64,000 nt of DNA. It comes from Athripsodes cinereus (taxonomy: Eukaryota > Arthropoda > Insecta > Trichoptera > Leptoceridae). Position 1 is the stretch's first letter. Each line of letters opens with the position of its first letter. Below are positions 1 through 64,000 of this stretch, in pieces. The notes beneath the pieces were generated by a model. That model was given only the letters and a program-made list of their open reading frames with translations. It was not told the DNA's origin and did no database searches. The stretch covers positions 17,063,447 to 17,127,446 of the forward strand of contig OX388319.1 in assembly GCA_947579605.1 (NCBI GenBank), given 5' to 3'. The translations under genes were made by a program, and so were the position numbers.

Positions 1-489
1 CTACATTTACGTAATGTCACATTCATCCACGTTTCTCAAAAAGCGACCGATCTTCCTTTAGATTTTTTTTTCAATTCAATTTTATTCAAGAAAAATTTGT
101 ATACAGTAAATTCAAAATTTAAAAAAACAAAACTTTTATTTTTCGTCCCAGTCAGCATTTGCTGGTAAATATAAGCGGAGAATTTCACTATGGCTATAAT
201 TATGTATTTTCACTATTTTATTTTGTAATTTAGATGATATAAATGCACTTTTTTACTCCATAGTCTTTTACTTTCCATTATACTAATGTGAACTTGAGAC
301 TATAATGATTATAGTCTCAAGTTCATATTCACTCGCAAATCTATGATCTACAAATTCAAACTACGTAAATTCTCGAGCACTCAAACTTTTGTACACCCCT
401 TTTTCAGACAAATTCTTACTCTTTCTTGAATAATACATTATATCAATGTGATAATTATTGTTGATTAATTTTATCACCGTGGTATTTCG
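1..489. other. AT-rich DNA without a gene
   Basis: No coding region or recognisable repeat body is visible apart from the palindrome at 290-324. Confidence 0.5.
290..324. repeat. Near-perfect 35-bp palindrome
   Basis: Two 17-bp arms (GAACTTGAGACTATAAT and its reverse complement) flank a single central G. It could extrude as a hairpin or be a tiny foldback relic. No function can be assigned. Confidence 0.85.
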
Positions 490-665
490 GCGGGTCAATT
501 TCATGTAAAAAACATGCAAGCTTTCTTCTCCGTGCTTATAAAAATATTAAGACATTCAATATGGGTGGTAAAATACATCATCGCGAATGGTAGGTATTAA
601 ATGTGATGTTTTACGATTTTTCCAGGACACTCGTAAACTAACAGAAAAGAGTAACTTCGAAACCT
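490..665 (-). repeat. SINE family A copy (degenerate)
   Basis: On the plus strand it reads like the other minus-strand copies: ACATGCAAGC, TCTTCTCCGTGC, GACATTCA, GGGTGG, CCAGGACACTCG, then AGAAAAGAGT. The LINE-like tail end is poorly preserved. See 62026-62245 for the best copy. Confidence 0.65.
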
Positions 666-674
666 ATTCTTTTC

Positions 675-800
675 TTATTTATTTATTTATTTTATTTTAT
701 TCTTCACTGCACATTGTTTACAATAATACAAATTAACATAGAAAATATCATTTATACAATTCAATGTACAGAGGGCGAGTTTATCGCTAAAATGCGATGT
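675..800 (-). repeat. LINE or SINE 3' end with ATTT-rich tail
   Basis: A TTTATTTATTTATTTTATTC tract is followed by a segment also found at 6296-6465, sharing CTTCACTG, ACAATTC, ATGTACAGAGG and CGAGTTTATCGCTAAAATG. Read on the minus strand it is a 3' end with an A-rich tail. The parent element is not identified. Confidence 0.6.
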
Positions 801-1549
801 ATTCCAACTAACCCGGTTATTAAAATCAAAAAAACATAAATATATATACATACATCCACATAATATCTACAGTAATACTATAAAAAAAAAAAACAAAAAT
901 ACAATATAAACCAAACAAATGAAAAAGACACATGCCGGCAACAATGCACTTATGGACACATAATAATAAAAAAGTAGAACATTTTTTTTATTTTTTTTTA
1001 TTTATATATATAATAAAACAATTTACAATACTTTTATACAAATAATTTCTTAAATATTAATATTTTTTTTTCAACCTCTAAAAGAGTGTGACTCGTGCTT
1101 CGAGGCGAGTTACATTATTTCTAATTTTATACATAATGATTTTTCTTATATTACTGTTACTTATATTCTAATTTACATTCTAGAAGGTATATTTATTTTG
1201 TCTGGCACATGTGTTACATATCTTATATCTGGTTATATTACATTTTATCTTATATATAACATAATAAATATTTTAATTACTAAACAGTTTCACTTACATT
1301 CTAACTTGTGATTTAAATTTGCTTATGTTACATATTATGTTACATACACATCTCATGGTAATAGGATGTCTATTTACTAATTTTAATATAATTTTAGTTT
1401 AGTTTATAATCTTATTGGGTTCAAAATGTCTTTTAATTTTTTTTCTTAGTAAACACTATAAATCTAACATGATTCCTTTAATCTAACTTGATTCAAACTA
1501 ATATTTTTTTTATTTTTTTATTAGTTTATGGTTACATTTGTTATAATAC
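801..1549. other. Very AT-rich spacer
   Basis: Long A/T homopolymer and TA runs; no ORF or clear repeat family. Confidence 0.5.
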
Positions 1550-1850
1550 TAATAAACTTTTTATTATAAGTTAATTTGTTCTACTAACAAGGCATTTATA
1601 CATATTATCAATACCTACTACATAATATAATTTACTATACACTAAAAAAATATATTATAAAGTTAATTTGTTCTACTTACAAGTCATGTATACATATTAT
1701 CAATACTATATTATATTATAATTTGCTATACAATACACTTTTTATTAAAAGTTAATTTGTTCTACTAACAAGTCATTTATACATATTATCAATACTACCT
1801 ACATAATATAATTAGCTAAATGATAAACTTTTTTATTATAAAGTAAAAAA
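1550..1850. repeat. Degenerate ~90-bp tandem repeat, about 3 units
   Basis: The phrase AAGTTAATTTGTTCTACT begins near 1568, 1660 and 1749. Each is followed by ACAAG, CATxTATACATATTATCAATAC and a TATAAT-rich stretch, so the period is about 90 bp with divergence and small indels. Confidence 0.8.
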
Positions 1851-1859
1851 TAAACATAC

Positions 1860-2784
1860 ATATTATATTGCAGCGTGCACATGCATAGGGGAAAGGGTTT
1901 TAGGAGTCAGATGCTAAATTCAATGAAAGGAAGTGATTTTTGACAGCTTGTGTGAAAGAAGGAAAAGTTGTTATCATCCTGATTTTCGAAGGAAGATTTT
2001 GTTTTCTTGGGGCTCTAAGGTTTATTGCAAGTTCCATTTATATGTTTATGATATTATTCCACATATATAATGTGAGGTAAAAGTGATGGTATGTAAGAAT
2101 GTGTATGTATGTTAATTATTCCACAGTAATACCAATGTTTATTTTCAGAAAATACGTATCTTAAAAAGTCATTAGTTTCTACTTATATTGTAAGTCCAAC
2201 TTTTACACAAATCAAAACAGTACATTTTTTATGATAATATTATACGACATAACAATAAAGATTATTGCAATTATTGCTAGCACGCTTACTAATGTTTGTA
2301 ATCGAAACTAAATTACACAAAAAAAAATATCCAAAGCAATTTCTATTTCTAAAAAATGTTATTAGTAGGAAGAAGAAAAAATTGAGTTCGTAATATATTA
2401 TATAAAATATCTGACCTATATTTTTTTCTACAACATGAAATCAATTTACGGTATCAAAATACGTTTATGCACATTAGACCCATACACGCAAACTTTATAG
2501 GAAAGTAGATATTATGGTTTGAAAATGAGGTAGATATTATACAAATAGTATTATAATTTTGGGATTTATATAATTCAATGAACTTTTTTGTCCCTTTCAT
2601 ATTGTGAGCGATTCTTATCCAATAATGAGTTATATAAGAAATCAAATGAAACAATTTAGAAATCTTTATAATATTTAGTTTCATTTAAATTTATCACCAT
2701 AATGCACAACCACCAAGAACCGTCGACCGATAAGTCAAACTTCATTAAACCTATGTCTAGTATACACATATGTATAATAAACAT
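1860..2784. other. No gene recognised
   Basis: AT-rich DNA. Short open frames here have no recognisable domain. Confidence 0.5.
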
Positions 2785-2990
2785 ATCATCACGCCGCTTC
2801 CTTCGCGGGGTAGGCAGAAAGGATCGAGCGCCACTTCCTTCTATCCTTGCATACATCTTTCGCTTCCGTCACTGTCATACGATTCCTAATGCATGCTCTC
2901 CTGTTCAATGTGCTCAACACGTGACCGTCCTTAAGGATTTGATTTAAATGATCTTGCCATTTGATCCTCGGACGTACTGGACGTAAATCT
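2785..2990 (-). pseudogene. RTE-like LINE 3'-terminal coding fragment
   Basis: The minus strand encodes a remnant resembling the C-terminus of RTE-type non-LTR retrotransposon polyproteins (W-x-DHL-x-QILKDG-x-VLS, R-x-AC-x-RN, EAKDVCKDR, WRS-x-LSAYP), the same family as 5440-5882. It is 5'-truncated. The antisense open frame 2702-2947 is a shadow of it. Confidence 0.7.
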
Positions 2991-2994
2991 TAAT

Positions 2995-5439
2995 GATAAC
3001 AGTCATGGAACATATCACATTTTTTTTAGTTTTTATTCGGAACAGAAATATTCATCTGAATGTTTATTGCACGTTGTGATTCATCTAATCAACCCACTTG
3101 TGAAATATACCACATCTACTTAATACAAAAAGGATATATGAGATTTGAGAAAATTGAGAAAAAAGTGAAAATATAACTGGTTATCGTTTAAAATTTTTGT
3201 TTTTAAAATATTGAACATGGATTTCCACAGCGTTAACACAAATACTTTAGAACAATATAGTTTTGGAAGTGTGTAAAACACTCTTTTGAATATTTATGTA
3301 CAATTACTTCAAATTTTAGTAGGTTAACCTCCAAATAAAGACGACCATTCATTGGTTTTGGGTAGATGGCGCTCTTGTAGCTGACTGAACCCATAACTTC
3401 TCCAATTTTTTAATTAAATATAATAGTTTATCAATTAAGTTTTTATTTTATTTTTATTTTCCGACCAAAATTAAGTGTTTTTTATTTGATAGTTTTGTTT
3501 TTTTGTGTTTGTTTCTTAAAATTAAGTGATACATTTTAATAAAATTAAATCTAATACCTGAAATTTGTGACAATAAAAATAGTTTGCATGATTTTTATTT
3601 TAAAAGTAATAAAAATAAATAAAAGTGACAAATAATATTGTAAATGCGCTCTTGAAGTGATTTCATTACAAAAACAGCGCAATATAAGTGATCCGATAAT
3701 AAAATTGGTTGTTACTTATAAAACTTATGTCTTACATAAGATAATACATGGACAAATACACTACCAGAGGTCTTTATTTTTATTTTATTTTATAGAGACA
3801 TTGCAAAATAAATTTTCTAGCTAGTATAAGACAAGCTCTATCCTTTTATGATGAAGAATTTCAAGAATTTCAAAATCAGATATGATTATGTACTACTCAG
3901 ACATTAAAAGAATCTTTTCGTACTTAGTATGATTGAAATTGCTGAATTTCGAAGTGAGAGGATGCTCTTTTTATGATTTCTGTTATTGTTATAAAAAGCT
4001 TATATGTAAAGTTATTAATTGATGAATAAATAAATAAGTTTGCTGCTGATGTCAGTAAACAAAAATACTGACAAAATTTATTCTGTGTTATTATTTTTAT
4101 ATTGTACTGTAAGTAGGGGAACACTATATTTTTATTGGAATCTCGATAATTATTCACCAACACTTGGTAGCGTGTTTGAGGTTAGAGAGATTTTTCAATT
4201 TAGATATAACATTAAAATTCTATTCACAATGTATACTCAGACTTTGTTGATACTTTTCAGTGAATTGATAACGATAATAATTATAAAACATAAACAAAAT
4301 ATATAAATAAAATCACTGATTTGTTCTAGGATAACAATTTAGGAGGGGCGCAAGGTTGGAATGGGTATGTCTACCTGACGAGTGACGTGACATGATAGAT
4401 AAATATTTATCGATCGTTATCTACTTTATGATAGTAAAAAAACGAAATACGCTTCATTAAAAATATCAATTTTTTGGGTGGTGTAACGTAACATTTATGG
4501 ACATGTTTTTCTTTAAGTCGGCAACACCAACACGTTTGTAACACTGTGACAGTCGGAAGCGAAAGGTTTTTTTTTATGGAGATTATAATCATACGTCAAA
4601 AAGTACGCAGCGCATTTTATTTCCATTTTTTGGAGACTGATTTGGTCTTGTGAATTTTATGGAGTTAGATCTTAAAACTAAAGCATATCAACTTAACTCA
4701 AGCATTATTAGAAAAGGTCCTTTCCAAAGACAGTACGTCATTAGTGTGAAAAAACGCCAGGATACTACGGCGAAATTCATTGTTAGATAACATTTTGTTC
4801 TAACCAACCAGACTTTTACATAATTTATCCATAGAGAAACTACCCAATAATAATAATAATTTTAATGATTCCTATAAAAAACCCCTTTTCTATTATTACT
4901 GTTTATTTTGTGTGGTTCTTTGTACACAAAATCATATTTTGTCGATGGCTGCCAAAATACAAAAACAACACTGAAAGGGCGCTCATTTCATTTTACGATC
5001 ACATTAATAAAAAAATAACATAAAGATTTTGACATCCCTTAAATCCGGGGATAAAACTTTAATCAGTCCATTCAGTTTATGCATAAACCACCCCATTGTT
5101 TTACAGGAAATAAAACATAAAACCTAATTTTCCATCACAAATTTGGTTGCAAAACACGTCTGAATTATTCAGAGGTTTTCGGTTAATATATACCAACCCA
5201 CAGTTTCAGGAAGAGTGATTTTCTTTGTATACTTACAGAAAGACTTTTAAACGAGATTTTTTTGAGTAACTCTTGTGAAAAATTGTTATTTTTTTATTTC
5301 AATGAAAAATTCATTGTTACCTACATAATTTTTAGCAATAAAAACACCATATTGTTAAAGCGTTAAATTTTGCAATTTCTTTTTCGCATTATAAAATATC
5401 ACGAGCATCGCGTTCCTTAACAAACACGAAGGAAAGAAA
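2995..5439. other. No gene recognised
   Basis: Open frames at 4040-4306, 3924-4163 and 4407-4592 have no domain, biased composition or splice context that supports them. A phrase near 3230 (TTTCCACAGCGTTAACACAAA) resembles one near 44014, suggesting an unclassified shared repeat. Confidence 0.45.
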
Positions 5440-5882
5440 ATGTTTTAACTACTATACTACTATACTATACTATACCCTCACGCCGTATCCCAAGTGGGGT
5501 AGGCAGAGAGAACGGAACGCCACACAGATCTATCTTTACACACTTCCTTCGCTTCCTCCACATTCATACAGTTTCTCATACACGCACGTCGATTCCTCTT
5601 ACTCAACACGCGGCCGTCCTTGAGAATTTGATCCACGTGATCAAGCCACGTGGTTCTCGGACGTCCGCGCTTCCTCACACCTTTTCTTTCAGACAAGTAT
5701 ATCCTCTTTGTCATTCTTACTTCGTTCATTCGTTCAACGTGTCCAAACCACCGTAGTTTATTCACGTGCATTCTGTCCACAACACTCTTCTTGCATCCGC
5801 TCATTCTTCTAATATCCTCATTCTTCACTCTATCACGCAGCGTTTTACCAACCATTCTTCTTAACGAATGTTTTAACACACT
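5440..5882 (-). pseudogene. RTE-like LINE, C-terminal ORF fragment and 3' tail
   Basis: The minus frame 5478-5879 is the longest surviving LINE tail of this family. It contains LRWFGHVERMNE, RKRGRPRTTWLDHVDQILKDG and WRSVLSAYPTWDTA, then a stop. Arrangements of GH-x-x-RM plus GRPR-x-x-W-x-D are characteristic of the C-terminal end of RTE-class reverse transcriptase proteins. The reverse transcriptase and endonuclease domains are absent, so this is a 5'-truncated, dead copy. After the stop the minus strand reads GGCGTGAGGGTATAG and then TATAG-like units, the presumed 3' terminus. That terminus matches the end of SINE family A. Confidence 0.8.
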
Positions 5883-5899
5883 TATTTATTTACAAATGT

Positions 5900-6295
5900 A
5901 GTCTTATATGGTTTCTGAAGAAAAAACTATTATTGAATATATAAAAACTTTCTGTTTACAGCAAGATGCAAATATTTTTGACAGACTATCATGATCACAC
6001 AATCTTACGAGTGATCAGAGAAACTTTATATCAGTACATTAGGATGGCCTTTGAAAATAGAATAGAATAGATGTAAATTTGAATACCTATTAATAATAGG
6101 AATTCATTTTTATAAGTTTCTTGCTATGTTTACCAGCCCAGGAAAGAGGTGTATGGATAAATATGGAACACATCCAGCAATGAAGAGATAATTCTTTCAG
6201 TTTTCTTCTTCTATCAGTGTCGTATCAGGTCCCCCCAACTCAAGAGATTGCTTCCCTGTCCAGCGCTGTTCGGACCAGAGGCCTGAGTCAAAACA
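5900..6295. other. No gene recognised
   Basis: Mixed AT-rich DNA with a slightly GC-richer patch near 6220-6290 (CCTGTCCAGCGCTG). A related phrase occurs near 24110, so it may be an unclassified repeat. Confidence 0.4.
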
Positions 6296-6465
6296 CATTT
6301 TATTGATTTATTTATTTATTTTATTCTTCACTGTACATTAGTTAAAATATTACTGTCATTAGTTACAACATTAGTGTCATATAAATATAAGTTATACAAT
6401 TCGATGTACAGAGGTCGAGTTTATCGCTAAAATGAGATGTCTTTCGGTTTTTTAGCATTACGTTT
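6296..6465 (-). repeat. LINE or SINE 3' end, second copy of the 675-800 family
   Basis: Begins on the plus strand with TTTATTTATTTATTTTATTC, then CTTCACTGTACATT, and ends with CGAGTTTATCGCTAAAATG. This is the same order as at 675-800, with an A-rich tail when read on the minus strand. Confidence 0.65.
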
Positions 6466-6593
6466 TCTTGTCGCAATCGTTTGAATATAGACAATGTTGC
6501 AACAAAGTGTCAATTTTCGTAACTATTGTGCAGCGAAATACAGTTTTCACTAGTTTTCTGCACTCAGATGCAAATTTCTTGGTTTAAAAAAGA

Positions 6594-8364
6594 TGATATG
6601 GGGGGGTGAGAGATGGTGATGAGAATGGTTTTGGTTGAGGATCAAATAAATAAAATATTATGCCAAAAATGCCAGCGGCTGAGACTCTACTGGGCTACTT
6701 ACAGCACTCCAGGAGTTAAAACAATAAAATGGTCTCGATTAAATTATACAGTGAGGCTATATAAATTAAGAGACGACAAGTTATCTGTAATTAAATGGAC
6801 AAATGTGTAAAAGACAAATTTAGATTCAAATAAACATTTAATTAAAAATAAAAAAAAATCTTACCACTATTACAAACACACGTTTAAACAGCAACACAAT
6901 ACTACGACTTACTCACTACCCCGTATTGTCTGTGCACACGTAATTATCCCCATTAAAAATAATTAACACACTTGATAACTAGTTCAATTAAGAAACGAAG
7001 CACTTTCAAAATAAATTAATTTTCACTTTACGCTGACGAGCAAACGGATCCCACGTTGAGGGGGCCTCAAGCATGAAAATGCTTAAAGGCTAAACAAGTT
7101 GAAGAAGGCGCCCCTTGGCGCAGTGCTGGGAGGGCGAAGTCCCACGTCCGAGGCTCCTGGAGGCAATTACCAGCCTACACAGGTGCATAGTTGGCTCGTC
7201 ATGACTTCAGGAGGAGAATATCTCGACTCAACTGAAGCCCAATGACTAGAGACACTTGTCTCTCTGAAGGTCAGCTGATGAGTGATGGCAGGAGCGATCC
7301 TTATACCAAGGACGCCTGTTTACGACCCACTGCTCGCTACGACTCACTGATAACGACTGTTCACCACTGATGGCTGATGGAGACTCTCTGATCTTTCAAG
7401 GACATCTCTCCGCTGTTCCTTGAGTGGTGTAGAGAGGGGTTGGTCATATACTCCTACTATGATGTGATTCATCGACGTGCAGCGCCGTGATTGGTTGATT
7501 GCAGTAGCAATACACGCCTACTGCAAGTTCCATTGTATTGCGGGTACAACTGCACCCTTGTCTGCATTCCAAGAATTACGCGAACAATAAAATAAATATT
7601 TACAAATAAATTTTGAATTGTATATCGTCCAATGCACTGATTTTAATTAATAATTAATTAATTCACATATGTTATAGTGTCTCTTTCACTGATATTAATT
7701 TCGAAACAATATTTCTAGTGTCCATTATCACAGTTTATTATTATATAACGAGCGTCCATTCCGCAACACAAATAACACACATCTTATTCTATTACATAGC
7801 ACAATACAACCCTTTAGGTAGATAATTAAATACTCAAACTACGTATGTTACAATAAAATTAAAATTCATACCTAAAGAGTCGTTTACATAATTCAAAACA
7901 TATCATCGATATCAACACTCAATAGATCGAAGCGTAGGTATAAAAAATCCAACCAAGCAGATACTAAATAATTACAATACGCAGACATTCTAGAATCTTC
8001 ATAAAATAATTTAAAAAAAACAATTAACGAAGTTGATACATAATGAATGCGCCTTAAGTTGATACATGATACATAAGAATGCGCCTTAATCTTTTGTTGA
8101 TATTATTCTCTTTATTACCCCTGTTGCTATGTAGGTACAAATTTAAATAAACAATGATATTTTGTATATAGGTACGAAGATTAGTAAACAATACATTATT
8201 AATGCAGGTACCTTTTAAGTGCAGGGATATTTTTAATGTCGGGATTTTCAGAGTTCTCATGAACTGCATTGTTTATTTCGGTATTTCAGTACCACTTTCT
8301 AAATACCAATTATTATTTTTAATGATAACTTTTCGGCACAATACCTACTATACCGGGCATAACA
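6594..8364 (-). repeat. 3' LTR of the gag-only retrotransposon
   Basis: Downstream LTR in the element's minus orientation. Offset to the other copy is 4085 bp. Homology stops outside position 6593 and inside position 8366. Unusually long for the small internal region. Confidence 0.92.
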
Positions 8365-8382
8365 AATCGCCACCCATTCCTT
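8365..8382 (-). other. Polypurine-tract-like sequence
   Basis: Minus strand reads AAGGAATGGGTGGCGATT directly before the downstream LTR (TGTTATG...), where plus-strand priming would occur. The purine run is imperfect. Confidence 0.45.
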
Positions 8383-9389
8383 GACGAAAAGTTATCCATT
8401 CTTTATTATACACATCTCACAATTGATTTCTCAAATTCAAAACAAATTATATATCTATAAAATTCAACACAATTAGCAAGTAGGTAGGTGCACACACATT
8501 TCAATTTAAAATCATAAACAAATTTTAAACGCATTTCTTTTTACTTTACATCTTTTAAAACCAGCTCAATTCAAATTTACAAATACATATTAAATCATCT
8601 CGTCAAACATACTATTTTGTATGTGACAAAAACAAACAAAGGTAGATGTGGCTCATCATGTCAAACAAATATTATACTCCTCATACTTCTGCATTCTACA
8701 AGCATACTTGGCGACAGCAGACTGGGGGACTGGTTCTCTCAATTGCACATACATCTCTAACAATCATTGGACCTCACTGTCCCTCACAAAACTCATTAAC
8801 ATGGACCTCACTGTCCCCACGACGAAATATACTTGGGAGATTAGCTGGACGGAACACTCATCGCCTCTGTGCTTATCCCATAATAAACAAAACATTCACT
8901 TCATACACGTAGAAATACTCCTCAATACACGCAGAATTAATACCTCCCCGTGCCAACTGAGAATCCCTCACATATCTCTATCATACAAAGCATCTCTCTC
9001 CTCTGTTACAACTTCCATATTCAGAATAACAACATTATATTTTCATACTTCACACATCCAACATCTACATAGATCTACCTCACACATCACAATCGCTGGT
9101 TACACCAAACAAATTCTTATTTTCATTTTCAAAAATTTAAGGAACATTCCATAACGATTAAAAGAAATAAATGCACACGTAGGCATTTAACAAAAGTTGC
9201 ACCTACCTACCTACGTAATTAAAACATTTTAAACATGAAAACTACCTATCTATTCATCCTAATTTTAATCTGGGCGCCAGAGATATTTTTACGGAAAATA
9301 TTCAAACCATTTAGAAATATTTAAACAGAAAACATTTTTCCTATAACAAGCCTAAGTCAATCCTAATCCAATATGACACACATATGTGA
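8383..9389. other. Non-coding 3' half of the retrotransposon interior
   Basis: Downstream of the Gag-like stop. The plus strand is poor in G, which leaves long chance open frames (8646-9154). No pol or env motif is seen on the minus strand. Confidence 0.6.
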
Positions 9390-10457
9390 CTATCTGGCTT
9401 GATTGAATTTCTTCCTCGACTTCAAGCATCGACAATCCATATCGATGAACAAATTACAAAAATAATCATCGATAGCAAAACATTCATAGTTGATTCGATT
9501 GATGGATGCATATTTTATATTTTCGAACAATATCCACGCTGTTCTACGGCGACGCGATATTTTTCTATTCACGAATCTAATAATAATTATAGCTGTACAT
9601 ATTAGCAAACGTATGCAGCTTTCCACGATCAATCCCGCGACGATCAGCATTGCCAACACTGATTTCAACACCCACGCGAAAGACTTAACCCATTCGTGAA
9701 TAGAGGGAGGTGTGAGTACCTCCCGTTCGGTGTCCTCATCTATCTCTTCCTCCGAGAGGGTAACCCCATCCTCTACGGGTACAATTTCCTCCCTAGCGTC
9801 CTGGCTAGGTACATACCGAACCTCATCGCGAACAGATGCTATTTCTGGAAGATTATCTAACACAACCTGATAACTCTTTGTGATCACCTCAGGTTCAGAT
9901 TGTCCCTCCGGAGTGTATTCTGGAAAGTCCAGGCGCCATACCAACTCTTGCAAATGTTCCAGATTAACTAACTCCCGACCATTAATCCTCGTCCTATACC
10001 AGGATGTCATTTGCTTCCATACGCTCATTGCTGGACCCTTACCTGCAAGTCCTTCATCTTTAAATAACACATGACCATACCCTTTTAAACGATTGTTTAT
10101 CCTGACTTTCCAGTCAACAAAATCACTCCCCAGTTCATCCCGACCTTGACACACTGTCAACAGGTCATTATAGATCGCATTTATCTGTCCTTCCACACCA
10201 AACCTTCGCAAAATTAATTCTTTGAAAACACCCCATCGACAATACCGAAACCCCAGAGACTTCCAGTACCGCTTTGCGTCGCCGCGCAAGCAATACACAG
10301 CCTCCCTTGGCAATTCATCGTCCCACTCAAGCTTCCAGCATTCCTCGCATTCTTTGAGGAACCGTTCGGGGCCTTCGTCAGTCCAGCCTCCGAACGAAAG
10401 CGAAAATTCGCGCTCATAGCATCTGATATCCGACACCTTATCCATCGATCGAATCAT
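9390..10457 (-). CDS. Gag-like protein with C-terminal transmembrane segment
   Basis: Intact ORF of 355 codons from the first in-frame ATG at 10457; an upstream GTG at 10469 extends the open frame by four codons but is not needed. Residues ~18-175 look like a Retrotrans_gag-type capsid: a GGWTDEG start, regularly spaced Trp/Leu, LRGDAKRYWKSL, and W-x-x-F followed by a hydrophobic and basic helix (KELILRRFG). Residues ~205-250 are very acidic (SEEEIDEDTERE). Residues ~263-298 form one or two hydrophobic spans (VLAMLIVAGLIV, LLICTAIIIIRFV), followed by a basic tail (SRRRRT). No CCHC zinc knuckle or protease is present. It probably builds a particle that packages the element RNA, and the membrane segment suggests membrane targeting. 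Whether that segment is a fused env remnant or a Gag innovation is unknown. Confidence 0.8.
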   Translation of the reverse strand: MIRSMDKVSDIRCYEREFSLSFGGWTDEGPERFLKECEECWKLEWDDELPREAVYCLRGDAKRYWKSLGFRYCRWGVFKELILRRFGVEGQINAIYNDLLTVCQGRDELGSDFVDWKVRINNRLKGYGHVLFKDEGLAGKGPAMSVWKQMTSWYRTRINGRELVNLEHLQELVWRLDFPEYTPEGQSEPEVITKSYQVVLDNLPEIASVRDEVRYVPSQDAREEIVPVEDGVTLSEEEIDEDTEREVLTPPSIHEWVKSFAWVLKSVLAMLIVAGLIVESCIRLLICTAIIIIRFVNRKISRRRRTAWILFENIKYASINRINYECFAIDDYFCNLFIDMDCRCLKSRKKFNQAR

Positions 10458-10656
10458 ACCGTAATACACAATAAATACATGTCAATAAAACAAAGCCAAA
10501 AGTCAAAACAATACACATTCGCCATTACAGATAACTTGTCAGTTCATTAAAAAAAAATATACACCCTCCTCCGATATCACAAAAAAAATTAATTACAAAA
10601 TCTCAGGGACGGATTCGTTGTAACGATTATGCACAGGAGTGCATTTTTTCGTTACG

Positions 10657-10675
10657 GACCCACGTTCGGAAGCCA
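10657..10675 (-). other. Primer-binding-site candidate
   Basis: Three bases inside the upstream LTR the minus strand begins TGGCTTCCGAACGTGGG. TGG complements the CCA end of a tRNA, and the CGTGGG part resembles lysine-type primers of insect Gypsy elements with mismatches. The priming tRNA is not established. Confidence 0.5.
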
Positions 10676-10678
10676 ATA

Positions 10679-12449
10679 TGATATGGGGGGGTGAGAGATG
10701 GTGATGAGAATGGTTTTGGTTGAGGATCAAATAAATAAAATATTATGCCAAAAATGCCAGCGGCTGAGACTCTACTGGGCTACTTACAGCACTCCAGGAG
10801 TTAAAACAATAAAATGGTCTCGATTAAATTATACAGTGAGGCTATATAAATTAAGAGACGACAAGTTATCTGTAATTAAATGGACAAATGTGTAAAAGAC
10901 AAATTTAGATTCAAATAAACATTTAATTAAAAATAAAAAAAAATCTTACCACTATTACAAACACACGTTTAAACAGCAACACAATACTACGACTTACTCA
11001 CTACCCCGTATTGTCTGTGCACACGTAATTATCCCCATTAAAAATAATTAACACACTTGATAACTAGTTCAATTAAGAAACGAAGCACTTTCAAAATAAA
11101 TTAATTTTCACTTTACGCTGACGAGCAAACGGATCCCACGTTGAGGGGGCCTCAAGCATGAAAATGCTTAAAGGCTAAACAAGTTGAAGAAGGCGCCCCT
11201 TGGCGCAGTGCTGGGAGGGCGAAGTCCCACGTCCGAGGCTCCGGGAGGCAATTACCAGCCTACACAGGTGCATAGTTGGCTCGTCATGACTTCAGGAGGA
11301 GAATATCTCGACTCAACTGAAGCCCAATGACTAGAGACACTTGTCTCTCTGAAGGTCAGCTGATGAGTGATGGCAGGAGCGATCCTTATACCAAGGACGC
11401 CTGTTTACGACCCACTGCTCGCTACAACTCACTGATAACGACTGTTCACCACTGATGGCTGATGGAGACTCTCTGATCTTTCAAGGACATCTCTCCGCTG
11501 TTCCTTGAGTGGTGTAGAGAGGGGTTGGTCATATACTCCTACTATGATGTGATTCATCGACGTGCAGCGCCGTGATTGGTTGATTGCAGTAGCAATACAC
11601 GCCTACTGCAAGTTCCATTGTATTGCGGGTACAACTGCACCCTTGTCTGCATTCCAAGAATTACGCGAACAATAAAATAAATATTTACAAATAAATTTTG
11701 AATTGTATATCGTCCAATGCACTGATTTTAATTAATAATTAATTAATTCACATATGTTATAGTGTCTCTTTCACTGATATTAATTTCGAAACAATATTTC
11801 TAGTGTCCATTATCACAGTTTATTATTATATAACGAGCGTCCATTCCGCAACACAAATAACACACATCTTATTCTATTACATAGCACAATACAACCCTTT
11901 AGGTAGATAATTAAATACTCAAACTACGTATGTTACAATAAAATTAAAATTCATACCTAAAGAGTCGTTTACATAATTCAAAACATATCATCGATATCAA
12001 CACTCAATAGATCGAAGCGTAGGTATAAAAAATCCAACCAAGCAGATACTAAATAATTACAATACGCAGACATTCTAGAATCTTCATAAAATAATTTAAA
12101 AAAAACAATTAACGAAGTTGATACATAATGAATGCGCCTTAAGTTGATACATGATACATAAGAATGCGCCTTAATCTTTTGTTGATATTATTCTCTTTAT
12201 TACCCCTGTTGCTATGTAGGTACAAATTTAAATAAACAATGATATTTTGTATATAGGTACGAAGATTAGTAAACAATACATTATTAATGCAGGTACCTTT
12301 TAAGTGCAGGGATATTTTTAATGTCGGGATTTTCAGAGTTCTCATGAACTGCATTGTTTATTTCGGTATTTCAGTACCACTTTCTAAATACCAATTATTA
12401 TTTTTAATGATAACTTTTCGGCACAATACCTACTATACCGGGCATAACA
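10679..12449 (-). repeat. 5' LTR of the gag-only retrotransposon
   Basis: Upstream LTR in the element's minus orientation, starting TGTTATGCCCGG and ending CCCCATATCA on that strand. It should contain the promoter. Confidence 0.92.
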
Positions 12450-12453
12450 AAGA

Positions 12454-13560
12454 TAATGAAGTATTTACTATGTAAAAAAATTCTGAATAAATTATATTAT
12501 AAATAATATGAAATTATCTTTGACACTTGCTTGCAACGTCGTCTATATTCGAACGATAACGGAACGAAAACGAAACGCTAAAATGTGTTTTGAATTCGAA
12601 CCCAGCTCTCTCATCTGGGTTATTCCGGTCATTTATTTATGAAGACATCTCTGTTTTTTTATCAAATAATTCCCTCTTTCATAATTTCGTTAGAAAAATA
12701 ATGATATTAATAAAATTCATCGGTCAAAGGTAGATGTCCAATTTTTTGGTATATTTTCATTCACATTATTTATGAATCTTCACCGTTGCTGGCTGTTTTC
12801 TGTTGTATGGAAATAGTACCTACGTGGTATGATAATAATTCAATTGATTGATGTGTTTCCATGAATATTCAAACATATAAATATCATGCGAGGCATTCAT
12901 CATTGTCAAAAATGCGAAATACCAACCTACATACATACTGTAAAATGTAAAAAAAATACTTATCACCTATTATGTTATTAGTACCTACATATATGTAATA
13001 AGGTAATACGTTTATTATTATATATTGGTATTGTTTGTATTCCAATGTAAAAAAAAAAACTGAATAAAAAAGGACAATCATCACATTATAATGGCGTCTG
13101 ATAAAAGAATTTGACCTATATTACTCGCACATTATATATGAAGCAGCCAATAAAAGAAAATCATAAAATTTATTGAATATTTTTCAAATTTCTCTCTTCT
13201 TCCTTTTCACCCTTTGATAATCTACTCAAGATAGCAGGGAAATAAATTCTGTACATTTCTTCCCAGGAAATTCATAAAATTCTTAATGTCGTTGTCATAG
13301 AAAAGGTGTACTGTGAAAGAAGGTAATACAGGGCGTCAAAATCATTGACTCATGGTCGGTTCTTGTAGTCGGTCTCTTAATTAATGTCAGTTAAAATTTT
13401 TATGTTTAATATAAAACTATTTTTACTGACAATAAAGGATAGATAGGTTATTGGAACCAATCGTTAAGGAGCAATTATGTGCAGAATAATACTGTTTCTA
13501 GAGGCATGAATTATAACGATATTTTTTATATTAGACATAGGATAGTAGGTATATAGAATA
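12454..13560. other. No gene recognised
   Basis: AT-rich flank. A segment near 13275-13325 is an inverted relative of 32060-32110 (CACAxTACACC, CTATGACAACxACATT), an unclassified low-copy repeat. Confidence 0.45.
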
Positions 13561-13599
13561 GTTTATACTATAGTAGATAGCATAGTATAGTAGTAATAA

Positions 13600-13677
13600 C
13601 AAGAATAAAAAAGAATAAGCTTCGGTGGATTGGGCAAATGGAAAGAAAGTTGGAGGAAAGAATAACTGACTATACAT
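13600..13677 (+). pseudogene. RTE-like LINE coding remnant, left half (split by transposon)
   Basis: The plus strand encodes LRWIGQMERKLEERITDYT, a C-terminal RTE-type motif. Its continuation is at 16471-16510 on the other side of the inserted DNA transposon. The last 8 bases (13670-13677, CTATACAT) are the duplicated target. Confidence 0.75.
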
Positions 13678-13895
13678 TAGGGTGGAACGAAATTTTTTTT
13701 TCTCGAATTTTGATTTGGAATAGTTGTATTTAGTTGCCTTTTGCCATCAATTGCCTGCATTAAAAATATAAAAATTATCAGACAACGGTAAGAGCCCCCG
13801 ACAAGACATCGAATATTTACAAAAAGGACAATTTAGGGGCTATTTGCGCGGCCTACAAAACAATACAGAACGTATTAAAATAGGTTTATTTTATT

Positions 13896-13990
13896 CAAAA
13901 TACTATACTAATACTACTATACCATCACGGCATATCCCACAAGTGGGGTAGCCAGCAGATCAGATTCAAAAACATATTCAAATATAGTTA
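13896..13990 (-). repeat. SINE family A fragment nested in the DNA transposon
   Basis: Carries the tail-end signature in reverse: ACTATACCATCACGGCATAT, then CCCACAAGTGGGGTAGCCAGCAG. It is truncated soon after. Confidence 0.8.
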
Positions 13991-14216
13991 ACTAGCAGTT
14001 GCAATCAAATATTTCATCATTTTAATATACTTTGGTACTGGGACAGTTGAGCAAAGTGCGGGACAAAGCGGGGGCAGCACGCTTCGATCTACGAATTTGC
14101 AGTGTTTCGTTTCAACTAGTGTCGATAATATTGTCTCAAGGTGGAAGGTAGCCCGTCAATTATTTTCACCAGTAGGTACTAGTTGATGTACCTACTTTTT
14201 TTAAGTGTATAAATAT

Positions 14217-16057
14217 GACTTCTACAAAACAAAAGTTAAAATGTACGATATTTGGTGAAAGTGCAGAGTTCGAGGAGAATATACTACTTACGTATGAGAA
14301 TGTGATGGAATTCTTTGAATGGGTTCGACAAGACTTAAAAATAAAGAACAACACAACAAAATAACCTACATTTTTGGAAAAGTACCAAAACAGTTGAAAC
14401 AAAAATTGAAGAATTACGTATGAATAAAATCTTCTATTTCAATTGTTACACACAAACGAGTTTTACAGTTACTTAAAAAATATCACTCAAAATGTTTTGA
14501 TTTGATTTGTTTGATTTTGTTTGAAATTTGAAAAAGTCTTTGAAGAAACTAAAGAAAATTCAGAGTACAAAGTGGAAAGCTTTTTGACATAGCTGCATGT
14601 AAATGTAAAGAATTTGTAAACTGTACTTGTTTGAGAGAAAATAAAGTGCCAAAAGAGGAACAAATATTTTTAGAAGACCAACGCACTAACAGACAAATGG
14701 TTTTAGGAAGAACGGATCTTATCTAGAGTAAAAAATTGCAGAAAAGAAGATTACGTGCTCTTAAACAAGAAATCAGGCATAATTCAAATACAAGAATTAA
14801 AGAAATTTCCTTTTCTTTATATAGGCTAAATAGATCTGAAGTAAGTTCTAATGTTGACCTTCCTTCTTGTTCGTCGGCCGCAGATGGTCTTGACACCGCG
14901 AACAAAGTGGATCAAAAGCCTATAAATCTCACGGATGCCAGTCTTCATAGTTTGACGATTGTACATATGCGATAGATATCGATAGCGATAGAGTATCAGA
15001 CCGAGCTGCGGCGGTTATCGTGTCATAAATGTTCTATATTCTGCTTCTGATGCTGACTCTGAGGCGCAGTCGACTAACGTCGTGGGCAGGATGAAACTCA
15101 GAAGAATAAGACAGAAAGTTTTCGAGCAAATTTTAACAGAAGAAAGAGTAACAGAAATTCCTGCCTTATATTTTGATGGAAGGAAAATCCAGACGGCTAA
15201 AACTGTTTTAAAAAGATCGAAGAGATTTAAAGTGATTGTATAAGAGGAACATGTTTCGATTATTAAAGAACCAGGTTCTGTTTATGTTGGGTATGTGTTT
15301 CCAACATCGGACAGTGCGAGAAATATTGAAAGAGCTATCCACGGCTTTTTGACGACTGAAAATATATCACCAGAGAGTATACTGACTGTTGGATGTAATG
15401 GAACAACCACAAATACAGGGAATGTGGGAGGCGTGATTGTTTTTTTGTAAAATAGACTATCTCAACCATTGCATTGGATAATTTGTCTCTTATACGCCAA
15501 TGAGTTGCTATTGACGCTTTGTTTTCCTATTTGGATAGCCCTATAGCAGGATCTAAATCATTTGCAGGTCAAATTGGTATAGCATTAAAGATGGTTCAAA
15601 ACATTTATGGAAGCTCATTAACAGCACTAGTTATTTGTCGAACGAATTGTTAGCGATTGTGGACCCTGTTTTATTTCGGAACAGTTACTTTGCTCATCTA
15701 GAAAACTTGTTGTTGAGTACGATAACAGATGCGCGTAAGCACATTAGAGAACTAGCTGCCAGACGCATTTTAAAAGCTCGTCAAGTGAAAAAAAAAATTG
15801 TTTCGTGCATGTTTGAGGTGCCAAAAGTGGACTTAAATGCAAGTTCTTACATAGACTTGATAAACTGGCAACAAAATAAATACGAAACCTCAATACTGAT
15901 GAATATTTCCGATAAGCAGTTACAACATCTTATTGAAAATGGAGGAGAATCGGTTTTGGAGTTAATGAGACTGCCTTACCACACCCAGGCTGTGAAAAGA
16001 TCAGTAAAAGATGTGATAGAAGCAGCTCTACGTGTATGCGATAAGACAAGAAGATAG
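14217..16057 (+). pseudogene. Transposase-like pseudogene of the 13678-16462 element
   Basis: Conserved-looking blocks appear in order on the plus strand in changing frames, separated by stops and frameshifts. They are MTSTKQKLKC at 14217, DIAACKCKEFVNCTCLREN near 14600 followed by FLEDQRTNRQM, IPALYFDGRK near 15160, EEHVSIIKEPGSVYVGYVFP near 15245, TVGCNGTTTNTG near 15385, and an open 140-codon segment at 15635-16057 with VPKVDLNASSYIDLINWQ and LPYHTQAVKRSVKDV. From memory of related arthropod proteins, YFDGR and the site here reading GCNGT hold catalytic aspartates; if so the second is mutated to Asn. The copy cannot make a working enzyme. Confidence 0.7.
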
Positions 16058-16470
16058 GGTTTTGTAAAATCTAATGTAGCGTCTCGAAATCTCATGCCAA
16101 AGTTTGAGACGAAAAAGGATTTTTGTTATGAAAAATGACGTTATTCATACCGACACAACTTTCTGAAACTGTGTATATTTTTAAAATAAATGATTCTATT
16201 AACTAAAATATACTTTTATCTTATCATATAAATGCATAACATATTATATTTAGTTAATATTTTGTTAATAGGGTGTACTTAACAAAGCGTCTGTAAAAAC
16301 TTAAAAATTGAAATTTCAAGTCTATGGCGGGACCTCTTGCTGTTGAGCTAGAACTTCCAAATTAGTGGGTGTTATTTACAATCACATAAGGCAACTTTTG
16401 CCTGGTATTCCAATTCGATATTCGAAAAAAAAATTTTTTTCATACAAAAGTGTTCCACCCTACTATACAT

Positions 16471-16515
16471 GGCTAGATCATATAAACTTGATATTACAGG
16501 ACGGACGTAAGTATT
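16471..16515 (+). pseudogene. RTE-like LINE coding remnant, right half
   Basis: Encodes WLDHINLILQDGR, the continuation of the motif broken at 13677. It corresponds to WLDHVDQILKDG in the 5440-5882 copy. Confidence 0.75.
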
Positions 16516-18695
16516 ATTTTTAATAAGACATTACATTGCATTTTATGAAATAAGATACCTACTCGAAGCTAACTATTACACATGAAATCTTTTAAAAATG
16601 CGTTAAAAAGGGAAATTATGTTAGACGAGACGTTACAAAATAAACATCCCTTGAGACAAAAATGTTGTCTTTAAAAAAGTCCATAATATTATCTTCTGTT
16701 TAGTTCAGTCAATATGTTTTTCCTTAAAAGAAAAAAAATACCGTAGAGTATGTACGCAAAGTCATCACTCAAGAAATATAGCTTCCTTTTCCCTGGCAGG
16801 CTGTATCGCTGTAACGCACTAAACATTATTGGACTTGTATCGTTACACGACGACGGCGTTGTAATGAAAACAGAGATAAAATTTAACGACCGTTTCTGCC
16901 AATAGTTGCGGAACCATCCCTAACATTAGGCTGCTACCATCAGGCCCTATCTCACCTGAAAGTATATTAAATTTAGGGATGAAAATACCAACATATTTAA
17001 GTGAAACGATTTTTCTTTTATATGTACATATTATAGTAACAATCCAATTCAAATGGTAAAATGTTATTTTTGTTATGTTAAGGAAACGACACTTGTTAAA
17101 TTATGAAAAGATTACCAAATAGCAAAATAATAAATGTACCTACAAATAATAAACAAAACTGTATTACACAAAAAAATATATGTATATTTGTGTTCCAAAT
17201 TATATTTTAATATCTCCACCTGCCATAAAAAAAGTGTCCAAGACTTGTAAGGTGTTGGATGAAATGTGTTGGCGAATTATTTTTTATGCTGTTTTCTTTT
17301 ATATAATGTCATAATTTGTTAAAAGAAAATCTGATAAATCCTCAAAACACGAGCACTGCTCAATTTTGAGGGTACTAAAAAAATTTAAAATATATTTAAA
17401 TTATATAAATGTATGTGATTTAAGATTGTTAATTTTCTTTTAAGAAATAAACAATTTGGTTGTGAATTTGATTATTAACAAACCTCAATTAATGAATAAT
17501 TTCGTATTTTAACTATTATAAGATTCACAATGAAATGAACAAAGCTACAACAAGAATCTCCAACCAAAGCTTTCAGTGAAAAAAAGCTTATACAAAGAAC
17601 GTTCTATTCAAACAAAGTAATTTATTTCTAAGAGAAATATATTAAATTATAAATCGATGTCACAGTTTGCTTTGACATCCCTTCTTCTGTTTACTCTTCG
17701 ATGTTATTAGGAGAAATTTTATGTACTTGCGTAGAGAACACAATGTTATGAGATGAATAGATAGGGAATGCAATTAGCTGAAATGAGGCGTGGAATATTA
17801 ATGATTGAAAAAATGTTTATAATATTAACAAAACTACCATTTGAAATCAAACCTGCATTAATGAATAATAAAAAACGCAGTTACGAATATTGAAAACATC
17901 CATTTTCTCCTTGAAAACATATTTTTTTAAATATATTAAACAAAGTGAATGATTTATATTTTACATATTTTTTTTGTCATCAAATTGTATGCGAGTACAT
18001 CATAATGAAAAACATAGATGAAGTTTAATAGCACAATAGACATTATAGGTTTTTTCCATCACTTTCCCCAAGATGTTTCAAGAGCAGAGATCCTATATCG
18101 TCCAGACTCAACGAAACAATTTTTTTATTCAAAAAAAGACTCAGGGTTTGCCAGAGGGATTCTTTCCGCCAAAACAGACAATACATACATAAAATATGTA
18201 GGTAACGTCTTCTTATCTGCACTTTCGTGAACTCATATGCCAGCTGGAGAAGCTTGTGTTTTACAATGAACGCAAAGGGGTATCTGATGGTAATGTTTCA
18301 AACGCATAGATGTTAACGACATGCTGATTTATACAAAAACATGGACAATTTTGAAGATGTCAGTATTCATCAGTGGTGAAATAAAGGCAACAATCAGTAC
18401 ATATATTTAGTAAATAATTTATTTAGTATAACACAAAATAAATTTACACGTTCCGCCTGTCAGCAGGTAAATAATAAATTATTACAGTAATATATTATCA
18501 AGGTAGTGCGCAGTGTAATTAGTAATTGATCGATTCCGCCTCGTAACAATTAAAACAATAATATTAACTCAGTTAATAATCGGATAAAGTTTTAATAGCG
18601 TGATAAAATAATGTGAAGTACATTGAACATATAAATTAACTGAAGATTGATGGTAGTTAATATTATTATTTACCATATAAATATTTTAGTTTATT
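16516..18695. other. No gene recognised
   Basis: AT-rich DNA; open frames at 16843-17052 and 18018-18230 have no supporting features. A GC-richer patch at 16840-16960 is unclassified. Confidence 0.45.
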
Positions 18696-18699
18696 CCGT

Positions 18700-19140
18700 G
18701 GAGACTCCGGCAAAGAATATGTTTTCTTTTCATTTTTGTAAACTTTCAAGTGTCCTGTAGAAGGTGGGTAATCGTAAAAATGTCGTAAAAGATATCAAAC
18801 ATCTCTTATACAACGATGAGGAATATCACCCCTAAATTTTCATAATATTTTCATAATATCTATTAATATTCGATTGGAACGAATGGCGTTCGTAAAACAT
18901 TACGTAGGTGTCCACGTTCAATATTTTCAGTTCAGCGATGAGGTATGCCACACATCTTGAATGTCTTATTGTTTTTGTTAAGACAGATAAATAGGCGTCC
19001 TTGGATCCCTGAAATATCTGAGTAAAGTGGTTATTTCAACATTTTGTTGACACAGAGAGGATGAATTGTATGGATTATTTAATGCAGTTAGTCTACCGAC
19101 TACCCCATTTGTATGAGATGTCGTGATGGTATAGATAAAT
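18700..19140 (+). repeat. SINE family A remnants, two adjoining pieces
   Basis: A 5' piece at 18700-18835 (CCGTGGAGACTCCGG, TTTCAAGTGTCCTG) is followed at ~18890-19140 by a piece with TTCAGCGATGAGGTATGCCAC, CTACCCCATTTGT and GAGATGTCGTGATGGTATAG. Confidence 0.7.
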
Positions 19141-19454
19141 ATTTTATTCCTTTCATCTGTATGTATACACCTATGACTCTTTTGTTTTCTTTTCTTCTGA
19201 ATTTTGTAGCTATTACGAGTATAATAAAAGAACTTATGTTATTTGCAAGTTTTTATCAATTCGATGTTTATTACCTGGACGGACTCGGGCTTACAGCTGG
19301 TGATTAATAAATAATTTAATGACTTACACACGTGATGCAGTTTGATTGATCGGTATACAAAAACTACAAAGATCATGCTGATTTAACTGGAGAGTTACCC
19401 CACTCCACGTCTTCGCCTCTGTCTATTATCTTATATAGTATATTTAAAACAGAC

Positions 19455-19690
19455 AACTTACTTACTTCCGATGGCCGAACAGCCCTTGTAGGACCTTTGC
19501 CTCCGAAACAATAGATCTCCAAGCCTTTCTATCCTGAGCAATGGACTGCCAGTCGTCTTTAGCATTGAGCTCCTCCAGATCTCGGTTGATGTTATCTAAC
19601 AATCTTTGTCTTGGTCTGCCTAACGGTCTCCTGCCCTCGGGTATACCCTGCAGAATACCTTTAGTCGCCCTTTCAGACAAAGAATTTTTT
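19455..19690 (-). pseudogene. Non-LTR retrotransposon C-terminal fragment
   Basis: The minus frame 19462-19680 encodes GRRPLGRPRQRLLDNI, then AKDDWQSIAQDRKAWRSIV and EAKVLQGL. This GRPR-x-x-x-x-D...AQDR-x-x-WR pattern is the usual C-terminal end of arthropod endonuclease-reverse transcriptases. It belongs to a subfamily distinct from 5440-5882, is followed by an AAGT-type simple tail, and is 5'-truncated. Confidence 0.75.
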
Positions 19691-19724
19691 ATTTTAATTA
19701 TTTAAAAAGAAAAGATACTACTAT

Positions 19725-19910
19725 ACTATGCTATACCCTCACGCCGTGTCCCAGGAGGGGTAGACAGTGAGAACGGAACGCCATATAGATCTATCCTTAC
19801 AAACTTTCATCCAGTTTCTCTTACATGCACGCCGATTTCTCTTACTCAACACGCGGTCGTCCTTTAAAATTTGACAAAAACGTGATCAAGTCACGTGGTC
19901 ATTGGACATG
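19725..19910 (-). pseudogene. RTE-like LINE 3' fragment
   Basis: Minus strand encodes pieces of ILKDDRVLS, RNRRACKRN, KVCKDRSIWRSVL and a stop near GGCGTGAGGGTATAG, as at 5440-5882. Truncated with internal deletions. Confidence 0.75.
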
Positions 19911-19924
19911 GACGTGGTTTTAAA

Positions 19925-20092
19925 AAAGATATATCTGGGTTTTTGTTATAAACCGAAATACAATCTAAGATACCCTTCACAGTAAGATTAAAGCTTGTGT
20001 CGTGAAAAGGGAATTTGCCAGTACCTGGGGTCAAACCTCGCACCTCTTGTGGATGTGGCCGAGACTCTACCTCCAGGCTACCGACGATGCCT
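19925..20092 (-). repeat. tRNA-like SINE fragment (family B)
   Basis: Read on the minus strand it has a tRNA-like head (TGGAGGTAGAGTCTCGGCC as box A-like, GAGGTTTGACCCC as box B-like). This is followed by CTTTCACGACACAAGC and the AxATATATCTTTT end. The same order occurs at 62860-63030. Confidence 0.65.
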
Positions 20093-20154
20093 GAATTAAT
20101 TACGGAAGAGAATTATGAGCAGGAATAAACTTAGAATATTAGTTAATTAATTAA

Positions 20155-20310
20155 TAATAACTAATCCTCAAGGACGACCACGTGCTGAGTGTGAGAAATC
20201 GTTATAGAGGAACCGAAAGAAGTATGGAAGGATAGATAAACATGGCGTTTGGTCCTCTCTGTCTACGCTACGTGGTATTTGGCGTGAGTTTAATAGTATA
20301 AAATAGTTTG
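20155..20310 (+). pseudogene. RTE-like LINE 3' fragment, opposite orientation
   Basis: Plus strand contains CTCAAGGACGACCACGTGCT (LKDDHVLS) and, after drift, the terminal GGCGTGAG...TATAG motif. No open frame survives. Confidence 0.6.
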
Positions 20311-20319
20311 GAAAAAAAT

Positions 20320-21046
20320 AATTGAGAGAATATTATAAAACGGAAAAATGCACAATTTAAAGAGTTCAACGTTGAAAAACTTTAATAAAAACGTTTTTCC
20401 TATTTGAAAAGAATATTTTCTTAATTGAAGTTTTTTAGAATAGTAAAAAAAACTTTTTAGATTATCTGTGAATGGAATATAAAATTTGTCCCTATACGTA
20501 TTCAATAAAATTGATTGAAATAACATTTGTATTATATCGTGGTAGATATTACGAGTATGTACATGAAAAGTAAGTGCCTACCTAATATCTATGTAGTACT
20601 AAATTATGTAAAATGGCCGATATGATCATTATAGATTTTAAACCAAAATGACCGAACCAGTCTAAGTATCTAAATTATCAATGATTCCCAAACAGTAGTC
20701 CGTGAAAGGCCTTCTAGGAGTTCGAAGAATTTTTCAATTTCGGATAATGGCGTATTTTTCCTAATTCATATACTTTGAAAGAACTTCCACGCACTCGGAT
20801 ATCTCGGAGTCAAGGACGCTTTATTAAGCTGAACTTGCAGACACTCCTTCTTTTCCTTACAGGTGGCCCGAAAGACAGACCGACGTAAGCCACCTCGCAT
20901 GAATACAATAGAAAAAAATAAGCCCATATGGGAAAAAATAGTGTCGAGAAACATTTGGGATTTAAGACAGTGAGCCCGGGGGTCACCGAATAACGGGGTG
21001 ATGTGGAAACCTACTTCCTTCTCAATGAGGACATTCCAACCAAAGC
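20320..21046. other. Unclassified, partly GC-richer segment
   Basis: The minus frame 20766-21140 (124 codons) overlaps a SINE at its start and shows no domain. The 20766-21046 part may be an unknown repeat. Confidence 0.4.
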
Positions 21047-21283
21047 TACTTTCACCCGATAAAGAATCGACCTCCCACTCTTTTCCGTAAGTTTTCAAGT
21101 GCCCTGCAAAAGGCACAAGTGTTCGAAAAACTGAAGACATTTTTCACCTTTAATTCAGCGGTGAGGTTTGTCACCTATCCTGAACGTCTTTATTGTTGGC
21201 ACGAAGAGGACAGCTTGCATAATTTTTACATACAGCTGATCTACTGGCTACCCTACATGTGGGATATGCCGTGATGGTATAGA
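21047..21283 (+). repeat. SINE family A copy
   Basis: Nearly full length: CTCCCACTCTTTTCCGTAAG, GTGCCCTGCAAAAGGC, TTCAGCGGTGAGGTTTGTCACC, GGCACGAAGAGGACAGCTTG, CTACTGGCTACCC and GATATGCCGTGATGGTATAG. Confidence 0.85.
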
Positions 21284-21617
21284 TTTTGTCGAATTGAATA
21301 CAATGGGAGCAAAATATTAGGGGTCCCTAGTAACAAAAAAGAAGTAAAAGGGATCGCTGATCGCTGAAAAAAGTTGGCAATTCTCTGTACAATAATGTTT
21401 GTAGATATTAGGTATAATGAAAATGTTATATACCCAGAGTATAATATAATAATGATACCAGTAATAATAATTACAAGAGTTGACCTGTGTATTAATACAA
21501 TAATAATGTTGGATTTTGTGTAGGGAAACCAATAATGTTAATATTCACCATACAAATATTATTATACATATTAAATTTGTTTCTATTGTTTACCATCAGT
21601 TGTTTTATTGTTCACCT

Positions 21618-21871
21618 CTAGAGTCCTCTGCAAAGAATGGATTTTTTACTCTTTTTTTTAGTTTTTAAGTGTCCTGTAAAAGACAAGTATTCGTAAGACA
21701 TCACGTAGGTACAATATATTTCAAATCTTCTATTCAGCGATGAGGTATGCCACCCATGCTAAATCTCTTAATTCAGATTGGCTAAGAGATGACGAGCTGC
21801 ATGTTTTTCACATGCAGTTAGGCTATTGAATACCCCATTAATGGGAGATGGCGTGATGGTTTAGACAGATA
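21618..21871 (+). repeat. SINE family A copy
   Basis: Contains GAGTCCTCTGCAAAGAATGG, GTGTCCTGTAAAAGAC, TTCAGCGATGAGGTATGCCA and a tail reading GAGATGGCGTGATGGTTTAG. Confidence 0.8.
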
Positions 21872-22184
21872 GAGATAGATCATTTAGTAATTTTGATGTG
21901 TTATGTGTTTCTCTACGTGGTCAGAGTACTCTGTCGTAGGCACTGTTATATTTCAATAGGGGGGTAGAAAACTCGGAGATAATTGGGGGATGCTAAGGCA
22001 AATGAAAGCAGGAAGCAGTGACAGACAAATTGAAAGTTGAGAGATCTTAGAGAGAAAGTGAGAGATTAGAAGAACTCAATATTTTTAAAAGAGGGAGGTG
22101 GAGACCTGTAGAATACTCGAATTAAGTAGAATTCTAGGGGCTTTAATTCGTCCGATTCAAATTTTGTCCACAACGCGTCATAAC

Positions 22185-22270
22185 AGTCAGTCTGAAAGAC
22201 TGCTCTCCCACTAATTCTGGAAATTAACGAGTGTCCTATAAACAGCAGTGGTTCGTCAAACATCACAAAA
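22185..22270 (+). repeat. SINE family A fragment (5' part)
   Basis: Only the 5' section remains: CTCTCCCACTAATTCTGG, GAGTGTCCTATAAACAGC and GTTCGTCAAACATCACA. Confidence 0.55.
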
Positions 22271-22299
22271 ATAAGCAATTAGTCCACTAGCTACTTCAC

Positions 22300-23735
22300 T
22301 TTCAAGATATGGCGTATTGATATAATATGTTGCTAGATAAAAAGAGAAAAGGAACGCTTTATTAGTGGAGACCCTGTATAATATTGTCGTAATTATATGA
22401 GATTTTCTTCTCTATATCTAAAGCATAGTCCAAACATAAAATATTGCACGTAAAATGAAGGGTTTCTTAGATAAAATAAATAGTAATACCTGAATAAGAT
22501 TTATTGCAGTAGATTATTCAAGAATTTTGATTAAATTCGTGTCTCATTCATTTTGTACAAATACGAAAATTATTCCATTTAAAATATGCTTTGTTATTTA
22601 TATTAATTTTATCAATTTGTTGCACTTATTTTAAAACATTTGTTTATTATTTATAAATAAAATAAAAGACGAGAAAAAGTAAGAAATTGATGATCTAAAT
22701 ATATTAAGTTAACTCTATTAATATACGCAATGACGCCCAAGGAGTAGAAGAAAAATTCATGACGACGGGTGAAAATATTTTGAAACATTTCATGTTTCAT
22801 AATAATTTGGCATCTCAATTCAAATACAATTCGCGAACGAATATAATTCGTATTATTATATTCTATTGAATTCTAAGCGTTAAATCGGGATATTTGACTA
22901 TCATGCTGCGTAGGTATAGGTGTTTAAAATAAAATAATTAAAACTCTCCTGTCAGAGTTAAATTACCAGAACAATTTCGATTTTCAAATAAAAACAAAAC
23001 TAATAAAAATTCTCTAATAAAAAAGGTAAAATATTTTAATATCACAAAATTATTTCAGAATCAGATTTTGTTTTTTTCTTTTATTTCAAACGACGACTAA
23101 CACTTTATGTTAATCAATTTATCCGAAACAATTTTAATTTCAAAACACGGCATCCAATTTCAAGATATTGTTTTGTTAAAAAAAAAGACGTTCAAAATTA
23201 AAATAGGTAACACCTTTCGTTAACAAAAGTAAAAAAAATACAACATAAAATGAAAATGAACTTAAGGATAACGACAAAATTGAAAAGGACACCGTACAAA
23301 TTTACTTTACTTATGAAAAGTATCCTTGTAATAATAATAATATTATCGACCTACGTAAAAGCACAATGAACACAAAAAACGTAAACAGCGACCCTTTTGC
23401 TTCTAGCGGATTGTTTCGTCAAATATTTTTTCAATTTTATGGATTGTTCTCCCCTATAAAACGTGAGCGGCCCCCAACTTTGTACAACCCTTCTGTGGAA
23501 TATTTTGATCTTGCGGTTTAACAACTTTCACCATGCACCTATACAATTGATAAAAATATTATAAGTTACTTACTTGAAAGACCCAACATTATTTAGACCT
23601 TTAGAAAATAAATATATTTATGGGGTTTTCATGCTGTAAAAAATACTCGGTTAAATAATATATTATAGGTACACGTGTACCGAAGCACTCACTCATACAG
23701 AACATAATTCAAGCCTATATAATTTTATTGGTCAT
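22300..23735. other. No gene recognised
   Basis: Strongly AT-rich with short chance ORFs only. Confidence 0.5.
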
Positions 23736-23739
23736 ATAT

Positions 23740-23825
23740 TTGGTGCAGACCGGTGAGGAGCAAAAGTAAAACTCTTGCCTGTGGATCATGAGGTGCTGGG
23801 TTCGTTTCCCGGCTAAACTAAAATG
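23740..23825 (+). repeat. tRNA-like SINE head or tRNA pseudogene
   Basis: TGAGGAGCAAAAG... and GGGTTCGTTTCCCGGC look like pol III box A and box B at near-tRNA spacing. No clear acceptor stem or terminator is present, so a functional tRNA is unlikely. Confidence 0.45.
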
Positions 23826-24837
23826 TAGAATATTTCTTTTTATTTTCCTGCGTCTGGATGTTATAATATATGTTTTTGGAACACTATGTAATATGAGTAT
23901 CGTCACGTTAGTACCTACCCATAATACAAGATTCATATCTGAGTTTGGGTCTGGCTCGATCTCTGTAAATTATTCATACATACGTTATGATGTTAATGGT
24001 ATTTAAAAAATATTTTTAATGCATCAACTTAATAAACCAGACATTTCGACAGCAAAATTCAGCTCTTCCCGCAAACTTCTAGCCCTTATTCTCTGGCACG
24101 GTCTTCCTGTCCAGTGCTAGTTGAAACGACTCCTCCATATTCTGAATTCTCTGATATTTATTTACCAGCCAGGATATTAGTCTTCTTTTCACGCCACTTC
24201 TGCCATCTAATTTGCCTTATTGTAGAATGTGTTCCTAATAAGCGGATATAGTGTGAACACTGACAGCAAATTTCTTTTATTGAAACTATTGAATCATAGA
24301 TTTTGTTTGATACATGTATTTCTCGAGACTAATATTTTACGTTTACATTATATAATTATATTGTGGGCATTAAGTATAAAATTTACTGCAAGTAATACGA
24401 TATTATTTTAAGTATGTGATTCATGACCAAGCTCACTATGTACATCAAATATTATTATTATTATTTCTTCCGTATATAATAAAATAAAAAAAATTATTTC
24501 AATGAATCCACTGCAAACGCTCCACAATAATTCTCTCGACTACACGTTTAATAATAATAATTTTTAATGTATTTCTGTATGATTATTAATCAAATCTATG
24601 TTCTATAATTAGAACATTTATTTAATTTTGTCTTTGATCAGAATGTTTTTGATTAGCATATTTTTACAAGCAATTAGTCTGCTTGTTGTCTCGGTCATAG
24701 TATTAGTAGATAAATAGACTGAGAATTCAGGAAACACAATTTTTATTTGATGAACTAATTAATGGCTGGTGGGATATGAAGAAGAAAGAATGAAGATATT
24801 TTGGTATGTTTTATATACAATTTATTATTTATTTATA

Positions 24838-24965
24838 TTTATATCATGTCGTCTCCTATAAGTGGGGCAGCTAGTTTGTTAACTGTACGAGTACGTGCCA
24901 ACAATTAACAAGACACTCATGTTGGGTGACATTGTGGCATTCTTCATTACTGAATGTTAAATTCA
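24838..24965 (-). repeat. SINE family A fragment
   Basis: Plus strand reads ATCATGTCGTCTCCTATAAG, TGGGGCAGC, GTGCCAACAATTAA, then GACACTCA and GGGTGACA. The order matches other minus-strand copies but is divergent. Confidence 0.5.
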
Positions 24966-24984
24966 AATTCGAATGTCTTGTTAG

Positions 24985-25080
24985 TAATGTAATTAGTCAC
25001 CAGCGATTCTTTTGATGTCGTCAGACCACTACGAGAGCGGTCTTCCTCTACTCCTGTTACCTTTACAAGATCTTCACTCC
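24985..25080 (-). pseudogene. Non-LTR retrotransposon C-terminal fragment
   Basis: Minus strand encodes NRSRGRPLS, a stop, then WSDDIKRIAGD. This is the common GRPR-x-x-WSDDIKR-x-AG end of insect LINE proteins. Very short. Confidence 0.7.
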
Positions 25081-25469
25081 ACTACCTTTTTTTTCTTGAT
25101 GGTCGACTTTGAGAATTAACGATGATGATGATGATTTTGGATGATTTTGTATTGACGCCGTTTTACAGTCGCTAGACCGTCTCAAGGGCGCCTATTATTT
25201 CTATTTAACTATTATAAAATTTTGAAAACACTTGTGATTGTCACAAATTTGACTAAAATGCGAGAATTTTATGTGAGATCCAATTGAAGGTATTATTAAT
25301 TGTCACAAATATTATTCACTAATTCACATTTTTAAATTTGGAATTTTTAACTAGTGTAAAAATAATAATAACACCCAAAAACTTAACTTTATAAAACTAT
25401 TGAATCTAAAAAAATATATCAAAATTTAGTTAATTTGAACAATTATAAGATAATAATATTTAATTTTGA

Positions 25470-25680
25470 AAAATGAGACGTCAGAGGTTTCAGGCAGCTA
25501 CTACCAGCGCCATCCACCGACCAACTGGTGACTTAAACGCAGAAAGCTCAGGAAAGAGATACCTGGAGACGACTCAATATGGGGGAGGGCTATGTTCAGC
25601 AGTGTATAACAATAGCTGCATAATTTTTGAATGGCCTGTAAAAGGCGGGTTTAAGTACTAAAAAACAGTAGGACACAAAT
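25470..25680 (+). pseudogene. LINE C-terminal remnant joined to SINE-like end (tentative)
   Basis: The plus frame 25473-25661 has features reminiscent of the GEAYVQQW terminus of insect LINEs in a shifted frame (GGGGGAGGGCTATGTTCAGC). It runs into GGCCTGTAAAAGGCGGG, a SINE family A phrase. Confidence 0.4.
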
Positions 25681-26364
25681 TCTCAGCCGGAAATTCAATA
25701 TTTTTTTATTACAAAATTTATAAGGTTATTTTTTTAATGGAATACTTCTGAGTTTGTGCGTGCAATAAACAACGAAATCTTAAATCAATGTTTTGTATTG
25801 AATCGCTCCCTTTTAAGAAGGCATGCAAAGCCGGCAGTTGAAACAAGTTTATCCATATATTTTCTTTTTCCTGTTATCCTTCTCTAACTCATTCATTCTC
25901 TATACTCTCTTTCATAATATCGTCTATACAATAAATGGCGCTTACGTGACACTTTTCATTATGGAATTCATAAAAACAAGAAATATAATAAGAATTTTTG
26001 AGTGCCTTTTGTGTTAGACTTTGTACAAAGGAAATACATGTAACGACCCAACACGATCCCTCTTTTATAATATAAAAGTTATATTTTTATATCCATATTA
26101 CAAACACTAATATTATCTAACACTTTTTTTTATTTAATCGTGGATTTGGAGACGAAGAACGAGCAAATTGAAAGCTTTTTCAATAACTGAATATCTTGTT
26201 AAGAAAAGTTAAAACAATATCAGAATATGAAAAAAATACGTATTTTCTACTATTTTTTTCACACCGTGGCAGAATTGCCATCCACACTTCTCAGAATAAT
26301 ACAACCAGATAAGTCTCCATATGATTAGTCATGGTCACACAAAAACTTAACAGTCTAAAAAATT
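25681..26364. other. No gene recognised
   Basis: AT-rich. The 25823-26017 frame is hydrophobic by composition only. Confidence 0.45.
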
Positions 26365-26525
26365 GAACTTGAATTTCTATGTTTGTTACTTGAATTTAAA
26401 ATACGATTTCAGTGTACTTACACCATTGACAGTGCAGTCTTGAAAAGTTCGTCAATGGTGTAAGTGCATTGAAATTGCGATAACGTATTTTTAATTCATG
26501 TAATAAATAAACATAGAAATTCAAG
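26365..26525. repeat. Foldback hairpin, ~65-75-bp arms
   Basis: AACTTGAATTTCTATGTTTG at the left returns inverted at the right (CATAGAAATTCAAGTT). The inner ends ACACCATTGAC and GTCAATGGTGT flank a ~20-bp loop. Arms have mismatches and small indels. Probably a small MITE. Confidence 0.85.
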
Positions 26526-26874
26526 TTAATTTTTTTAAATGTCCAGAAATTGTTACATAGTTAATGCCTCTAAAATAAGTGAAATTCTTAACAGTCTAAT
26601 ATACAGGATATCATAGGATTTGGCTCAAAACTTTATCATTTATATTTTTTATAATTATTACTATGAATACTACACAAACTTTGATTTTTTAATCCAAAAC
26701 TAGTTCAAAGATGAATTATGTATATATATTAAAATATATTTTTATATTTGCAGTGACAATTCTGTAATTTTTATTTTAGATATTCCTTTACTGATAACAT
26801 TATTTCTAAAAAAAATGTTTAAATTCATCCTCAGTTTGCCAATTTTATATAAATTAATTAAAGTGTTAGTATTT

Positions 26875-26960
26875 TTTGTCAGGTGTTTGAAAAAATAAAG
26901 ACAATAACATCTTAAATTCGGTGAAGAGATTCGCCACTCATCATGAATTTCTGAATTTTT
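26875..26960 (+). repeat. SINE family A fragment
   Basis: Short block with ACATCTTAAATTCGGTGAAG, AGATTCGCCACTCATC and TGAATTTCTGAA, matching the central part of the family. Confidence 0.5.
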
Positions 26961-27527
26961 TCTTAGCATGTTTACCGATTTTTTTCAGGTCACTTGTTTT
27001 CACATCACAGTATCAGCAACATATTGGAAAACTGTGGCTAATTTGGCGCAGAAGCGTTCTTAGTATAGGAGGTTTGTTTCTGCGCTGAGCTTTCGCGAGG
27101 AGCGTTGAATTGTGATAAGATACATAAAAAATGAAGCTTTTGGCGTACGGAGAATATTCAGAGTTTTGTCGGGTAAATGCATTAGACATATTCCACATTT
27201 GGGAAATACCGAAACGAGATTGATAGATAGATCTGTAAAAGCTTTGTCGTGTTTCAGAGAATTACTATATATGTAGGTATAAAATTGATATTTTGTGAAT
27301 TTCTAGTAGATAAAGTGCGTCTCTGTTACTACTAACATATCGTATATTTATTTGTTTTTGACTAAAAGGAACATAAATACCTATTTATTCACGATGCCTT
27401 TATAGAATTTACGGCAAAATGTCATGATAGAAGATTTAATACATCAAATATTTTATTAATGGAAAGTAAAATCGTTGATCTTCAAATCAATCTTTGTTTT
27501 AAATTTTCTATTAAGTTTTTTTTAATA

Positions 27528-27705
27528 TATACCATCACGATACCTTCTATGAGCAAGCAAGATAGGGAACCTATAAATGTATAAATGAGATAATATTTCC
27601 CCAAATGGATGATTAACCGCATTACTGACTTAAAGATGTGAAATGTTATACGTAATGTTTTTTGAATACCTGTTTTCACAAGACGTTCGTAAATTTACAG
27701 AAAAC
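27528..27705 (-). repeat. SINE family A copy, degenerate
   Basis: Begins ATATACCATCACGATACC on the plus strand. The middle is diverged and includes TTAAAGATGTGAAATG, then CGTAAATTTACAGAAAA. Confidence 0.5.
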
Positions 27706-28439
27706 ATTAAAAGACCTCATCACCATGTGAGACTAATAATTGCCCAAGGAGAAGAAGAAGATTAAAAGACCTCATATCTTTTATATATATTTATTCTATT
27801 ACATTAATATATGTATCTTTCATATCAACTAAAACGATTGAATTTACTAGCCTCAATGAATCACTGAAGCAGATTCAAAAGTACGCTTGAAATTTAGGTT
27901 ATAATTCAAAGGTACGACTTCTATACCAATGCTTAAAATGTGCAATAAATAAACGTTCATATTATATTTAAACAAACTCAAATATTTATGGGAAAATTTT
28001 TACATTAAAAATACGAAATGGATGTTATGTTCACAGCAGAAAAATGCAAAATATTTCAAAAGTCGCATAGAATGCAATGGTACAAAAGAAATTGAGCATA
28101 TAATGTTAGCAGCAAGTACATAATATCCAGCTACTTAAACATGTTCATAGTAATACTATCTACTAATAATAATAGTATTTCTTAAGTCTGGCAATAAAAT
28201 GAATGCACATATTCCGGTGCAGAGCACGTGAAAACCTTTTCACAGATTCTGCAGTAAGCATTCACTTGGTATTTTCATTCAAGGTAGGTATATCATAAGT
28301 AAAATCCTGGCATAAATATTTGAATCTGTTTATATACGTATGCTTATAAGTTTTATAATTTATTTATTTATTTTTTATTTATTTTGACACCACAGCATAT
28401 AAAACATAAATTACTTAAATCATAGTTACAACATATGAT

Positions 28440-28578
28440 TATATTCAGATGTGAGGTATGCCACCCATCCAGAATATCTTTCATTTTATGGTACAACGAG
28501 AGCAAGATGTACGTTCGTCAAATGACGTTGGTCAGCTAGCTACCTCGCTTCTTAGATTTTCTGTGATGGTATTCTCGT
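28440..28578 (+). repeat. SINE family A copy (3' half)
   Basis: TTCAGATGTGAGGTATGCCA, CACCCATCCAGAATATCTT, AACGAGAGCAAGATG and TTCTGTGATGGTAT appear in family order. Confidence 0.65.
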
Positions 28579-28579
28579 A

Positions 28580-30325
28580 TAAAATCATATAAGATGTTTA
28601 TTATTCCTCTTTCAAAACCCACTATTCCTAGAGGAAAAATAATAAAAACTGATATTTATATAGGTAAATACATTGAATTTGGCGAAATAATAAAATATTT
28701 AGTGAAAGCTTGCAATTGGACATTTTGTCTGTAATAATTTAAAACTTTTTATTATATTTTATAATTTTATCACTGTTTTTCAAAACGATGTTTTATTTTG
28801 ATTATTGTTTTAATTTCTATAGGAATTTAAATCTGGCATTCACTAAATATTAAAATATTAAATAATTGAACTTCAATGAATAATGACCATTTAGGATATA
28901 AATTTTCATGTTAGAACTTTATTATTTATTTTATTGATAGATATTAAATTATATTCACCAAGTCTTAAACCCCATATTTAAAAAAGAATAGTTTAACTAT
29001 AATATAAATTGGTTTGTTTTATAAAAAGCTTTTGCTAAATGAGATAACGAAAGTTGCGAGTATTGAAAGCTAGTTCAGATTTGTCACAATGAAGGCAGAT
29101 AATTTCTCAAAGACCGTTTTAATTTACATGACAATAACATACTTCACAATACTAATTCTGAGTAACAGTTTTAGGCCATTCTCGTCTCTTATATAATAAC
29201 GGTTAAAAGGTGAATGGTTCGCATCTAAAATAATCCGATCTTTGAAATCGGTTCAATAGAAATAATATTTGTGTAAATCGTTTTCTTTTAACGTAGAATC
29301 GTAAACGTAAATCTCTTTCTGAAATTGACATTCAATTTGAAAAGAAAAATCATTTTTAACCCTTGTCTAGTTCAATGATTCAAAATAAAAATGTTTTAAT
29401 TATCTAAAAAAATATTATTGCCAAAAATTAATAAGAATTTTGAAATCTGTTATATTTAGTAACTAACGAAACCATACATTCACCATCTATTTACATAAAC
29501 AATTGTATATATATTTTTTTATTATTTTAAAACATAACAACATAATATTTATTACATATTTACTTAAAATGATATTATTTGCTATCCCATTCAAGGAATC
29601 GATCCTGTGTATTGGATATAATTACAAATATTCTTAATTTTACATAGGTACACATAAACAATAATAAATTCATCTCACACTTACTCCAGACAAGTTAACA
29701 ACTACATTTTTACAGCGTAAATCAATTTATTTTTTATAAGTATTTTTTCTTAATAAACTCAGTCTTTTAATTAAACACCTTACAAATTATTGATATTTTT
29801 AAGTTCTTTTGGTAATTTATTAAAACACTTTGTTTTCTGATGCCAGCCGACGTAGTTTACTTTCACGACACAAGCAAATTTATTGCTTACTAATTATAAG
29901 GATGTCTGAGATTATTTGAATTTCAGGTTAGTTTGAAAACAATATATATTCGGAATATCAACAGTAAAAATAGTTCATATACCTGTATACAATTGCATAG
30001 CTACTAGAGGTATATGCTTTTATTTTCTATCGACGCAACATTAGCTGCATCACAGGAAAAAGTGATCGGGAACGGAAGAAATGTATTATACATAATATAT
30101 ACACATTATAATATTATGTTGTATATAGAAAGTGTAGTAGTAGTAGTAATATCTATAGAACCAACCAACAGTAGCAGCAATCACCTTAAAGAGGATTGCA
30201 TTTCTAATAATAACAGTTTAAGTACTAGGTATGTACACACGTAATATCGAATTGAAATAATAATAATCGTCACGGGCGTATCAGAAGCATGGGAAGGGTT
30301 AATACTACCCTCTCTTAGGAACTTA
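28580..30325. other. No gene recognised
   Basis: AT-rich. A tRNA-like SINE tail phrase (TTCACGACACAAGC) occurs alone near 29860. Confidence 0.45.
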
Positions 30326-30329
30326 AAAA

Positions 30330-30450
30330 TATTTTTTTACGAAAAGATATATCTGGATTTTTGTTATAAAGCCAAATACTACCTTATACACCTTTCACAG
30401 TAAGCTACTAAAAGCTTGTGTCGTGAAAGGGAATGTATCAGGAAAATAAG
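30330..30450 (-). repeat. tRNA-like SINE fragment (family B), tail half
   Basis: On the minus strand it runs CCCTTTCACGACACAAGCTT, TAGTAGCTTACTGTGAAAGG, TGTATAAGG, TTTATAACAAAAAT and AGATATATCTTTTC. The tRNA-like head is missing. Confidence 0.7.
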
Positions 30451-30599
30451 CAAAAATAATCACCCATCCACCCTCCGTTGATTTGACATTAATGACTTGT
30501 GTTTCTGTGCTATATTTTATACTAAGAATCACTTTATAAAATGGTTATGATGTCATTTTGAGCAGTTTGTTCTGGAAATTTCAAAACATTTATGAATTC

Positions 30600-30725
30600 A
30601 CATGTCCCTTTTTGAATATGCAACGACGGTATATTTTTTAAATTAATTGTGGCGCACGTGCTTTATATAATATGTAGTTATTGTTTTGTGCTTAAAATGA
30701 ATAAATAAATAGCATAACATAACAT
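30600..30725 (+). repeat. LINE-type 3' end with AAAT-rich tail
   Basis: TTTTTAAATTAATTGTGGCG...TATGTAGTTATTGTTTTGTG, then CTTAAAATGAATAAATAAATA. The inverted relative is at 33940-34075. Confidence 0.65.
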
Positions 30726-31049
30726 GTATAGACAATTTACACAGATAGAGCTAGTCCCAAACTAAGATATGAATCTTGTATTATGGGTACCAACGCGTCG
30801 ACGCACATACATGTAAAACCCAGACCCAATAATAAAATAAATACAACAGTACAGCATTGAAGTGGCAACTGCTTAGAAGTTAGATCCATTACATTATGAT
30901 TAAAAGGCAGATCGAAAGTCCTCCACTAATGTCAAGAAATAACCCCCTCCCCGAGATTATGAAGTCGGGAATTTTCTTGAATTGTGACAAGAAATCAAGA
31001 AAGACGGAAATTCAAAATTAAGATCTCATTTAAAATTATTTTACTCAAA

Positions 31050-31205
31050 ATTAACTGTGGTTAGATTGAAGAAATCACTATATAGTGATAATCTCGCCAC
31101 TGCACATCATCACATTTTTTCTTGTGTATATTGCTTTATTCTATTTGTTATATGAATGATGATGTGCAAGAAGAATAAAATAAATAATAAATAAATAAAT
31201 GAATA
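31050..31205 (+). repeat. LINE-type 3' end with GCACATCATC hairpin and AAAT tail
   Basis: ATCACTATATAGTGATAATC is followed by GCACATCATC and the inverted GATGATGTGC, then AAGAAGAATAAAATAAATAA. Related hairpins occur at 43862-43985, 49665-49805, 54880-55195 and 61740-61860. Confidence 0.75.
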
Positions 31206-31344
31206 AAATTATTATACCAAATTAATAAAATAGAAAGCAAAAAGATATTTGCTATTTATTTGTGATTTCATCCAAATAACCTAAGGGTAACAGCATTGTT
31301 ATGAATATTTACTAATTTTTTATTGTTTTACCAGATTTGGGCAC

Positions 31345-31615
31345 AACATGCAGATGACAAAACCAGTCACCATCTCGATTGGAGAACCATGTTTACACAA
31401 TGTTACATTGTGCAAATTTTAATCGGAAGAAGTGAGAAAGGTGTCCCAACGCTTACCAATTTGGGCAGTGAAAGTGATTACTTAAGCCAGCCTGGAGCCA
31501 ATTCTTAAGCATTGGGACGCCTTTCTCACTTCGTCCAATTTAATTTTGCACAGTGCCTACTACATTGTGTAAACATGGTGCTTCAATCGAGGTGTCTGAT
31601 TGGTTTTGGTAACAA
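31345..31615. repeat. Foldback element with ~100-bp imperfect arms
   Basis: The left arm (CAAAACCAGTCACCATCTCG, ATGTTTACACAATG, GTCCCAACGCTTA) reappears inverted at 31504-31605 (TAAGCATTGGGACGCC, CATTGTGTAAACATGG, GATTGGTTTTG) around a ~60-bp spacer. It is MITE-like. No target duplication was identified. Confidence 0.85.
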
Positions 31616-31619
31616 AATT

Positions 31620-33935
31620 CACTATGAGAAAAACGACTTTTTGCAAACTGCTGGCACCTTTTAAAAAATTATGGTTACGCCTATGATGACGGTGCTTCTA
31701 GCAGATAGATAATAACAATAGTAATAATAATAAAAAATATAAAGTGTTATTATTGTTATAGATAGATAGAAATTGCAGTTGAGAGTAATGATAATTGTAA
31801 TGTGAGCGATGCAATTCCGGTAGCACAGTAGGTAACTGAAAATGTCGGACGGTATGAATCTTACCTTACAATAGAAGAATAACGTACCTTTGTATTTTTC
31901 TCTTTCTTATCTCTATGTACCTATACAAAGTGTATAGATTCGATTTTGCTATCAATATGAAAGTACATTTTCACAAATAAAAAAAAAAAACGTAATGCAT
32001 GTGAGTCTTTACTCCGTTTACGTCTGTTATTTTAAGTAGGCATGTTGGGCGTCTCTCTTTCACAATACACCGTTCCTATGACAACAACATTTCATGTGAA
32101 AAGGTGACTTAATTGTCGCAGAAATGCTCTCAATGGAGAAAGCTTGTTTTTACCGTGTGCTAGGAAGGAGCATTGAAAGTTGATTAAATTGCATAATATT
32201 TAAGAACGAAAGAAAACTTAATTTGACGTACGAAAAAAGTGGATTTGTATAATTGGTAATTGATGTGAAATAATTTCTTTTGCTTTCAAACAATAAAATA
32301 TGTACCTTGAAAATTACGAGCACATTGATGATTTCAATTGCTGGATATAACATGTTAACAACGATGTTGATATATACAAATATCAATCAGAAGATTCCTT
32401 CTTCCTTCCAATCAGGAGACCGTTTCCTATCTAGGATCGTAAGTGAAATTTCACAAACTGATTTTGTACCTATTTTAAGCTTAAAAAAAGCAAAATTGGT
32501 GAACTTCATTCGCATAAATTTAAAACAACACTTTAAAACAGTATAAAACCAATTCTTGAGTATAGGGATACTAGAACTCTTTTTCAAAGTGGAACTTCCA
32601 TTGTACTATTACTACCATTGGACTACCATTGTACCATTACTACCATTATATCACATGTCATTGTTTGACTGATAGTGAAACCAAAAATAGCTAAAAGTTC
32701 TAAATAATTAGATATTGTTGTAATTCTTTGTATTAGAAAAACTTCTTTTTTTACAAACTTCTGTCTATAAGACTGAAAAAAAAACACGTGTCAAATAATA
32801 AAATACTTAATGGGAGTTCAAATACAAACGAGTATTTTCTCTATATCCACAGGGAAATCAGAACATAATGAACAGTAATTCATAAAAAAGAGCTATACAA
32901 ACTCAATAAAATAAAATAATACTACTTTCCACAATATACAAAACAAACAGTGTATTGGTTTAATCTAACTAAAATATTGATAATTCAATAATTTGTATAT
33001 TAATGTGCGTCTGTTCGTACATATATTTAAAAGTCATCAAAAGAAAGCATTATTAGACGACAAGACAAAGGAAAACTAATACACTCAATACAAGGTCTAA
33101 TCTTTTGGGCAGGTTTTATACTAAATACCTACTTTAGAAATGTCTTATATTATTAACAGAGATATTCTAGTTTAGACGTTTTCTTGTTTTAAATGGTAAT
33201 CGAATTTATTGCTCTACATGTTTTAGCCAAATCCAACCTTTTTTCACTTTGTTGAATACACTTCAAGATGAGTATCAATCATTATAATTATTATTATCTT
33301 GATAAGTATCTTATGTATATTCAAATTTGTAGTTGCATAAAAAATATACTTAACCATTATCAATAGCAAAAACTATTCTGCTTATATTTTCACGAGATCA
33401 TAACACATAGATCTGTCAAAAATATTTGCTTCATAGTGTTGTTAAGTGGTAATTTTATTGACATATATCAGAAAAATACGTATGTTTTCTGCAAGTGTTA
33501 ATTTGCCAATTTGATGATTATTCCAGCCGAGAAAACTACACTAGTAATAAATATTTCTTAATACTTTGAAAAGAGTAATATTTACTTACATTATACACGT
33601 ATCTAAATCCTTCATCTTATCCATTAAAAATATTACACCCAACATTCTTACAACTCAAGCACGAACTCAGACAGCATTATTCCCCATGAGAAATTATTTA
33701 GAAATCTAAACACAGCATAGATATAATAATATTTTATATCATGACAGGTTCAAGTTAGTAGTAAGCGAAACATTTCATAAACTAACAAAACATTGAAATA
33801 TCTCTGAAATGCATAATATTATTAGCCAACTAGAGTTTAAACCTAAGTCTCAATGTGTCCAGGTAGCGCTTACTTAAGAATTAAGAGATTATGACTCAAT
33901 TTCAATAATTGAGTCGCAATTCAACAATTGCGAAT
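31620..33935. other. No gene recognised
   Basis: AT-rich. Overlapping open frames at 32150-32587 on both strands are chance frames without domains. Confidence 0.45.
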
Positions 33936-33939
33936 ATTA

Positions 33940-34075
33940 TATTTTATTTATTAATTTTAAGCACAAAATAGACAATAACTACCTACACATATAAAGTATA
34001 GAAAAAAAGGTAAATCTTTCAGATATAAGCTATCATCCAACAACATGCGCCACAATTAATTTAAAAACATAGGTA
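33940..34075 (-). repeat. LINE-type 3' end, inverted relative of 30600-30725
   Basis: Plus strand has TTTTATTTATTAATTTTAAG, CACAAAATAGACAATAACTA and later GCGCCACAATTAATTTAAAA, the reverse complement of the 30600 family. Confidence 0.65.
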
Positions 34076-34490
34076 ACTAACATAATAAAAAGCTTAAAGT
34101 TTAATACTGTGCTCCGAAGATGACACACTGAGAAAAATACTAACGAAATTTCACAACGAATCATTGGTACGTAATATCAGATTAGGACCAGAGATCGTAC
34201 AAACGATTCATTAGTACGAATCTATAATATTAACTCTTCGCAAACAAGTTGTTGGTAAATTTACCAATGATTTGTTTGCGAAGAGTTAATATTATAGATT
34301 TATACCAATGAATCGTTTGTACGATCTCTGGTCCTAATCTGATAGTACCGTACCAATGATTCGTTTTGAGTATTTTTCTCAGTGCAATGTGTTGATGGAA
34401 GCGTTGTCATACTAACATAATAAAAAGCTTATAATTTAATACTGTGCTCCGAAGATGACAATGTGTTGATGAAAGCATTGTCATAAACAT
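34072..34490. repeat. Short tandem duplication, one unit interrupted by a MITE
   Basis: A ~75-bp unit (AACATAATAAAAAGCTTA, ACTGTGCTCCGAAGATGACA, ATGTGTTGATG-AAGC-TTGTCAT) occurs twice. The first copy carries the MITE at 34126-34384; the second (34414-34484) is uninterrupted and is a natural empty site. Confidence 0.9.
34126..34384. mobile_element. 259-bp palindromic CACTG MITE
   Basis: Begins CACTGAGAAAAATAC and ends GTATTTTTCTCAGTG. Almost the whole element folds back on itself around TTGGTAAATTTACCAA. The empty copy at 34414-34484 shows that the target duplication is the 2-bp CA. Its first ~80 bp nearly match the left end of the large element at 36184 (ACAACGAATCATTGGTACG, ATTAGGACCAGAG), so it is a non-autonomous derivative or relative of it. 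Confidence 0.93.
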
Positions 34491-34494
34491 GCAA

Positions 34495-35089
34495 CTCGTC
34501 CTCTCCGTAATACAAAAATATATTTATAGTACCTGCCACACATTCTTCTTCGTCGAATTAAAGATGTTAAATGTTTTATCGTGATGTTATTTTTAACGTT
34601 TAACAGCCTTTTACAATGTACCTACTCGAAATTTTACAAAAAAGACTGTGAAACCTTTTACTTGCCAGGAGCTCCACGGATTTGTAGGTTCGTTTATCGA
34701 TCGATCAATTTATACTTTGTATTTTCTATTTATCTACACCATTTAAATAATTCCAAAGCTAACTCGTAAATGTATGCAGCAAAGAGATACAGATGGTATC
34801 AGTTTGGAAATATGATAGGAAATTAAACCATTATTTTGAAAGATAAAGAAAACCATTGATGTTTTCAATAAACTAAGTTTTAATTAGTAAAACTGTGTTT
34901 AATCAGTGTAACGTAAAGAATGAATTAATCTCTAATATATAACCTACAAAACATGATGAATAATATGTGAAATGTCAATAGGTTAGGTGAAAGGAAGAAT
35001 GGTAATAAAACAGTTACTATACCTCCATTTTGGACGTATATATGTACATAAAGAGAATTTTATATTTTTTTCTTTCTTGTCTAATTAAG
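34495..35089. other. No gene recognised
   Basis: AT-rich; the 34581-34769 frame has no support. Confidence 0.45.
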
Positions 35090-35093
35090 GTGT

Positions 35094-35325
35094 CCTTGTA
35101 TTATTTTAAATATTGTATTATTATTGTTTTTAAATTTACTTTGACTTTTTTAGAAAATTTTAACTTTTACTTTTTTTCTCAAAACTAATGAGACTGAAAG
35201 ACTGATTTCTGGTATTTTGGGATTTGTTACTTTTGTATTATTTTTAAATATTGTATTATTAGTGTTGTTAAATTTACTTTGACTTTTTTAGAAAATTTTA
35301 ACTTTTGCTTTTTTTCTCAAGACTA
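35094..35325. repeat. Direct duplication, ~90 bp twice at ~140-bp spacing
   Basis: TTGTATTATTTTTAAATATT, AAATTTACTTTGACTTTTTT, AGAAAATTTTAACTTTT-CTT and TTTCTCAA-ACTAA occur at about 35097-35190 and 35236-35327. Confidence 0.85.
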
Positions 35326-35329
35326 AGAC

Positions 35330-36181
35330 ATTTCTGGTAAGAGTGGAATCTTCGCTGGTCCACATGTTGAGTGTATTAATTGTTAACATATAATGTTATG
35401 ACTGTTTGATTCTTTTATATTGTGAAAATAAAATATAATAAAATAAAGGACATTTATTAACAATCAAATTTACAAACAAACTCAAATATTTCATAGATAG
35501 ATTATACACACGATGGGCAGCCGTGTAAAATAGTACTAGTAGAAAGTGGAGCAAATTTTCAAAGTAGGTACTCCGAATACGAAGTCATTCGGATGGAAAT
35601 ATGCGAGTAGCCAAAGGCTTTTCCAGGTAAAGAGACATCCAAAATGTACGGTCAAAATGAAACTTTACTCTAACAGTCCAAACAACAAGCCACATTCCAG
35701 TTGTAACATGTTTGAAGTACCTACTTTTACATATGTAGAAGAAATTAAAGTACCTACTCAAAATATTATTATATCATTATTTTCTAAGTGATTTTAGTGC
35801 TGAGAGTGCAAATAATGAATACGGTTTAAAATATAATTTGATAATGTTCACGGTTTTAAATATATTTCGAATGAGTTGTGAAAGTTTAAAACGAAATAAA
35901 TAAACAAATGTTTTATTCTACTATTTGTTTATTTGACGAGAGAGACGTCTTTCGCCTTGTTAAGACATTGTCGATCAATTGACCACATATTTTATAACTC
36001 GTAGAAAAACTTGAACACATATTTGATAACGCACATGTCTGGTTTCGCGGAATCGCATCGTCAGGTGCTGATCTATATTATTACTTTACTTGCTTACTTT
36101 TCAGGTCCAGATCTTGCTTTTTCAGTATGCAGGGATAATATCGTCTTGTCATTAGCCATTAGGTGATTCTCATCACTGCCT
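35330..36181. other. No gene recognised
   Basis: Flank of the large transposon. The 35546-35791 frame (81 codons) has no recognisable domain. Confidence 0.4.
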
Positions 36182-36183
36182 TA

Positions 36184-36194
36184 CACTGAGAAAA
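36184..36194. repeat. Left terminal inverted repeat
   Basis: CACTGAGAAAA, exact inverse of the right end. Flanking TA on its left is the putative target duplication. Confidence 0.9.
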
Positions 36195-36210
36195 ATATCA
36201 ACGAAATTTC

Positions 36211-36380
36211 ACAACGAATCATTGGTACGTACTATCAAATTAGGACCAGAGTTCGTACAAACGATTCATTGGTATAAATCTATTGACTTTTGCGCAATCA
36301 ATTCGTTGGTACATTTACCAACAACTTGTTCACAGTGACGTCATCAATGTGAAGTATGCTGCGGAACAATTCGTTGGTAA
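36211..36380 (+). promoter_or_regulatory. Subterminal repeats of the CACTA-like element
   Basis: Four related copies: ACAACGAATCATTGGTACG (36211), CAAACGATTCATTGGTAT (36258), GCAATCAATTCGTTGGTAC (36294) and GAACAATTCGTTGGTAA (36364). An inverted TTTACCAACAACTTGTT lies at 36314. The consensus is close to AACRAWTCRTTGGTA. In plant En/Spm such subterminal repeats bind an element-encoded protein; the same role here is inference. The MITE keeps these motifs. Confidence 0.8.
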
Positions 36381-36399
36381 GAATCTATTGAATTTTCAT

Positions 36400-37530
36400 A
36401 CTTACCTTGGTATACATAACCTCACTTTTAGCTGTCAAAGATCCAATAATATCAATCGCGTTTAGTTGTAAAATGTGATCTACTTTTCTAATAACGGTAT
36501 AATTATTTGAAACATACCAACAAAAAAAATATTATTAGAATAATTATTCACATTTTACAAATAAACATTGTGATTATTATAAGTAGAAAAAGTAGGAATG
36601 AAATTCAAACAAAAATTTTCTTTTAAGTAGTTACTTGCGTAAAATAATAATTTATTAAAAATTACAAAGGAAAAAATATAAAAATATGGACAGTTAATAA
36701 AGACACATATTGAAACATACATAAAAATATACCATTTAGGAAACCAAATTATACAGCCATAGTTATACCTGTAGTGCAGTATATTTTTTTTTATATTCTT
36801 GTTCCAACACAATAAGCATTAATAACAATAATAATATTGTGCTGTCTCACTCCATATCATTGAAATGATAGTGGTCTCTTTCCTGAGATAATGCTGAGAT
36901 ATAGTACTTTTATCACACCTGCCGAGAGTAAAATCATAAAAAAGCCATATTATAGCTAGCTGTTGTCTTATTAAGAAAACAAACACCCAGGGTTGTTGAT
37001 CGAATAAAAATAAAATTATCAAAATTTTTGAAATATTATATACAAGCTTTTGTAACCCGGCATTGCTCGGGTTTAAATAAACAGAAACCGTGCAAATACA
37101 TGGGTTAAAATTGGTATTTTTAGTTTGTAGTACCTACATAAATCTTCAAGTGATTTGCCATGAAAAGTAAAGAAAAATATTAGGCGAAAATAAATAGGTT
37201 CTTATGGCTAGTACCGAGGTACTTTTGTATTAATTTATACAAAAAATAGATTAACATTGTTTATGGATTTTTTACATAATACTATTCTAATTCTACAGTA
37301 TGGATTTCTATGGTCTCATAATATCCTCCATTATGAAAATAGCTAAAAATGTCAAAAATATGCAATTTTTATTCTCATAATTCAGGATTTTTTGTCATTA
37401 GCAATCACAATGTTTCATTATGTAAACAGTCCCTAATTATTTAGTTTCAGTATTGTTTTATTTATTGTTACATCCATTTTGAAATTAATTCAATACAATG
37501 AGAAATGTTTAACTATAAATATTGGATTTT
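36400..37530. other. Non-coding 3' region of the CACTA-like element, part 1
   Basis: AT-rich; open frames at 36555-36812 and 36819-37022 have low-complexity composition and no domain. Confidence 0.5.
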
Positions 37531-37532
37531 CA

Positions 37533-37569
37533 TACATTCGCTTGGCAATTTTGTCAAGCGAATGTATGG
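37533..37569. repeat. Short hairpin
   Basis: CATACATTCGCTTG and its inverse CAAGCGAATGTATG are separated by 9 bases, giving a 14-bp perfect stem. Confidence 0.8.
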
Positions 37570-37739
37570 GAATCTCATTGAAATTGTAATATCTTTATCA
37601 ATACATAAGATATTTAAAATGTTTTTAGCCTTAAACCTGCCCAGGAGATGAGACCTCGTATAGAGTGTATTATTTTACTTCTGTCTTTCCTTATTTCAGA
37701 GTCCATTGAGGACATACGCACATACGAACCGACTCAAAT

Positions 37740-38300
37740 ATTTATGTGTGGATTACAAAATAAAGAATTACGTTTTAAAAATAATTTTATATTGTATACT
37801 TTCGACATTGAAAAATACAAATAAATTAGTTAGAAGAATTATAATATTGTTATAAAATTATTTAAAATTAACAATAAATAACAATAGGCAGTTACCCAAA
37901 CTAAAAATTGACATAATTATCATTTGGGTGTTCGAAATTAATATTAAAAAAATTAAATATGCTCACTATAAAAAATATTAAAATTTAACAATTGCGTACT
38001 TTTTAAAATAATAATATAGTCATAACGAAAATAATATAATTTAAATAAATAACAATAAGCAGTTACCCAAACTAATAATTAACATAAATAATATTTGGAT
38101 ATAATAAAGGAACATTGAACAAATATAAACATGTTCATTATAAAATATTTGAAACATTGAAACATAAAAACAAATTTGTTAATAGAACTATAATGTCATG
38201 GCATTGCTTAAAATTAACAATCAATAACCGCAGACAGTTATTCAAACTCGTAATAAACAAATAATTGGAAATTATAAAGGAATATTGAATAATTATAAAC
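37740..38300. repeat. Degenerate ~175-bp tandem repeat, about 3 units
   Basis: The phrase TAACAATAxxCAGTTACCCAAACTAA recurs near 37880, 38050 and 38225, embedded in similar flanking order (AATATTG, ATTATAAACATG, AAAATTAACAAT). Confidence 0.65.
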
Positions 38301-38664
38301 ATTCACCTCATATAAACATGTTCGATTCGACGCATTACCATTTTTTTATTTGAATTACCGATCTCGTATATCTTCGACTACAGCATACAAATTCTAATCA
38401 TATCACTATTCAGCACAGTCCAATAAGGACAATTACATATAATCTCAATTTATTGTCAGTAAATAATTGACACAGTATTATCATTTAAACAGTTTAAGGA
38501 AAATAAATCCAATGATCTCTAGTTATTTATGTAACTATAAATTTAGCAAAATATGGACAGACAGACAAGAATCACATAATTACTATTTAGCAAATAAGCA
38601 ATAACATATTACAATCAATTGTTAATTAATAATTAAGGCAGTATAATCAAGTTCTATATTAATA

Positions 38665-39165
38665 AAACCTCACGCCGTGTCCCAGGTGGGGTAGGCAGAG
38701 AGAACGGAATGTCATGTTGCTCCATCCTTGTTTACTTCGTTCGCTTCCTCTACGATCATCTAGTTTCTCATACATGCACACCGATTCCCCTTACACGCGA
38801 CCATCCCTGATAATTTGATCCCCACGTTGTTAAGCCATGTAGTTCTTGGACGCTCACGCTCCTCACACCGTTTCATTCAGACAAGTAAATCCTCTTTGTC
38901 ATTATTTCCTTTCTATTAGTTCCACATGACCAAACCCTCTCAATTTATTTACACGCATTCTATCAACAACACACTTCTCACATCCACTCATTCTCCTGAT
39001 ATCCTCATTCTTCACTGTATCACGCAATATTTTATCTACCATTCTTCTCAGTGATCGCATCTCCACAGCATTTATACCACTGTCATCCTTCTTCAACCAC
39101 GTCCAATCCCTAAGAAATCCATATAACTTCGAATGTAGCAAAACATGGAAAATTATCAAAATTGG
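38665..39165 (-). pseudogene. RTE-like LINE 3' fragment inserted in the CACTA-like element
   Basis: The minus strand encodes a disrupted C-terminus: MRSLRRMVDKILRDTVKNED, IRRMSGCEKCVVDRMRVNKL and RGFGHVE, then frameshifts and the terminal GGGACACGGCGTGAGG. It is close to the 5440-5882 copy but more broken. It postdates or hitchhiked with the transposon. Confidence 0.8.
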
Positions 39166-39594
39166 ATGAGAATCACATTGACTATATTATAATAACGACA
39201 TATTACAAAATAATATTTATACCATTTTATATCAAATACAACTTCTAAACCTATTATCAATACTCATCAAACTAATAAGTCAAATTCAATTAATATAAAA
39301 TCAGCACTAGTTAAGAAGTTTACATAACTATGAATGTAGCAAAATATGTAAAAGTAAGACAAGAATCACATTATGATTTTATAAATTATTAAAGATAACA
39401 TTTTATACAAAATATTATACTTATATAGCAACAACAATAAGGCAACACCATATTATAATTACAATTCACTGGCTATATAAAAGTTCAAAATTATCCATTT
39501 CTTTTATACAATTTACCTGTGAATGTAGGTAAAAATGGAAAACAATACAATGTTATAGAGTTAAGCTTAAAAAGTGATACAATTTTTTTAAAAA

Positions 39595-42108
39595 CTAGTC
39601 TAAGATAGAACGAACAGTAACATATAATTTTGAATTGGGCATAATAGTTAAATTATTAGGTAGGCAACCTAAAAGGTTTTGATGCAAATAAATTTGTTTA
39701 GAATCAGTCTTCCTAGTAACTTCATACACATAAAAATGTTCGTTGAATAAAATGGTATTGAAATTCTGGCAAAGAAAGTAAATATCATTTTCCTGTGTGA
39801 TGAAAATCTTTTCAATTTCTGAAAATATTGGAAAATAATCATCTGCTTCATCAATGTCAACAGTAACAATAGAGCAAATTTTGAACATAATACCTTCAAC
39901 TTTGACCCAAGGAACTTGATAAACAAATTCATGATTATTGAAAATATTGAATTGTTGTTTTAAAACATGAAAAGAGATATTGCTTACTTTTACCTTCTTT
40001 CCAAATACAATTTTTTGAAAAGGAGCATTTTTCAAAAATACATCATTCATAATAAGCTGATTTTTTATGGCAATTGTCTTACAAATATTTACTCTGCTAG
40101 CCGATGAATTTGCAATCATTTTTGATATCTTATGTCGAGCTTCAAATCGGAATGTAGAAATATTTATTAGGGGGCCAAACTTTATTAACATTTGTGGATA
40201 ATGTATCATAAAATGAAATTTTGGTTTAAGTGTCTGGGACGTCAATTTCAAATACTGGGAGTTTAACTCGGCAATATCAAATTTCAATGCTTCTACTGTG
40301 TCGGTGAAAACTCTTCTACTTAACAATCTATCTGTTATTTTACGCAGCAAAATATATAATGCCCAAATGGGATGGTTTTCAGGAACGTAGTGCCCACAAA
40401 TTAATGAAAAATATTTGACAAAAGTCAGCATTTCTGAAGCTGAAGTCTTGAACTTTATTGAATCTTTACTTTCAAAAATGATAGAGCCTGTAGGTTTTGT
40501 ATTTGTGTCTGGGCCATAATCGAATGTGTGAATCTTAGTTTTAAGAAGATCTAATGATATCAATTTCAAGTCATTGATTAATTTGGATAATATAAAATGC
40601 ATTACATATTGACAGACACCTTGGCACCAATCATGTAAAATATCTGTGGGAACATTATCAAACAACTTGAAACCATTTAAGTTAAGCCAACAACTTTTTT
40701 CCTTAACACCAGTTTTAGAAACATCATTTTCATCAATTTGATTCAAATAAGAATTAAAATTACGTAAAAGAGAGCTGTCTTCAAAAGTCATTTTGTGAAT
40801 CTGACTTTTATGAGCATTACAAATTCTACAAGGGTAATTAGATGAAAATGATTCCACAAAACCAAGAGTTCCCGACAAACCAAGATTATCACCGACTAAC
40901 GAAACCACGTGAAACTTAATAATACCTTTAAATACGTCTGTGTCTACATATACTCCATTTGATTTGAGATAATTCAAATGATCAATTATTTTTTGAAAAA
41001 TTATTTTGTTACCAAACTGAACTCTGTCAGATGAATGAAAAAGTGCCAGCAAAAATACATTTTTTAACTGTGAGGTGTAAAACATAGGAAAACCAGGCAA
41101 AGATGCATAAACACCGCCTATTTTGTGAATTCCTGCATGTGATCCTAAAGGATTTCCTATCTCAAAGTCATCATAATAAATAAGTATTGGAATATGTAAT
41201 ACATTAGATTCGTGTGGAATTTCATTCATCATTTTTGTCCATACAGAACCTTGGATAATATTTTCTATGCATTCACTATCAATGTTATTATTTAACTGCT
41301 CATTGTAATCCAAATAGTCCTTTAGAACTCCTGGTAAGCATAAAAATTTTCCTAAAACCTCTTTAATAGACACCACTTGTATTGTAGCCTGTGTGGGGCG
41401 CAATGTTCTACGAAAGCGAGTACGTCTATGTATCATTTTTTGACCGATAGGAAATTCCACAGGTGGAAAATATGTTCCCATTTTGGAAAAATATTGGAAT
41501 CGTAAATGTTCTGAGGCCAGATTGGTAATAGAACTATATAATGGAGATTTGGTTTCAATAAAATAATCACACACAATTTTATAAATTTCCGGAATCAAAA
41601 TATTTTTAAGGCTATCTAGAATTGATTTTTCGATATTGTCAGACAACCGGAAACGAAACTCATTGCATACTACTTGAACAACATTTCTCGGTATTAATGG
41701 GTGTGAATATAATGATGATAAAAAGATAGCAAACTGTTGTTGTAGGTTAATGTCAGAAGAAGATGTTGTAGAAACTTGATTAATGTTGGCAACAATATTT
41801 TCATTGTGAATATCCACTTGTTGTACGTTAATATCAGATGTAGAAACTTGATCAATATTGAAAACAATATTTTCATGGTGAACAGACACTTCGTTGTCAA
41901 TATTCGTAGACCTATTTGCATTACTATTTTGAAGATATCCATGGCATCGAATTAAATGTTTTTTAAACGATGATGGAGATAAATAGCTACGAAAACAACC
42001 CTGTTCTCCACAAAAGAAATTGTTATCTATTAAACAAAAAACTCTCACATGATCAATGAGTTTGGAAATTAAAATAAACTTTCTACTACATTTGAAACAG
42101 GTATACAT
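39595..42108 (-). CDS. CACTA/EnSpm-like transposase with N-terminal zinc fingers, 837 aa
   Basis: Intact single-exon ORF starting at ATG 42108. Residues 4-25 form a Cys-Cys-His-Cys finger (C4, C7, H20, C25) and 33-56 a C2H2 finger (C33, C38, H51, H56), likely for DNA binding. A core from ~305 to 660 carries Tnp2-like blocks: IYYDDFEIGNPLGSHAG (310-326), a GDNLG motif (406-410), a CRIC pair (427-430), DILHDWCQGV (489-498), HFMIHYPQ (632-639) and FRFEARHK (653-660). D313/D314, D407 or D493, and E656 are candidates for the DDE residues, but the assignment is inference. The protein would cut and join the CACTG ends. A possible splice acceptor (ATACATTCAG) lies just before the ATG, so it may come from an alternatively spliced transcript of the upstream gene, as in plant CACTA elements. 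Confidence 0.85.
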   Translation of the reverse strand: MYTCFKCSRKFILISKLIDHVRVFCLIDNNFFCGEQGCFRSYLSPSSFKKHLIRCHGYLQNSNANRSTNIDNEVSVHHENIVFNIDQVSTSDINVQQVDIHNENIVANINQVSTTSSSDINLQQQFAIFLSSLYSHPLIPRNVVQVVCNEFRFRLSDNIEKSILDSLKNILIPEIYKIVCDYFIETKSPLYSSITNLASEHLRFQYFSKMGTYFPPVEFPIGQKMIHRRTRFRRTLRPTQATIQVVSIKEVLGKFLCLPGVLKDYLDYNEQLNNNIDSECIENIIQGSVWTKMMNEIPHESNVLHIPILIYYDDFEIGNPLGSHAGIHKIGGVYASLPGFPMFYTSQLKNVFLLALFHSSDRVQFGNKIIFQKIIDHLNYLKSNGVYVDTDVFKGIIKFHVVSLVGDNLGLSGTLGFVESFSSNYPCRICNAHKSQIHKMTFEDSSLLRNFNSYLNQIDENDVSKTGVKEKSCWLNLNGFKLFDNVPTDILHDWCQGVCQYVMHFILSKLINDLKLISLDLLKTKIHTFDYGPDTNTKPTGSIIFESKDSIKFKTSASEMLTFVKYFSLICGHYVPENHPIWALYILLRKITDRLLSRRVFTDTVEALKFDIAELNSQYLKLTSQTLKPKFHFMIHYPQMLIKFGPLINISTFRFEARHKISKMIANSSASRVNICKTIAIKNQLIMNDVFLKNAPFQKIVFGKKVKVSNISFHVLKQQFNIFNNHEFVYQVPWVKVEGIMFKICSIVTVDIDEADDYFPIFSEIEKIFITQENDIYFLCQNFNTILFNEHFYVYEVTRKTDSKQIYLHQNLLGCLPNNLTIMPNSKLYVTVRSILD

Positions 42109-42289
42109 TCTGAATGTATAAAAATCAATAATGTATAAAAAAAATCAATAATGTATAAAAAATCAAATCAAGATTCAGTTAAAATCAAATCTAATCAAAA
42201 AAATTATGCTTTATAATAGCCAATCAAACAAAGATGAATGAAAATCAGTCTAAAATATAAAACAAATTACAAACTAATAAACAAATAAT

Positions 42290-45200
42290 TCACTCTACAC
42301 AGTCAGATATTCCCAGATCATTAAAAAATGATAGCATGCCTGGAGTTATTCTATCAGACTGTGTATTGATTTTATATAGACCAATTTGAATTGTCAGCCA
42401 GACGTTGCGACACTCTAGAGGATACTCTGCATCTGTTGCGAATATGACTTGAAAAGTACTATCCACGGCCTCTACAAGTGTCGCAAATTTATAAACGGTG
42501 CGATCCAAAACAAAAAAACTAACGTTGTTTTCAACAGTGAATATAGAGGGTTGAAAACGCCTGCCTGTAGCTGACAAAACTGCATGCCTTTGGAGAATTA
42601 CTGCTGGCAGGTCATCTTCACTGGCTAGTTGGTATGCAAAGGAAGATCTTACTTCACCTGTAGACGGACGCCAACCTCTTCTCCTGTCTTCTTTGTTTGC
42701 ACGTGGTAATGGTGATAAATAGCATAAGAGGATTAACGCAGCATTTGACCTTGTCATCACATCTACAGGACCTAAAAGAAATTATAATGATATTGTCAAA
42801 TTAATATCATATAAAACATATTGCTGTTCCATGCAAAAAACATTAAATCTCCCGTTCATAGAAATTAATTATAGATGATTAAATAAGAAACTGATAAAAT
42901 CATAATTTTATGAAGTACATGTGTTACATTAAAATATTTATAAAATACTGTATCGGGAAAAGAATATATATGAAAAAATGACCTATTTCTCTGAAAAATA
43001 ATCTTTAAATACCTTCAATTGTATTTAAAATTTCCTGAATTTGGGATCTCACACATTTGTCTGCAATTTTGGATACCTTAGACTTTGCAAGACTAATAAT
43101 TTTGTCTTGCAAATTATATAATGATGTGTGGAATATATCTTCTTTTCCATCATATGCTTTTTTGAAATCTTCACGTAACTAAAATAAAAAGCATTATTGA
43201 TTCACATAAATATCATATTAAGTATTTTTAATTATAATGATTTTAAAACACTGTATAATTTCCAAATTAAATTTATTCACCTCAAACGTTTTCGCCAAGG
43301 CTTCTACTTGGCATCATCAGGAGGACTTGGCATCTTGGCATCATCAGGAGGACATGATGCCAAGTAGAACCCTTGGCGAAAACGTTTGAGGTGAATAAAT
43401 TTAATTTGGAAATTATACAGTGTTTTAAAATCATTTTTTTTTTATTTTATTTTTTTTATTTTATTTCATAGAGACACTCACAGAAAACTGACAACACAAT
43501 ACATAAATTACAAACATACAATAAAATCTGGCCAGTTCCCCAATTAAGAGCGTCTACAGCATGCACAATCAGAGAATTCAATTAAATTAAATTAAATTAA
43601 AATTAAAGCGTAACTCAATATCTGCGGTGACAAGGCAAAGGGGCACAAGCCAGCCCCGCAGCACCGAGCCACCCCCCCCACAGAAATGCAGGCATACATC
43701 ACACCCCACAAAGCAATGGGATCAAGGGCAGCCCATGGTACTAGGCAACCCCGGATGCCAACACCTGCGAAGCACGACATACACCCACACCTCCGCGGAG
43801 GGAACAACTCAACACCGCAAAACCAACCCACGCCCCCTCACCCCGCCACCACAGATACAATGCCACGATAATGATAATCTCTATGTAGAGATAATCCTGC
43901 TAATGCACATCATCGCATTTTTCTTAGGTTAACTGCTCTGTTGATTTGTTATATGAACGATGATGTGCAAGAAGAACAAAAGAAATGAACAACAAAATAT
44001 AATTATAATGAATTTCCAAAGTGTTAACACAAAAACATTTGATTTATTAAGTATTTTTTTTAATTCAAGGTTTTACACTGTGTACCCAGTACTCTGAAGT
44101 TCCCTACTACATGAAATTATCAAGTACAAATGGCTTTTTTGAGGTTTTAAAAGCATTTTTAAAACTTACCAATTGAAATCCTTCTTGAGTCTTTAAAATG
44201 GGGTATTTTTGAAAATAATCATGAATGGTTAAATTTTTTTTTATTATTCCTCTTTCAGAAAATGTCTCCTTCCATATGTTGAGAACATTATGGAAGGGAC
44301 TTATGTGCGTTTCTAAATAATTAAGTTTGCTGTTTGTTGAGTCATCAACTAGAACAAAAGAATTGAAAAACAAAAAATATAGATATACATTTAGATAAAT
44401 TACGTCATAAAAGTAAGACATAATATTCCAAGCATTTAGTTTCCTGTAAATTAAAAACTAATTGCTTACATTCAAATATTTCCTCAGGCTCTTGCCTCCT
44501 GGTTGGAACTAGCTTGCTATTTCCCCCCTTTTTTCTAGGGCTTATTATCTTCAAGTTTCGAAGCGCTTGTCTTTTTTTCAGGTATTCCGAATACAAAACA
44601 CCTCCTAAATTTCTCTTCCTTCCCAAGAAGTCCGCTTTTTTATAACCCGTGAAAAATGATTCCGGTGAGCATTTGGGAAAAATTTGGAAAAGTTGGTTTG
44701 AAAAATAAGTAAAAGTTTTGCTGAGGATTTGCTCTTTAGGATTTTTGTCCAAAACATTATTCATAATAATCCTAGCAACGTCTCTTCTTAAGCCCCCATC
44801 TATATAGCCATTGTTGGCAGCAGCCAAATCTAAAATTTTTCTCCCAGATAGGGTGCTTTTCAATACTGATTCACACTATAAAATGGATGAAATATGATTA
44901 ATTTTACAGTTCTTCAATAGAAGCATACTTTATATGACAAATAATTAAAATTATTTATGCATATGAAATAATTTATATGAAAATATAAAACTTAGTTCAT
45001 AACAATTATGTGGAATTTAGTACAATTTTCGCATGAGCTGGGATTACCCTAAGAGATATAAAGGCTAATAGATGTATATTGTGCCTTTTCTCACTACATA
45101 AGCAACTATTAACTTACTATGAGAAAAGATTACAAAGTATTAAATTGAAAAAATAATAATAAATAAAAATATTGCTGTTCAGTTTGTTTTTGTTATACAA

Positions 45201-46919
45201 TGCTTTTGTTGAGTTGAGATGAACAGATTGGATAATTGTTTCCCAACCTTCTTTATGCCATGCCCCACCGTAATCTTTTCAAAAGTCATATGCCCCATCA
45301 GCCTCTTTTTTAATTAAACAGTTGGTAAATTTTCAATAAAAAGTGGAAGCGCAGAGTCTCACCTCTGAGGCTTGATGCCCCACTTTGGGAGACACTGAAC
45401 TAGATGGTTGAATGATCTAGAATGAATCATTAGATTGAAATGGATGTAATCAGGATAGATATGTGGAAGATCAAATGGGAGGCGTAATCCCAACAATGGA
45501 TACAAAACCGTTTAAGTTGGCGATGATGACAATCATCTTGATAAATTATTTTATGCAACAGTTTTATATGCCAATTAAAAATTTAACAAAAAATACTTAC
45601 AAAATCAGAGCTTGTTTGAGAACTTGTTGTTAATGGTTCTATTCTGAAGTGAGTGGATGTGGATTGTCCCAATGTTGATTCCTCTAATAAACTCTCACCT
45701 CTGAGGCGTGATGCCCCACCTTGGGAGACACTGAACTAGATAGTTGAATGATATAGAATGAATCATTAGATGTGATTGTATGTGAATCATGTGTATGATG
45801 TAATGATGTGAATCAATGAAGTGGATGTAATCAGGATAGATATGTGGAAGATCAAAAGGGAGCCCTAATCCCAACAATGGATACAAAACCGTTTATGTTG
45901 GCGATGACGACAATCATCTTAATAAATTATTTTATGCAACAGTTTTATATGCCAATTAAAAATTAAACAAAAAATACTTACAAAATCAGAGCTTGTTTGA
46001 GAACTTGTTGTTAATGGTTCTACTCTGAAGTGAGTGGATGTGGATTGTCCCAATGTTGATTCCTCTAATAAACACTCTAATGTCACTTTTACGGGTGTTG
46101 ATTGGCCTGATGTTGATGGCTGAAATGTCGATACAGGAGTCACCTTTGTAGGTGTCGATTGCCCTGTTTTGGACGGTCGAAAGGAGGAGTTTAGTTCTGA
46201 TGTATGTGTTAAGTCAAACTCCTAAAAGGACAAATTAAAATGACTTTTTCTTTCGTTTTGATATTAACTTAGTATCAAGACACTGTATTAAATTTAAAAA
46301 ATAAATAAATTGAAGGGGTTATAACACACCGTATTAAGGTTGGTACCACCGTCTAACTTCCACTGCAACCAAAATTTTCTGAAACGTGCCCTTTCTCCCA
46401 CAAGTGGAAAGAGCTCTGTTATATCTTGCTCATTCAATATCAATAAGGTATCAGTGTCAATTTTATTTTCTGTGGGAAAACATAAGGAATTTATTAAGTT
46501 TAGGTCAACGCATCAAAACTTCAATAATTTTGAATTATTTTTACGTAGTATTATATCTGGGAATAACAATGCAGTATAATATTGTGGATTTATTAAGCAC
46601 ACAATTATTTATTTACTTTTTTCGTACTCGTTTGACGTCACAAGTACTTAAATTTTTACGTTACACTGATTTCTAGATTAGGTTAGTTAGGTAGTCTGGT
46701 GTTTTTTGTGCAAAAGCATATTTATTGGCAATCATTTCATTAACATAACATTTCTTGAGTGAAACAATATAATTACGAGAATATAAGTAGAAATAAATAA
46801 AAATTGCACAATAAATTAAAACAATATGACAAACAAATAAATTATGGTAGGTACTTACTACTGAATACTTCTACTTTATCCTCAAATCCCCAGGACTTTA
46901 ACAACTCAAAAAGAGACAT
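42290..46919 (-). CDS. Seven-exon companion gene of the CACTA-like element, SAM-like domain, ~557 aa
   Basis: Reconstructed from GT-AG sites that keep one frame throughout: 46919-46859, 46469-46330, 46221-45982, 44875-44470, 44348-44170, 43178-43013 and 42771-42290, with the stop at 42290-42292. Donors include GTAAGT (four times), GTAAGC, GTGTGT and GTATTT; acceptors include CCCACAG, CTTTTAG and GTTCTAG. Residues 1-67 resemble a sterile alpha motif: MSLFELLKSWGFEDKVEVF, then IDTDTLLILNEQDITELFPL and VGERARF. Exon 3 is a Ser/Thr/Gln-rich linker with STxGQSTP repeats. Exon 4 (LSGRKILDLAAANNGYIDGG) and exon 7 (QPSIFTVENNVSFFVLDRT) look like conserved domains that I cannot name. It may act like TnpA as a partner or regulator binding the ends. 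The total coding length, 1674 nt, is a multiple of three. Confidence 0.72.
43238..43433. repeat. Long hairpin, ~79-bp arms
   Basis: Left arm TGATTTTAAAACACTGTATA...CTACTTGGCATCA (43238-43316) and its inverse at 43355-43433. The loop contains TCATCAGGAGGA twice. Arms are nearly identical. Confidence 0.9.
43620..43862. other. GC-rich island inside the LINE 3' UTR copy
   Basis: Rich in C runs on the plus strand (CACCCCACAAAGC, CCCCTCACCCCGCC), flanked by sequence continuous in the 61595-62020 copy, which lacks it. Open frames here on both strands reflect composition, not a gene. Confidence 0.7.
45355..46074. repeat. ~350-370-bp tandem duplication covering part of exon 3
   Basis: Unit 1 (45355-45704) and unit 2 (45705-46074) share TCTCACCTCTGAGGC-TGATG, GGAGACACTGAACTAGAT and the exon 3 end with its GTAAGT donor. 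Unit 2 has a ~50-bp ATGTGAATCATG-type expansion. The duplicated exon end at 45602-45700 could be an alternative exon or a spliced-out relic. Confidence 0.88.
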
Positions 46920-47434
46920 ATCTTTGTTCACAAGCACGACACACTAACTCCACGGCCAGGAGAACAATAAATTCACACTTTCTCTTAAATAACTTAGATT
47001 AGAAATCGTTGCAACGCAATATTTTTTTTACGACCCTTTCATTGTTTGTATTGTATACATACACCGAAAAATGACAGAAAAAACGGAAACGAAGTTTACG
47101 AAGTAACGGACGTAAGTAAACGGACGTGCCAACGCAATTTTTACTTTATTGTCTTTTATGATAAGATCACTTTTTAAATTAATAGAGAAATACTCTTTAA
47201 ACCCACTAGCGCCATATGGATGTTTAGTTCACTAAAATGTGGGTAAGAGCCAAATAATTTCTAAAGGTATCCTTAAATGTATTAGTACGCAATACTATTA
47301 ACTTAAGTTGTTAGTACACGCCGACAAATTTACTGTTAAGGCAATATTGAATTATTGTTTGCGTCTTATTATATCAATAGTAAGGCGGGCAAAATAATTT
47401 ATTGTGATAGATCAATTGAATTTGGAGATGTACC

Positions 47435-47445
47435 TTTTCTCAGTG
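47435..47445. repeat. Right terminal inverted repeat
   Basis: TTTTCTCAGTG, inverse of the left end, followed by TA. It lies about 520 bp upstream of the companion gene's ATG, so the promoter should fall in 46920-47445. Confidence 0.9.
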
Positions 47446-47447
47446 TA

Positions 47448-48029
47448 ATACCCCTCCATTTAGCTAATATCCAGTTCAAGTAATCAATGCGGCAAATACC
47501 TTGAAATGCCTGCCACAGATGTGGGTGAAATACTTTTGTACAAATTACCCTCAAAACCAGGTAAAAGAAAAAAGTTCTACTGCAATATTTTATTTCAACA
47601 CCGGTAGATGCAATTACAAATTATCCTGAAAAATGTATTTCTGCTGCAGAACATAATTACATGCTTAAATGTTTACATTATGTTACGGATTTAAGAAACG
47701 GTTTTCAAAAAAACGAACAGCAAAAAAGGTTTTTTTTTTACCTTAAGATATTGGAATGTGGCAAAAAGTTAAATCAATAGATCCCTAAGCCGAAATCTGA
47801 TATTTTGAAACACACGCGAATGAATAAAAATCTGTTCTTGAGTCGGATTAATGAACTTATTCATATCCTATTTCATCGGGAAATCAAATGGGAACATTGA
47901 AGTACGATCCACTTGGAATAAAATTTATTCCGTACAAAAATTGTGAGTATGGGCGTAAGAATTTCAAACAAACAATAATTGGTCACATCGATCCTTGTAT
48001 AAGACTTAGAAGGCAGATTTCTTACACGA
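47448..48029. other. No gene recognised
   Basis: Unique-looking AT-rich flank of the transposon. Confidence 0.45.
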
Positions 48030-48135
48030 TGGTCTGACAACATTAAAAGAAACGCTGGTAACTGGTAAAAGAAAGCTCAGAATAGCTTTGCCTGGGAGGC
48101 TTATGTTCAGCAGTGGAAAGGATGTATAAGTAAAA
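48030..48135 (+). pseudogene. Non-LTR retrotransposon C-terminal fragment
   Basis: Plus strand encodes TRWSDNIKRNAGNW, a stop, KKAQNSFAWEAYVQQWKG. This is the RWSDDIKR...AQDR..W...EAYVQQW signature of insect LINE proteins, with one in-frame stop. Confidence 0.8.
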
Positions 48136-49660
48136 GTAGGTAGTAATCTATGTATATATTATTATGTGTCACTATGAAACGCTTAAGTACATACAGCTTT
48201 CATGTATGAACAACAATAATTTAGATGTTGGCAGATTGCCACGTTGGTTGTCGTCTAAAAATGTTGCGACTTACACAAGTAAAAGTCAGAAAACATCTGT
48301 CTTCTTGTATTATATTAAGTAGCTACCTACGATTCATAATATTATACACAGCCTATAATGTATTATATTATGTACGTGCGTATGTTTTGAAGTTATCTTG
48401 AATAAATGAATCCATAAATTATTTTAATCAATTAAAGAAGTTTAGCCAGAACAATATCTACACATAAAGTTGTCAAATCGTCATTGAAATTTATAAGAGA
48501 ATTTCAAAGCTTTTTGTATGCCGCCTGTTAATTAATTTAACAAAGTATGTGTTGCGAAAAAAATAGTTACCAGTTCAATTCCTATTCGGTGGAAATACCA
48601 AATAATATGACGTTATCTAAACCTTGTTATATGTTTTATGTATTAAATAAACGTTTCTATTTAAGTTTACCGAGCTTTTATGATTATTAAAAATAACGAT
48701 TTCAACATACAAAATGAACAAAAAGAAAAAACTTAAAGCTGCACAGGAACAATAAAACTTTTTTAAATATTTATTTAAGAAATAAAGGAGCTTTAAATCA
48801 AAGTGTATACTATGTTCATTGATCTTAATTAACCATCATGACATCATCCACAATTGGAGCACCCATTGAATTGTATTAAGTATAGACCTTTTTTCACGAA
48901 GTCTGTGCTTCGATGGAAATATAAATACGTCACTACACATATTTATAATCACATTAAATTGCATTTAACATTAATGTATATGTACTACAAACAAATAATA
49001 TTATTAATGTGTTGAAAAAATATAAATATCTCTCCCTAACTACATAGTATTAGTAGTAATATCGTTATTATTATTATTATTTCTTGTTCTGGTAAATTAT
49101 TTTTAATATCCTCATCCCTTTCCCGTACAACCACCACCACGACACGCTTTGATTCCGATATACATTTTTAATGATTTCCGCCCTCCCAACTTGTCCGTTC
49201 AACAACCGCCGAATGTGTCTACAAAGTAATTTGTGAATATATTTTGAAAAATGTGTTGCCAGCTCTTACTGCTAACGTTTCCCTACTACTAATGACGTCA
49301 TCAATAATTAAATAGCAACACTATGTACTGTACCGCATCGGGCAACATTTTTTAATTATATTTTGTTTAAACCGTATTCATTTATTTTGTTACATCTTAA
49401 GCTATTAAACATTTACTGTAGTTTTATTCTATTTATGCACCTCAGTCACTGTTGTCAAATGTCTGGTCTTAATTCTAATAACAGATATTAGTATAGTACA
49501 TAAAAACAAACATTTTCTTACCGGAAGTGATGTTGATCAAGTTCTGAATGTTTCGAGCCTTCAATCTACGAAAATTGTTCTGTGAATGGAAAACTGTTTG
49601 ACAAATTATTTATTGGTGAAAATCTAAACACTCTTTTTATTTTCCGATAAAAAAAGTATA
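48136..49660. other. No gene recognised
   Basis: AT-rich spacer; nothing supportable beyond short ATT runs near 49060. Confidence 0.45.
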
Positions 49661-49664
49661 TTAT

Positions 49665-49805
49665 CGTGGTTAAATGGAAGAAACCACTTCATAGTGATAA
49701 TCTTGCTACTCCATATCGTCCTAGTATTTTGAATTTTATATTGTTTTGTTGACACTGTCATATTATTATGTCATATGATGTGCAAAAAGAATAAAACAAA
49801 GAAAT
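49665..49805 (+). repeat. LINE-type 3' end, hairpin/AAAT-tail family
   Basis: CGTGGTTAAATGGAAGAAAC, TAGTGATAATCTTGC and ATGTGCAAAAAGAATAAAAC align with 31050-31205. More diverged. Confidence 0.65.
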
Positions 49806-49810
49806 ACCAA

Positions 49811-51495
49811 TATATTTCATATAGATAAACAAACATAATAAATTTAATTTTTTTATATAGGTATAAAAAAATCGGCAGGCTTAACAAAAATAAAAAGTAA
49901 CTGAAATGACGGCATTTTATCATCTCAAGCATTTAAGACAGAGACTATGGGTGAATACTGTATATGTACTGTGAGTAAAGGTACTAAATTACTTTTGCAT
50001 TAAAAATATAGATCGAAACACCATAATTATATATTATTCATCTATGTATAACAAACATAATGTATATGAAAAGGTAAGGTTTTTTTATATAATATATTGT
50101 GCATGAAATCTATAAAGTAAACTGAATTCATTCAGGGGTAGTAAGCACAAAGATGAAATATCATTAACCTAAAAGCACCTTTGAAAAGGCATGATATAAT
50201 TCACACAGCATGTTTCGTAAACAACATCCACACACATCATACAAGCATACACTAGAAATAAGGAATACAATATAGGGTGGTTAAACTCGAGGCTTACACA
50301 TTTCGTCAAAAATTTTGATTCAATGCTAAAAATTGCATACTTCGACGAGAGTCTACAAAGGTTACGTTCCATTCATCGTTTTTTAGGAGGGTTTAATGTT
50401 TCTTTTTTTCGTGAGTGATGTAACTTTTATATGGAAAAAGTTTCAAACCTTTTTCACCAATGATGCTTGACCATTTTCATGTAAAATTTATAAAAGCGAT
50501 TGAGCTTTGTTACAAAATTAGACTCATCTAAAAAAGGGTGCTGGTGTGAAATACTCGAAAATATTTTTTTCCAAATGAACCAAGATTTTTAAACATTTTT
50601 GCTGTAGAAAAACTGATATTCCGAATCAAAAAGTTTCGAAAATAATATTTTGTTGGCATTTATTTTGTATTATTCCATTTAAATGAAAAAATAATTGAGT
50701 TTTATTAAGAATTTTGTTAGTCATTATACCAAGTTTTTGACTTGTAATATCTTTACAAATAAAGAAAAGAATATATTTGAATTTCTTCACATTTTATGCC
50801 ACATTAATTAAAATGTAGTCTCAATGGAGCAAATTAAAACGAAAAATTCGTAGTATACCTGCTGATAAAAATTATTGTCTACCTCTAAGCTAGCCATACT
50901 GTACTTGCGTGTATATTTCAACACACAACACATGTTCTTCTCGTTACTATAGGCTTGATCCTGAATGGGTTTACAAATTGAAACAAATTACAGTAGCCCA
51001 TCTTCATAAACGTAATAAGAAACCTCTTTCTTTCTCAGTCTTTCAAACTATTATTTATACACATCAACAATGATAATATGAAACAAAATAATCATGAAAC
51101 AGAATTACATTGTTTTTTGTTGTTGTTTGTTTCAGTTCTTATTAAGCGTGTGTAAAATTAAAAATGGTTTTGTAGATTTTATTATCATTTTCTGTTACCA
51201 GTCGTGCCTGCTCTGCTAACATACTGAGTAGAAAATTATTCGACGTCAAAATTTTCAACATAATGTCTATCATTAGGTAGGAACATTAGGGTTAGTACAA
51301 CGTATACATATATATTATAAGCTGTAATTGTAAAACAGCCTAACCTAACCCTTACTATACCCGATGTTACCTCGAAGCGCTCATAGAAAACCATTTGCTT
51401 TCTCGTTTGTAGGTATTATAAGGTGAACAGGCGTGACCTAATGTAACTTTATATCTGTTTCATAAAAAGTTAATTGAAAGTTAAAAACGCATTAA
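49811..51495. other. No gene recognised
   Basis: AT-rich. The 50169-50372 frame has no domain. Confidence 0.45.
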
Positions 51496-51499
51496 ATAT

Positions 51500-51655
51500 G
51501 ATCGTCCTCCCACTTTTTTTATAAGTTTTCGTGGGTCCTGAATTCACTAAAAAAATTCAGCTATGAGGTGCCCGTTTAAATGCCTATTATATTATTGGCA
51601 CGATTAGGACGACCGGTTATAGTTAGTAACACCAAGGTTAGATATAATATGGTAG
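51500..51655 (+). repeat. SINE family A copy, diverged
   Basis: GTCCTCCCACTTTTTTTATA, AGTTTTCGTGGGTCCTG, TTCAGCTATGAGGTGCC, TTGGCACGATTAGGACGACC and a drifted ATATGGTAG end. Confidence 0.6.
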
Positions 51656-51824
51656 TGCAAATAAGTTAATAGAAAAAAATACATTATCAAAATGGAAGGA
51701 GGTAGCCAAATTCATAGATTTTTTTGCATAACAAGTGCAATAGCGCATACATTGATTTTTTCTTAAAATTTGTTTCTGAAAGTAATTTAACATAGCCACA
51801 ATATTTATATCAACTGTTTTGATT

Positions 51825-52160
51825 ATAAATATATACAATAAGTTGCAATCCACTGGATTGGTCTGCAACGAGTTTTTTTCTTCTCCATTCCTCCCTATTC
51901 TCAGCTCTACGTATGAGCCACAGTTCGTGTCCCGCTTCAGTTGGTCCATATACGCGTCTCTCAGTCGGCCTCTGCCATTTGTGCCTTCGGTCCTACCTTT
52001 CGCGATAGCGATGAGCAGTCCTGGGAGCCTGATATTGTGGCTAATCCAGTTAGCTCGTTGCTGACTGATTCTCTTAAGGAGTTTCCTTTTTTCGCCAACC
52101 CTGGTTAACACATCTACGTTTTCGACGTGTTCCAACCAATGAATCTTCAGCATGCGTCTG
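51825..52160 (-). pseudogene. Non-LTR retrotransposon C-terminal fragment
   Basis: Part of the minus frame 51638-52153: LKIHWLEHVEN, GEKRKLLKRISQQRANWISH, NIRLPGLL, AIAKGRTEGTNGRGRLRDAYMDQLK and NGEEKNSLQTNPVD. It resembles the RRANWIGH-I-R...GKR-x-RGRPR ends of insect LINE proteins. Truncated at both ends; the last ~60 codons are unrelated read-through. Confidence 0.65.
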
Positions 52161-52711
52161 TAGCACTGATTAACATAACACAGCGGGCATTGATTAACAT
52201 AATTAAAAAAAATGTTTTATATAAGTATCTTTAACCTCAATCCATTATTAATTATTCGATAGCGTATCACGCGTTATTTCCTCGTGGTAGAAAAAAAATC
52301 ACATATCACAGAGTGAAAATTTCAACCAATGAAAATATTTTATCTGTTAAAGTGTGAAAAGGTTTCATTTTCAAATCACAAAGTTTTTCAATTTCAAAGT
52401 TCCGTTTAGAGTACAAGGAACGCAGAAATATTAGTAGGTAGGTACTCGTAACAATACATGCATACATTGGTATATTACATGTATAATATGTAACTATGTG
52501 TGTGTCTGTGTTTACCCATGTTTCGTAGAAAACGATTGTCAGAAATATTCACGTTTACAAAATTTTGTATCCAAAAATATCCAAACCTATTTCCACGTTT
52601 ATAATACACATAAATGATACGGACTCAATTTTTTCAGTTGTATCAATATAATAGAGGATCCTACCTTTAACACTTCATGATGCGCGCGACATTATTTATA
52701 CTTATGTTTAT

Positions 52712-52950
52712 ACTGTACCATCAAGACATATCCCACAGGTGAGAAAGCCAGCAGATCAGCCGTGTGTTATAAACATACAAAATTTCCTCTCTGTGCCAAC
52801 AAAAATTAAAACATTTAAGATTATTGGCATACCTCAGTGCTGAATTTAAGATGTAAGTTTTTTTTTTATACATTTCCATTTTACCGAACACTCGAAAAAT
52901 TACGGATAAGACGAGGCGGCCTCTTCTTCATCGGGTGCTCCACGCGATTT
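52712..52950 (-). repeat. SINE family A copy
   Basis: TGTACCATCAAGACATATCC, CACAGGTGAGAAAGCCAGCA, CTCTCTGTGCCAACA, GCTGAATTTAAGATGTAA and CATCGGGTGCTCCACGCG: full length but diverged. Confidence 0.75.
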
Positions 52951-53019
52951 CTTCATCATACTTTTTTCAAATTTCAAGAAATATATTATTTTCCTATGTA
53001 TTTCTTTATAGGAACTAAT

Positions 53020-53780
53020 TATTTGTTCGGCTATTAATCCATTCGTTCGGCAAGAAAAAATCAGCATTTAAGTCATTTGCACAGCATACAATGTTTTCAT
53101 CGGCAATAAATAAAAAATAAGCGCAAAACTTGTTTTACAAACAAACTTGGTTATATCGGCAAATTAACAAATTTTAACAGCTTAATAAATACTCGCACAA
53201 CAAAATAATTAATTGACCATCAGAATTGTTATTTGAGCAGCAGAATTATTATTTGACCGGCAGAAAATATATACATATACAATATTTTTCACACACCGAT
53301 TTACCTTCGGATCCACATGAAGTTCTTGTGATTTCTTACCAAATTAATGATGACTACGAAAATAATGCCAGTTTTCGCTTTGCTATATTAACGAAATATC
53401 TAACTGAAATGTCGAAAAACGCTAGTGTCGTTCATTCAGATGCTACAAACATATAAAATCACATAAAAAGATGCTACATACAAAGATTTATTATTTGAAC
53501 AAGATTAAAAATTAAGCTTTCACAAGTTTAATTAAAATCAACTCACGGTTTGCTGCTCATTTATTTATTTTGCTGAACAAATTAATAATCATTATGCCGG
53601 TCAAATAATAATTTTGCCGGTCGATTAAATTTAGAGTTTTCCAATATCATATTTTTTGCAATAGAAATATAATATTCTCGCTGGGTATAAGTAGCGTATC
53701 AACATGATGTATTTGTCGGCAGAATACATTTTTCTGCTGAACATAACATCAATATTATGCTGATCGTTTAAATGATAGCC
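53020..53780. mobile_element. Putative MULE-like relic with motif-repeat ends
   Basis: The left side carries several copies of a ~20-bp motif near TTTGACCGGCAGAATTATTA (best at 53214-53270). The right side carries the same motif inverted (TTATGCCGGTCAAATAATAA and TTTTGCCGGTC at 53590-53630; TGCTGAAC and GCTGATCG nearby). The middle, 53280-53456, has a transposase-like coding fragment. Exact ends and target duplication are not visible. Confidence 0.5.
53283..53456 (+). pseudogene. MULE-transposase-like fragment
   Basis: The plus frame encodes FRFAILTKYLTEMSKNASVV, then HSDATNI and a stop. It resembles the strand around the first catalytic Asp of Mutator-like transposases (typically ...LL-x-x-Ax...HADATYK). 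Only ~55 codons survive and the remaining catalytic residues are absent. The similarity is judged by eye, so the family call is tentative. Confidence 0.4.
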
Positions 53781-53784
53781 TTTA

Positions 53785-54875
53785 TTTATTTGACAATTTG
53801 TACACACTTTGAAAGATTTTGAATGAAACGATGTGACTTCAGAAAATGTAATGGCAAACATATGGACCGAGTTCAAAATACAAAACAAAAAGACAATGAA
53901 TTGTTGCCTCAGTGATCAGTCAACCAAAATAATCAGAAAACACTCATTTGTAAATAGAATTGAAAAAACAATTAAAACAACTTAGTCAAACATTATTTAT
54001 TTAGGTATGTAGGTATCCTTTTTGCACATTACCATTATACAGCAGAGTTAACAAAACTATGTAAAACACATAGGTAAAGAATATTTATATAATATGCAGT
54101 TGCAAAATTATAATAGTAACTTGACATGAAGTGTTAAACACATATTGGATTTGTGCAAACGTGTAAAAAGGTAAACTTTATTTGCTTTTCAAAGACATAA
54201 TGGCTATATTAAAAATTGGCAACATTTTGCTTATTCGGTCTCTGTATTTTTTTGTAGCGTTTTCGTTTTTACTATTTTTATTATTGGTACAGTGGTTTGT
54301 GTTTTTAGGGCATGTCACGACAATATGTTTCCATATCCAAATGGAATACTTTTTTTTTTAATAAAAGTAATTTCATAAAGGTAAACAAAATATTATATTG
54401 TATCCAATTTTGTCATGATTTTTGTAGTCGCAAGCGAAACATTAATATCGAAATAGAGATTATAGACATTGTTTAAGATAATATAAATTTTTGCATTCCA
54501 GTATAATTCAGTTAAATTACTTCTATATTTATTGTTGATTGATTGATTTAGATGTTGATTTTAATGATGATGATTTTAAGTTTGACCAATAAGTGATAAT
54601 TAAGTTTTCGGAATTAACTAAAGAGTTCGTGTTTCTTTATTTAAATGCCATTTTGAACCATTCAAGTTTTTTTTGAAATATCAATGATTTTACGGAATTT
54701 TTGATTCTCAAAACTTGGGGTGTTCCTTTCACATGCTCTTCTTCTTCTTCTAATGGGTTTTTTACCCGTCATATTCGTATCTCAAGGCCCCGCAGCCATA
54801 AGATCGCGTCTTCCGCCCTAAACTTAGTGCTTGCAACCCGCCAACGCATGAATATTAAGGACACATGTTAATAAT
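53785..54875. other. No gene recognised
   Basis: AT-rich except a GC-richer patch at 54770-54850 (AGGCCCCGCAGCCATAAG) of unknown origin. Confidence 0.4.
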
Positions 54876-54879
54876 GGTT

Positions 54880-55195
54880 TATTTATTTATTTATTTTATT
54901 CTTCTTGCACATCATCATTCACATAACAAAATCAACAAATAAGTTTACATATTTGATATCAATAAAACACTGTTTTATTTTTCACTATTGATTTATTAAT
55001 ACTAGTGAAAAGTAAAACAGTGTTTTATTGATATCAAATATGTTTAAAATGTCTTTTCGCGATGTGAACACACAAACTCTAGATCATTTAAATAAGTTTA
55101 CATAAGAAAAAATGTGATGATTATGCATTGGCGAGATTTTCACTATTTAGTGATTTCTTCCATCTAACCACGACTAGAATTTGTGTTCACGGGTA
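54880..55195 (-). repeat. LINE-type 3' end with a nested palindromic insertion
   Basis: Minus-strand copy of the 31050 family: TTTATTTATTTATTTTATTC, TTCTTGCACATCATC at the start, GTGATGATTATGCA and GATTTCTTCCATCTAACCAC at the end. It is split by ~140 bp (about 54948-55087). AAATAAGTTTACATA occurs on both sides, consistent with a ~15-bp target duplication. Confidence 0.7.
54951..55039. repeat. Hairpin with ~37-bp arms
   Basis: ATTTGATATCAATAAAACAC...TTTCACTA and its inverse TAGTGAAAAGTAAAACAG...GATATCAAAT. It shares AAAACACTGT with the hairpin at 43238-43433. Confidence 0.9.
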
Positions 55196-55395
55196 TAACA
55201 AAACACCTTCTCGTTTGTTTTATTTGTCATAAAATTGGTTTGTTATAAAATTATTCATAGCTATTGACAACTACAAAAAACGTATCTTAAATCATTAAAA
55301 TTATGTAAAAAAACACGTTTTCTATAAAAAAATTCCATTGAAAAGAATCATTTAGATATAATATTATGAAGTTGTCATCTAGCGAGAAGATTATA

Positions 55396-55976
55396 AATAA
55401 TACTACAATTCAAATTGAATACTCTGATTTGATAAAAACCGTCTATCCGTAGACCGACCGAAGTGTCCTTTCTATGTCAATTAAATATATTAAGACACAC
55501 ACATGGATACCCCACCTCGTCGCTGAATTAAAAATGTGAAATATCTTATAAATGTTGTTTTACGAATACATAACTCTTACTACAATCTTAATAAATAATA
55601 CTACAATTCAAATTGAATACTCAGATTTGATAAAAACCGTCTATCCGTAGACCGACCGAAGTGTCCTTTCTATGTCAATTAAATATATTAAGACACACAC
55701 ATGGATAGCCCACCTCGTCGCTGAATTAAAAATGTGAAATATCTTATAAATGTTGTTTTACGAATACATAACTCTTACTACAATCTTAATAAATAATACT
55801 ACAATTCAAATTGAATACTCAGATTTGATAAAAACCGTCTATCCGTAGACCGACCGAAGTGTCCTTTCTATGTCAATTAAATATATTAAGACACACACAT
55901 GGATAGCCCACCTCGTCGCTGAATTAAAAATGTGAAATATCTTATAAATGTTGTTTTACGAATACATAACTCTTAC
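55396..55976. repeat. 198-bp tandem array, about 2.9 units
   Basis: TACTACAATTCAAATTGAAT starts at 55401, 55599 and 55797, an exact 198-bp period with only a few differences (CTCTGATTT versus CTCAGATTT; GGATACCCC versus GGATAGCCC). Each unit includes a SINE family A piece (GGATAGCCCACCTCGTCGCT, GAATTAAAAATGTGAAAT), so a SINE fragment was captured and amplified. Confidence 0.95.
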
Positions 55977-55979
55977 GAA

Positions 55980-56529
55980 ACATCCGAATGTTAATTAAAA
56001 CGTAATATAAAGAGTACCTACGTACTCAAGTGTTTGTGGTTCATTGGATTTTCAATAAAATATAAGCCTTGTTACAATTCAGATAAGCATTTTATTAAGG
56101 GTCGTAATAAAAAGGAAATAACAACACATCGTATATGTATATGTAAATAAAAAAATACAGTCACTTTCACAGGTAAATACTTTTTAATGCAATTTTTAAT
56201 CGCGAGCTTATCCTGATATAAATACTTTTTGTGAAAACGTTTTGTTTATAATAATTATGTACATATAAATTTTACATTTTTATTATTGTTTGACTGTTAT
56301 TTCGGTCAATGTATGTATATGCGATACCATATCTGAAATTGGATGCTTATGAGCTTTTTGTACTGAGCTTTTGTGTTTATTGTATAACTGTAATCTGGGT
56401 GTCGTGAATAAAGTGAAAGTACACGGCACTTCATTCTTCTTTGCTTTATAGATGCAAAGATAAATAATACTTGAAAAATAATAAATTCAGAAATATTAAT
56501 AGATATATACCATCATAGACAGAATGGAT
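55980..56529. other. No gene recognised
   Basis: AT-rich spacer between the tandem array and the next LINE fragment. Confidence 0.5.
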
Positions 56530-56765
56530 CTAGTACCTATCACTTATTCCTGTTCTTGCAAAAGTTGTTAGCTTCTATTACATACATGCAATTTCTCATG
56601 CATACTCTCCTTTTCATTGTATTCAAAACGTGTACGCCCTTTAGGATCTGGTCTACATGGTCTAGCTTAGCCATTTGATCCAAAGGACGAGCAAGTCTCC
56701 AAATACTCAGTTTTTCAGTCATGTATATCTTGTTTGTCAATCTGTCGTCTTATATTCGTTCAAAG
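56530..56765 (-). pseudogene. RTE-like LINE 3' fragment
   Basis: Minus frame 56540-56740 includes LDHVDQILKGVHVLNTMKRR, CMRNCMYVIEANNFCKNR, aligning with the 5440-5882 copy. The GRPR block has drifted (LARPLDQMAK). Confidence 0.75.
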
Positions 56766-56769
56766 TAAA

Positions 56770-57201
56770 ATATATATTTATTTAAGTAGAAATAAAATGG
56801 AGTTTTGAGGTATGGTAAAGTTTAATTTATATCAGTTTAAAATAAAACAGCTACAAGTTCTTGAAGAAAGAAACGACAAGTGGTAGGATATATCTTTATT
56901 TAATTTTGAAATTAAAATATTTAATTAATTTATTAAATTATTGGACTACGATAAACATTCGATAACTTAAAATACCCTCAACCTTAAATCTTCAGATAAT
57001 TTTTCTAAACAAAATTTGAAAGTTCTAAAAATGACAAAGAAACAATTTGGCTGATCCCTGTTTTTAAAAACAATATATTTGGTATTATTATTCAGGAAAA
57101 AATTACATAATATTTTATTACATTGTTTGTCTTCATATTCGAAAACACTTCATAAAAACGAGTACCTAAGAAATTATAATGTAAAGTTATAGGGTACTTA
57201 C
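56770..57201. other. Intron sequence adjoining the LDLa exon (inferred)
   Basis: Begins with GTAAGT at the exon edge; AT-rich with no further exon recognised. Confidence 0.5.
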
Positions 57202-57427
57202 GTGAACATAATCTCGGCTCGTCACTCTTGTCACCGCAGTTGTCCTCCCCGTCACAGAACTTATCCAACGCAATACACTGTCCAGTGTCGCAATAAAACT
57301 CACTATGTCGACACGGCGGACCGACGCCGACGTCAGAACTCTGCGAGAGTACCATGCGAAGAACAAAAAGAAGAACCATCCAATTGTTCCACACGGATAA
57401 CTTATTTCTACTTTTCAAAGAAGTCAT
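57202..57427 (-). CDS. First coding exon of a secreted or membrane protein with an LDLa domain
   Basis: ATG at 57427. Residues ~16-29 are a hydrophobic signal-like core (WMVLLFVLRMVLSQ). Residues 39-74 form an LDL-receptor class A module with six cysteines (39, 46, 51, 58, 64, 74) and the acidic calcium cage FCDGEDNCGDKSDE. The exon ends at 57202 in phase 1 before a GTAAGT donor; reading on into the intron gives unrelated residues. LDLa modules bind ligands extracellularly. This is the only convincing host coding sequence in the window. Following exons should lie at lower coordinates, but none is recognisable down to base 1, so the first intron may be very long or the rest lies outside. The gene identity is unknown. 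Confidence 0.82.
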
Positions 57428-57718
57428 TTTAATAAATTAATTTAATTTCTTAATCTATTTAAACCTCACAAAATGGTGAATGAATTTTATTTATAAATAT
57501 CACCAAATCATTTTTCAATTTATTTTTATTCACTTTGTCACCAATATGTAGCAATGATTTTGAGAATTTTTATATGAAGTATATTTGAACATTAGTTTAT
57601 TTACGCGAAATCTGCTTTATTTTATGTTTTGTGTATTTGTTTTATTTATGTAAATTAGGTAATTATAATTTTGTGTATTTAGAATTAGTATTTATTGAAT
57701 AAAGGTATTTTGGAAATT

Positions 57719-57829
57719 ATGCAAAATCCTATAAGGGTCGGTCAATATTGGAGAAACACAAATCCCTCTCCTGAACGTTTACAAAGCCGCTTTGAATACT
57801 ATCTGAAACAAGGAGAATATGCGTATTAA
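57719..57829 (+). CDS. Possible 36-aa small ORF divergent from the LDLa exon
   Basis: ATG at 57719, stop TAA at 57827-57829. The product, starting MQNPIRVGQYWRNTNPSPER, is balanced in composition and unlike the AT-driven chance ORFs around it. An AATAAA lies near 57880. It starts ~290 bp from the LDLa ATG on the other strand, so the two could share a promoter. It may instead be a fragment of an old retrocopy or transposon. Unrecognised. Confidence 0.3.
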   Translation: MQNPIRVGQYWRNTNPSPERLQSRFEYYLKQGEYAY

Positions 57830-57834
57830 TATTA

Positions 57835-58365
57835 GTATAAACACTGTGAAATAAATGTAGAAAATCATTAACATTACATAATAAAATACATTTTGATAAA
57901 TATGTCTTAGTAGTCCTCGAAGTATTTTTTACAAATAAGCAAAAAAAATGTCATTTATTCTAAATAATAATAAATACTTTATTCAATCAATATCAATGTA
58001 CAAACGTTGAGACAATATATCACCAATTGGCTTCAATTAAGTTGCAGCAGCCTCACTAGGTTGCCCTGTATATATGCCACAAATACATAAATATATTTCT
58101 TGAGAGAGTTTGTAGAACTTTTAAAAACATTCTTATGAATTTTTTTTATAAAAACAAAAAAAAAACATAACTTTTAATTTGGATAAACATAATCATCTTC
58201 ACCCCATTACGATGCTTCCCTTGCAGGGTATTTATTTAAAAAAAAACAATAGTTCTGCAGGAGCATGAAGTTTTATTCACATAAATAATGAACAGAAAAT
58301 TAATTAAGAATAAAATGATATTATAGAATAAATGGTAAACATACTTAATTATTTGTAAAAAATAA
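57835..58365. other. No gene recognised
   Basis: AT-rich. Near 58200-58232 a short phrase (ATTACGATGCTTCCCTTGCA, GGGTA) resembles the end of the LINE at 2785. Confidence 0.45.
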
Positions 58366-58367
58366 GT

Positions 58368-58560
58368 TTTCGAATATCCTGCAAAAGGCGGATGTTCGAA
58401 AAAGTAAAGACATTCACATCTTAAAGTCAGCGACGAGGTTTGCCACCAATCCTGAATGTCTTAATTTTATATTAGCACGGAGAGGACAACTTAGATGTTT
58501 ATTACATTCATTTTATCTGCTAGCTACACCACTTGTGGTTTATTCCATGATGGTATAGTA
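58368..58560 (+). repeat. SINE family A copy
   Basis: TTTCGAATATCCTGCAAAAG, CTTAAAGTCAGCGACGAGGT, TTGCCACCAATCCTGAATGT, GCACGGAGAGGACAACTT and CATGATGGTATAG. Confidence 0.8.
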
Positions 58561-58939
58561 CTCGTAGAAATAGTTTAGTAGTAAATACGTAACTTTGAAT
58601 AAAATATTACATAAACACGACTGGTTTAACTACTAGTTTGACTATAAAATTGCAAATTATAAAATCCACAAGGGTTTACTCTCTTTAAAAGTTATTTTAC
58701 GATACCTTACCTAAATTAACAAACTGATTTAGAACTACTTTACCCACGTCACAACACAACATGAGTAAGCTGGTGATTTAATGATAAAATATTTTAATAT
58801 TTTGGTACACAGTTTACTAGATACTTTGTTGTTTAAATGTCCCTAGGGAGATTTACAAATATATAAATTTACCAGCAGAATAAATAAAATCTGGTTTTTG
58901 TTTAAAGTTCACAAAAGAGTGTAAGTGTGGAAGAAAAGG

Positions 58940-59135
58940 ATATCTCACTCTTTTCAATAATTTCTCGAGTATCTTGTAAAAGGAAGGTGTTTGTAAAATA
59001 TTTAAACAATTCAGTATGCCTCCCATTATGAATGTTTTAGCTTTTATTGGCACAGAAAGAACGACTTTTATGCTTATTACATAAAAATAGTCCGCTGGTT
59101 ACCTCAGTTGTAGAAAATTCTGTGATGCTATAATT
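58940..59135 (+). repeat. SINE family A copy
   Basis: TCTCACTCTTTTC, CGAGTATCTTGTAAAAGG, CAGTATGCCTCCCATTATGA, TTGGCACAGAAAGAACG and TCTGTGATGCTATAAT. Confidence 0.75.
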
Positions 59136-59214
59136 GTTTCTGAAACATTATAATTTTGTGCCCTTACTTTCGGCTAAATTCTTCTTTCTTTCAATATTCA
59201 ATACTCTTCTCAGG

Positions 59215-59628
59215 ATCACAGGGCAGAAACAAACACACGCAATATTTATTTTAAAAGTCGATTCTGAGCCAATCGAGGTACGTTATCTTATAGCAGACGG
59301 TGACATCAAACACTGGATCCAAAGGCCACATGGAGAGGTAACGTTCCACATGACCCAGTTCCTAACAGGACACGGTGTCTTTGGCTCGTACCTGAAATGG
59401 ATTCGAAAGCTCAACTCAGATGAGTGCACATACTGCAGGGAGGGTATAGATGACTCGGAGCATACATTCTTCAAATGCTCCAAACGGCACGAGGACAGAA
59501 TAAGACTGGAAATCATTCGAGACGGTGACATAGAATGGTGTATTTTGGAAAAAGGGGTATCCAGTCTGTCAGAAATCTTTGTGGATAGAGTTACATCGAC
59601 TTTTATTAAATCTAAGATATTTGAATGA
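59215..59628 (+). pseudogene. R1/Jockey-type LINE C-terminal fragment with CCHC motif
   Basis: The plus frame contains VTFHMTQFLTGHGVFGSYL, then CTYCREGIDDSEHTFFKC. THxxTQxLTGHGCFxxYL followed by a C-x2-C-x8-H-x4-C zinc motif is the standard C-terminal end of R1-clade and related non-LTR polyproteins downstream of the reverse transcriptase. The frame is open for ~135 codons to the natural-looking stop at 59626, so the fragment is relatively young, but endonuclease and RT are absent. The part of the open frame before ~59215 is unrelated flank. Confidence 0.85.
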
Positions 59629-59884
59629 AGAAAAGAAAAGCTAGGTTTTCCATTTTGTTACAATTTATTTTTATGAAGATATTGCTTTTACTTGTTGTTT
59701 GCATGTGATTTAAATGAATATTTATTTGTTTACATCCCTTCATAAAACAACATTCCCTACGAGAAACTTTCCAGAACATTAAAACTGTCGTAGAAAAATG
59801 TAACTCATTTGGCGTGAAGACACTGGAAAAGGTTAGTTTTATTTGCACAGCGCAGAAAGGCGATTGATTTAATAATAAATTTAT

Positions 59885-60140
59885 ACTATACTAAACCATA
59901 CTAAACTATCACGACATATCCCACAAGTGGGGTAGCCAGCAGACCAGTCGCATGCAATATACATGCAAGCTGTCCTCTCTGTGCCAAAAAACTTAAGATA
60001 TTCAGGATGGGTGGCGGACCTCATCGCTGAATTTAAGATGTAAAATGTCTTTATTCTTTCAAACACCTGCCTTTTACAGGAAACTCGAATACTCACGAAA
60101 AAGAGTGGGAGACCAATTCTTTCCTTAGTGCTACACGGTA
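59885..60140 (-). repeat. SINE family A copy, nearly complete
   Basis: ACTATCACGACATATCCCAC, AAGTGGGGTAGCCAGCAGAC, CTGTCCTCTCTGTGCC, TTCAGGATGGGTGGCGGACC, GCTGAATTTAAGATG, CCTTTTACAGGAAACTCG and AGAGTGGGAG are all present. Confidence 0.88.
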
Positions 60141-60144
60141 AAAT

Positions 60145-60780
60145 GATTTTTAAAATTAATTTCTTATGAAATAGTCAAAAGATTTTGAATCAACAAGCTG
60201 ACATACTTATTTTGTATAACTGAAGTACCTACATAAGCACCTACTCAGGCTTTATTAAATTTTGTTAAAATATGATTTACCATTGTCAATCAATTATTTT
60301 GATTGCCAATATCAAAATAACCATTTCGTGTAAGATGAATTTGAACAAAATGTCGTTGTGTTCGTCCATAATCTTAAAATGAACGGATATTAGAATTATA
60401 ATCAGCTTAAGAATATCCAAAAGGCGAATGACTATGATATTGTTCATCCTATTGTCTGCTTGTCAACAACTCACTCTCCTTAAAGAATATCTCGTTTAAT
60501 TCCAAAATCGTTGTAGAAATATTTGTACGAAACTGTAGGTACTTAAATAAAATAAAAAAGCTTTGAAAAATATTTTGAAATAGACAATTATTTTTTTTGA
60601 GCCCTTAACATTTGTCTGAGAAGCATAAGGAGACAATAACTTATACTTTTCATAATTCCTACCTACTGATTCGTTGGTTTATATGTGATTTTTCCATAAT
60701 TTTTAGTCTTTTTTAATTTCTGGCTTAATTTTCTCTAACTTTTCTATTCGTTTTCCTTACGATTTACAATACATAAATAA
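60145..60780. other. No gene recognised
   Basis: AT-rich spacer. Confidence 0.5.
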
Positions 60781-60784
60781 ATAT

Positions 60785-60930
60785 TTTCAGCTCAGCGATG
60801 ATGTATGTCGCCTATCTTATATATCTTTTTTTTTTTCATGGTAAGGTTTAGGTACATTTTTTTTCAGAATAATGATTTTCATGCCTAGTTGATCTCTATC
60901 AATAGTGTGATTTTTGTTTTTTCATTTGTT
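60785..60930 (+). repeat. SINE family A remnant
   Basis: TTTTCAGCTCAGCGATGATG and TATGTCGCC, then a drifted tail. Partial. Confidence 0.5.
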
Positions 60931-60934
60931 TATA

Positions 60935-61180
60935 CCATCACAATATTTACCATAAACTGGAAAAAAAGCGAATCCACTGCTTGTAATAAACATATACAAG
61001 TCGTCCTCTCCGTGCCAACAGAAATAAAGATATTCAGGATGGTTGGCAAACGTCATCACTGAATCGAAAACATTTAATGTCTTAAACGTTTGACGAACAC
61101 CTGCCTTCAGCAGGACACTCGATAACTAACAGAAAAGAGTGGGAGAATTGTTTTTTAACGGGGACTCCACGGAATAAATT
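60935..61180 (-). repeat. SINE family A copy
   Basis: TATACCATCACAATATTTAC, GTCCTCTCCGTGCCAACAGA, TTCAGGATGGTTGGCAAACG, CAGCAGGACACTCGATAACT, AACAGAAAAGAGTGGGAG and GGGACTCCACGG. Confidence 0.85.
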
Positions 61181-61284
61181 TTATTTATTTATTTATTAAT
61201 TCATTGCTGTAACATTGATTACAAAAAACACCATAGAAGATCTACTACTACTATACTACTATACCTTCGCTTAACCTACTTTAA

Positions 61285-62025
61285 TCTTGTCAGTTTGCAT
61301 GACAGACGTATAATTGCCGATCTTTCTCTTCTCTACAAGGTTGTAAATCACAGCGTAGCGACTGCATCACTTGGCGATCTTGACTTCTACACTCCAAATC
61401 CACGTCTCCGTAGTACCAACACATTCCGAGTAAGAGTTCACAACAACAATATCGGCCACTTTAGCCCAGTATCGCGAATGTGCAGATTTTATAACATCTT
61501 GTGTGAGAAAGGGGTGGAGGGGGTTGATATATTTAACGACTCGTTGGCTACATTTGGGAGGGAGGTGAAGTGTAATGTAAAATTGTTGACATAGTTTGTT
61601 CCGAAGGTTTCATTTTTCGTCCTTTGCCTGTGGCTTGTTGTCGTACTAGGTGTGCGATTCGTCAAGAGCCCGATTCGGGTTAATTAAACTAAAATAGTTG
61701 TGTTGTTGTTCTATGATTATTGTTACATTATATTTTGTTGTTCGTTTCTTTTGTTCTTCTTGCACATCATCGTTCATATAACAAATCAACAGAGCAGTTT
61801 ACCTAAGAAAAAAGCGATGATGTGCATTAGCAGGATTATCTCTACATAGAGATTATCATTATCGTGGCATTATGAATTACGCTTTAATTGAATTCTCTGA
61901 TTGTTCATGCTGTAGACGCTCTTAATTGGGGAACTAGCCAGATCTTGTTGTATGTTTGTAATTTATGTATTGTGTTGTCAGTTTTCTGTGAGTGTCTCTA
62001 TAAGATAAAATAAAATAAAATAAAA
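61285..62025 (+). pseudogene. 5'-truncated Jockey-like LINE: ORF2 C-terminus, 3' UTR and tail
   Basis: The frame 61295-61594 encodes a post-RT C-terminus: RRIIADLSLLYKVVNHSV, FYTPNPRLRSTNTF, SRMCRFYNILCEKGVEGVDI and FNDSLATF. Patterns such as RR..DL..LYK, R.t..f and DIF..sL..F are typical of the last ~100 residues of Jockey- and I-type non-LTR proteins. The stop is followed by a ~430-bp 3' UTR with the GCACATCATCG...CGATGATGTGC hairpin and a tail of AAAAT units. The copy begins just after TACTAC-type repeats. RT and endonuclease are missing. A second copy lies reversed in the transposon intron (43450-43985). Confidence 0.82.
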
Positions 62026-62245
62026 ATATACCATCACGGCATATCCCACAAGTGGGGTAGCCAGCAGACCAGCTGCATATAAAACATGCAAGCTGTCTTC
62101 TCCGTGCCAATATAAAATTAAGACATTCAGGGTGGGTGGCAAACCTCATCGCCGAATTTGAGATGTAAAATGCCTTTTACAGGACACTCGAAAACTTATG
62201 GAGAAGAGTGGGAGTCCAATTCTTTACCGGGTGCTCCACGGGATA
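62026..62245 (-). repeat. SINE family A reference copy
   Basis: Best-preserved copy, sitting directly on the LINE tail. In sense (minus strand) it runs CCGTGGAGCACCCGGTAAAG, CTCCCACTCTTCTCCATAAG, GAGTGTCCTGTAAAAGGC, TCGGCGATGAGGTTTGCCAC, CACCCTGAATGTCTTAA, GGCACGGAGAAGACAGCTTG, CTGCTGGCTACCCCACTTGT and GGGATATGCCGTGATGGTAT. Length ~220 bp. No clear tRNA-like head was found. Its last ~40 bases match the end of the RTE-like LINE at 5470-5510. Confidence 0.9.
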
Positions 62246-62855
62246 GAATAAAATAATGAAATTGTCTATAGATAAACGATTTGTCACGGTGATGGAGGAA
62301 ACAAGTAAGCTTTGTCAGGGTTTTTTTACTTTTCACTCTATCCGCGTAACGCATAGGCCACATAGCTTTTAGGTTGCCCAGAGTTAATTAAAAGAGAGTA
62401 AAAATAATACTAACTATCAAATACTTTCCAATTAAATACAATCAATATACAAAGAGCCAATTCATTGCAAAGCCGCGATATCTTCCAAATAATCCAAAAT
62501 TTATAGATATATTCCGAAAGCTGTTTGTGAAAATAATATTTTCATTACATTTTTCATTTTGGAAATCAAAGATTTATCTTCTTGGAGAAGATAATAAAAA
62601 TAATAATTTTATTTTGGAATAAATTTCCTTATCTTTTTTTGAGTTGTTAAGTAATCCGACGTTGAGACGGAATAATGTGACATTCGGTGTTAAAATATGT
62701 ATCGCTTCCTTATAAGCCTGATGTCGGCTTTAAAAAAATATCCTCGCATAAATTATTGAGCTCATTTGTATAAAATATATCTAAATGATTGTTTATATAC
62801 CTTTCGTTTATTTATTTATTTTATTATTTAATGTAATTTGGATACAATATCAATC
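62246..62855. other. No gene recognised
   Basis: AT-rich spacer. Confidence 0.5.
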
Positions 62856-62859
62856 ATTA

Positions 62860-63030
62860 TAGTCGTTTGTCGATAGACTGGAGGTAAATCTCGGCCTCAT
62901 GAACAAGGGGTCCGTGGTTCGATACCAGGTACTGAAAAACTCCCCTTTCACGACACAAGCTTTTAGTAGCTTACTATGAAAGGTGTATAAGGATGTATTT
63001 GGGTTTATAACAAAACCTTGATATATCTTT
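62860..63030 (+). repeat. tRNA-derived SINE (family B), best copy
   Basis: The head has a box A-like TGGAGGTAAATCTCGG and a box B GTGGTTCGATACCAGG at near-tRNA spacing. The body is CCCTTTCACGACACAAGC, TAGTAGCTTACTATGAAAGG, TGTATAAGG, TTTATAACAAAAC and GATATATCTTTT. Partial copies on the minus strand lie at 19925-20092 and 30330-30450. Confidence 0.75.
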
Positions 63031-63034
63031 TAAT

Positions 63035-63475
63035 TAAAAAAAATTACACAGTCCCAAAAGTCAAAAATTGAGTGGTATAAATGCAATGTCATATCTACCA
63101 TTTTTAAATATATTTAATTATTAATAAAAAAAAACGTATTTTCATTGGCTACACTGAATGTATTTTAATCGATACAATGAAAGTCCAGCTCAATCCTCAA
63201 GTAAATTTGTTAAAAATAACCTATTCAGAAGCTAAAACATCTAAAATAGAAAGAGAAAGTGTTGTTTTTTTTTCAGTTTCAATGTTCTGGGATATGTGTA
63301 TGTGAAGATACTTACAAGTTTTCTAATGAGACTATAGAAAAGATTTTTTTGGTGTTAAATTGATTTTTCGTTTGAAAAAATAATTGTACAAACACAATTA
63401 TTCATTAAAAATGAATGCATAGTGAAAATCGGTTCAAAACATATGCTAGCATTTTTATCCCTTAATTTTGTATTC
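63035..63475. other. No gene recognised
   Basis: AT-rich spacer. Confidence 0.5.
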
Positions 63476-63479
63476 TTTT

Positions 63480-63720
63480 AGGTGAGTTAGGGGCTGAAGG
63501 TATAGAATAGACTCCCCACTTTTTTCATGTAATTTTAATCCTGTAAAATGCAGATGCTCGTTGAACATCCCGTATAAGACTTCAATTTGTCGATGAGGTA
63601 TGCCATCCATCCTGTGTGTCTTAACTTTGGTTAGCATTGAGAGGATTACTTAAATGTTTATTAAATGCCATAAGTCCGATGGCTACTCCAGTTGCGAGAA
63701 ATATCATAAAAGTCTGCTAA
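63480..63720 (+). repeat. SINE family A copy, diverged
   Basis: AGACTCCCCACTTTTTTCAT, AATCCTGTAAAATGCAGATG, TCGATGAGGTATGCCATCCA, TCCTGTGTGTCTTAA, GCATTGAGAGGATTACTT and GATGGCTACTCC, in family order. Confidence 0.75.
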
Positions 63721-64000
63721 TAAATTGAAGAGAATTGACGTGTTTTTGCTTATATACTCCTCATACAGGATGGTGTTATCACTGTGATATTATATTGCAA
63801 CTAACGCAGATATTTAAAATGTGTACCATTTATAAAAAAGCACCAATCTGAAATATAGCTTCAGCACAGAAATCTCTGTGTTTATTGTCTGCCAGCCTCG
63901 ACACAGGCTTTAGCCTAGTGAGGTGGCAAAGTGGAATTGTTTTATTGGCATATTATGGATATTTGAACTGTATATGATTGTATATGCTTATTTGAGGAAA
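63721..64000. other. No gene recognised
   Basis: AT-rich end of window; a GC-richer phrase at 63890-63930 (CCAGCCTCGACACAGGC) is unclassified. Confidence 0.45.

Follow-up and report, generated by a model that had tools for sequence, protein, structure and literature searches.

The 64,000-nucleotide stretch of Athripsodes cinereus DNA analysed here (the window) very probably holds a cut-and-paste DNA transposon that belongs to the CMC (CACTA/EnSpm) group, is structurally complete and carries two genes. The element spans 11,262 bp (36184..47445; features given without a strand are unoriented) and is bounded by exact inverted 11-bp repeats, CACTGAGAAAA at the left (36184..36194, plus strand) and its counterpart at the right (47435..47445, minus strand), which reads TTTTCTCAGTG on the plus strand. 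Both ends are flanked by TA (36182..36183 and 47446..47447), the presumed target-site duplication, with TTA running into CACTGAGAAAA at 36184 and TTTTCTCAGTG, ending at 47445, running into TAA; the matching ends and identical TA flanks of the original prediction are thus borne out. Allowing up to one mismatch, CACTGAGAAAA occurs six times in the window (shuffle mean 1.8; six reached by 1 of 100 shuffles), and four of the six occurrences are exact ends that form two inverted pairs, one delimiting the 11,262-bp element and the other an element of 259 bp. Beyond the 11-bp repeat the left and right ends of the large element show no further similarity (equal score in 64 of 500 shuffles), and no empty site for it was found within the window. 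The two genes are read from the minus strand, the companion first and, after 181 bp, the transposase. The left part of the element is long and comprises repeat remains and the left end, with an older repeat fragment between the transposase stop and that end (38660..39048) that is 79% identical to 5468-5861.

The expectation that other copies would share these ends held within the window itself, where the second inverted pair delimits a 259-bp foldback MITE (34126..34384) lying 1.8 kb from the large element. The joined flanks of this MITE are 92.7% identical over 82 columns to a paralogous empty site (34411..34490, plus strand), which contains a single CA where the MITE has a 2-bp CA duplication; the MITE-free surroundings are a tandem repeat of the MITE's own flanking sequence. 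The MITE and its empty site show that an element with these ends inserted with a 2-bp duplication, and because that duplication is CA, a TA target is not obligatory for such elements. Each arm of the MITE is similar to the large element's left end (84.9% identity over 152 columns and 82.4% over 153 columns; for one arm, as high a score in 0 of 500 shuffles), and for this arm a comparison with the right end outside the 11-bp repeat showed no likeness (231 of 500 shuffles scored as high). Further foldbacks, 74-92% self-complementary and possibly members of other MITE families, lie at 31358-31608, 26356-26537 and 54947-55043.

A 15-bp subterminal repeat, AACRAWTCRTTGGTA, occupies the left end of the 11,262-bp element (36213..36379, plus strand) and recurs in the MITE. 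Exact direct copies are found at 36213, 36260 and 36365, with a one-mismatch direct copy at 36297 and a two-mismatch copy on the minus strand at 36316-36330. Seven exact matches are present in the window, four in the MITE and three in the left end, and all nine matches with at most one mismatch fall within one or the other, the motif having been derived from the very ends in which they were counted; at up to three mismatches there are 51 matches against 25.3 expected, a number reached by 0 of 100 shuffles. The TTGGTA core is absent from the final 400 bp of the right end. In plant CACTA elements, subterminal repeats of this kind are bound by TnpA.

The transposase is encoded by an intron-less frame of 837 codons (39598..42108, minus strand; stop codon at 39595-39597), unbroken as had been claimed, with two C2H2-type fingers (residues 1-56), a RAG1-like DDE core (about 122-698) and a BAH-like C-terminus (about 699-830). 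A protein search returned 485 matches at E<=0.01, and all named organisms among the best 120 are insects, including an ant, a firefly, psyllids, aphids, moths, butterflies, a hoverfly and a damselfly. Among the matches listed, the closest relatives cover 97-100% of the query at 44-45% identity, and an ant protein in this set reaches 53% identity over 71% of it. When the window copy was aligned with 39 of the best 120 relatives (40 sequences), the putative triad D313, D407 and E656 was identical in all 40, as were C427, C430, H632 and H636 (39 of 39 without P0106, a butterfly protein described below). The cysteines form a C(2)C motif and the histidines an H(3)H motif, both between the second D and the E; the D-D spacing is 94 and the D-E spacing 249. 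Together with the predicted core fold, this pattern suggests DDE catalysis. P0106 was left out of the counts of invariant columns and finger residues because it starts with companion sequence; on that basis, the window transposase retains all 41 columns that are invariant in the 38 other relatives, and finger residues C4, C7, H20, C33, C38, H51 and H56 are kept in 37 to 39 of 39, with position 25 being H in 22 and C in 15 of the 39. The BAH-like fold (residues 699-830; 39619-40014, minus strand) appears by predicted structure only: none of 15 C-terminal pieces matched BAH by sequence at E<=10, and a C-terminal profile gave a single weak match among solved chains, Clr2 (E 1.3). Because the BAH sequence searches were negative, we describe the modelled tail as BAH-like by fold and do not class it as a BAH member; it may also have some likeness to plant DUF4216. 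The transposase alignment found no relative in viral contigs or in bacterial and archaeal genomes, and the left-end pattern had 0 matches in viral contigs.

The companion gene runs from 46919 to 42290 on the minus strand, its seven exons joining in frame across six GT-AG introns to give 557 aa, in agreement with the original prediction. Exons 1 (46859..46919) and 2 (46330..46469) encode the start and the remainder of a SAM domain, exon 3 (45982..46221) a poorly conserved linker and exon 4 (44470..44875) a conserved middle region, followed by exon 5 (44170..44348), exon 6 (43013..43178) and exon 7 with the stop (42290..42771), all on the minus strand. In BLASTP, the spliced protein aligns over residues 5-552 of 557 with three annotated insect proteins (P0121, P0123 and P0124; 25-28% identity, E 6e-53 to 5e-43, 35 to 62 gap positions), and because these alignments span nearly its full length, the exon junctions fall within stretches alignable between species, and the comparison supports the seven-exon model. 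A search with the companion as a single sequence found no homolog at E<=0.01 among 7992 candidates scored, and an alignment of the companion with a Brenthis fragment found 16 homologs among 7993 candidates. The companion family has a SAM domain at its N-terminus, the match of the window copy itself being 15.1 bits against a cut-off of 23, beside chance-level matches to EMG1 and Ig_CycH. Beyond this domain, a companion relative gave no clear fold match (0 in Foldseek at E<=0.001), so that its middle and C-terminal parts carry no fold assignment. The companion may have some likeness to vertebrate SAMD3-like proteins. Given its SAM domain, the companion may be an oligomerising partner of the transposase, and any equation with TnpA would be a functional analogy at most.

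How old this copy is, and whether it can still move, are separate questions from its completeness. The original prediction that it may be autonomous and active fared unevenly: autonomy is reasonable, whereas present activity would be conjecture. That frames and ends are intact points to a copy that is young or under constraint. A tandem duplication at 45357..46077 copies the end of exon 3 (copies 45357-45696 and 45693-46077, 84.7% identical; the companion model uses a single copy), and repeats are nested in intron 5 (43236..44003), comprising a foldback at 43236-43435 with 82-nt arms that are 99% complementary and a repeat at 43445-43586 and 43859-44003 that is 95-98% identical to 61727-62025. 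Because these repeats sit within intron 5 and part of exon 3 has been duplicated, we argue that some time has passed and that the copy is not brand new, while the 82-85% identity of the MITE to the left end shows older activity of the family only. The same three observations, together with the lack of the left-end 15-bp repeats at the right end, would fit a structurally intact but immobile relic, perhaps silenced or deprived of its right subterminal repeats, a reading that concerns activity only and to which we give somewhat less than an even chance, given that the 837 codons and seven exons are free of lesions, that every invariant column is retained and that ends and flanks are intact.

Two proteins from other insects bear on how the genes are paired. 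P0106, a 1136-aa protein from the butterfly Brenthis ino, consists of a companion part (27% identity over 477 columns, E 5e-32) followed by a transposase part, and is the only protein longer than 866 aa among the best 120 of the 485 transposase matches. P0132, from the aphid Macrosiphum euphorbiae, has a SAM_1 match at 4-53 (26.7 bits, above the cut-off) and a Transposase_21 match at 507-627 (24.9 bits, below the cut-off), and is the only protein longer than 587 aa among the 16 companion matches. Information on gene neighbourhood came from these two proteins only and from none of the other matches. They are most simply gene predictions that run two neighbours together, in which case they suggest the same gene order and strand as in the window; by these sequence comparisons, the companion-transposase pairing is conserved in two other insects.

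In plant En/Spm, the proteins arise by alternative splicing of one primary transcript, and a comparable arrangement, compatible with our preferred reading of a two-gene CACTA element, can be suggested tentatively for the companion and transposase, although we doubt it somewhat more than we credit it. The companion stop and the transposase ATG are separated by only 181 bp (42109..42289, minus strand) with neither AATAAA nor ATTAAA, an acceptor-like CAG lies one base ahead of the ATG, and gene predictions from two species join the pair into one; against this, the fusions may be prediction errors. As a splice acceptor the CAG is no better than chance, with 0.72 sites of equal quality expected per 181 bp, and we do not retain it.

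CACTA/EnSpm elements have CACTA/CACTG ends, 2-3 bp duplications and paired proteins, TnpA and TnpD in plants. Both window elements end in CACTGAGAAAA and thus have the 5'-CAC..GTG-3' termini given for the CMC group in the available text of PMC6004678 and PMC12730594, with 2-bp repeats of TA at the large element and CA at the MITE. The DDE triad with C(2)C and H(3-4)H between the second D and the E, given for CMC in the available portion of PMC12730594, is found in all 40 aligned members of the transposase family. With a RAG1/Transib-type predicted fold, these features agree with the CACTA-like assignment made originally. Profile searches, which might have placed the transposase in another superfamily, returned none that is unrelated: at E<=1, 14 of the 40 sequences in the alignment matched Transposase_21 (tnp2), the best of them (1.1e-6) scoring 28.5 bits where the cut-off is 28.6, the Plavaka model matched 2 of the 40 weakly (best E 0.014), and the window copy had no match to any transposase model in Pfam. 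Plavaka also belongs to the CMCT clade, along with Transib and RAG1. Among solved structures, RAG1, the antibody-gene recombinase, is the best match to the predicted core and HzTransib the next, in fold-search rows that contain no CACTA transposase and in which the rank of RAG1 does not discriminate between branches.

Known systems compare with the element as follows. Plant CACTA/EnSpm elements such as En/Spm, with TnpA and TnpD, are alike in the CAC..GTG ends and the subterminal repeats, in the duplication of 2-3 bp and in having a second protein beside a DDE transposase that bears C(2)C and H motifs, whereas the window transposase is one intron-less frame with N-terminal C2H2-type fingers, and the second protein of plants is not known to contain a SAM domain. 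Transib, RAG1 and ProtoRAG share the RAG1-like predicted core fold and the C2/H2 motifs between the second D and the E, and RAG1, by the generally known figures, has close D-D and D-E spacings. Transib makes a 5-bp target-site duplication, however, and the window MITE a 2-bp one; the termini also differ, and the window element has C2H2-type fingers, a BAH-like tail and a SAM companion. The animal TRC elements (SmTRC1 and relatives) are CACTA relatives with a 2-bp duplication and a Transposase_21 domain, but the available text of PMC1636069 suggests that their ends begin CCC, as opposed to CACTG here, and a SAM companion is not mentioned in that text. The wasp/polydnavirus MITEs CMC-NA_1 and CMC-NA_2, compared with the transposons ENS1_Cis and CfTEC in the available part of PMC6004678, have CAC..GTG ends and a 2-bp duplication, and CMC-NA_1, like the window MITE, has a paralogous empty site; no autonomous partner for them was found according to that text, whereas the window MITE has a large same-ended element 1.8 kb away. 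ESTA, an EnSpm-like fungal element with TA duplications (PMC12730594, available text), resembles the large element in its TA flanks and CMCT motifs, but the window MITE duplicated CA, neither window protein matched a dioxygenase model in Pfam, and the window relatives are from insects.

A lineage next to CACTA instead of within it, ESTA-like or another CMCT branch with Plavaka, Transib and RAG1, seems to us distinctly unlikely. The RAG1 and HzTransib fold ranks, the ESTA-like TA flanks in so far as ESTA is described in the text available, the missing Transposase_21 match of the window protein and the weak Plavaka matches in two relatives would fit it, but TA is not obligatory, the fold ranks do not separate branches, tnp2 matches occur in 14 of 40 relatives and the ends are CAC..GTG. 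That the companion is a neighbouring host gene outside the transposon is highly improbable, even though SAM domains serve for the most part as modules of host signalling and chromatin proteins and several companion homologs are annotated as single uncharacterized genes, because the gene sits between the inverted repeats and the two proteins are fused in the same order in one butterfly and one aphid prediction.

For a two-gene CACTA element, the most likely mechanism would be cut-and-paste by a RAG1-like dimer acting on paired ends. The transposase, composed of C2H2 fingers, a RAG1-like DDE core and a BAH-like tail, would work on both the 11-bp inverted and the 15-bp subterminal repeats, cutting the element out and integrating it with duplication of 2 bp at the target. 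The SAM companion, whose gene lies a short way upstream in the same orientation, may be a self-associating assembly or end-binding partner and a functional counterpart of plant TnpA. That the BAH-like tail reads a histone mark is speculation from the predicted fold. We consider it unlikely, though worth stating, that these elements form a widespread, chromatin-aware insect CACTA lineage in which such a tail reads a histone mark and the SAM companion polymerises on the subterminal repeats; if true, this would be an invention parallel to RAG1 and the PHD-bearing RAG2, with insertion steered to chromatin state.

Three features set the element above a routine CACTA member: the conserved SAM companion, the BAH-like tail and the neighbouring minimal element, for which an empty site exists; new here are the MITE with the same ends and its empty site, the 15-bp repeats common to both elements and, from structure only, the BAH-like fold. 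Among the open-access literature matches listed, with Repbase Reports and most subscription papers lying outside that set, a CACTA/EnSpm element with a SAM companion or a BAH domain is unreported. In the available text of the literature surveyed, accounts of animal CACTA elements have so far mainly concerned the transposase, the ends or short non-autonomous copies. Here the anatomy is complete, the 259-bp MITE provides a natural minimal substrate whose insertion is proven, and a butterfly and an aphid show the companion family paired with the transposase. Element, MITE and companion together make a two-component excision assay feasible and a chromatin-reading tail in CACTA testable. The results also suggest that some insect predictions named 'C2H2-type domain-containing' or 'SAM domain-containing' are transposon genes.

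Elsewhere in the window, direct repeats of 1777 bp at 6590-8366 and 10675-12451, 99.8% identical and 4085 bp apart start to start, look like a very young, short LTR element, and a gag-like frame lies at 9390-10481 on the minus strand (Retrotrans_gag, 14.1 bits, below the cut-off). A frame at 57095-57436 (minus strand) contains a low-density lipoprotein receptor class A domain (E 7.4e-10) and is probably part of a host gene, and a frame at 15557-16057 has a weak match to the Syndetin C-terminus (E 1.7e-5, 25.0 bits against a cut-off of 38.4). Copies about 99% identical, repeated in tandem every 198 bp, occupy 55393-55976.
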